Positions 1 through 35,795 of a stretch of DNA of 35,795 nucleotides are shown here, piece by piece. Position 1 is the first letter of the stretch. The number at the start of each line of letters is the position of its first letter. The stretch covers positions 1 through 35,795 of the forward strand of contig JAHIPI010000079.1 in assembly GCA_018894435.1 (NCBI GenBank), given 5' to 3'. This DNA comes from Candidatus Omnitrophota bacterium (lineage in GTDB: Bacteria > Omnitrophota > Gorgyraeia > JAHIPI01). Both the position numbers and the translations under genes were made by a program. The notes below the pieces were generated by a model. The model was not told where the DNA came from. It saw only the letters and a program-made list of their open reading frames with translations, and did not search any database.

Positions 1-283
1 AAAAAAAACCTCCCGTCAAAAAAGCAAACGGAACAAAAATGACCAAATAACCCTTAAACGACATAGCAAGAAGTATAAAAAATGCCACTATAAAAAAAAT
101 AGATACGCCCATATACTGCCGCTTAATGTAGGCCCTGGCGCCTATTCTGACTGCCTGGGCGATCTCCCGCATCTTCTCATTCCCTTCATCCTGCCTCATT
201 ATAAAAAGGGTAAAGTATACAGCAAAAGACAAGGCCAGTATGGAGCCCACGGGAGCCAACCATAATAAATCCAAACACTGCAT
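1..283 (-). CDS. hppA: Membrane-bound ion-translocating pyrophosphatase, N-terminal part (cut by window edge)
   Basis: Membrane pyrophosphatases hydrolyse PPi and pump H+ or Na+ across the cytoplasmic membrane. Only the first 94 codons lie in the window. The reading frame from the ATG at 281-283 gives a short periplasmic-facing start, a transmembrane helix, then the segment EGNEKMREIAQAVRIGARAY followed by IKRQY and a second hydrophobic helix. This is the family's typical N-terminus, where the loop 'EG..KM..IA..I..GA.AYL.RQY' links the first two helices. A GGAGGT ribosome binding site lies 6 bases before the start. The gene is divergent from the Rnf operon and shares its regulatory region, with a double-palindrome operator in its leader. 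The catalytic loops and the residues that decide K+ dependence or the pumped ion lie outside the window, so neither can be judged. Confidence 0.88.
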   Translation of the reverse strand, partial: MQCLDLLWLAPVGSILALSFAVYFTLFIMRQDEGNEKMREIAQAVRIGARAYIKRQYMGVSIFFIVAFFILLAMSFKGYLVIFVPFAFLTGGFF

Positions 284-299
284 ATAAGACCTCCACTCT

Positions 300-326
300 C
301 TAACCAGGTTAGTCTAACCTGGTTAG
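300..326. promoter_or_regulatory. Double-palindrome operator, copy 1 (hppA leader, hppA/rnfC divergent region)
   Basis: Two 13-base palindromes, CTAACCAGGTTAG and CTAACCTGGTTAG, are separated by one T. Each unit is a near-perfect dyad and the 27-mer as a whole is also a dyad. The same element recurs at 3188-3214 and 27968-27994. Unit size and symmetry suit a winged-helix dimer such as MarR, and copy 3 lies directly upstream of a MarR gene, so MarR binding is inferred. It lies between the hppA promoter and its ribosome binding site, a good place for a roadblock. It is about 70 bases upstream of the rnfC -35 box. Confidence 0.75.
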
Positions 327-346
327 ATAATAATAAATTTCTACTC

Positions 347-375
347 ATTTTAGGTATAATTAGCCTAAAAGTCAA
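347..375 (-). promoter_or_regulatory. Sigma70-type promoter of hppA
   Basis: On the minus strand, TTGACT (370-375) and TAAAAT (347-352) are separated by 17 bases. Transcription should start near 339-341, placing the 27-base double palindrome (300-326) in the 5' leader, about 14-40 bases into the transcript and just before the Shine-Dalgarno sequence. It is arranged back to back with the rnfC promoter. Confidence 0.6.
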
Positions 376-395
376 TACAATTCAGTACAATTTAA

Positions 396-423
396 TTGAC
401 AAGGGGTGTGATTCTGCTACAAT
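396..423 (+). promoter_or_regulatory. Sigma70-type promoter of the rnf operon
   Basis: A consensus TTGACA (396-401) and TACAAT (418-423) are separated by 16 bases. The -10 box ends only 9 bases before the rnfC ATG at 433, so the predicted mRNA would have a leader of about 0-4 bases. Confidence 0.65.
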
Positions 424-432
424 ATTTAAACT

Positions 433-1713
433 ATGATACATCTCAATGAGGAGAAACGGCAAACAGAAGGTTTGTCGATACAAAAGGCAAAGGCGCCTGG
501 CAAAGTACATATACCCCTGTCGCAGCATATGGGAAAAATCTGTCAGAGCGTGGTCAAAGCAGGCGACCCGGTAAAAACCGGACAGTTGATCGCGACTTTG
601 AGCGAGAAGGCGCTATTTTCGCCGATACACAGCTCCGTTTCAGGAAAAGTAAAATCCATAAATGACTATCCGCACCCCGTGCTGGGAACGTGCAAAGCCA
701 TAGCCATAGAATCCGACGGTTTAGACACCCCCGCAGATTTTATATCCCGCAAAAAAGACGAGATTGAAAAATTATCCGCCGATCTTATCCGCACGATAAT
801 ATTCGACGCCGGCATAGTAGGCATGGGCGGAGCAAGCTTTCCTACCCACATCAAACTCTCCCCTCCCAAGCCGGTAGACAGTTTAATACTGAACGGCGCT
901 GAGTGCGAGCCATATCTTACGAGCGACAGCCGCCTGATGATAGAAAAGACCAAAGAGATACTGCTGGGACTTGAGGTTATAGCCAGGTGCACCGGTGTAA
1001 AGAAGGTATATATCGCCATCGAGGACAATAAGCCCGAGGCAATAAAGCATTTTAAAGACGCGATAGGCGGCAGGAAATACATAATACGCGTAATAAAATC
1101 GGCCTACCCCCAAGGCGGCGAAAAACAGCTGATCAAAGCGGTATTAAAGCGCGAGGTGCCTTCCGGTAAACTGCCGTTTGACGTAGGCGCGCTGGTGCAG
1201 AATGTGGCTACCACCTACGCGGTGTATGAAGCGGTATATCTGGGTAAGCCGTTATACGAAAGGGTTGTAACTGTGACCGGCGACTGCCTTGAACGCCCTG
1301 CTAATTTATTAACGCGTATCGGCACGCCGATAAAAGAACTTATAGAACAATGCGGCCCGTTAAAGAAAGAGCCAAAAAAGATCGTATTCGGCGGGCCTAT
1401 GATGGGTATAGCCCAGTACAGCCTTGAAGTCCCCGTAATAAAAAGCACTAACGGCATAATTTTGCTTTCGGAAGGTGAAATTGATGCGGCTAAAGAGAGG
1501 CTTTGCATACGCTGCGCACGCTGCGTAGAGTACTGCCCGCTCGGACTTATGCCATGCATGATGAGTTTAGCTTCGGAAAAAGAAAAGTGGGATCTGGCTA
1601 AGGCCTACGGATGTTTGGAATGCATGGAGTGCGGCGCCTGTAATTATGTCTGCCCGCAAAAACGGAATATCGTACAAGCCATCAAATACGCCAAAACAAG
1701 GATACCTAAATGA
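433..1713 (+). CDS. rnfC: Rnf complex subunit C (NADH- and FMN-binding iron-sulfur protein)
   Basis: RnfC is the peripheral Rnf subunit that exchanges electrons with NAD(H). The 426-residue protein has an N-terminal biotinyl/lipoyl-like segment (KVHIPLSQHMG, then KAGDPVKTGQLIA). The nucleotide-binding glycine-rich motif GIVGMGGASFPTHIK is at about residues 127-141, followed by LNGAECEPYLTSD. Two C-terminal 4Fe-4S motifs are at Cys358/361/364/368 and Cys397/400/403/407, with one extra cysteine at 394. It lacks the long C-terminal repeat tail of some proteobacterial RnfC proteins. The ATG at 433 is 9 bases after a -10 box. A GAGGAG sequence lies inside the gene at 449-454, but no in-frame start is well spaced from it, so I keep 433. 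It overlaps rnfG by 4 bases. Confidence 0.95.
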   Translation: MIHLNEEKRQTEGLSIQKAKAPGKVHIPLSQHMGKICQSVVKAGDPVKTGQLIATLSEKALFSPIHSSVSGKVKSINDYPHPVLGTCKAIAIESDGLDTPADFISRKKDEIEKLSADLIRTIIFDAGIVGMGGASFPTHIKLSPPKPVDSLILNGAECEPYLTSDSRLMIEKTKEILLGLEVIARCTGVKKVYIAIEDNKPEAIKHFKDAIGGRKYIIRVIKSAYPQGGEKQLIKAVLKREVPSGKLPFDVGALVQNVATTYAVYEAVYLGKPLYERVVTVTGDCLERPANLLTRIGTPIKELIEQCGPLKKEPKKIVFGGPMMGIAQYSLEVPVIKSTNGIILLSEGEIDAAKERLCIRCARCVEYCPLGLMPCMMSLASEKEKWDLAKAYGCLECMECGACNYVCPQKRNIVQAIKYAKTRIPK

Positions 1714-2246
1714 AAGAGCTGGTAAGATACGGTTTTATTTTGGGCATTATATGTTTCCTGGCTAGCGGCATATTGGCTGTAGTCAACGCCGTTACTGAGC
1801 CGCGTATCGAGATTGAAAAGGAAAAAGAGGAGCGCCTTGCCTTAAAGGAAGTCATGCCTGACTCCGGCAATTTCGAGCCGGTATCGAAAGACGGCGAGTT
1901 TCTCTATTATAAAGCTTATGATAGCTCAGGGCGCCTAAACGGGTTTGTAGTGAAATCTGAGAGCAAGGGATATTCTTCTGATATTGAAGCCATGGCAGGA
2001 CTCGGGCTTAATCTCGAAATCACAAACGTCAAAATCCTTTCTCAAAATGAGACGCCGGGGCTGGGGACAAGAGTTACCGAACCAAAGTTCCTTGGCGAGT
2101 TCAAGGGAAAAGACCTCGCTTCCCTTAGCGAAGTGGATACCATAACCGGAGCTACGATCTCCTCAAGCGCTGTCATAAATTCAGTAAAAGATAAGATATC
2201 GGAACTTAAGGAAACATTATTAAAGGAAGTAAAAAATGCAAAATAG
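1710..2246 (+). CDS. rnfG: Rnf complex subunit G (covalently flavinylated electron carrier)
   Basis: RnfG carries a covalently bound FMN on the outer face of the cytoplasmic membrane. The 178-residue protein starts with one transmembrane anchor (about residues 6-28), then an extracytoplasmic domain ending in the FMN-attachment motif TGATISSS. The flavinylated threonine should be Thr149. The start overlaps rnfC in an ATGA arrangement, giving translational coupling, and the end overlaps rnfD by 11 bases. Its position directly after rnfC and before rnfD differs from the common C-D-G order, and swapped domains do not explain this: the FMN motif and the size identify G clearly. The membrane flavin transferase ApbE needed for maturation is not in the window. 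Confidence 0.94.
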   Translation: MKELVRYGFILGIICFLASGILAVVNAVTEPRIEIEKEKEERLALKEVMPDSGNFEPVSKDGEFLYYKAYDSSGRLNGFVVKSESKGYSSDIEAMAGLGLNLEITNVKILSQNETPGLGTRVTEPKFLGEFKGKDLASLSEVDTITGATISSSAVINSVKDKISELKETLLKEVKNAK

Positions 2247-3222
2247 GCTGATAGTAAGCGCGTCCCCGCATATACACGGCGGGGAGACGGTATCAAAAGT
2301 AATGTGGGCTGTATTTTTAGCTCTCATTCCTGCCGGTATTGCCGGCGTGGTAATATTCGGCATGCCCGCATTAAAGGTCATTATGGTATCAATATTAAGC
2401 TGCATCATAAGCGAGGCATTAATACAGAAGCTGACTAACCGAAAAATTACTATTACCGACGGCTCTGCGGCGCTTACAGGGCTTCTTTTAGCGTACAATC
2501 TTTCCGCAAGCGTTCCTTTATGGATACCCGTAGCCGGCGGATTTTTTGCTATAGCGATTTGCAAACAGGTATTCGGCGGTTTGGGGGCCAATATATTTAA
2601 CCCGGCGCTCGGTGCCCGCGCATTTCTTTTGGCATCCTGGCCCAAACAGATGACTGAATTCCCAAAACCGTTAAGTGTGGACGCCATAACATCCGCCACG
2701 CCTCTTGTAATGTTTAAAGAGGGCAAAGTTCAGGCATTATCCCAGTTGGATCTTACATATTTTGATATGTTTTTAGGTAAACGCGGCGGTTGTATCGGCG
2801 AAATATGCATCGCGGCGCTTTTAATCGGCGCGGCTTACCTTTTATTGAAAAAATATATCTGGTGGCAAACGCCGTTTGGTTTTATATTGACGCTCGGATT
2901 TTTAAGCTGGGTCTTCGGCGCCCAGGGATTTTTTAAAGGCGATTTCTTATTCAGCATCATGTCGGGAGGTTTAGTGTTGGGGGCATTCTTCATGGCGACT
3001 GATTATGTAACTTCGCCGATGACAAAACAAGGACAGCTTATATTCGGCATCGCCTGCGGAGCTATCGCTTTTGTCATACGCCGGTTCGGCGGCTACCCCG
3101 AAGGCGTCTCCTATGCCATTTTAATAATGAACGTTTTTGTGCCTCTGATTGACAGGTATGTAAAACCAAGACCCTATGGGTCCTCATCTAACCTGGTTAG
3201 ACTAACCAGGTTAGAAACATAA
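2236..3222 (+). CDS. rnfD: Rnf complex subunit D (membrane flavoprotein)
   Basis: RnfD is an integral membrane subunit related to NqrB, carrying covalent FMN and taking part in ion translocation. The 328-residue protein begins with the characteristic SPHIHGGETVSKVMW segment and has many transmembrane helices. It contains DGSAALTGLLLAYNL and GGLGANIFNPALGARAF, both typical of RnfD/NqrB. The probable flavinylation site is ITSATPL, with Thr155 as acceptor. The family usually ends soon after the 'PLIDRY..P...G' segment; here about 13 more residues follow (SSSNLVRLTRLET). Most of them are encoded by a 27-base double palindrome at 3188-3214 that runs in frame to just before the stop. This tail is therefore probably a by-product of the DNA element rather than a functional extension. 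Confidence 0.94.
   Translation: MQNRLIVSASPHIHGGETVSKVMWAVFLALIPAGIAGVVIFGMPALKVIMVSILSCIISEALIQKLTNRKITITDGSAALTGLLLAYNLSASVPLWIPVAGGFFAIAICKQVFGGLGANIFNPALGARAFLLASWPKQMTEFPKPLSVDAITSATPLVMFKEGKVQALSQLDLTYFDMFLGKRGGCIGEICIAALLIGAAYLLLKKYIWWQTPFGFILTLGFLSWVFGAQGFFKGDFLFSIMSGGLVLGAFFMATDYVTSPMTKQGQLIFGIACGAIAFVIRRFGGYPEGVSYAILIMNVFVPLIDRYVKPRPYGSSSNLVRLTRLET
3188..3214. promoter_or_regulatory. Double-palindrome element, copy 2 (3' end of rnfD)
   Basis: CTAACCTGGTTAG and CTAACCAGGTTAG are separated by one A. These are the same two 13-base units as at 300-326, in swapped order. The element lies inside the rnfD reading frame, 8 bases before its stop, and ends 14 bases before the rnfE ATG. It could be an internal MarR roadblock site, an RNA hairpin of about 12 base pairs that adjusts expression between rnfD and rnfE, or a mobile palindrome. 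No convincing promoter for rnfE accompanies it. Confidence 0.7.
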
Positions 3223-3228
3223 TAAAAG

Positions 3229-3837
3229 ATGAAACGGTTAATACGCGAATTCACAAAGGGCATTACGGTTGAAAACCCGACGTTCGGGATGATACTGGGC
3301 CTCTGCCCCACTCTTGCGGTTTCCACATCCGTGCAAAACGCTATCGGTATGGGAGTTGCGGCCACTTTTGTGCTGGTAGGTTCAAACACAATAATCTCGT
3401 CGCTGCGCCATTTTATACCCGGCAAGATACGCCTGCCGGCTTTTATAGTGGTAATAGCGACATTTGTAACGATATGCGAGCTTGTCCTGAAGGCATATTT
3501 TCCGGCTTTGGATGAATCGCTCGGCATTTTCGTGCCGCTCATAGTGGTAAATTGCATAATCCTCGCGCGGGCAGAGGCATTTGCCTCCAAAAATCCTATT
3601 TTACCTTCTGTCTTTGACGGCTTGGGCATGGGCGCGGGCTTCACTCTTGCGTTAGTCTTGATCTCCTCTATACGCGAGTTGATGGGCTCGGGCAGCATAA
3701 TGGGAATAAAATTATTAAATAACTTCGAGCCTGTGATAATGATGGTATTGGCGCCGGGCGCCCTTCTGACACTGGGCCTTCTTATAGGCCTGACGAATTT
3801 AATGCGGCAAAAACGGATGGAAAGGGCCGGAAAGTAA
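3229..3837 (+). CDS. rnfE: Rnf complex subunit E (membrane ion-translocation subunit)
   Basis: RnfE and RnfA form the inverted-topology membrane pair at the core of the Rnf complex, homologous to NqrD/NqrE, and hold a membrane 2Fe-2S cluster. The 202-residue protein is almost entirely transmembrane. It contains NPTFGMILGLCPTLAVSTS, the conserved first-helix segment with its cluster cysteine, and PLIVVNCIILARAEAFAS in the middle helix with the second cysteine. The ribosome binding site is weak because the 27-base palindrome and an A-rich spacer (AATAAAAG) precede the ATG. The TAATG-type overlap with rnfA implies coupling. Confidence 0.95.
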   Translation: MKRLIREFTKGITVENPTFGMILGLCPTLAVSTSVQNAIGMGVAATFVLVGSNTIISSLRHFIPGKIRLPAFIVVIATFVTICELVLKAYFPALDESLGIFVPLIVVNCIILARAEAFASKNPILPSVFDGLGMGAGFTLALVLISSIRELMGSGSIMGIKLLNNFEPVIMMVLAPGALLTLGLLIGLTNLMRQKRMERAGK

Positions 3838-4445
3838 TGGAAATAGGTAAATTAATATCCATAGCGATAAGCATGATCTTCATAAATAATTTTATCCTAT
3901 CTAAATTCCTGGGATTGTGCCCCTTCCTCGGCGTATCAAAAGATATGAAGCCGGCTATATCAATGGGCTTTGCGGTCATATTCGTAATGACGTCCTCGGC
4001 CATTATAACATGGGGGCTTTATAATTTTATACTTATCCCTTTCCGCATAGAGTACCTCAGGACAATAAGCTTCATACTCGTCATAGGGGCATTTGTCCAA
4101 TTCGTAGAAATGGTCATACGCAAGACCTCTCCTCCTTTATACAAAGCTCTGGGCATATATCTACCTCTCATAACCACAAATTGCGCTGTCCTGGGCGTTA
4201 CCGTCCTTAACTCAAACGACTTTTTCTCTTCCGGAGGCGCTGTGGCGGGAAGCTTTGTTTACGCCGTATGTCAGGCGTTCTTCGCCGGCATAGGATTTAT
4301 GCTGGCGCTTATAATGATGTCGGGCATAAGAGAGCGCCTTGAATTGATAGATGTACCGGAAAGCCTTAAGGGCATCCCCATAGCATTTATCGTGGCTTCG
4401 CTCATGAGCCTGGCCTTCATGGGATTTAGCGGATTTAAATTATGA
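3837..4445 (+). CDS. rnfA: Rnf complex subunit A (membrane ion-translocation subunit)
   Basis: RnfA is the partner of RnfE in the membrane core, homologous to NqrE. The 202 residues form about six transmembrane helices. It begins with ISIAISMIFINNFILSKFLG followed by LCPFLGVSKD, the family's signature with its conserved cysteine, and contains PLITTNCAVLGVTVLN with the second cysteine that helps hold the membrane 2Fe-2S cluster. Its equal length to RnfE reflects the shared fold. The start codon shares a base with the rnfE stop, and the 3' end overlaps the rnfB start by 4 bases, so all Rnf junctions except D/E are translationally coupled. Confidence 0.95.
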   Translation: MEIGKLISIAISMIFINNFILSKFLGLCPFLGVSKDMKPAISMGFAVIFVMTSSAIITWGLYNFILIPFRIEYLRTISFILVIGAFVQFVEMVIRKTSPPLYKALGIYLPLITTNCAVLGVTVLNSNDFFSSGGAVAGSFVYAVCQAFFAGIGFMLALIMMSGIRERLELIDVPESLKGIPIAFIVASLMSLAFMGFSGFKL

Positions 4446-5245
4446 ACCCTATGGATATAATAATTCCTGTTTTGACCCTGACGATTTTGGGTGTGGCCTT
4501 CGGCATCGGGCTTGCCATGGCCTCAAAGAAATTCTGCATCCTCATGGACCCGCGCATAGAAGAGATATACAAGCATCTACCCGGAGCAAACTGCGGGGCA
4601 TGCGGCGCGGGCGGCTGCATGGGTTTTGCGGAAGCGCTTATCCACGGTACCTGCACCATAGATCGCTGCTCAGGTATTAAAGAAGAGGCGCAGAAAGAGA
4701 TATCGAATATTTTAGGCATAGAATTAAAGGCAAGGATAAAGCAGGTTGCGATACTCCATTGCCACGGCGGGAACAAAAGGGCAAAGGATAAGTTTATCTA
4801 CGCGGGGATCGAGGATTGCACCGCCGCAAATCTCGTGATGGGCGGGCCCAAGGCGTGCCGATACGGCTGCATAGGCTACGGAAGCTGCGTAGAAGTGTGT
4901 TCGTTTGGCGCCATAACCATGAACGATGAGGGGCTGCCTGTCGTAGATGAAGAAAAATGCACCGCGTGCGGAAACTGCATCCTTGTCTGTCCAAATAAAT
5001 TATTCACACTTGAGCCTACCTCGAAGATTTACTCTATACGCTGCAAATCGCTCGATATGGGAAAAGCTGTTATGGATGCCTGCTCAGTGGGCTGTATCGG
5101 ATGCCGGAAGTGCGAGAAGGCCTGCCCTGTAAATGCCATAAAGATAATAGACAATTTAGCCGTGATTGATTATGAGATCTGCAATAACATGGGGAAATGT
5201 TTCGAGGCCTGCCCTACCAAAACTATTGGCCGAAAGAAGAAATAA
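4442..5245 (+). CDS. rnfB: Rnf complex subunit B (ferredoxin-oxidising iron-sulfur protein)
   Basis: RnfB accepts electrons from reduced ferredoxin on the cytoplasmic side. The 267-residue protein has one N-terminal transmembrane helix (about 5-27). It is followed by the four-cysteine Fe-S motif GANCGACGAGGC (from Cys51), with its last ligand in the CTIDRC region. Four further cysteine groups of ferredoxin type follow: CRYGCIGYGSC, CTACGNCILVCP, CSVGCIGCRKC and the C-terminal CNNMGKCFEACP. This multi-cluster form resembles RnfB of anaerobes such as clostridia and Thermotoga rather than the shorter proteobacterial form. It is the last gene of the operon. Its final 23 bases overlap the convergent gene on the other strand, with no terminator hairpin between them. 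Confidence 0.95.
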   Translation: MNPMDIIIPVLTLTILGVAFGIGLAMASKKFCILMDPRIEEIYKHLPGANCGACGAGGCMGFAEALIHGTCTIDRCSGIKEEAQKEISNILGIELKARIKQVAILHCHGGNKRAKDKFIYAGIEDCTAANLVMGGPKACRYGCIGYGSCVEVCSFGAITMNDEGLPVVDEEKCTACGNCILVCPNKLFTLEPTSKIYSIRCKSLDMGKAVMDACSVGCIGCRKCEKACPVNAIKIIDNLAVIDYEICNNMGKCFEACPTKTIGRKKK

Positions 5246-5732
5246 ATTTCTTGTAGACCTTCCATATAGATACAAAAATCAGTATTATCCCAAAAAGTAT
5301 CGCGTAGCGCACTTTAAGCTTGTCGATCGGCACGGTGATCTTATAACCCTCTTTTAATATAACCAGGCTGTTTGCGTGAATATCCAGGTCCCCGCCATGT
5401 TCACTACAGCTGCGGTTAAACGTGCCCTTCACTTCTATTAAATCGCCTATTTGATTATAAGCGCCCTTATTCGCAATATCTTTTACAAGGCCCTTAGGCG
5501 CCCATATCCCTATAGCGGTAGCAGCGTCTTTGACATTTACCCAGACATGTTCGCCGCGCGCCATTATGTCGCCTATGACCTCGCCCTCATATGCCACGGT
5601 TTTTCCGTCGTACCCTACCGCATCGTCGATAAGCTCGACGCTGGAGACTGGCTCGGCATGACATATAGCCGAAAATATAAACAATAAGCTGATAGCTGAT
5701 AGCTGATAGCTGATAGCTCTTTTCATAATCAT
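5223..5732 (-). CDS. Exported OB-fold membrane protein of unknown function
   Basis: The 169-residue protein has a signal peptide (cleavage likely after SAICHA). A beta-rich domain follows (about residues 35-135) with the pattern TVAYEGEVIG..., VWVNVKD, IGDLIEVKGTF and HANSLVIL, typical of a small OB fold of the BOF/tRNA_anti-like type. It ends with a C-terminal transmembrane helix and a short basic tail. I do not recognise a specific function. It is the last gene of the Trk operon, starting in an ATGA overlap with trkH, so it may act with K+ uptake or in envelope stress. Codons 5-15, inside the signal peptide, are made from a 7-base tandem repeat whose change in copy number would shift the frame. 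The 3' end overlaps rnfB convergently by 23 bases. Confidence 0.78.
   Translation of the reverse strand: MIMKRAISYQLSAISLLFIFSAICHAEPVSSVELIDDAVGYDGKTVAYEGEVIGDIMARGEHVWVNVKDAATAIGIWAPKGLVKDIANKGAYNQIGDLIEVKGTFNRSCSEHGGDLDIHANSLVILKEGYKITVPIDKLKVRYAILFGIILIFVSIWKVYKKFISSFGQ
5687..5718. repeat. Heptanucleotide tandem repeat (AGCTGAT, about 4.6 copies)
   Basis: Four perfect AGCTGAT units (5687-5693, 5694-5700, 5701-5707, 5708-5714) are followed by a partial AGCT. It lies about 14 bases inside the coding region of the OB-fold protein and encodes AISYQLSAIS of its signal peptide. A unit length of 7 is not a multiple of 3, so gain or loss of one unit disrupts the frame. Confidence 0.9.
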
Positions 5733-7231
5733 TTCCCCTTTACAGCAGCTATAAAAAACCCTGCCAAAGTAAATATGGCAACAAATTCAAGCCTGCCCGC
5801 CCACATCTGAAACATATAGGTTATCTTCAATAAAGTCGGCATGCTCGCGGCAGTTATGCCGCAGGAAAGCCCGACATTGGCAGAGGCGGATGTCGATTCG
5901 AACAAAGAGTCAAGAAAAGGATAGCCCAGGCACATACCCACAATAGCGCCGCCGACATAAAGCGCAATATACGCCAAAGTAATAAGGCAGGCGGATCGCA
6001 CCTGTTTATCCCCTAAAACAATTTCCTTTATATGATGGAATTTCCCGACAACGACTGCGCTTTCCGGCAGGATTATGCGCCGTATATCGTGAGCCATCGC
6101 CTTAAATATAATGCCCAGCCTGAGCGCCTTGATACCGCCCGTCGTAGAGCAGGTGCTTCCGCCGAATGCCATAGCGATGGTAATGCCTATTAGCGCCAGC
6201 GGCCCCCACTCTTTTATGAACTGTTTTGCGTAAATAGTCATATAGCCCGTACCGCTGTGGCTTGATATCAGCTGGTAAAATCCTTTACGGAAAAACGCTA
6301 TCGCATGGGGATAGGTATCAAACTGTTTTAACCCGAAGGCCGTAATGATGAAGGTCGCCATAATCGTTATGAAAAGCGTGGTCGTCTCTATATTGCGCCT
6401 TATTTCCGCTTTGTTACCGGACCATATAGCATAGTGGAGTTTAAAATTAAGGGCACCAAGAAGCATTATCACTATCGTGGTTATTTCAAATAAAAAACTG
6501 TGGTAGTAGAGAATACTCTGCGACTGCGGCGTAAACCCTCCGGTATCAAAGGCCGCAATAAATATGCACACCCCGTGGAAAAGGGAATTTTTCAAAGGTA
6601 TACCTTCGTAAAATGCGACAAACGTCAAGACTGATGTTCCCAATATAAGATACGTTATGCTGACCAGCCAGATAAACCTTGCGGTAGATATAACGTTCGG
6701 CAATATGCGCTCTTCTCTTGCCTCTCCCGCGTATATACTGAAAGCGCCTGCGGCGCCGCGCACCAAAAATGAGAGCGCGACTATGACTATACCTTGGCCG
6801 CCTATGAACATAATAAGATGCCGCCATAGATTGTGCGAATAAGACAGGTGGTCAAGGTTTTGGATCAGCGTCAGGCCTGTAGTGGCGAATCCGCTCATAG
6901 CGTCAAAGCAGGCATCAAGGTACGATTTGAAATGGCCGCTCAAATAAAGAGGTATAGCGCCAAGAAACATAGCGACTAACCAGCTCAAAGATACTATGAC
7001 CATGCCATGCATCCATTTGGGATCGCGTTCGGTATGGCACAATATAGTCAAGAGCATACCCAAGCTTAGAGTAAGAGATATGGAAATAAGAAAGTCTAAT
7101 GAAGGGTTCGTCTCTCCGTAGGCAAGGCCGAGTGCAAGGGGAATCAGCATCATTACGCCTAAACCGAATGCTATTTTCCCTAAATAATAACCTATGATCT
7201 TGAAGTCTTCTTTTTGGGGTCTTGGGATCAT
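5729..7231 (-). CDS. trkH: Trk-type potassium uptake channel subunit TrkH
   Basis: TrkH is the membrane pore for K+ uptake, gated by cytoplasmic TrkA. The 500-residue protein has about ten or more hydrophobic helices. The four pore-loop repeats are visible: SGFATTGLT, FDTGGFTPQS, SHSGTGYMTIY and SANVGLSCGIT, each with the filter glycine. The family signature GGQGIVIVAL follows the first loop, and FGGSTCSTTGGIKALR precedes the last third. The length is normal for TrkH. It lies downstream of two trkA genes and a 35-residue membrane peptide. Its stop codon overlaps the start of the OB-fold gene in an ATGA arrangement. The start used here follows a weak TGAAAG ribosome binding site. Confidence 0.95.
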   Translation of the reverse strand: MIPRPQKEDFKIIGYYLGKIAFGLGVMMLIPLALGLAYGETNPSLDFLISISLTLSLGMLLTILCHTERDPKWMHGMVIVSLSWLVAMFLGAIPLYLSGHFKSYLDACFDAMSGFATTGLTLIQNLDHLSYSHNLWRHLIMFIGGQGIVIVALSFLVRGAAGAFSIYAGEAREERILPNVISTARFIWLVSITYLILGTSVLTFVAFYEGIPLKNSLFHGVCIFIAAFDTGGFTPQSQSILYYHSFLFEITTIVIMLLGALNFKLHYAIWSGNKAEIRRNIETTTLFITIMATFIITAFGLKQFDTYPHAIAFFRKGFYQLISSHSGTGYMTIYAKQFIKEWGPLALIGITIAMAFGGSTCSTTGGIKALRLGIIFKAMAHDIRRIILPESAVVVGKFHHIKEIVLGDKQVRSACLITLAYIALYVGGAIVGMCLGYPFLDSLFESTSASANVGLSCGITAASMPTLLKITYMFQMWAGRLEFVAIFTLAGFFIAAVKGK

Positions 7232-7253
7232 ACTTTCAGCCGGATTTTTTTGG

Positions 7254-7361
7254 TTACATTGTAAATAGCGTCGAGATGAAAAAACAAATGAGCATAATGA
7301 ATAAGATGGCGCTCACTTCAATAGTTATGCCTATAATCGCCTGCACAATCGGATTTTTCAT
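7254..7361 (-). CDS. Uncalled 35-residue single-helix membrane peptide between trkA and trkH
   Basis: The ATG at 7359-7361 overlaps the trkA stop codon (TAATG). It is preceded by a GGAAG ribosome binding site inside trkA, 5 bases away. It encodes 35 residues beginning MKNPIVQAIIGITIEV, continuing as one long hydrophobic stretch (ILFIMLICFFIS) and ending TLFTM. It fills most of the trkA-trkH gap of about 130 bases. One transmembrane helix and the operon position resemble small transporter subunits such as KdpF, but the sequence is not one I recognise. Coupling, spacing and the clean start support real translation; the product has no direct proof. Confidence 0.6.
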   Translation of the reverse strand: MKNPIVQAIIGITIEVSAILFIMLICFFISTLFTM

Positions 7362-8023
7362 TAGATCTTCCCTACAAACAGTTCAAGAAGCTGCTGTTTA
7401 TTTTCTACAAGGGTAAGCGCTATTATATCGTCACCGGCTTTTAAAACGGTCTTTCCTTTGGGTATAACGACATCGCCCGCGCGTATGATAGAAACAAGGA
7501 CTGAATCGGAGGGAAGGGTTATCTCCTGCACCATTTTGTTTATGACAGGCGAATCTTTGGGAAGATCCACGCGCACTATGGCGAGCTTGCCTCTATTGAA
7601 ACTCATAAGGTTTACAAAATCCGCGAAAGATACTTCTTCTTCTATGATCTTCGCCAGAATCCTTGTCGCATCTATGGGGATATCTATGCCAAGCTCCGCA
7701 AAGGTCCGCTCATTCTTTGGATCGTTGACCCTGGCGACGGTCCTTTCTACGCCAAATCTCTCTTTGGCAAGCTGGCATATGACAAGGTTATCTTCGTCGT
7801 CGCCCGTAACTGCCGCAACGACGTTCGCGCGCGAAATACCCGCATCTTCAAGAATCTTGAGCTCGCAAGCGTCGCCGTTTATAACCAGGAAATTGTTGTC
7901 TTTGGCTATTTCATCGCATACGGCTTTACTTTTGTCTATTACAGCCACCGTGTGCTTGTCTGTGCAAAGTTTCCTGGCAAGAAAGTATCCTACCTTCCCT
8001 CCGCCAATTATGACTATATACAT
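7361..8023 (-). CDS. trkA: TrkA, NAD-binding regulator of K+ uptake (copy 1, half-length form)
   Basis: TrkA rings on the cytoplasmic face gate TrkH in response to nucleotide binding. The 220-residue protein has an N-terminal Rossmann RCK domain, with IIGGGKVG at residues 5-12 and the acidic Asp30 at the end of the second strand (VAVID). A C-terminal TrkA_C domain follows (about 140-215, with SVLVSIIRAGDVVIPKGKT and LKAGDDIIALT). Its length equals one half of the E. coli TrkA, which has two tandem units. A second half-length TrkA is encoded just upstream, so the two probably assemble together. It is 18 bases downstream of trkA copy 2. Confidence 0.93.
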   Translation of the reverse strand: MYIVIIGGGKVGYFLARKLCTDKHTVAVIDKSKAVCDEIAKDNNFLVINGDACELKILEDAGISRANVVAAVTGDDEDNLVICQLAKERFGVERTVARVNDPKNERTFAELGIDIPIDATRILAKIIEEEVSFADFVNLMSFNRGKLAIVRVDLPKDSPVINKMVQEITLPSDSVLVSIIRAGDVVIPKGKTVLKAGDDIIALTLVENKQQLLELFVGKI

Positions 8024-8041
8024 ATATTACCCCGCGCTCGT

Positions 8042-8689
8042 TTATACGATACCGAATCTCTTCCTTATTCTGTCAAGGCTTGCTATCTTAATTACGGCAA
8101 GGAGCGTATCGCCGATTTTGACATTTGTATTCAATTCGGGTATTATAATGCCTTCTACTCTCTTTACGATTGTAACTATAAGCTCGCCGGGGACATTTAT
8201 TTCTCCTACTGCCTTTCCCTGCAAGTCCTTATTCACTTCTATTTCTAAAACGCCTAATTCGCCACTTTCTATAAGATAGCTCGAAAATTTTGATTCAACT
8301 ACCTTGTCCCTTATCATAGCGGCGAAAAGTATAGTACCGCTTATAACGTCTAATCCCAGCGCCTTATAAATATTGGCTCTGTTCGGATCGTAAACCCTCA
8401 CTATGACTTTAGGGACGTTAAATATCTTCTTGGCGACCTGAGCGGCAACAAGGTTTGTATTGTCGCCGTTTGTAACGGCGCAGAATGCCTGGGCCTGAGT
8501 AATGCCGGCCGCCTTAAGCGAATCTATATCAAAGCCGTTGCCTACCAGCGTAATGCCGTTAAATGTCCTCCCAAGGCGTTCAAAGCTGGTGGGATTCCTG
8601 TCTATTACGACGACATTGTGGCCTTCGCTTGATAGAAGCTTCGCAAGCTCAGAGCCCACCCTGCCGCAACCTAAGATTATGACGTACAT
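8042..8689 (-). CDS. trkA: TrkA, NAD-binding regulator of K+ uptake (copy 2, first gene of the operon)
   Basis: This is a second half-length TrkA of 215 residues. It has the Rossmann motif ILGCGRVG (5-12), Asp30 after VVVID and a C-terminal TrkA_C domain (about 137-210, IPELNTNVKIGDTLLAVIK). It differs clearly from copy 1, so this is an old duplication or a heteromeric pair rather than a recent copy. The start has a strong GGGGGG ribosome binding site 3-9 bases upstream and a consensus promoter upstream (8714-8742). It is therefore the first gene of the trkA-trkA-peptide-trkH-OB-fold operon. Confidence 0.93.
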   Translation of the reverse strand: MYVIILGCGRVGSELAKLLSSEGHNVVVIDRNPTSFERLGRTFNGITLVGNGFDIDSLKAAGITQAQAFCAVTNGDNTNLVAAQVAKKIFNVPKVIVRVYDPNRANIYKALGLDVISGTILFAAMIRDKVVESKFSSYLIESGELGVLEIEVNKDLQGKAVGEINVPGELIVTIVKRVEGIIIPELNTNVKIGDTLLAVIKIASLDRIRKRFGIV

Positions 8690-8713
8690 TGACCCCCCTC
8701 AATATTAGGATAT

Positions 8714-8742
8714 AATATACCATATGAATCTGGCGATGTCAA
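8714..8742 (-). promoter_or_regulatory. Sigma70-type promoter of the trk operon
   Basis: On the minus strand, TTGACA (8737-8742) and TATATT (8714-8719) are separated by 17 bases, about 25 bases before the trkA copy 2 ATG at 8689. This leaves room for a conventional short leader with a GGGGGG Shine-Dalgarno sequence. Confidence 0.75.
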
Positions 8743-8815
8743 TAATAGTGAAACTAAGCACTTCTATCTGATGATAAGGTTAGCATGCCCGCAGCAGACA
8801 AGATTGAAAATTTCG

Positions 8816-8844
8816 TTGTTTCATCCCGCCCTTCCTGTTATAAT
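8816..8844 (+). promoter_or_regulatory. Sigma70-type promoter of the nucleotidyltransferase gene
   Basis: TTGTTT (8816-8821) and a perfect TATAAT (8839-8844) are separated by 17 bases. The -10 box ends 7 bases before the ATG at 8852, predicting a leaderless or nearly leaderless mRNA. The -10 box sits between the arms of a 9-base inverted repeat. Confidence 0.65.
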
Positions 8845-8855
8845 GAGCGGGATGA
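8821..8855. repeat. 9-base inverted repeat spanning a -10 box and start codon
   Basis: TCATCCCGC (8821-8829) and its perfect complement GCGGGATGA (8847-8855) flank a 17-base centre that contains TATAAT. The right arm includes the ATG of the nucleotidyltransferase. It may be an operator or a small start-site hairpin; chance cannot be excluded. Confidence 0.5.
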
Positions 8856-10087
8856 AAGACCTCATTAAAAAAATCCCAAAAGAAAAGGCCTTTATTATTT
8901 ATCTTTTGAGAAATAGCATCTATGATTCCTTTGACCTACCAAGTCATCGTTTTATTAAGCAGGATATAGATTGGACGGCGGTATTGAGTGCTGCTATTTC
9001 CTATAAAATTGAGCCACTTATATATTACGAATTAAATAAACGTTATGGCATCAATTCTTCTCTACCCTCACCCGTAATAAACGCTCTTACGAGCTACTAT
9101 GAAAAAACTTTAAAAAAGAATACCCTCCTTTGGCAGGAATTCTGCAGAATTACAGATACTCTGCGCGAAAAAGAAATAGACTATCTTCCATTAAAAGGTA
9201 TTATTCTGATAAAGACAGTCTATTCCAACATAGGTATAAGAAAAATGTCTGATATTGACATCTTAATAAGAAGTAAGGATGTTGATGTTGTAACAAACGA
9301 TCTCCTCCGCTTGGGCTATAAGAAAATTCGCGATGACGCAAAAAACCATTATACGTATATAAACGACACTATCAGTAATGATAAAATAGAAGTGGATGTC
9401 CATACAAAATTCAGGTACGGCGTAGACAAAAACTCCTTACCTTCTGAAATCTGGCAAAAGAAAAAAAGCTATACGATCGACGGGAAGGAAACGGGCGTCC
9501 CATCGCCGGAGGATCTTTTTTTATGCCTGGCATCGAATATATGTTATCGCCGCCTCCTGAAAAACCTATATGATATGGCGTCATTACTTCAAAAATATAA
9601 AGGAGATTTCGACTGGGACTACGTTTTGAAGGAAGCTGGAAAAGATGGTTATCTTAGAACATGTGCCTTCTTCGCTCTTTTCTGTTTAAAAAAATTATTA
9701 AATACAGATATATATGATGCCCATATTAACAAGATCAAAATAAATTACCTGCGGCAGATAACCATCGAGTATGTCCTGACAAAACGCCTTACATCGGAAA
9801 GCTATGCCGTTCTAGAACGTAGATTCAAGCTATTGCGCTACGTTATTTTCCCGGGGGAGATCAAACTGTCGGCTGTTATGCTGCACCATAGAATAGCTAA
9901 CGGCAGACACCTGAAGGAAACGGTGGATTTGAAACTGGGCCTTTCAGATAATAAACAGGTACGTTTCAGGGGCATGAAGATACTGATCAGGAATATTATA
10001 TTTTCCTTTATTATCTCCTACAAGGTCCTGAGATTCTATTTAATAAAGAAGCCCTTAAGAAGCATCTGCGGGACACAGTTGCAGTAA
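8852..10087 (+). CDS. NTP_transf_5-type nucleotidyltransferase (copy 1)
   Basis: The family is the uncharacterised nucleotidyltransferase group PF14907, found near peptide-modification and polysaccharide genes; the substrate is unknown. The signature is LPLKGIILIKTVY followed by RKMSDIDILI, with candidate metal-binding Asp134 and Asp136 of the DxD pair. The N-terminal third is helical (DWTAVLSAAISYKIEPLIYYEL) and matches the layout of the second copy at 17263-18324. The frame stays open upstream to an ATG at 8771. I choose 8852 (411 residues, MKDLIKKIPKEKAF) because the promoter -10 box at 8839-8844 lies between the two and the upstream part has no ribosome binding site. The 3' end overlaps the convergent tmk-like gene by 33 bases. 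Confidence 0.8.
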   Translation: MKDLIKKIPKEKAFIIYLLRNSIYDSFDLPSHRFIKQDIDWTAVLSAAISYKIEPLIYYELNKRYGINSSLPSPVINALTSYYEKTLKKNTLLWQEFCRITDTLREKEIDYLPLKGIILIKTVYSNIGIRKMSDIDILIRSKDVDVVTNDLLRLGYKKIRDDAKNHYTYINDTISNDKIEVDVHTKFRYGVDKNSLPSEIWQKKKSYTIDGKETGVPSPEDLFLCLASNICYRRLLKNLYDMASLLQKYKGDFDWDYVLKEAGKDGYLRTCAFFALFCLKKLLNTDIYDAHINKIKINYLRQITIEYVLTKRLTSESYAVLERRFKLLRYVIFPGEIKLSAVMLHHRIANGRHLKETVDLKLGLSDNKQVRFRGMKILIRNIIFSFIISYKVLRFYLIKKPLRSICGTQLQ

Positions 10088-10687
10088 TTTTAGTCTGAAC
10101 GCAACAACCTTTCTTATCTCTTGCTGCGTTTCGGTGATCGAGCCGTTAGAATTAACGATAACGATGTCGCGTTCTGTGCTTAAACGCAAAAAATGCTTTC
10201 TCAGATTCGCCAAAAACCGTATATCTCTTTCATGGCAAGAAGTAGGTTTATTCCTGTTTTGTATCCGCCCTATGGCAATTTCCTCCGCGGCATCCAGTAA
10301 AATGCTCAGGTCCGGTTCTCTCGCAAATTCATAGACATGCGTAATCCAGTTATAGTCAACATTCATCGCCGCGGCATAGGCAATATTTGAGTAAAAATAC
10401 CTGTCTGCTATTATCGTCTTATCCGCCGCCATGGCGGGATTTAATCTTGCGCTCACAAGTTCCGCTATATCCGCCGCCCATAGTAAAGACGCGACGGAAT
10501 GGTTAAGCCCGCGAATAAGCCCAGATCGGCCCAGCTGATGTATGAACCGGCCTATCGGCCTGTCACCGGGTGCTACCAGTAACAAGGCATCGCTGCGCGT
10601 CTGAGACAGGTAGTCATAAAGAAGCTTTGCCTGAGTCGTTTTTCCGCTTCCGTCAATTCCGTCTATAGATATCAGAAATCCGCCCAT
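10055..10687 (-). CDS. Thymidylate kinase-like P-loop kinase, diverged
   Basis: Thymidylate kinases phosphorylate dTMP to dTDP. The 210-residue protein has the P-loop GIDGSGKTTQ (residues 10-19), the DRYFYSNIAY segment (family: DRY..S..AYQ) and a basic lid region (IGRIQNRNKPTS). Two dTMP-site segments depart from the family: EPGG is replaced by APGD, and the arginine of the 'AADRAQH' helix, which contacts dTMP, is replaced by isoleucine (LLWAADIAELV). It may therefore not be the housekeeping enzyme and could act on another nucleotide or sugar-linked substrate. It is the last gene of the ABC-exporter operon and converges on nucleotidyltransferase copy 1, with overlapping ends. Upstream it is 26 bases from the pilin-like gene. 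Confidence 0.75.
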   Translation of the reverse strand: MGGFLISIDGIDGSGKTTQAKLLYDYLSQTRSDALLLVAPGDRPIGRFIHQLGRSGLIRGLNHSVASLLWAADIAELVSARLNPAMAADKTIIADRYFYSNIAYAAAMNVDYNWITHVYEFAREPDLSILLDAAEEIAIGRIQNRNKPTSCHERDIRFLANLRKHFLRLSTERDIVIVNSNGSITETQQEIRKVVAFRLKLLQLCPADAS

Positions 10688-10713
10688 CTGTCAAATTCCG
10701 CCTTCCCTCTGCC

Positions 10714-11145
10714 CTAATATTCGCTATAGGGCTTTCCGTTAACATCATTACCGGTTAAATTAACATGAACCTTTTTACCGATATTGTCCCAGTACCAACC
10801 ACCGGAATTTCCCTGATAATTTACCACTTTCCTTGACCCTGTTACCCCGTCCTCCGGTATGCCCTGAATATGTACGCGTCCGCTGGGGGAGGTTCCGTCC
10901 GCCAAATTGGATAGATCGGTGCGTGGGCATCGTTTTTCCATCGCATAAAAACTAATAACGGCTTTGCGGAGGTTTTCCAGGTTGATCTTGGTAATGGCAA
11001 CTGCTAACTGCTTATCTACTTTACGCCTGTCATGCGCGAATTTGACGAAAATCCCGATAATTAAAACTCCGAGAATAACGGCAATCACAATCATCCTTAT
11101 CGCGGCGAAGCCTTTTTCAGTGTTAATAAACAGCTTGTTCACCAT
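10714..11145 (-). CDS. Type IV pilin/pseudopilin-like protein with altered N-terminus
   Basis: The 143-residue protein begins with a short basic leader ending in Gly (NTEKG), then FAAIRMIVIAVILGVLIIGIF. This is the shape of a class III signal peptide plus the pilin N-terminal helix (KG|FTLIELMIVV...). The conserved Glu at mature position 5 is replaced by Arg. Residues 37-60 form the amphipathic helix continuation. The C-terminal region (SGGWYWDNIGKKVHVNLTG) resembles the head of small pseudopilins found in PVC-type bacteria. Its start overlaps the end of the glycosyltransferase gene by 23 bases. No prepilin peptidase, ATPase or secretin is in the window. A role in surface assembly with the polysaccharide exporter is possible but only inferred from location. 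Confidence 0.7.
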   Translation of the reverse strand: MVNKLFINTEKGFAAIRMIVIAVILGVLIIGIFVKFAHDRRKVDKQLAVAITKINLENLRKAVISFYAMEKRCPRTDLSNLADGTSPSGRVHIQGIPEDGVTGSRKVVNYQGNSGGWYWDNIGKKVHVNLTGNDVNGKPYSEY

Positions 11146-12304
11146 TTGCCACCTTTTCTTTCAGCAATAAGTAGATATCTTTTATTTTTGAAGTGCTGCT
11201 ACTCCACAGGTATCCTTTCAGCACTTCTGTAACTTCGGATGATAAATACCGTGTTTTGAGAATAGCGTCGGCGAAGCGGTTCAGGCTGCTTACCGTAACA
11301 AACGGCTTTAAGTCGCCATATCCCCTCATGCCGAATTCGGTAGACACAACCGGCAGATTATAGGTAAGGTAATCAAGGACCTTTAAAGACGTCCCGCCTC
11401 CCTGTGTAACGGGGTTTATGGCCGCGGTCGAGACTGCCGCGTATGATTTAATGTCGCCGCCGTCCGCGTTTATAAATACATTATCTATTTTATACTTTTT
11501 GAACCTTTTTCCGCAAGTGCCTTTTATAATAAAAGCGCATTCTCTTTTAAGCTGTGAGGCCAGCTTATCTAATATAAACCTGACCGCGACCCGGTTGTGC
11601 TCCACATCGCTTCCGGAAAAAAGTATCCTCCTATCAAACTGAGAGAGCCTGGGAAATTTCTTTATTATATCATCTTCTATTCCGCTATGATTTGAAACCT
11701 GCTTAACACCGTTTGGTATGACCGAAATCTTGTCCTTCTCGGCACCATAAAGCGCTACGAACCTGTTCTTGTCCTCTTCCGAACAGGTAAATATTCCGGC
11801 GGAACGCAGGATAAGCTTTTTTTCAAGGTCATATATCCTGTTTAACGCCAGTTTGTTCGCGAACGCAGTGCGGCATTCCGACTTTACATAATCATATTCA
11901 ACATTATGGGCGTCATAAATGACTATTTTTTGTGACGGCAGATGATCGAGTAGATCGGCAAAACTGGCATGCTCGAACTGATATATGTCAAATGCTCTAA
12001 GATATTCCCTTATAAAAAACCTGTAACCGGGGTGAAATGAGACAATATACTGAAAGGGCAGAAATCTGTAAGCGCATAAAGCAAAAATGCTGGACAACGG
12101 ATAATTTACCGAACATATCCTCAGTCTGTCGTTTATCACTATGGTACTGCGCTTACGTATCTTGATGAAGGGGTCAATCACGGTTACTTCAAAGTCATAT
12201 TCCGAAAGATTGCGCGCTATTTCAAAAATCCGTATCTTTCCGCCTGAATGGACCGGAAACAGTGAGTAAGGGGATACTATTAATATTTTTATCTTATTGC
12301 TCAT
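11123..12304 (-). CDS. GT4-family glycosyltransferase
   Basis: This 393-residue GT-B fold glycosyltransferase should transfer a sugar from a nucleotide donor in the cytoplasm. The N-terminal acceptor domain starts with KILIVSPYSLFPVHSGGKIR (glycine-rich loop for the donor) and EIARNLSEYDFEVTVID. The C-terminal donor domain includes SVIPNGVK, RRILFSGSDVEHN and the loop TQGGGTSLKVLDYLTYNLPV followed by VSTEFGMRGYG, which is the usual 'GxGxxxK.lEYma.G.PVV.T..G.rG' pattern of GT4 enzymes. It lies 66 bases after the ABC ATPase gene in the same direction, so it probably builds or modifies the exported glycan. The donor sugar cannot be assigned. Confidence 0.85.
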   Translation of the reverse strand: MSNKIKILIVSPYSLFPVHSGGKIRIFEIARNLSEYDFEVTVIDPFIKIRKRSTIVINDRLRICSVNYPLSSIFALCAYRFLPFQYIVSFHPGYRFFIREYLRAFDIYQFEHASFADLLDHLPSQKIVIYDAHNVEYDYVKSECRTAFANKLALNRIYDLEKKLILRSAGIFTCSEEDKNRFVALYGAEKDKISVIPNGVKQVSNHSGIEDDIIKKFPRLSQFDRRILFSGSDVEHNRVAVRFILDKLASQLKRECAFIIKGTCGKRFKKYKIDNVFINADGGDIKSYAAVSTAAINPVTQGGGTSLKVLDYLTYNLPVVSTEFGMRGYGDLKPFVTVSSLNRFADAILKTRYLSSEVTEVLKGYLWSSSTSKIKDIYLLLKEKVANGEQAVY

Positions 12305-12370
12305 TATGCTGTTAATCGCTTTGTTAATAGCCTACTATAACGGCGGTGGACGGTCAACAAGAATAACCCG

Positions 12371-13066
12371 TCAATACTCCTCTTTTGCCGTTAAATATGA
12401 AGTTACGACAGTATCCGTAGCCCCTTCCTCACGAATCGTTCCGTGGTCAACCCAGATAGCCCGGTCAGATACCCCTCTGACATCATTCATATTGTGCGAC
12501 ACGAAGATAATGGTCTTGCCTTCTTTTTTAAACTGACCTATTTTCCGAAAGCATTTTTCCTGGAATTCCTGATCCCCCACAGCCAGGATTTCGTCAATCA
12601 CCAGGATATCGCTGGGCATATGGATAGCTATGGAAAAAGAGAGGCGCGAACACATGCCGCCGGAGAATTTTTTTATAGGCATCTCTAAGAACTCTTTTAA
12701 TCCGGAAAAGGCGATTATATCTTCAAACGCCCTTTCTCGGTTCTGCTTTTTCAGACCGAACACCGATATCAGCAGGAATACGTTTTCCCGCACATTTAAA
12801 AGGGGGTTTAAGCAGCTTTCCATAGTTATCAGGGGTACGACCCTGCCTTTTACCGTAAGCGCCCCCTTTGTGGGATAGATTATCTTTGAGATAAGTTTTA
12901 TTATTGTCGTCTTCCCGGCGCCGTTCGGGCCGATTATGCTCACGGTTTCGCCCTGTTTAACGGAAAAGGATATGCCTCTGATGGCCCAAAAAAGGTCGGA
13001 TTTGGCAAAGAAAAACTCCCTTTTATGGTATTGCTTCCAAATTTCTGCAAATTCTATCGCGTTCAT
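12371..13066 (-). CDS. Polysaccharide ABC exporter ATP-binding subunit (Wzt/TagH/KpsT type)
   Basis: This subunit powers export of undecaprenyl-linked glycan or capsule through the permease encoded just upstream. The 231 residues contain Walker A GPNGAGKTT, signature KKFSGGMCSRLSF, Walker B ILVIDEILAVGDQEF (typical of the Wzt/TagH family) and the H-loop FVSHNMNDV. The start is set at the ATG 13064-13066 (MNAIEFAEIWKQY), which follows the permease stop by one base and matches the family's N-terminus; the longer open frame to 13144 is permease sequence read in another frame. There is no C-terminal glycan-binding domain, so chain-end recognition as in some Wzt proteins is not expected here. Confidence 0.92.
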   Translation of the reverse strand: MNAIEFAEIWKQYHKREFFFAKSDLFWAIRGISFSVKQGETVSIIGPNGAGKTTIIKLISKIIYPTKGALTVKGRVVPLITMESCLNPLLNVRENVFLLISVFGLKKQNRERAFEDIIAFSGLKEFLEMPIKKFSGGMCSRLSFSIAIHMPSDILVIDEILAVGDQEFQEKCFRKIGQFKKEGKTIIFVSHNMNDVRGVSDRAIWVDHGTIREEGATDTVVTSYLTAKEEY

Positions 13067-13067
13067 A

Positions 13068-13958
13068 TTAAATGATATCCGCCAGATCGCGTTCCAGCTT
13101 TTTAAAAAACCAATATCCGAGTACAAACACAGCCAAAGACACAAAAAATGAAATTGAGATACAATAAAAGTCCGGCGCGGTATTATGGATCAGGATTTTT
13201 CTGTAGCTATCCAGTATCCCGGCCATGGGGTTTAATAAATAAAAAAAGCGGTACTTTTCCCCTATCATATCGAGTGAATAAGCTACGGGAGAAATTAACA
13301 TCCAGGCCTGAATAATGACTGTAAGCGAGCTCTGAATGTCCCTTAAATACGCGTTCGAGATCGACAAAATGAAGGCCATGCCGAAAGTAAAAAGAAGCTG
13401 GATTAAAAATACGGGAATAAGGTATATTGCGCTGATCCCTATACTGATATGATACATAGCGAACATAACGGCGAGTATAAATATGGTGATCGCGAAATCA
13501 AGCAAGTTCGCCATTACCGACGAGATGGGTATGGTTATCCTGGGGAATCTCAGCCGGGTGATCAGATTATAATTTGATATCAGAGAATTGCATGAAAGGA
13601 CCAGGCAGCCTGCAAAAAAAGACCACGGCACCAAAGCCACAAAATTAAAAACCGGATAAGGCACGCCTTCGGAAGAAAATCCGGCCACGCGGGAAAAGAT
13701 AAAAACGAAAATGACCATGGTAAAAAGAGGATTGACTGCCGCCCAAGCAGCCCTTAAATACCTCTGCTTATAACGCTGTTTCAATTCTTTTAGAGCCAAC
13801 GCAATGATCAGATCCCGCCATTTGACCGACTCTTTAAATATCCGGACCATAGTATCTACTGCCATGTTCCCAGTACAAGTTTTCCCCATATTTTCATATA
13901 CTCTACTATCAGCATCAACAAGCGAAATATCTTCTATATTATTATAACTCCGATGCAT
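13068..13958 (-). CDS. Polysaccharide ABC exporter permease (Wzm, ABC-2 type)
   Basis: This is the membrane subunit of the O-antigen/teichoic-acid type exporter. The 296-residue protein has the coupling segment WRDLIIALALKELKQRYKQR before the first helix, typical of Wzm/TagG. About six transmembrane helices follow, with FPRITIPISSVMANLLDF in the middle and AYLRDIQSSLTVIIQAWMLISPVAYS, the ABC-2 family signature, before the last helices. The first about 35 residues (rich in polar residues) are unlike the family and the true start may be one of the internal ATGs (near residues 32 or 37). It is the first gene of the leftward operon, divergent from the GT2 gene. Confidence 0.9.
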   Translation of the reverse strand: MHRSYNNIEDISLVDADSRVYENMGKTCTGNMAVDTMVRIFKESVKWRDLIIALALKELKQRYKQRYLRAAWAAVNPLFTMVIFVFIFSRVAGFSSEGVPYPVFNFVALVPWSFFAGCLVLSCNSLISNYNLITRLRFPRITIPISSVMANLLDFAITIFILAVMFAMYHISIGISAIYLIPVFLIQLLFTFGMAFILSISNAYLRDIQSSLTVIIQAWMLISPVAYSLDMIGEKYRFFYLLNPMAGILDSYRKILIHNTAPDFYCISISFFVSLAVFVLGYWFFKKLERDLADII

Positions 13959-13995
13959 AGCTAGTGTCCAATACTTTTATATCCTTTAAATCCCG

Positions 13996-14024
13996 TTGTT
14001 TTTCCGCGGTGTGCCTGATATAAT
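13996..14024 (+). promoter_or_regulatory. Sigma70-type promoter of the rightward glycosyltransferase operon
   Basis: TTGTTT (13996-14001) and TATAAT (14019-14024) are separated by 17 bases. The -35 hexamer and spacing are identical to those of the promoter at 8816. The ATG at 14047 lies 22 bases after the -10 box, allowing a leader of about 15 bases. Confidence 0.7.
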
Positions 14025-14046
14025 AAGACAGGAAACACTTAAAGAT

Positions 14047-14748
14047 ATGAAACTCATTGTCCAGATACCCTGTCTAAACGAAGAAGAAAGCATCGCCCGG
14101 ACCATAAGGGACATCCCCCGATGTATTCCCGGTGTTGATAGGGTAGAAGTATTGGTTATTGACGACGGCTCGAGTGACAGAACCGCAGAAATAGCCATAG
14201 ATAACGGCGCGGACCATATCGTATGCCTTGATAAGACCAGGGGTCTCGGGGAGGCCTTTTTATCCGGCATAAAAACAGCTCTGGCGCTCGGGGCGGATAT
14301 AATCGTAAATACGGACGGGGATAACCAGTACAGGGGGAAAGATATCCCCGGGATTATTAAACCTATCCTCGAAAAAGAGGCAGAAATCGTAATCGGCGAC
14401 CGTCGCGTCAGAACTATGAAGCAGTTCAGCCCCCTTAAAAGACAATTACAGATCCTGGGCAATTTTGTGGTTCGCAGGGCTTCGGGCACCCCTGTTTATG
14501 ATGCTACCAGCGGCTTCCGGGCTATAAGCAGAGAAGCGGCACTAAAGCTCAATCTTAAGGCCAAATTCTCGCACACCATTGAAACTATACTCTTTGCCGC
14601 CAGAGAGAATATTACCCTGACTACAATACCCATAGAAACAAACCTGACACTGCGGCCTTCGCGCCTTGCTCCCAACATGTGGAGTTTTATAATCCATTCT
14701 ATAGCTCCTATTATCCAAACATACTTTTTCCGTAGGCATAATGCTTAA
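14047..14748 (+). CDS. GT2 glycosyltransferase, dolichol/polyprenol-phosphate mannosyltransferase-like
   Basis: DPM1-like GT2 enzymes move a sugar from a nucleotide donor onto polyprenyl phosphate at the inner face of the membrane. The 233-residue protein has IPCLNEEESIARTIRDIP at the N-terminus, VLVIDDGSSDRT, the metal-binding NTDGDNQY and DATSGFRAISREAALKL in the acceptor part. The start is the internal ATG at 14047, because a consensus promoter occupies 13996-14024 and the protein family starts here; an upstream ATG at 13996 overlaps the -35 box. It overlaps the next gene, a GT39-like membrane transferase, by 8 bases. That pairing suggests it makes the polyprenyl-P-sugar donor used by that enzyme. 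Confidence 0.9.
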   Translation: MKLIVQIPCLNEEESIARTIRDIPRCIPGVDRVEVLVIDDGSSDRTAEIAIDNGADHIVCLDKTRGLGEAFLSGIKTALALGADIIVNTDGDNQYRGKDIPGIIKPILEKEAEIVIGDRRVRTMKQFSPLKRQLQILGNFVVRRASGTPVYDATSGFRAISREAALKLNLKAKFSHTIETILFAARENITLTTIPIETNLTLRPSRLAPNMWSFIIHSIAPIIQTYFFRRHNA

Positions 14749-16132
14749 GAAATTCTCCGAAAAATCTATATATATTCCGCTCCTTCTCGCGATTATACTC
14801 ATTTACAGCTTCGGCATACGGAATATAGGCTTTCGCCAGCCCCACCACGCCACTTTTGACGAGATCCTTTACCTGCGTCTGGGGGAGCAGTTAAAAGAAG
14901 ATCCGACGGATTACATTCCGGAGGTGGACGCACAGCTCAAACAGCAGCACCGGATGCCGGCTTATATAAACAGGCCCATATTTAAACATCCACCTCTCTT
15001 TCCGTGGTTAATATCGCTCACTTATCTCGCGGGAGAGGCCGATATCTTTGGCTCTATGCCCGCAATTCTGGCGCCGCTCTTATCCGGGATCTTAATCATC
15101 GTATTTACTTTCGTCTTAGCGGCAAAACTCTACGACTACCGCGTAGGGCTCCTCGCCGCGTTTTTTCTGAGCATAGACCCGATACACTGGATATGCTCCG
15201 AAAAGATATGGATGGAGACGACCCTGACACTGTTTATGCTCCTTGCGCTGCTGTTCTTCTTCTGCGGAATCGTCCAGTCGGATAAATTGCTGCTCTTAAG
15301 CGGGATATTTGCCGGTCTGGCCCTTCTTACAAAATATACGGGATTGATCTCGCTTATTTCTATATTCATATTCGCCGTCCTCTTCGACGAAAAGCTCATT
15401 TACAGGCGGAATTTCTGGTTTATATTTATTATTGCGGCGGTGATATTCTCGCCGTGGATTTTGTGGAATTACAAAGTTTACGGAAGCTCTTTTCTCCGTG
15501 ATATGATCTTTGTCCACAGTGAATTTTACAAATTCCTGAATTATAAAGTTCTCATCGCCTCTTTGTCCGTCATAGCGGCCATTATATTACTGCTTACTAC
15601 AAGGCTTATTGGCCATAGGCCCGGTTTTAAACGCGCCCCATTTGCGCTATGGGCAGTGATTATCACTCTCTTTGCTGCAATGGCTCTCTTCTGCCCGTCT
15701 TTCCGCGCGGCGGCGGAGAATGCATTTATATATAACCGGCTGCCGCAGACGGGTTATGAAATCGGCATGTTTGCCGGAGAGCCATGGACCTTCTATTTTG
15801 GCAGGCTGCTCGAGTTATCGCCTCTATATCTCTTATCTTTTATATCCATGGTACTTTTTTCGTTAGGGGGCAGCCGGGAGGATCTACTATTGATACTTAG
15901 CGCATCTTTAATGATGTTCTTTTTTGTGATATGGGGCAATTATCAGTCGCGCTATCTACTGCCCGTCATACCTATTTTTCTTATGCTCGCCGGCCGCTTA
16001 GTGATATGGGTGTGGGATAGATCAAATACTGTATGCCGCGTACTCTTTCTGGCTATAATAGGGTATTTTATTATAAAGACCGCAAATGTGGATATCCACA
16101 TTGCGCTACCGAACAGCGTAATCTATTTTTAG
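14741..16132 (+). CDS. GT39/ArnT-like membrane glycosyltransferase (polyprenyl-P-sugar dependent)
   Basis: This 463-residue integral membrane protein has about 11-12 hydrophobic helices. The first extracytoplasmic loop carries HHATFDEILYLRLGEQLKED, containing the conserved acidic pair of the PMT_2 family, and then KHPPLFPWLISL. Later loops include FAGEPWTFYFGR and the helix segment SRYLLPVIPIFLMLAG, again typical. The family transfers a sugar from a polyprenyl-phosphate donor to lipid A, protein or glycan outside the membrane. The gene directly before it encodes the likely donor-making GT2. The acceptor cannot be told from sequence. Confidence 0.85.
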   Translation: MLKKFSEKSIYIPLLLAIILIYSFGIRNIGFRQPHHATFDEILYLRLGEQLKEDPTDYIPEVDAQLKQQHRMPAYINRPIFKHPPLFPWLISLTYLAGEADIFGSMPAILAPLLSGILIIVFTFVLAAKLYDYRVGLLAAFFLSIDPIHWICSEKIWMETTLTLFMLLALLFFFCGIVQSDKLLLLSGIFAGLALLTKYTGLISLISIFIFAVLFDEKLIYRRNFWFIFIIAAVIFSPWILWNYKVYGSSFLRDMIFVHSEFYKFLNYKVLIASLSVIAAIILLLTTRLIGHRPGFKRAPFALWAVIITLFAAMALFCPSFRAAAENAFIYNRLPQTGYEIGMFAGEPWTFYFGRLLELSPLYLLSFISMVLFSLGGSREDLLLILSASLMMFFFVIWGNYQSRYLLPVIPIFLMLAGRLVIWVWDRSNTVCRVLFLAIIGYFIIKTANVDIHIALPNSVIYF

Positions 16133-16144
16133 ACCGAAGGTACT

Positions 16145-17266
16145 ATGAAGATATCGATAATAGGCCCGACGCATCCTTATAGAAGCGGAATAAGCCATTA
16201 CAACACCCTTTTATGCGACGAGCTGAAGAGGTACCACGACATCTCACTTTACAGCTTCAGCCGGCAATATCCAGGGTTTCTTTTTCCCGGCACATCAGAT
16301 ATCGATACGATAAGCCGTTTTCAGTTAAAAGAGGACCGCGCTCAATACACCATAGACTCTCTCAACCCTGTGACATGGTTTTCCACGTTGCATAAGATCA
16401 GAAAGGATTCTCCGGATTTGATAATAGCCCATTGGTGGACGACTTTCTGGGGGCCTTTATATATTACATTACTTCCTATTCTTAAAAAGATGACCGGTGC
16501 AAAGATCCTTCTTATATGCCACAATGTGGAAGACCACGAGAACTCATCCTTCAAGCGCCTGATAGCTAAAAAGGTCTTCCCCGTTGCGGATTTTCATATA
16601 GTCCACTCCGAAGAATGTAAAAACAGGCTGGCGAAAATGCTGCCGGGTACCAATGCCGAAAAGGTATTCCACCCCTTATACAGCGTATTTAACAGGAATA
16701 GAATAAGCCCGGAAAAAGCCAGGGAAAGATTAAAACTCTCCGGTAACGTCATGCTCTTCTTCGGTATTATCAGAAAATATAAGGGGCTCCGTTATCTTCT
16801 GGAGGCAATGCCGTTCATTCTGAAAAAAACTGACCTCACGCTTATAATAGCCGGGGAATTCTGGGAAGGTAAGGATTATTACCTGCATTTAATAAAGGAA
16901 AAGGGGTTAACAGATAAAATCAGAGTCATTGACCGGTTCATCCCTAACGAAGATATAGAAATATATTTTAAGGCGGCCGATGCCGTAGTCCTGCCTTATG
17001 TAAAAGGTACCGGTAGCGGCGTAGCGCAGCTTGCACTTGCCTTTGGGGTGCCTATTATAGCCACAAAGGTAGGTTCCCTTCCTGAAATCGTGGAAGACGG
17101 AAAGACCGGTTACCTGGTGGAACCGGAAAATCCGGAGGAACTGGCTGATAAAGTAATTAAATATTTCAAATCCGGCAAAAAGGATCATTTTGTAAAAAAC
17201 ATGGGGCAGGGTAACCGAATATATTCCTGGAAAAGGCTGAGAGAAGCCATTGAAAGCCTGCTATGA
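16145..17266 (+). CDS. GT4-family glycosyltransferase
   Basis: This 373-residue GT-B glycosyltransferase starts with KISIIGPTHPYRSGISHYNT, the donor-side glycine-rich loop of GT4 enzymes. The C-terminal domain has FFGIIRKYKGLRYLLEAMP, then GSGVAQLALAFGVPIIATKV followed by GSLPEIVEDGKTGYLV, a common GT4 donor-binding pattern. It lies 12 bases after the GT39-like gene. Its end overlaps nucleotidyltransferase copy 2 in an ATGA arrangement, so the two are translated together. It is probably part of one glycan-building pathway with its neighbours; the sugar and acceptor are unknown. Confidence 0.88.
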   Translation: MKISIIGPTHPYRSGISHYNTLLCDELKRYHDISLYSFSRQYPGFLFPGTSDIDTISRFQLKEDRAQYTIDSLNPVTWFSTLHKIRKDSPDLIIAHWWTTFWGPLYITLLPILKKMTGAKILLICHNVEDHENSSFKRLIAKKVFPVADFHIVHSEECKNRLAKMLPGTNAEKVFHPLYSVFNRNRISPEKARERLKLSGNVMLFFGIIRKYKGLRYLLEAMPFILKKTDLTLIIAGEFWEGKDYYLHLIKEKGLTDKIRVIDRFIPNEDIEIYFKAADAVVLPYVKGTGSGVAQLALAFGVPIIATKVGSLPEIVEDGKTGYLVEPENPEELADKVIKYFKSGKKDHFVKNMGQGNRIYSWKRLREAIESLL

Positions 17267-18324
17267 AGCTTGAAAACTTATCATTAGAAAACAGGTTCCT
17301 GATCGACTTCCTGAAAGCGGGCCTTGAGCAGGATCCGTCTTTCCTTGATTCTTACAATCCATCGAAGTTAAATTGGGATGTTATTTTCGAAAAAGCCCTC
17401 AGGCACCGCATAGCCCCCTTCTTCTCTTTCGTAATACGGCAGACTGCCCGGGAATTCTCCGTCCCGGGCTCCGCCAAAGAGTTATTTCATAAGATATATA
17501 AACAGAGCATGGAGAGAAATCTCTTTATATATAAAACGGCAGAAAAGATTACGGATGGCTTTAAGGAATATAAGATCCCGCTTATGTTTATAAGAGGGCC
17601 TATTTTAGGTAAAGATTTATATCCGGATATAGCCCTGCGCCCGATGGCCGACCTTGACCTCCTTATCAAAAAAGATGATATTCCTAAAGCACATGATGCG
17701 CTTAACCGGCTGGGTTACCAGAACTTTATATCTTCATACGAGCCTCAGCGAATATACATAAATGAAAATATAGAATTACTGCTGGAGATAGAGCTGAATT
17801 GGGATCTGGAGCCCGGTTTCGGAAAAGATAAGGATCTGCTGGCGCTGGAACCCGAGTTTCTGTTGATACATTTATTGGTACACCTGAATAAACATATAAG
17901 GCGCGGCGAAACAAAGCTGATCTGGTTCTGTGATATTTATCTGTTCATAAAACGATACGGGCATACTATGGACTGGGAAGGCTTCTCAGGCATGATAAAA
18001 AATATGCGGCTTGAAAAGCATACTTATGAGATCCTCTATTTACTAAAAGAATGGTTTGGCATTTCTTATCCTGATTGCGTGGAAAACGGCGTTAAAACAA
18101 TCAGGCACTTTTATACTGAATATGATATATTTAATCCCGACTCAAAGCACAGAATGATTTATATAAAAAGGCCCGGGCTCAGGGTGCTTTTTCCGGATAA
18201 GAAATTTATGGCGAGATTCTACTCTGAGGACGGAAAGAGCTTCAGTTACTTCTTTTATCTTCTCAGGCTTTACAGGGGAGCTGTCATGGCATTTAATACG
18301 CTCTCACGAAAACTTACGCGATAA
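17263..18324 (+). CDS. NTP_transf_5-type nucleotidyltransferase (copy 2)
   Basis: This is a second member of the PF14907 family, 353 residues long. The helical N-terminus (NWDVIFEKALRHRIAPFFSFV) parallels copy 1. The active-site region reads FIRGPILGKDLYPDIALRPM followed by ADLDLLI, with candidate metal ligands Asp130 and Asp132. Where copy 1 and most relatives have Lys-Gly (LKG), this copy has Arg-Gly. A histidine-rich helix (LIHLLVHLNKHIRRGETKLIWFCDIY) follows, as in relatives. It is coupled to the GT4 gene before it (4-base overlap) and runs 55 bases into the convergent radical SAM gene. Members often occur with HPr-kinase-like and radical SAM genes, which are indeed next door on the other strand. 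Substrate unknown. Confidence 0.8.
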   Translation: MKLENLSLENRFLIDFLKAGLEQDPSFLDSYNPSKLNWDVIFEKALRHRIAPFFSFVIRQTAREFSVPGSAKELFHKIYKQSMERNLFIYKTAEKITDGFKEYKIPLMFIRGPILGKDLYPDIALRPMADLDLLIKKDDIPKAHDALNRLGYQNFISSYEPQRIYINENIELLLEIELNWDLEPGFGKDKDLLALEPEFLLIHLLVHLNKHIRRGETKLIWFCDIYLFIKRYGHTMDWEGFSGMIKNMRLEKHTYEILYLLKEWFGISYPDCVENGVKTIRHFYTEYDIFNPDSKHRMIYIKRPGLRVLFPDKKFMARFYSEDGKSFSYFFYLLRLYRGAVMAFNTLSRKLTR

Positions 18325-19412
18325 ACCTCCTTTACCTCCCTGAAAAGTAATCTATATAATTCGCAAACCATATTCATCCCTTTTATACGTGAAAAAACCA
18401 TATCGTCAAAGAGGCCCGCGATCCTTACTACCGGGCAACCCCTCAAATAGCAAAAATCACGTACCGCGCAACTCCTGCAGATACCATTGGAATAATTTTC
18501 GGTAAATCCGGGCAATATCTTCCTGTAAAAACATTCTTCTCCGCCCAGTCTTACGGTATCATCGACACGGCCTATGCAGAAATTATCGTCTGCCAGCGAG
18601 GAAAGCCCCAGGCAGGGATAGACCTTACCTGAGGGCGAAACCGATATGGCCCTTTCCCTGCGCAGTGTCGAACAGACAATACGCTCAAAATCAGACGGCG
18701 TATCTATCTCACGGCGCCTCTCAAGAGTCTTGACCATAAAATCGATCAGAAATATATCCATGCCGCCGTTGGGGCGCATATTATCAAAGTAAAAATGCGC
18801 CAGTCTCCTCAACTGGTCACTGGCGGTATCCACGCCGTTTTTCGTCCACCCCTGCTGTGTAACGGCAAATTGTAATATAAGTTTTTTGCATCCGAGAGAG
18901 TTTAAAAACGCGATATTTTCCATTAACCTGCCTGCGGTTTCAGATGAAACAACAAGGGAAAACACCGTATTCATGTCTACTAATCTATCGATATATTTGA
19001 TGGTATCCTTAAAGGTTCCTCTTCCGTCTTTATACTTCCGGTGACAATTATGGCTTTCCTCGGTACCATCCAGGCTGATAGTAAGGCATACCTCGGGATG
19101 CTTTTCTATAAAGTCCAGTTTTTTATCGTCAAATAAAGTGCCGTTTGTAATGATGCTGAAAGAAAGCAGCTGATCTTTATTGGCGCGCGGCTTACAGTAT
19201 TCCACTGCTTCTTTTATCAGGTCAAACCGCAGCATGCTTTCGCAACTAAAGAAATCTATGTGCAAAAGGCCCTTATTCGCGTCGAGAAAATAGTCGAGGC
19301 TTGTTAACATCGTCTTGAGGCTCATCTCTTCTCTGTCCTTACGGACCAGGCAATAATCGCACGCGAGATTGCACCCGTTAATAAGATTTAAAAAAAGAAT
19401 GTCCTTAGCCAA
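18270..19412 (-). CDS. Radical SAM/SPASM enzyme (peptide-maturase type)
   Basis: SPASM-type radical SAM enzymes commonly modify ribosomally made peptides or activate sulfatases. The 380-residue protein has the radical SAM cluster motif CNLACDYC at Cys14/18/21, FSIITNGTLFDDKKLDFIE and ISLDGTEESHNCHRKYKDGR (SAM-binding and substrate part). The C-terminal SPASM region includes ISVSPSGKVYPCLGL and ICRSCAVRDFCYLRGCP, a cysteine-rich set able to hold auxiliary 4Fe-4S clusters. The start overlaps the HprK-like gene by 8 bases, so the two should be made together. The final 55 bases overlap the convergent nucleotidyltransferase. No PqqD-like carrier or precursor peptide is evident nearby, so the substrate is unknown. 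Confidence 0.9.
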   Translation of the reverse strand: MAKDILFLNLINGCNLACDYCLVRKDREEMSLKTMLTSLDYFLDANKGLLHIDFFSCESMLRFDLIKEAVEYCKPRANKDQLLSFSIITNGTLFDDKKLDFIEKHPEVCLTISLDGTEESHNCHRKYKDGRGTFKDTIKYIDRLVDMNTVFSLVVSSETAGRLMENIAFLNSLGCKKLILQFAVTQQGWTKNGVDTASDQLRRLAHFYFDNMRPNGGMDIFLIDFMVKTLERRREIDTPSDFERIVCSTLRRERAISVSPSGKVYPCLGLSSLADDNFCIGRVDDTVRLGGEECFYRKILPGFTENYSNGICRSCAVRDFCYLRGCPVVRIAGLFDDMVFSRIKGMNMVCELYRLLFREVKEVYRVSFRESVLNAMTAPL

Positions 19413-20436
19413 CTCCGCATACCTCTTTCATTAATGAAGAGAACTTGTTATGATCGCGCCCTATTAAGAACCGGTAACATTTTGCCTTGCTTCCGGCTAC
19501 TAATTTACGATACGCATTTTCTACTTTTTTTATCCTGTTATCCTTGTCCATCATCCACCATAGGGAATTACCGATCTCCCTGAGATGCCCCTCTTTAAGC
19601 CTGGCTAACGCCTCTTTGCCGCTTATCTTTTTACACACGCTATCATCGGAATTATGAAAATTCAGGAAGACCAGAGTCGATGGCAACTTCGGGCCCAATT
19701 CGCTCTTTTTGGCAAAAAAGGCCTTTCCCAGATCAACATACCATCCTTTGGTCTTCTCAAAATAATGTGACGGATCCAGAAATTTCAGCCTATTCTTTAA
19801 TCCGGGAAAGTTTAAAAACATCCTCTTATCTACCCTGCTCCTTGTATAAAATGGCAGCAATTCACCCGACGGTCTGAAGAGGACCCTGTCTTCCGAAAAG
19901 AGGCGGTATCCGCTCTCCAGACAGCTCAAAGCTGCGGTAGTTTTGCCGGAATGGGTATTGCCGCAGAAGAGAACAGTCTTCCCGCCGTTAACCACACCGG
20001 AGCAATGAATGGGGAAAAGTCCCTTCTCTTCCAGCAGAATATCGAACATCATCTTCATGGTAAATTTTATCTGAAGTACTATATTTTCTGCGGATTTTGC
20101 AAAGCATCGTACTTCGTTTTTTGCGTAATCTACGCTTATTAAATACCTGTTTTTTATCTCGTAAAATATGCGGTTCTTATCGTCCGGCAGTACATAAACG
20201 GAATATGATGAAAGGTAAAAATCGCAAACGGCATTTTTGGGAATAAAGTCGCGGGGGAATATATCTGTTTCGATAACTACTATCGTACCGTGGTAAGACG
20301 GCGCCTTCCGGACCGATAAATAGGTACTGTAGTACCTTTTCATCTCCCGCAGGAGAAGGCTTGAGTTGGTCTCCAGGGTTACGGATACATTATAGGCCTT
20401 GAAATGTTTAGCTTTTACTTTCAATATCGTACTCAT
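19405..20436 (-). CDS. HPr kinase-like P-loop protein
   Basis: This 343-residue protein belongs to the HprK-related group found in peptide-modification cassettes, not to the true HPr kinase of sugar regulation. The C-terminal half has a P-loop GNTHSGKTT (about residues 159-167) preceded by HCSGVVNGGKTVLFC, then GYRLFSEDRVLF, equivalent to the acidic segment after the P-loop in HprK. The N-terminal half (about 1-140) is beta-rich and unassigned. I set the start at the ATG 20434-20436 (MSTILKVKAKHFKAYN), which overlaps the end of the CNNM gene by 29 bases; a start 9 codons earlier is possible. It is coupled to the radical SAM gene. It could phosphorylate or otherwise activate the same substrate; this is inference from context. 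Confidence 0.75.
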   Translation of the reverse strand: MSTILKVKAKHFKAYNVSVTLETNSSLLLREMKRYYSTYLSVRKAPSYHGTIVVIETDIFPRDFIPKNAVCDFYLSSYSVYVLPDDKNRIFYEIKNRYLISVDYAKNEVRCFAKSAENIVLQIKFTMKMMFDILLEEKGLFPIHCSGVVNGGKTVLFCGNTHSGKTTAALSCLESGYRLFSEDRVLFRPSGELLPFYTRSRVDKRMFLNFPGLKNRLKFLDPSHYFEKTKGWYVDLGKAFFAKKSELGPKLPSTLVFLNFHNSDDSVCKKISGKEALARLKEGHLREIGNSLWWMMDKDNRIKKVENAYRKLVAGSKAKCYRFLIGRDHNKFSSLMKEVCGVG

Positions 20437-21406
20437 CCTGTATTTCGCCGACGATCTCCTCAAGAAGGTCCTCCAGCGTCACCAGGCCTTCTATCTTGCC
20501 GTTTTCGCCGGTCACTATAGCAAGGTGGGTATGCCCTTTTTGAAATTCTGCCAGAAGTTCCGTAACCTTTTTGGAACCCGGGACAACTACTGGCGGCGAT
20601 ATAATATCATGCAAAACAACAAGGCCTTTATTGACGACCACGTTTAGGAGATCTTTTGTCTTTATTATACCCACGATATTATCCGGGCCGGACTTATAAA
20701 CAGGGAATCTAGAATAACCCGATTCAATAACCTTGTCCAGCATGTCGTCTATATTGGAATCTACGTCAAAAGAGACTATCTGATCCTTCGGAGTCATAAC
20801 GCTCCTGACCACTGTCTTACTTAGATCGAGGACGCGCGACAGCATCAAGTATCTCTCTTTAAGGAGCGTGCCGTCTTCCTGGGCTATTTTAATAAACGCC
20901 CTTATCTCTTCCTCCGTAATGAAGGTTTTTGCCTTCTTGGTACCGCCCGTAATTTTGGTGATAAAATTTATTACTACTGAAAAGGCACTGGCCACGGGAG
21001 CAAGAAAGCGCACCAAAACATATATCGGCCTGGCTAATCTTAGCGAAAGTCTTTCGGCGTACATTGCGGCATAACTCTTTGCCAATACTTCAAAGAATAT
21101 TATAAGAAAGGCCGCTATGATGGTGGCAAAAAGCACGCCCCTTGCCTCTCCCACCAAAGAGACAAGTATTACGGTAATAAGAGCGGCTATCAGGGCGCCG
21201 ACTACATTATTAGCAATCAATATAGTCCCGAAGAACCTCTCGGGGGCTTCCAGGATCTTCAATATTATCTGGGCGGGTTTTGATCCGTCTGATGCCAGCT
21301 TGCGGAGGCGCAGGCGGCTTATAGCGATGAATGAGATCTCTGATGCGGCAGTCACAGCAGCCAAGAGAAGCAATATAATAAGGGATACGATGGCTATGGC
21401 GCTCAT
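20408..21406 (-). CDS. CNNM/CBS-domain membrane protein (CorB/HlyC-TlyC family)
   Basis: The family includes Mg2+ transporters or exporters of the CNNM/CorB group. The 332-residue protein has an N-terminal CNNM membrane domain (about residues 1-140; AASEISFIAISRLRLRKLAS and PERFFGTILIANNVVGALIA are signature segments) and a CBS pair (about 195-330; VMTPKDQIVSFDVDS, YSRFPVYK, VTLEDLLEEIVGEIQDEYD). The usual C-terminal CorC_HlyC domain of about 80 residues is absent and the protein stops right after the CBS pair. It heads a leftward unit with the HprK-like and radical SAM genes, overlapping the former by 29 bases. The -10 box ends 6 bases before the ATG, so the transcript is probably leaderless. 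Function with its neighbours is unknown. Confidence 0.88.
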   Translation of the reverse strand: MSAIAIVSLIILLLLAAVTAASEISFIAISRLRLRKLASDGSKPAQIILKILEAPERFFGTILIANNVVGALIAALITVILVSLVGEARGVLFATIIAAFLIIFFEVLAKSYAAMYAERLSLRLARPIYVLVRFLAPVASAFSVVINFITKITGGTKKAKTFITEEEIRAFIKIAQEDGTLLKERYLMLSRVLDLSKTVVRSVMTPKDQIVSFDVDSNIDDMLDKVIESGYSRFPVYKSGPDNIVGIIKTKDLLNVVVNKGLVVLHDIISPPVVVPGSKKVTELLAEFQKGHTHLAIVTGENGKIEGLVTLEDLLEEIVGEIQDEYDIESKS

Positions 21407-21412
21407 AGTTTC

Positions 21413-21444
21413 ATTATATTACCACGCCGCCCATCGCCAAGCAA
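21413..21444 (-). promoter_or_regulatory. Promoter of the CNNM-HprK-SPASM unit
   Basis: On the minus strand, TTGCTT (21439-21444) is followed 17 bases later by TAATAT (21416-21421), or 20 bases later by TATAAT (21413-21418). Either -10 box ends within 9 bases of the ATG at 21406, giving almost no leader and no Shine-Dalgarno site. Confidence 0.5.
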
Positions 21445-21450
21445 GATAAT

Positions 21451-21741
21451 TTAAGTAAGTTCATCCAGGGGCAGAACGAAGGCCTTTATGCCTTCGTTGC
21501 CGAGGGTCTTTCGCAGCTCTTTTACGCAGGATACCACTTTTTTGGCCTCGTCGTCCTTGCAGGCCACGTATAGAATACTGTTCCTGCCGGGCCATATGTC
21601 AGTGCCGAGATGCGTCCCGGAGGTATCGCCCTTGCCATAAGTGCCGTTTATTTTTGTATAATTCTTTATGGCGCAATGAGTTAAGACTTCCATCACTTCT
21701 ATGTCGACAGCTTCGTTATAGGATATCATTACCATTTTCAT
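21451..21741 (-). CDS. PII-like signalling protein linked to RND efflux
   Basis: This 96-residue protein has the ferredoxin-like PII/CutA1-size fold: a first strand KMVMISYNEAVDIEVMEVL, a loop with NGTYGKGDTSGTHLGTD at the T-loop position, a strand NSILYVACKD, a helix EAKKVVSCVKELRKTLG and a final strand IKAFVLPLDEL. It is shorter than canonical GlnB and lacks the uridylylated tyrosine context. Small PII-like proteins encoded next to RND pumps are a recognised group (PII-NG, DUF3240-like) thought to sense a ligand or metal and act on the pump. Here the ATG overlaps the RND gene stop (ATGA), so it is the last gene of the marR-efflux operon. The ligand is unknown. Confidence 0.75.
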   Translation of the reverse strand: MKMVMISYNEAVDIEVMEVLTHCAIKNYTKINGTYGKGDTSGTHLGTDIWPGRNSILYVACKDDEAKKVVSCVKELRKTLGNEGIKAFVLPLDELT

Positions 21742-24700
21742 CGGGTTTTTCCACCGTTCTTTTTCATCCTGTTCTCCACTATCGCATAAAGCGTAGGGAC
21801 AAAAAGCATTGTGATTAAAGTCGAGAGTGAAAGCCCGCTCATAATCGTGATGCCGAGAGGCTGCCAGGATTCAGAGCCCTCACCTCTTGAGAGAGTCATA
21901 GGTAAAAGGGCCGCCAATGTCGTGATTGTAGTCATAAGTACCGGCCGCAATCTGTCTTTTCCGCCTTTTGTAACCGCATCCAGCATCGAATAACCCCTCG
22001 CGCGAAGAATATTTATATAACTTATAAGCACAATGGCGTTATTGACCACTATGCCCATCAGCATTATGATCCCAAGGAATGAAGTAAGGCTGAGCGTCGT
22101 ACCCGTCAGAAGAAAGCCTAAAAATACACCCGTGAATGTAAACGGCACAGCGAACATAACTATAAAAGGATCGACCAGCGACTCAAACTGAGCCGCCATT
22201 ACCATATATACCAATATAATCCCCAGAAGGAGTAACAAAGTCAAATCCTTAAATGCCTTTCCCTGCTCTTCAGCTTCGCCCCCGAAATTTATCATCATAT
22301 CGGCAGGTACGACTATGTTGCGTAATTCTTTTTCTATGTCTTCCTTGACCTTTCCGGCCGAACGGTTATATACGTTGCATTCCACCCTCACAACTCTTTC
22401 CCTGTTCTGCCGCTCTATCTCCACGGGCCCGGCTTTTTCGTAGACTTTAGCGAAATTAGCCAGTTTTATCTGTTCTCCCGTAAGCGTAGAGACTATTGAT
22501 AGGTTCGCCACATCCTTCACCTTGGAACGGAAAGATTCCTCCAGGCGTACATATATATCATAGGTCTCCCCTTTTTCCCTGTATTTGGTGGCTGTCGATC
22601 CCTCTACGAAAGTCTTGACGCTCGAGGCTATGGTGTTCATCGTAAGGCCGAGCGTAGCTGCCTTTTCCCTGTCCACCTCTATGACAAGTTCCGGACGGTT
22701 TATGTCCCTTGAAATGCTCGTATCAACAACTCCCGGTACCTTTTCCATCGCAGTTTTTATCTTTTGAGCCAAGGCATTTGTTTCATCGAAAGAATGGCCT
22801 ATGATCTCCACTTGTATCGCCTTGCCGCCCATACCGGTTATTAGCCTCCCGATCGGATTTCCTGTGGAAACATCTGTCTTGATGACGCCGGGGATGGCTT
22901 CTATCTTCTCCCTGATAACCTGTCCTACTTCCTTGACAGAACGTTCTCTCTCAGTCTTAGGCACAAGTTTGGCGCCGCTCACAATAACATGCTTTCCGGC
23001 CGAACCGCCCATGGCCCTTCCCATTCCGCCGGACGGTTCACCGCTTCTGACATATACGTACTGCGCCTCCGGAGCGCTTTTTCTTAAGATATCTTCTATC
23101 TTTTGGGCTACCTTATCTGTTTCTTCAAGCCTTGTACCTAAAGGAAGCTCTACGGTTATGCGGATATCGCCGCTATCTTCTTCAGGGATGAACTCGTTCC
23201 CTATAAATCGGGATAAAAATAAACTCAATATAAAAGCGCCCAAAAACCCGGCTATGACGGTCTTTTTGTGGTGCATACACCAGTTAAGCGCTTTCTCATA
23301 AATATCCTCCAGCCAGTCAAACCACCTCTCGGATGTTTCATAAAATTTAGAAAACCACTTTTGGCGAGGAGTGACAGCATCCTTTTTTGGTTCAAGTTTT
23401 AACCACCTGGAACAGAGCATAGGCGTAAAAGTGCTGGCAGTAAAAAGCGAGGCCAGAAGCGTAACAATAATTATCGCGGCAAGCTGGCCAAATATAATAC
23501 CGACTACGCCGCTTATAAATAACATGGGCATAAATACCACTATTGTAGTCAATGTCGACGCTCCCACGGCAAGCAATATTTCAGATGTGCCGAAAATGGC
23601 CGCCTCTTGCGGCCTTTCGCCTCTTTCTATATGGCGCATGGCGTTATCCACGACGACTATGGCATTATCAACGACCAATCCTGCGGCTATAGCCAGCGCT
23701 GATATGCTTATAACATTCATCGTCTTCCCGCTGAGGAAAAGATATATAAAAGCGATTAAAAGCGAAAACGGGATTGTGAGCGCGATTATGATACTCGCAA
23801 AAAGCTGCCGGAGAAAGAACCAGACCACAAAGATTACTAATATTACGCCTATCCAGAGAGTCCCCTTTAGAGACTCCAGCGCCGTTATGATATCTTTTGA
23901 AGTGTCAAAGATGGTGTACATCTTTACGTCGGAAGGCAAGGTCGGTTCAATTTTCTTGATCTTCTCTTTTACCATGGCCGCCACTTGGACGGTATTTGTC
24001 CCTGCCTGCTTCTGCACCATCATCATTATGCTGGGGGTTTTATTGATCCTTACTTTCATGGCAACTTCTTTGAAGCCGTCCTCGATCTTCGCGACATCCC
24101 TCAAATATACGAATTTGTTGTCCCGTTTACCTAGTATTACAAGATTTATCTCCTCGGGGCTTGTGAATTCGCCCGGCAGCCGCAGGAGGTAATCGGTAAA
24201 CCCTGTCTTTATGCTGCCAAGCGGCTGGGTGACGTTTTCCTCTCTCAAAGCATTCTTTATGTCAAGTATGGAAAAGCCGTATCCCTCTAATCGTTCGCGG
24301 TCTATCCATATATTGATCTGCCGCTCAAGCCCGCCCATAAGCTGTACGGTACCGACGCCGGGAAGCTGCCTCAGGGCATCGCCTACCCTTTTGTCTATCA
24401 ATTCATATAATTCCGGATATGTCTGGTTTGCCGTTACTCCAAAGAAAAGTATCGGGATATTAGCAGTGTTGAATTTGAATATAAAGGGGTTTTCCATTTC
24501 ATCGGGTATATCAGGCAGGACACGCTTACTCAATTCTATGCGGTCGCGGATATCATTGGAGGCCTCATCGAGATTCGTCCCCCAAATAAATTTAAGGCTT
24601 ATAATCGAAACACCTTCAATGGAGCGTGAACTTATCTTCTCGACGCCGGGAGTTGTGGCAAGCTGATTTTCGAGGGGCTCGGTCACTTTTATCTCAACAT

Positions 24701-24872
24701 CTTCCGAACTTGCGCCCGGATATGTCGATATAACGCTTATAACCGGCGGCTCGATCTCGGGCATCATATCCACCCCAAGCCGGGTCAGGCTGTAACCGGC
24801 GATGATGATTATCGAGAAAAAGATCATCAGGTTTGTGACCGGCCTTTTTACGCCGAATTCTGGAAGATTCAT
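21738..24872 (-). CDS. RND efflux pump inner-membrane transporter (AcrB/HAE1-like)
   Basis: The 1044-residue protein is a full-length RND pump using the ion gradient to move drugs or lipophilic compounds through TolC. The N-terminus PEFGVKRPVTNLMIFFSIII, periplasmic porter domains and FGTSEILLAVGASTLTTIVVFMP are typical. The duplicated membrane halves carry GLVVDNAIVVVDNAMRH (helix 4) and GIVVNNAIVLISYINILRA (helix 10). In E. coli AcrB these positions are Asp-Asp and Lys; here they are Asp-Asn and Asn, a pattern seen in many HAE1-like pumps of other phyla, so the proton relay differs in detail. The sequence lacks the extra charged residues of metal-exporting CusA helices, though metals cannot be excluded. 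The ATG abuts the adaptor stop. Confidence 0.94.
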   Translation of the reverse strand: MNLPEFGVKRPVTNLMIFFSIIIIAGYSLTRLGVDMMPEIEPPVISVISTYPGASSEDVEIKVTEPLENQLATTPGVEKISSRSIEGVSIISLKFIWGTNLDEASNDIRDRIELSKRVLPDIPDEMENPFIFKFNTANIPILFFGVTANQTYPELYELIDKRVGDALRQLPGVGTVQLMGGLERQINIWIDRERLEGYGFSILDIKNALREENVTQPLGSIKTGFTDYLLRLPGEFTSPEEINLVILGKRDNKFVYLRDVAKIEDGFKEVAMKVRINKTPSIMMMVQKQAGTNTVQVAAMVKEKIKKIEPTLPSDVKMYTIFDTSKDIITALESLKGTLWIGVILVIFVVWFFLRQLFASIIIALTIPFSLLIAFIYLFLSGKTMNVISISALAIAAGLVVDNAIVVVDNAMRHIERGERPQEAAIFGTSEILLAVGASTLTTIVVFMPMLFISGVVGIIFGQLAAIIIVTLLASLFTASTFTPMLCSRWLKLEPKKDAVTPRQKWFSKFYETSERWFDWLEDIYEKALNWCMHHKKTVIAGFLGAFILSLFLSRFIGNEFIPEEDSGDIRITVELPLGTRLEETDKVAQKIEDILRKSAPEAQYVYVRSGEPSGGMGRAMGGSAGKHVIVSGAKLVPKTERERSVKEVGQVIREKIEAIPGVIKTDVSTGNPIGRLITGMGGKAIQVEIIGHSFDETNALAQKIKTAMEKVPGVVDTSISRDINRPELVIEVDREKAATLGLTMNTIASSVKTFVEGSTATKYREKGETYDIYVRLEESFRSKVKDVANLSIVSTLTGEQIKLANFAKVYEKAGPVEIERQNRERVVRVECNVYNRSAGKVKEDIEKELRNIVVPADMMINFGGEAEEQGKAFKDLTLLLLLGIILVYMVMAAQFESLVDPFIVMFAVPFTFTGVFLGFLLTGTTLSLTSFLGIIMLMGIVVNNAIVLISYINILRARGYSMLDAVTKGGKDRLRPVLMTTITTLAALLPMTLSRGEGSESWQPLGITIMSGLSLSTLITMLFVPTLYAIVENRMKKNGGKTR

Positions 24873-25757
24873 TTAGTCTACCTCTACGTGTACAAGCGAG
24901 CCGTCGCGAAGTTTCTGCTGGCCCATTACAGCGACCAGTTCTCCTTCTTCTAAGCCGCTTGTAATCTCAAAATAAGGCCCTTCATGTATGCCTACGTCAA
25001 CATTTCTTAAGACCGCCTTGTCACCCTCTATTACATATATGTAGGTATTCGGCGCTTTGCCCATGATAGCTTCTTTTAAAACTACCGGCGCATTCTTTCG
25101 CTCCTCTATGGTGAGTTCTACTCTCGCGAACATACCCGAGCGAAGGTAGTAATCGGGATTATCTATCACTATCTTTATGGGAGCGGCGCGCGTCTGCAAG
25201 TCGACTACAGGGCTTATCATGGTGACCTTGCCTATAAATTTTTCGTTCGGGTAGGCATCGACCGCTATCTCCGCTTCCTGGCCCAATGACACCTCAGGCA
25301 AGTACCTCTCGGGAATATCAAGGTCTATCTCCATCTTATTCATGTTGGACACAAGCGCTATTGGTGTCTCCGGCGTGACATTTGAACCTATGTCCACATA
25401 GACCCTTCCCACAATTCCGGCAAGAGGGCTTTCGACGGGCGCTTTTTCAAACCGTAAACCCACTTCATCCCTGTCTACATAAGCAATAACATCGCCCTTT
25501 TTTACGATGCTGCCGTCTTCTTTGATCTTTTCTATAATCTTCCCGCTCACTTTAGGGTATACAGTGGCCTCATCCTGGCCCATTAAGTCACCTACGTACT
25601 CGAGGGACCTTTTGAGGTCTTTAGACTCTACTTTCATCGCCCTGACCGGTACCGCTTCCTGCTTCTCTTTAACTGCCGCTTTTCTTCCGCAGCCCGATAT
25701 GGCAATGACCGTGATTATAAAACATAGGATATAAAAAATCGTTTTAAATATTTTCAT
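24873..25757 (-). CDS. RND pump periplasmic adaptor lipoprotein (AcrA/HlyD-like)
   Basis: The membrane fusion protein bridges the RND pump and TolC. The 294 residues begin with a lipoprotein signal peptide with lipobox VIAISGC at about residue 22, so the mature protein is probably lipid-anchored. The split lipoyl domain follows (ATVYPKVSGKIIEKIKEDGS and VESPLAGIVGRVYVDIGSNV), then the beta-barrel (IDLDIPERYLPEVSLGQEAE) and the membrane-proximal domain (LKEAIMGKAPNTYIYVIEG). The coiled-coil hairpin between the lipoyl halves is very short, shorter than in AcrA. A GAGAGG ribosome binding site precedes the ATG. It lies between the tolC-like gene and the RND gene. Confidence 0.92.
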   Translation of the reverse strand: MKIFKTIFYILCFIITVIAISGCGRKAAVKEKQEAVPVRAMKVESKDLKRSLEYVGDLMGQDEATVYPKVSGKIIEKIKEDGSIVKKGDVIAYVDRDEVGLRFEKAPVESPLAGIVGRVYVDIGSNVTPETPIALVSNMNKMEIDLDIPERYLPEVSLGQEAEIAVDAYPNEKFIGKVTMISPVVDLQTRAAPIKIVIDNPDYYLRSGMFARVELTIEERKNAPVVLKEAIMGKAPNTYIYVIEGDKAVLRNVDVGIHEGPYFEITSGLEEGELVAVMGQQKLRDGSLVHVEVD

Positions 25758-25770
25758 CTGAGCCTCTCTA

Positions 25771-27495
25771 TTATTCCAACGTTATATTGTCTTCTTCGAG
25801 CATCGTCCCTTTTACCTTGGCCAATTCAATCAGTGTGATCTTATAATCTATGACGCTCTTTATAAAATTCACCTGCGCCCTTGTAAGGCGTTCCTGATAA
25901 TCCACCATGTCCTTTGTGCCAACGAGCCCGGCTTTAAATCGCAATTCCTGGGCTTCGTAATTCCGCTCTTCGGCCTTCTTTGTCTCGCCGGAGGCCTCCA
26001 GCATCCTGTATTTAATGTCTATATTTCTGACGGCATCTCTTATCTGTAATATTATATTCTGCTCAAGGCGTTTAAAACCTATAAGTGCCTGCTGCTTTTC
26101 CAGCTTGGACTTTTCATAATTTCCCTTGTTCGCGTCATCCCAGAATGGAAAGGAAACGCTTACGCCCGCAGACCAATCCTGATAATCCCCGCTCCCCAGC
26201 GTATTCATATCGCTCCTATAACCCTTACCCAGGCCGTTTGACCCGTAGCTTCCGACAAGATCCACTGTAGGCAGCATGCCGTTCCGGTAAAAAATGACAT
26301 CTATGTCTCTATTCTTCAGGTCGATTTTGGCCGCCTCGTAATCCGGCCTGTATTTAAACGCTTCATTTATGGCCTCTACAAGGCCGGGCATCTCTTTTTC
26401 ATAGGTCACCTTATCCAGAAGCACTATGTCAGAATTCCAAAGTTCCGGGTCATCTATGAGGTTTGTTATAAATTTCAGGTTATCCTCGGATGTCTTCATG
26501 GCATTTTCCGCGGCAGCCAAACCCTGTCTTGCGCGCGAGACTTCCGCCACCGATTGAAGAAGGTCTACATCGCTCGCTAGGCCTTTTTCATACCTCTCTT
26601 TATTTATCCTGTGAAGTTCCTCCGAGCGCATCAGGGCCGCCTCGACGGCTCTATACTGTTCCTGCGTGTACTGAAAATCGTAGTAACTCTTTTTTACGTC
26701 GGTAAGGACTACTAGCAGCTCTTTAATGACATCCTGGTCCGATTTTAATTTATTATTTTTCGCTATCAGGAAATTGGCCTTATTTACAATGAGGCCGGCC
26801 CCCTTGAGGAGCGGCTGAGTCACCGTAATTCCGGTGAATGAATCGTAATACGGATTGGGGCTCTGGATCCTGGAATTGGACTCTAACCTTGTATTATTAA
26901 AGTCCACCTCTATTTCTGTGCCGGTAGTAAGCTTCTGGTCATACCCCAGGTTCAATGTGCCCGTCTGGCTTGTAGATTTTGCTGGCACAAAAAGTGGAGT
27001 AGCCCCCACTTCGGTATTGTCCCGGTAAGTGAAATCGGCGGATAATTCCGGGTCAAACGCGCCTTTCTCTTTTCTTACATTGGCCTTTTCTATGAGCGGA
27101 GAGATCTTTTTTACCAGTATTTCGGAATTGTTTTTGAGCGCCATGGCGACGCAGTCTACCATGCCTATTCGAAGTGTCTTTTGTATAGCAGCCGTCGCGA
27201 TAAAATCCTCTTTGGTAAAAGTCGGGATCTTATCGGACGACGGCTTAAGGACGGATTTACCATCCGGCATCTTTGCCGGTTCAAACCGGAGTTCCATGGG
27301 CTTGGGGGCGGCTTCCTCTATTATATCCCCTATTCCCTTCGTGCCTTCTTCCATAATGGTCGTAGTTTCTCCTTCGGCAGGCACTACTTCGGTCTGGATA
27401 TATGTGACCTCTGTCTCCGGCGCGGCTTCTTCCGCAGAGGCAGAGAATAGACCAAATATAAAAACAGAAATTAATATAAAAATGTATCTTTTCAT
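25771..27495 (-). CDS. TolC-family outer-membrane efflux channel
   Basis: This 574-residue protein has an N-terminal signal peptide (cleavage after FSASA). A low-complexity acidic/proline region (about residues 22-100) precedes two outer-membrane efflux protein repeats with long coiled-coil helices, for example SEELHRINKERYEKGLASDV followed by DLLQSVAEVSRARQGLAAAE, and the second repeat near ERNYEAQELRFKAGLVGTKD followed by MVDYQERLTRAQ. The RY.KG..S..D pattern is the TolC-family hallmark. The N-terminal spacer makes it longer than E. coli TolC. It lies 11 bases after the marR gene, with an AAAGGGC ribosome binding site. Confidence 0.92.
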   Translation of the reverse strand: MKRYIFILISVFIFGLFSASAEEAAPETEVTYIQTEVVPAEGETTTIMEEGTKGIGDIIEEAAPKPMELRFEPAKMPDGKSVLKPSSDKIPTFTKEDFIATAAIQKTLRIGMVDCVAMALKNNSEILVKKISPLIEKANVRKEKGAFDPELSADFTYRDNTEVGATPLFVPAKSTSQTGTLNLGYDQKLTTGTEIEVDFNNTRLESNSRIQSPNPYYDSFTGITVTQPLLKGAGLIVNKANFLIAKNNKLKSDQDVIKELLVVLTDVKKSYYDFQYTQEQYRAVEAALMRSEELHRINKERYEKGLASDVDLLQSVAEVSRARQGLAAAENAMKTSEDNLKFITNLIDDPELWNSDIVLLDKVTYEKEMPGLVEAINEAFKYRPDYEAAKIDLKNRDIDVIFYRNGMLPTVDLVGSYGSNGLGKGYRSDMNTLGSGDYQDWSAGVSVSFPFWDDANKGNYEKSKLEKQQALIGFKRLEQNIILQIRDAVRNIDIKYRMLEASGETKKAEERNYEAQELRFKAGLVGTKDMVDYQERLTRAQVNFIKSVIDYKITLIELAKVKGTMLEEDNITLE

Positions 27496-27506
27496 AAAAA
27501 TGCCCT

Positions 27507-27947
27507 TTACTCTGTTAAATGCTCTTTTATATGATTAAGAATGCCGAGATACTCTTCTCTTTCTTTCTCGGATATCTTATCAAACATGTTTATGATCATC
27601 TGGCGCCTGTGTTCAATCATCTTCCTCACTATGTCATTTCCCTTGGCAGTTATCTTTACTTTGATTATGCGCCTGTCTTCGGTATCGGGCTTCCTCATAA
27701 CGTATCCGTACCTCACAAGCTTATCGACTATGCCGGTCACGGCCGCAGTAGTCACATTGAGCATCTTTGATATATCGGTCATTTTCAGCTCGCCTTCCCT
27801 GCTCAGGTAATCGAGTATCCCGAACTGGGGAATCGTGATCTTTGTCTTGTAGAACTCTTTCGTCTGCTGGCGAAGAAAATTGCGCATAATCAAAGGCATT
27901 ATCTCGTTTATCCTGTCTGCAAATTCCGATATCGGCATCCCGGCCAT
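27507..27947 (-). CDS. MarR-family transcriptional regulator
   Basis: This 146-residue protein has the MarR layout: an N-terminal dimer helix, a winged helix with MTDISKMLNVTTAAVTGIVD from residue 56 (recognition helix about 66-79), the wing with Asp91-Arg92-Arg93 (family DxRR motif) and long C-terminal dimer helices. MarR proteins usually repress their own operon and release DNA on binding small aromatic ligands or on oxidation. No cysteine is present, so redox sensing through cysteine is excluded. It is the first gene of the efflux operon. A double 13-base palindrome lies 21-47 bases upstream, and the same DNA element occurs before hppA and at the rnfD end, which makes this the obvious candidate to bind all three. 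Confidence 0.92.
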   Translation of the reverse strand: MAGMPISEFADRINEIMPLIMRNFLRQQTKEFYKTKITIPQFGILDYLSREGELKMTDISKMLNVTTAAVTGIVDKLVRYGYVMRKPDTEDRRIIKVKITAKGNDIVRKMIEHRRQMIINMFDKISEKEREEYLGILNHIKEHLTE

Positions 27948-27967
27948 TGTCCGCCTCCGCAGGTTAT

Positions 27968-27994
27968 CTAACCAGGTTATTCTAACCTGGTTAG
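27968..27994. promoter_or_regulatory. Double-palindrome operator, copy 3 (marR-efflux operon leader)
   Basis: CTAACCAGGTTAT and CTAACCTGGTTAG are separated by one T. This is the arrangement of copy 1 with a single changed base. An additional half-site pair, GGTTA-TC-TAACC, overlaps its gene-proximal edge (27962-27973). It lies just before the marR Shine-Dalgarno sequence (GGAGG) and supports autoregulation by MarR. Confidence 0.8.
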
Positions 27995-28009
27995 ATTTAG
28001 CTAAGCAAC

Positions 28010-28036
28010 TGAATATCTAATGCGACTAAATGTCAA
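28010..28036 (-). promoter_or_regulatory. Possible promoter of the marR-efflux operon
   Basis: On the minus strand a consensus TTGACA (28031-28036) is followed 15 bases later by TATTCA (28010-28015). The spacing is short and the -10 box weak, as may suit a repressed operon. The operator would again lie in the transcribed leader. Confidence 0.4.
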
Positions 28037-28108
28037 GTATCTTAAATATTAACTACCTTAAATATACCACAGGAACCATAGTTTGTCAAGGGGGGTATTG
28101 GAAAAATT

Positions 28109-29317
28109 TTAAGGAAGGTTTTTCTGTAAAGCGACTCTTTGCACAGCGACAATTAATCCCATTATAAACCACATCAAATTGCCCAGTTGAAGCGTGTATA
28201 TATTGACGTCGAAAAAGCTATGTACTAAAAACCCAAATAGCCCTGCCAAGAGGCCTACTAGTACGGCTTCATAGAACTTGTCATTTATTCTTTTAACATT
28301 TATTAGCGATGTCCTGAAAAGTGCGATTAATATCCAAAGAAACGCCCCCAGTCCGAGCAGGCCGGACTCCGCTGCCATTTGGAGATAAGAGTTGTGTGGA
28401 TAGCAGCCTGTTTCTTCCGTAAGTTTATACTTAGGGGCGATGCTGGCGTAGGTATTTAATCCGCTGCCCAGGATCGGATAATCCGCGGTAATATTCAGCG
28501 CTTCCTGCCATAAAGTAACCCTAACGTCATCTATCATTGAAGCTTTCATACGTTCTTTTATGTAATGAGGCGCAATAAAAGGTAAGATCAATACTAATAT
28601 TATGGAAATTACGAATAACCGCTTGCTCCGGAAGAGCCCCAATAAAACAAAAGATAATAAAACCGCTATCAAAGCGCTTCTTGAATACGTTAACACGAAG
28701 CCAAAAATCAAGATGCATACTAAAATCCATAAGAGAGCTTTTTTGCTGCTTTTTGAAAAATAAGCAAGGCTGAACGCCAGCGGAAGCATTATGATAAGCC
28801 AGGCGGCAAAGCCGTTCGGGGTATCAAAACATGCGATAACCCTATAGCCCTGCACAGGATAATTTCTCAAGAAATCGGCTCCCGTAACAAGCTGAAATAT
28901 TCCGTCTATGCCCACAAGAAGTGCTGAGGCAATTATTACTTTTAAGATTAAATTTACTTTTTCTTTAGTGCTAATGCTCTCGGCGACTATAAAATATATC
29001 ATTATCCACTCAAAAAGCTTAAAGAAAAAACCTTCCAGGCTTAAGGGGAGCGAAACGCTGCCTATGGTGGATAAAAAGCCTATCAAAACAAATAAGGCCA
29101 TCGGTAAATTTAACTCTGTATAAACCGGCGCAAGCGCCTTTAAAAGGGAAACTCGGTGAGCGCTGGAATAATAGATTATAAAGTGCTTTATAACCCAGCA
29201 GGTCAGCGCAATAATGAAAAATATCTCTACCATAGATTTTGAAAACGGCAGAGTAAATATCATAGCGCACAAAGATATCAGTACTGCCTTATCGAATAAT
29301 TGCCTGTTTTTTACCAT
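28109..29317 (-). CDS. O-antigen ligase/polymerase family membrane protein (Wzy_C)
   Basis: This protein of about 402 residues has about 10-12 transmembrane helices. It contains LTYSRSALIAVLLSFVLLGL and the large periplasmic loop with GSGLNTYASIAPKYKLTEET and CYPHNSYLQMAAESGLLGLG, the 'R..... H......E.G..G' signature of the O-antigen ligase/Wzy domain family. Members either ligate glycans to lipid A core or polymerise repeat units; sequence alone does not separate these. I choose the second ATG (29315-29317, MVKNRQ), preceded by GGAAAG; the first is at 29329. It is the last gene of the right-hand polysaccharide operon, and its end faces the marR promoter region about 70-160 bases away. Confidence 0.85.
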   Translation of the reverse strand: MVKNRQLFDKAVLISLCAMIFTLPFSKSMVEIFFIIALTCWVIKHFIIYYSSAHRVSLLKALAPVYTELNLPMALFVLIGFLSTIGSVSLPLSLEGFFFKLFEWIMIYFIVAESISTKEKVNLILKVIIASALLVGIDGIFQLVTGADFLRNYPVQGYRVIACFDTPNGFAAWLIIMLPLAFSLAYFSKSSKKALLWILVCILIFGFVLTYSRSALIAVLLSFVLLGLFRSKRLFVISIILVLILPFIAPHYIKERMKASMIDDVRVTLWQEALNITADYPILGSGLNTYASIAPKYKLTEETGCYPHNSYLQMAAESGLLGLGAFLWILIALFRTSLINVKRINDKFYEAVLVGLLAGLFGFLVHSFFDVNIYTLQLGNLMWFIMGLIVAVQRVALQKNLP

Positions 29318-29334
29318 TATGCTTTCCATTTAGC

Positions 29335-30861
29335 TTATTTAAACAGATTAAAGTATATCTTCTTTAAATCCTGTATCTGTTTACGGCCCAAATGCTTTCT
29401 TAAAAATAATTTCCAGTCGGCGTGCATCATGATAATACTCAGAAGGGCGACACACCTATTAATAAAAGACTCGCATTTTTTATCCAGAAAGCTATAAAAA
29501 CGAAGCATGCGATCAGAGACAAAGGCCCTGGGGACACTTCCGATCTTGACCCGGCTGGATTTACCGGCCATCATCAATAATGTAAAATGAAAAAGTTTAT
29601 GCTTTATATTTTCATTTTTTAGCACTGAATATCCGTGCCGCGCATCCCCGTGCCTATCCCTATGGCTTATATTAAGGCCTGCTTCAATGGCCCGCTCTCG
29701 AAGCTTCGTCCCTGGATAAAAAGCCAAATTGTTGCTAAAAATAAAAAACGGCGCCGGGAATTTTTTGATAAATTGAATAGTACTTATCAGGTCCTCTCTT
29801 GTCTCAAAAGGATTCATGCCGATAAAATCGTAATGCGTAAGCACCTCCTTGAAATTGCTAAGGGAGCGGACTATTTCCAACAGCTTATCATTAGCAATCT
29901 TTCGGTTGTAAACATTATAATTGACGTTCTCGCTCCCGCTTTGAATACCAAAAATCAGCCTGTCCATCCCCGCTTCGGCCATAATTCTTACCTTTTCCTC
30001 GGAATAAGTCCACGGCGAAACAAGGATAATAAAAGGCTTATTGATTTCTTTTTTGTACCTAATAGCGAAATCGCGGATCTGCCCGGTGTCTTTGGCGAAA
30101 AAAGTATCGTCTTCGAGCCAGAAACTTCTAATAACCGGATACGCCCTGTTGACTTCTTTCAAATGAGCGATAAAATAGTCATTTGTATACTGCCTGACCT
30201 TTTTTCTCCACGGAAAATTCTCGTTAATTTTATGATTTGAGCAATAGGTACAGCTATGGGGGCACCCGCGCGAGCCCATAACCTCAAAAGAATCACAGGT
30301 AATATGACCAAACTTCATCGGCACCAGCCTGTTCGATACAAGAATATATTGGTGGCTTAAATCGTAGTCGGGGAAAGGATAATCATTTATATCTTTACTC
30401 AATGGTTGGGGCGGATTCTTGAATATCTTGCCCTGATATTTACCCTGCAGTCCGGGGATGTCGCAAAATGATCTATTATTTGCCAGGCAGTCTGCCAGTT
30501 CCACTATAAGGTCTTCCCCCTCTCCGTAACAAATAAAATCGAAACTGTCAAAAGCGCTCTCCGGGTCTAATATGGCATGAACGCCGCCTATTATAACAGG
30601 GGCTTTCACATTTTTTTGCAGCGCCTTCCTTACCTCAACGGCTTTCTTGATCCCGTGCGTCATACACGAAATACCGATAAGGTTCGCGCCTTTACAAATA
30701 TTTTCAAGGTCTTCCCAATGAAATTTACTAAAATTATCCCCTAAATACGGCATAAGCACTATAGAGGTATCGAAACCGTGTTTTATCAGATTCGCGGAGA
30801 TAATCTTAGCGCCCAAAGCCGCGGCGCTTTCATCCGTAGAAATAAGCACTATCTTAAACAT
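29335..30861 (-). CDS. B12-binding domain radical SAM protein
   Basis: This protein of 508 residues combines an N-terminal cobalamin-binding Rossmann domain (about 1-140; VLISTDESAAALGAKIISAN, NLIGISCMTHGIKKAVEVRK, APVIIGGVHAILDPE, ICYGEGEDLI) with a radical SAM domain. The cluster motif is CPHSCTYCS, followed by FWLEDDTFFAKD, FGIQSGSENVNY and FIGMNPFETREDLI. Such class B enzymes methylate unactivated carbon or phosphorus, or carry out ring rearrangements. The family-like start MFKIVLIS at 30861 has an AGGTCA site upstream; an ATG at 30888 would add 9 residues. It lies inside the polysaccharide operon between the sugar transferase and the O-antigen ligase, so a methylated sugar or lipid is possible but unproven. 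Confidence 0.88.
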   Translation of the reverse strand: MFKIVLISTDESAAALGAKIISANLIKHGFDTSIVLMPYLGDNFSKFHWEDLENICKGANLIGISCMTHGIKKAVEVRKALQKNVKAPVIIGGVHAILDPESAFDSFDFICYGEGEDLIVELADCLANNRSFCDIPGLQGKYQGKIFKNPPQPLSKDINDYPFPDYDLSHQYILVSNRLVPMKFGHITCDSFEVMGSRGCPHSCTYCSNHKINENFPWRKKVRQYTNDYFIAHLKEVNRAYPVIRSFWLEDDTFFAKDTGQIRDFAIRYKKEINKPFIILVSPWTYSEEKVRIMAEAGMDRLIFGIQSGSENVNYNVYNRKIANDKLLEIVRSLSNFKEVLTHYDFIGMNPFETREDLISTIQFIKKFPAPFFIFSNNLAFYPGTKLRERAIEAGLNISHRDRHGDARHGYSVLKNENIKHKLFHFTLLMMAGKSSRVKIGSVPRAFVSDRMLRFYSFLDKKCESFINRCVALLSIIMMHADWKLFLRKHLGRKQIQDLKKIYFNLFK

Positions 30862-30894
30862 ATTGGCTGACCTGCGAGTATCCTTCATAACTAG

Positions 30895-31458
30895 CTAATA
30901 CTTCACTCCTTCTCTCTTTATGACCTTAAGCAGCGTAATAAATATGATTTTAATATCTAAAAGCAAGCTTTTATTTTTTAGATAATACTCATCAAATTCA
31001 ACCTTTATGGGAATGGGTAATTTGTCCCTGCCGTTAATCTGGGCCCACCCGGTAACGCCCGGGGTAAGGCTGTGCACATTCTTTCTAGACCTCAATTCTA
31101 TCAAATCGTCCTGGTTGAATAATGCCGGCCTTGGGCCCACAAATGTCATATCGCCCGATATTATGTTGAATAATTGCGGCAGCTCATCTAAACTAAATCT
31201 GCGCAAAAAAGAGCCTATTGGCGTAACGTAGCGATCCGCATCTTTAAAAAGATGCGTTGCGACTACCGGCGTATCGATTCGCATCGTGCGAAATTTGCAC
31301 ATTTTAAATATCTTATTATCTTTTCCCACCCTGTCCGACCAGTATAATACCGGGCCGGCGGAGGTCAATTTAATAATTACCGCGATCGCCAATAACGGCA
31401 AGCTTAAGCAAGCCAATAGTAAAAGCGCAGTAATTAAATCAAAAATACGTTTCACCAT
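30895..31458 (-). CDS. Initiating sugar-phosphate transferase (PglC/WcaJ family, short form)
   Basis: These enzymes start glycan synthesis by moving a sugar-1-phosphate from its nucleotide onto undecaprenyl phosphate. The 187 residues contain an N-terminal re-entrant membrane helix (KRIFDLITALLLLACLSLPL), KMCKFRTMR, RRFSLDELPQLFNIISGDMT followed by FVGPRPAL, and LTPGVTGWAQINGR. These are the catalytic and uridine-binding motifs of the family, including the Asp-Glu pair. The form is the compact monotopic type without the large N-terminal membrane domain. It is followed 6 bases later by the B12 radical SAM gene and preceded by a small palindromic repeat. The neighbouring reductase suggests an N-acetylquinovosamine-like first sugar. 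Confidence 0.93.
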   Translation of the reverse strand: MVKRIFDLITALLLLACLSLPLLAIAVIIKLTSAGPVLYWSDRVGKDNKIFKMCKFRTMRIDTPVVATHLFKDADRYVTPIGSFLRRFSLDELPQLFNIISGDMTFVGPRPALFNQDDLIELRSRKNVHSLTPGVTGWAQINGRDKLPIPIKVEFDEYYLKNKSLLLDIKIIFITLLKVIKREGVKY

Positions 31459-31466
31459 CTTTTGTC

Positions 31467-31494
31467 ATTGCGAGCCCCAAAGGGGCGAAGCAAT
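31467..31494. repeat. Short dispersed palindromic repeat (ATTGC...GCAAT type)
   Basis: Arms ATTGCGAGCCCC (31467-31478) and GGGGCGAAGCAAT (31482-31494) pair around an AAA loop with one bulge. It is preceded by TTGTCATTGCG, a start seen in dispersed repeats of several bacterial phyla (protein translation 'CHCEPQRGEAI'). It fills the gap between the sugar transferase and epimerase genes. It may act as a terminator-like hairpin or be a REP-type mobile repeat. Confidence 0.65.
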
Positions 31495-31496
31495 CC

Positions 31497-32429
31497 TTAT
31501 CCTTTAACGGTTTGTTTAATCCCTTCTTCAATGGTAAACGGCGGTTTCCAGCCAAGCAAATTTCTGATCTTACTGCTGTCAATAAGCAAAGTTCTTGTCA
31601 ATTTTTCTACTTCTTCGCCCTTCCCTGCAATTTTGCCGAGCATCCTTAATATGCCCGGATGCAAAGAAAATAAGAGCGCTTTTTTATCCATCGCAAAAGC
31701 GATCATCTTTATTAATTTCGGCGTAGAAATATCCTCGCCATCGCTTACCATAAAAGTCTCGCCTGCCGCCAAAGGATGAGTAACACAAGTAATGATGGCA
31801 TCTATCAAATTACCGAGGTAAATAAAACTGCGCCGGTTGGTAATACCCCCGAACGGTAAAGGCAGTCCTAGGCCGGCCATCTTAATCAAATTCTTAAAAT
31901 TGGCTTTTACCCCTGGCCCGTAAACCAAGGGAAGTCGCAAAACTATACATTGAAGGCCCGTTTCGGCGGCTATGCGCGCCAATAAACCTTCGGCTTCTTG
32001 CTTGCTGATGCCATAGGCGTCCTTGGGTGCCGGAAGGTCATTTTCGGTATATGACCGTGGAGCCCCTTCGCCATTTACTTTGACCGAACTAATAAAAATA
32101 AATTTTTTAACTCCCCATTTTGCGGCCATGCGAGCCAGCCGTTCCGTGCCCAGCGCATTAACTCTGCGGAACGCGGCTAGCGAATTATCGGCTTTATTGC
32201 CCAATATGTGCGCTCGCCCGGCCGAATGAACAACTATATCTACTCCGACTAACGCCTTTTGCCAGTTGGTCTGAGGGCCTATATCGCCGATCTCGACTAT
32301 TTCGTAATTAACAGAAAGTTTATCGTCCTTTTGCCGCACTGCAGCGCGCAGATCAAAATCGCACTCATACAAAGCTTCGCATAATGCCTTTCCAATAAAA
32401 CCTGTCGCGCCGGTGATTAGTATCCTCAT
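31497..32429 (-). CDS. NAD(P)-dependent nucleotide-sugar epimerase/reductase (SDR family)
   Basis: This 310-residue extended SDR has ITGATGFIGKAL (residues 4-15) as cofactor loop, DIVVHSAGRAH, FISSVKVNGE and the catalytic YGISK with its Tyr and Lys. The segment VLRLPLVYGPGVKANFKNLI and the later RRSFIYLGNLIDAI closely resemble WbpV/WreQ-type enzymes that reduce UDP-4-keto-6-deoxy-GlcNAc to UDP-QuiNAc. General UDP-hexose 4-epimerase activity cannot be excluded. A 4,6-dehydratase needed to make the keto-sugar is not in the window. Its place just before the initiating sugar transferase fits supplying the first sugar of the glycan. RBS and start are conventional; the gap to the GT2 gene upstream is 9 bases. 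Confidence 0.85.
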   Translation of the reverse strand: MRILITGATGFIGKALCEALYECDFDLRAAVRQKDDKLSVNYEIVEIGDIGPQTNWQKALVGVDIVVHSAGRAHILGNKADNSLAAFRRVNALGTERLARMAAKWGVKKFIFISSVKVNGEGAPRSYTENDLPAPKDAYGISKQEAEGLLARIAAETGLQCIVLRLPLVYGPGVKANFKNLIKMAGLGLPLPFGGITNRRSFIYLGNLIDAIITCVTHPLAAGETFMVSDGEDISTPKLIKMIAFAMDKKALLFSLHPGILRMLGKIAGKGEEVEKLTRTLLIDSSKIRNLLGWKPPFTIEEGIKQTVKG

Positions 32430-32438
32430 AATATGTAT

Positions 32439-33182
32439 TTAACGAAATTGCTTTATCTTTTCTGCGATTTTTGAATAAAAGAAAAATGGTGATACGCCTA
32501 TTTTATTCTCCCTTAAGATCTTCATTATTACGATGTTCTGTTTTATTATATTGCGGATACTATTATTCGAGTATCCCCCCAATCGCATCCTCACCATAGC
32601 TTCCGGAATATAGTGTGTCTTTATTTTCGATTTTTCCATAAATCTGAATAAAATTTCATAATCTAAAGCTATCGGCAGGCTTAAATCAAAATGTCCGTAT
32701 TTTTCGTACACGTATCTTTTGGCAAAAAAGGTGGGGTGCGGGGGCATCCACCCTTTTTTGAATAAACCTTCCCTGTATTCACACGATTTCCAATGCCTTA
32801 CGATTATATCAGTATTGATCCTGTCTACATAAACCAGATCGCTGTAACATGCATCTACTTTCTTTTCGCTTATTGCCTTTGCCATAGTACCTACAACCGA
32901 AGTTCCTGCATAAATATCGTCGGCATTCAAAATCCCGATGATGTCGCCCGATGCCAATTTAATCCCCTTATTCATAGCGTCATAAATGCCTTTGTCCGGC
33001 TCGCTTATGAATTTGGTAATTTTGCTGCCGTAGGATTTAACTATATCAACCGTACCGTCTTTTGACCCGCCGTCGATAACTATATGTTCGATCTCTTTAT
33101 GGCTCTGCCCTAAAATACTTTTGATAGTATCCTCAATGGTAGCGCAGCCGTTTAAGACAGGCGTTATAATCGAAACTTTCAT
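32439..33182 (-). CDS. GT2-family glycosyltransferase
   Basis: This 247-residue GT-A fold enzyme has SIITPVLNGCATIEDTIKSI followed by LGQ, EHIVIDGGSKDGTVDIVKSY, the donor region SEPDKGIYDAMNKGIKLASG and the metal-binding NADD. A later acceptor part includes GWMPPHPTFFAKRYVYEKYG and ALDYEILFRF. This is the WcaE/WbbD-like subgroup of GT2 (pattern 'SEPDKGIYDAMNKGI'). No membrane helix is present, so it acts at the inner leaflet. It sits between the carbamoyltransferase and the epimerase in the right-hand operon and probably adds one sugar of the repeat unit. Confidence 0.9.
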   Translation of the reverse strand: MKVSIITPVLNGCATIEDTIKSILGQSHKEIEHIVIDGGSKDGTVDIVKSYGSKITKFISEPDKGIYDAMNKGIKLASGDIIGILNADDIYAGTSVVGTMAKAISEKKVDACYSDLVYVDRINTDIIVRHWKSCEYREGLFKKGWMPPHPTFFAKRYVYEKYGHFDLSLPIALDYEILFRFMEKSKIKTHYIPEAMVRMRLGGYSNNSIRNIIKQNIVIMKILRENKIGVSPFFFYSKIAEKIKQFR

Positions 33183-33200
33183 AATTATGCTCTTTCGTAT

Positions 33201-34928
33201 TTAGTTATGGGTAATATAAAAATTTTCTAACACCAGGCGGTCGATCTTTGTATTCATGAAGCAATCTAACGCGTCTATTGGAGTATTTACAATAGGCTCG
33301 TTATCATTAAATGAAGTATTTAAAACAAGAGGTACGCCGGTTATTCCTTCGAATCTTTTTATTAAATCGTAATATTTGGGGTTTAAACCACGGCTTACTG
33401 TCTGCAATCTGCCTGTTCCGTCAATGTTGGTGACTGCCGGCACAATTCCTATTTTATCCTCTTTAATTTTATAGACTTTCTCCATAAAAGGGGCGGGCCG
33501 GCTCTCTTCAAACCATTCCGCTGCCTTTTCCTCCAGTATAGACGGGGCAAAAGGCCTGAAGTCCTCTCTTTTCTTGATCCGCAGGTTTAAAATATCTTTC
33601 ATATCTTTGCGCCTGGGATCAGCAAGAATACTCCTGTTTCCCAACGCTCGCGGCCCCCATTCGGATCTGCCTTGAAACCAGCCGACCACCTTGCCGTTGG
33701 CAATTTCGCTTGCCGTCTTTTCGCACAATTCCTCTTCCTTCAACTCCTCATACTTTAAATTTCTTTTTTCTAATTCTGCCTTAATATCTTTCATCTCGAA
33801 CTTTGGGCCCCAAAACGGTGAATCCATAACAAAATCTCGCGGCCGGCCTAATACATGGTGCCATAAGTAAAATGCGGCGCCGATTGCACCGCCGGCATCA
33901 TAAGCTGCAGGTGGGATGTAAATCTCTCTAAACGGTGTTTTGCCATAAATCTTCCCGTTTGCGAGGCCGTTTTGAATGCATCCTCCGGCTAAAACCAGTC
34001 TGTCCATTTTTGTCTTTGTATATAAACTATTCAAAATATGGAAAAATACCTCTTCATACACAGCTTGCGTAGAAGCAGCGATGTCGCGGAACCTTCGATC
34101 AAGATCCTCGCCCTTAGCCCTTGAGGCACCTAAAAGCCCTGTTAACTTTTCTGAAAACAGCCTTTTAATCTCCGGCTTTTCGTTAAACCATGTCATCTCG
34201 ACGCCGCCCCTATCATGCAAAAAATACGAGGTATCCAGCTCAAAAAACCCGTTATTTTTGATCTTAACGACATTCCGCAATTTATCTGCATAGACCGGCG
34301 AGCCGTACGCCGACAATCCCATTACTTTATACTCATCGCCGTAATTCAAAAAACCCAAAAATTGTGTCATTGCCGTATAAAAAATACCCAAAGAATGCGG
34401 AAAATCAACGTAGTCCATACAGTGGATTTTTTTATCTTTCCCTATTGCTGTAGCAGTACTCAAAAAATCTCCAAAGCCGTCAATTGAAACGGCTGCGGCT
34501 TCCTTAAAGGGGCTGACAAAAAACGCGCTCGATATATGGGCCCTGTGGTGCCCTATTTTAAAAAGCTTAGCCCGTAGCTTCTTTTCGTTTATGCCAAACT
34601 CTGCGGATAGATATTTTTTAATGTCTGCGTTAAGAAAATAATTATTGATCCGCGCCTTTAGGAATGAGGTGCTTTGTCTTTTAAACAAAATACGCAATAA
34701 TTTTTTGTGCAGCCTGTTCAGCGGATTGCGGGCGATAGCTATATTATCAACATCGCCTAAATTTATACCGGCAAAAGAAAGGCACCATTCGATTGATTTC
34801 GTAGGCAGTCCGGCCCAATGTTTAATCCGCCGGATCCTCTCTTCTTCTATAGCCGCTATCAATTTACCGTCAACTACAATTGCCGCGGATGAATCTCCAT
34901 GATACGCATTGATACCGAGGATAATCAT
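33201..34928 (-). CDS. Carbamoyltransferase (NodU/CmcH/TobZ family)
   Basis: These enzymes use carbamoyl phosphate and ATP to make carbamoyl adenylate and transfer the carbamoyl group to a hydroxyl, often on a sugar. The 575-residue protein has the N-terminal Kae1-like domain (ILGINAYHGDSSAAIVVDGK; metal-binding HHRAH in KIGHHRAHISSAF; VSIDGFGDFLSTAT; VLAGGCIQNGLANGK) and the C-terminal YrdC-like half (VVGWFQGRSEWGPRALGNRS, DFRPFAPSI, LNTSFNDNEPIV). The length and motifs are complete. The start overlaps the heptosyltransferase stop (ATGA). Placement in a polysaccharide operon suggests a carbamoylated sugar in the surface glycan. Confidence 0.94.
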   Translation of the reverse strand: MIILGINAYHGDSSAAIVVDGKLIAAIEEERIRRIKHWAGLPTKSIEWCLSFAGINLGDVDNIAIARNPLNRLHKKLLRILFKRQSTSFLKARINNYFLNADIKKYLSAEFGINEKKLRAKLFKIGHHRAHISSAFFVSPFKEAAAVSIDGFGDFLSTATAIGKDKKIHCMDYVDFPHSLGIFYTAMTQFLGFLNYGDEYKVMGLSAYGSPVYADKLRNVVKIKNNGFFELDTSYFLHDRGGVEMTWFNEKPEIKRLFSEKLTGLLGASRAKGEDLDRRFRDIAASTQAVYEEVFFHILNSLYTKTKMDRLVLAGGCIQNGLANGKIYGKTPFREIYIPPAAYDAGGAIGAAFYLWHHVLGRPRDFVMDSPFWGPKFEMKDIKAELEKRNLKYEELKEEELCEKTASEIANGKVVGWFQGRSEWGPRALGNRSILADPRRKDMKDILNLRIKKREDFRPFAPSILEEKAAEWFEESRPAPFMEKVYKIKEDKIGIVPAVTNIDGTGRLQTVSRGLNPKYYDLIKRFEGITGVPLVLNTSFNDNEPIVNTPIDALDCFMNTKIDRLVLENFYITHN

Positions 34929-35795
34929 AAAACATCCATTTTGTACGGTTCTTTACTGAGCCGATTAATATATTTTTCTGCGATGCCGAATACCCTCTCG
35001 ACCGAGATAGTATCCATGCAAAACCGTTTCGGATTCCTGCAAATTTTCTTTGAACTGCATAGGCAGGGAATATCGGGCCTGACAACGGAGTGGCCTTCGC
35101 CATAAGGGCCGTAGATTTCAGGGTCTGTCGGCCCGAATAACGCAATCGTCGGTGTTCGTAATAATGCTGCCATATGCATGGGCGCGGTATCATTTCCGAT
35201 GAATAAATCTGCCTTCTTCAGTAAAGCAGATAGTTGAACAAGCGTCCCGGTAAATAAAGCAGGCGCCTCCTTCATTTGGGCGAGGATCTTATTTATAGAC
35301 TCTGCATCTTCAACAGCGCCTACCATGATTACTTTAGCGTCGCGTTGACTAATAAGCTTATCGCATAATGCTGCAAATTTTTCTTTTGGCCATTCCTTTG
35401 CGGGCCATCGGCTTACGGGATGTACTATGATTAAGACATCCTGCCCTAAAGTAATGTTGTTGGCTTTCAGAAATTGGCCTACTACCTCTTTATCCTCAGC
35501 GGGGGCAGGAATAGTGCATCCGACACTCTCTGCATGACCCTTACCTGTACATGAAGAAATAAGATCGATAAAATGTTCGACTTCGCTCACACCCTCCTTA
35601 TAATGAACCTGGTGCGTCAGAAGCCATTCCATGCCGCCGATATCGAATCCAATGCGGCATGGAACGCTCGCTAAAAACATAACGATCCTGTTGCGCATGT
35701 CTCCCCTCATATCAATAGCCATATCAAATTTCTTTTGCCTTAAATAAGGCGCCCTTCCCAGCATTTCACGAAAAAGTTTTTTAAAGTCCGGCCGG
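34925..35795 (-). CDS. GT9 ADP-heptose:LPS heptosyltransferase-like protein (5' end outside window)
   Basis: GT9 enzymes add heptose to the LPS inner core. The frame is open to the right edge, so the start lies beyond the window; an in-frame ATG at 35764 is internal, because upstream codons encode the family-like PDFKKLFREMLGRAPYLRQKKF. Visible signatures are KFDMAIDMRGDMRNRI, IIVHPVSRWPAKEWPKEKFA, VMVGAVEDAESIN, and FIGNDTAPMHMAALLRTPTI followed by ALFGPTDPEIYGPYG, the donor-binding C-terminal motif. A cysteine-rich segment (CLCSSKKICRNPKRFC) near the end resembles the 'C..C....C......C' tail of related heptosyltransferases. It is translationally coupled to the carbamoyltransferase by a 4-base overlap. 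Confidence 0.9.
   Translation of the reverse strand, partial: RPDFKKLFREMLGRAPYLRQKKFDMAIDMRGDMRNRIVMFLASVPCRIGFDIGGMEWLLTHQVHYKEGVSEVEHFIDLISSCTGKGHAESVGCTIPAPAEDKEVVGQFLKANNITLGQDVLIIVHPVSRWPAKEWPKEKFAALCDKLISQRDAKVIMVGAVEDAESINKILAQMKEAPALFTGTLVQLSALLKKADLFIGNDTAPMHMAALLRTPTIALFGPTDPEIYGPYGEGHSVVRPDIPCLCSSKKICRNPKRFCMDTISVERVFGIAEKYINRLSKEPYKMDVL

Follow-up and report, generated by a model that had tools for sequence, protein, structure and literature searches.

What does the group of tailoring-type genes in this window, a stretch of 35,795 nucleotides that is the entire contig C79 of a 1.57-Mb, 96-contig, ~95% complete Omnitrophota MAG, act on, and which of its members belong together? 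The original prediction had joined a nucleotidyltransferase, a SPASM radical SAM enzyme, an HprK-like kinase and a CNNM protein in one candidate modification system. By sequence and Pfam/NCBIfam matches all four genes are full length and arranged as predicted. The NTP_transf_5 (PF14907) nucleotidyltransferase gene (17263-18324, plus strand; E 1.3e-44, 153.1 bits against a gathering cut-off of 31.2) lies tail to tail with the SPASM gene (18270-19412, minus strand; PF04055 E 2.1e-16), with an overlap of 55 bp. The SPASM gene in turn overlaps by 8 bp the HprK-like kinase gene (19405-20463, minus strand; HprK_rel_B E 8.8e-8, under the curated cut-off), which overlaps the gene for a CNNM/CBS membrane protein (20408-21406, minus strand; PF01595 E 9e-40) by 56 bp if counted from the TTG start at 20463. 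Judged from the sequence, the ATG at 20436 is probably the likelier kinase start, which would reduce this last overlap to 29 bp. The host genome has a single HprK-like gene and a single SPASM gene of this type, and it is these two that adjoin and overlap. Their codon usage (54th percentile for SPASM, 32nd for HprK) and GC content are ordinary for the host genome, so that a very recent horizontal import of the two genes is unsupported.

A kinase-alignment search of 384 genomes of the class gave matches in 40 of them, and besides the window we read 26 relative HprK-like loci, annotated with small in-house HMMs. A PqqD gene is present in 22 of these 26 loci and a radical SAM/SPASM gene lies within 5 kb of the kinase in 18. 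An S24/S26-like peptidase and PF14907 are each found in 12 loci, the two being fused in L014, L015 and L018, and nine of the 12 PF14907 genes lie on the strand opposite the kinase, as in the window. All of these counts are minima, since contig ends truncate several of the loci. In all of them, too, the five or six HprK loci used for training the HMMs match by construction while the remaining rows do not. Six relatives have a kinase/SPASM overlap of ~10-40 bp. Pfam confirms PqqD, SPASM, PF14907 and S26/S24 in sample proteins from the relatives. Because the same partners recur around the HprK-like genes of the class, and HprK, PqqD, S26 and PF14907 gave no match in 13 control loci picked because they contain either SPASM relatives or the weaker third match to PF14907, the HprK/SPASM/PF14907 grouping exceeds chance. 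The predicted association of these three families is thus borne out by the neighborhoods of the relatives, in which they stay together. In G001, a genome from the family to which the window belongs, a separate HprK-SPASM-PqqD cassette (L111) is present, the sequences of which are quite different from those of the window. U32-peptidase-like proteins were also seen beside the HprK/SPASM cassette at L111:2502-4122 (minus strand), L110:8151-8990 (plus strand) and L106:7993-9390 (plus strand), the last by a Pfam match and the others by eye.

Membership in the assembly did not hold for the CNNM protein. The only CNNM match among the 26 relative HprK loci is one in L019, at its outermost end and ~8 kb away from the kinase. 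In the window the CNNM gene follows an RND/PG0541 efflux operon (PG0541 at 21451-21741; NF045581, above cut-off); its partners are PG0541 and the RND operon, not the cassette.

The position of the nucleotidyltransferase is more ambiguous, as it is the last gene of a run of GT2, PMT-like mannosyltransferase and GT4 genes (13996-17266, plus strand; Pfam) and could belong to this glycosyltransferase operon only. Glycosyltransferases are also present near several of the relatives' cassettes, and the relationship of the GT2/PMT/GT4 genes to the cassette is uncertain. The enzyme has the motif RG-x-MADLDLL, and both strong PF14907 copies of the genome carry [KR]G...D[LI]D. The other strong copy (8771-10087, plus strand; PF14907 E 2.3e-44), beside a thymidylate kinase (dTMP kinase by NCBIfam), is not linked to the cassette; a third and weaker PF14907 match is on contig C62. 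An AlphaFold2 model of the nucleotidyltransferase built from a single sequence (pLDDT 38) was unusable. Between the thymidylate kinase and a glycosyltransferase, positions 10714-11145 (minus strand) encode a 143-amino-acid pseudopilin-like protein with an N-terminal methylation-type motif. In L014, two GT2 glycosyltransferases (5010-6248 and 7589-8785, plus strand) apparently contain a PqqD-like domain, as judged by a cross-match to the PqqD profile.

What the relatives' cassettes act on is suggested by their gaps, which hold short Lys-rich ORFs with motifs such as KKSYKKPKLLKFSKVKRIQ, KKTYKKPAIVKHG, KKKWLKPEM and YEPPRMTLEGNIR. A free ORF of this kind with a [YW]xxP leader is present in 17 of the 26 relative loci. 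These precursor-like ORFs usually have a ribosome site and are sometimes in tandem, as in L015 (five copies), L018 (several), and L014 and L103 (three each). We take their [YW]xxP motif to be the YxxPxL form of lasso leaders, and one of the ORFs has weak, sub-threshold matches to NCBIfam lasso models. In L111 and L016 the leader motif lies within a C-terminal extension of PqqD; these genes (L111:1851-2396, minus strand, VYKKPDIAKVKMQPEQAVLTCC; L016:2515-3006, minus strand, AYIKPQLINYENQQ) combine PqqD with a YxxP motif and a Cys-containing tail and are apparent PqqD-precursor fusions. A free ORF with a related KVKLHPEQAVLACQC motif lies directly upstream of the SPASM gene at L110:5783-5986. 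Because leader ORFs, free or fused to PqqD, are found in them, the relatives' cassettes are very likely RiPP clusters that combine a lasso-type leader, PqqD, kinase, nucleotidyltransferase and SPASM enzyme. Given these partners and leader ORFs, the sequences indicate that kinase, SPASM enzyme and nucleotidyltransferase form a recurrent cassette for RiPP tailoring and not a glycan system.

The window kinase has the hallmarks of an HprK-like enzyme, with His153, a Walker A motif GNTHSGKTT that includes Lys174, and an acidic pair, E191-D192, in an alignment of 27 homologues. Glu191 is exceptional, since all 26 aligned relatives carry Asp at this position. The family profile matches solved HPr kinases, including PDB 3tqf (E 7.8e-5), as well as PEPCK. 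It is unlikely that the N-terminal half of the kinase is a hidden PqqD carrier, because it aligns with kinases whose cassettes encode PqqD as well, and because hhalign gives it a probability of 0.4% against the PqqD profile, which is no match. An AlphaFold2 model from a 2-row alignment (pLDDT 44) was too poor for its fold to be read.

The SPASM enzyme likewise appears intact. It has the CX3CX2C motif (C14/C18/C21) and seven SPASM-type cysteines (C247-X14-GX4-C267, C312-X2-C315-X5-C321-X4-C326 and C350, the last spacing being X4 and not X3), which place it in the radical SAM/SPASM superfamily, while its match to the Pfam SPASM domain is sub-threshold (E 0.046). In NCBIfam it resembles the PapB, CXXX-repeat and SCIFF maturases, all below the family cut-offs, the best match being PapB (NF047865, E 1.2e-45). 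Its PDB match is the radical SAM domain protein 5wgg (CteB; E 1.3e-16, a distant-homology score). In a tree with support of 0.65-0.86 for the larger groups and very low support for the exact sister, it groups with HXS/PapB-like enzymes (PapB/SCIFF/HxsB-like), outside the clade formed by the SPASMs of the relatives' cassettes, these being similar to AhbD, NirJ and mycofactocin-type enzymes. In the class genomes searched, no close homologue turned up for either the SPASM enzyme or the nucleotidyltransferase, and two scans of genome contigs matched only the G033 locus and so yielded no named close homologue of the pair. Most of the nearest SPASM homologues sit in multi-radical-SAM clusters without HprK, PqqD or PF14907. 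Clusters of many radical SAM genes (L050-L058) occur in several Omnitrophota beside genes that by eye are HxsD-like and prepilin-peptidase-like, with no HprK or PqqD.

Searches of plasmids and viral contigs returned no SPASM homologue, and a phage search returned two distant matches, the better one in Phage Phass-1 among neighbors that are all hypothetical. In L061 (G056:C1), a SPASM radical SAM gene (10359-11645) lies within a prophage tail module (8141-19774; tape measure and central fibre J by PHROGs) and adjoins a B12-binding-type protein recognized by eye; the short contig L060 carries another SPASM gene like it. Activation of a sulfatase by the window enzyme, a role that would have counted against the original prediction, is rejected as unlikely because no sulfatase was found in the ~95% complete genome (no PF00884 match at E<=0.01).

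The window thus shares with the cassette an HprK gene next to a radical SAM/SPASM gene and a nearby PF14907 gene on the opposite strand, the latter being optional; a PqqD gene in the locus, a [YW]xxP precursor and a SPASM enzyme of the cassette's own clade are missing. The missing carrier and precursor, which the original prediction had reported for the locus, extend to the genome. Pfam and a profile from the relatives gave no PqqD match better than E 0.13 anywhere in the genome, and no [YW]xxP precursor was found in the window or in the ~80% of the genome scanned by ORF. A precursor profile over the whole genome gave no credible match, which is a weak test because known precursors were missed in some control genomes too; its best match (C14:10030-10104, E 0.023) lacks a credible ORF and we regard it as noise. 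By a position-specific motif score, 11 of 19 held-out precursors rank above every ORF of the window genome, which is itself ~95% complete, and a divergent precursor could therefore be missed. Without PqqD, the pair must recognize its substrate directly, use a carrier unseen by these profiles or be a remnant.

Our analysis leads us to give an even chance to the reading that the pair is a divergent, carrier-less variant of the Omnitrophota HprK/SPASM/PqqD RiPP cassette that acts on an unlinked peptide. The kinase and the SPASM enzyme would be a probably co-translated peptide-tailoring pair, with the PF14907 nucleotidyltransferase as a possible third enzyme. By analogy with known systems, the SPASM enzyme would install a radical cross-link in the peptide, the kinase would phosphorylate Ser/Thr as PadeK, ThcoK and PsmK do on lasso precursors, and the nucleotidyltransferase would decorate the phosphate in the manner of PsmN. 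The peptide itself would come from a gene elsewhere and be recognized without PqqD. Partner recurrence, gene overlaps, the leader ORFs of the relatives, the intact motifs, the ordinary codon usage, the precedent of pseudomycoidin and the fact that the closest described SPASM relatives are peptide maturases argue for this reading, while the lack of a PqqD or precursor match, the SPASM enzyme outside the cassette clade, Glu191 and the possible place of the nucleotidyltransferase in the glycosyltransferase operon argue against it. Some of the latter observations would fit a remnant, that is, a former RiPP cassette stripped of PqqD, peptidase and precursor whose two enzymes are functionless or drifting, as would the absence of close homologues of the SPASM enzyme and the nucleotidyltransferase in the class. 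We consider such decay unlikely, as neither ORF is truncated, both retain their catalytic motifs, an ordinary codon usage and their overlapping arrangement; moreover, the SPASM enzyme is from another subfamily, so that simple loss from a cassette of the relatives' type fails to explain the copy in the window.

A different substrate class would be a glycan, lipid or small molecule of the cell surface, in which case the PF14907 enzyme and the glycosyltransferases would be partners of the pair; a glycan or lipid had been proposed alongside a remote peptide. This would be in line with the nucleotidyltransferase at the end of the GT2-PMT-GT4 run, with glycosyltransferases near several of the relatives' cassettes and with the lack of a peptide substrate found in the window genome. 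Because the relatives' cassettes carry RiPP precursor-like ORFs together with PqqD, and because the best SPASM matches are peptide maturases, this proposal is disfavored and probably wrong, and we regard it as quite unlikely. It is very unlikely that two tailoring-type genes came by chance to follow an RND-CNNM operon, next to a nucleotidyltransferase that is an ordinary polysaccharide gene: the class repeatedly shows these three families side by side, and the only HprK-like gene and the only such SPASM gene of the genome adjoin and overlap, even though CNNM is unlinked in the relatives and the window SPASM subfamily differs from the cassette SPASMs. Beyond the carrier-less cassette variant that we prefer, it is conceivable, if rather improbable, that the kinase and the PapB-like SPASM enzyme act together on an unlinked peptide or on a folded protein with no RRE/PqqD carrier involved, as a leader-independent two- or three-enzyme protein-modification system.

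These observations place Omnitrophota HprK-like kinases and PF14907 nucleotidyltransferases in RiPP cassettes that join lasso-type leaders with SPASM enzymes. They predict that this phylum, for which most knowledge comes from metagenomes, makes phosphorylated and cross-linked peptides. With the copy in the window comes the question of whether a carrier is dispensable for enzymes of this kind.

In the literature searched, no cassette combining HprK, PqqD and SPASM turned up. Among the closest known systems, the thioether-forming PapB/SCIFF (CteB) SPASM maturases provide the best family and PDB matches of the window SPASM enzyme, which differs from them in its score (156 bits against the PapB cut-off of 340), in that no N-terminal RRE domain was seen and in that no Cys-rich precursor is nearby. 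PapB introduces thioether cross-links into a peptide whose leader presumably binds to an RRE domain (PMC9413430). The SynChlorMet system (ScmC HprK-like, ScmD PqqD-like, ScmE/ScmF radical SAM/SPASM) is the counterpart of the relatives in combining HprK-like, PqqD-like and SPASM proteins, but all Scm model matches are far below the cut-offs (16.5 against 125 bits for the window kinase with ScmC) and the window has no ScmD-like protein. For the kinase itself, the HprK-related kinases A (TIGR04352) and B (TIGR04355) are among the closest known systems, the match to B being weak and near-full-length (31.6 bits against a cut-off of 200). Lasso clusters (PadeK/ThcoK, PsmK/PsmN) differ in that the SPASM enzyme is present here, no lasso cyclase was recognized and the window genome gave no PqqD or precursor. 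They are similar in the HprK-like kinase of the window with its His/Walker-Lys/acidic motif, in the nearby PF14907 gene, and in the PqqD and YxxP-type leader of the relatives' cassettes. In the rumen, lasso clusters commonly contain genes for HPr kinase, PqqD and a nucleotidyltransferase (PMC7533575). Lasso kinases phosphorylate a C-terminal Ser of the precursor via a His-Lys-Asp-Asp motif, and the annotated nucleotidyltransferase PsmN is responsible for a hexose on the phosphate, which makes pseudomycoidin a precedent for a kinase and then a nucleotidyltransferase acting on one peptide (PMC9266682, review).
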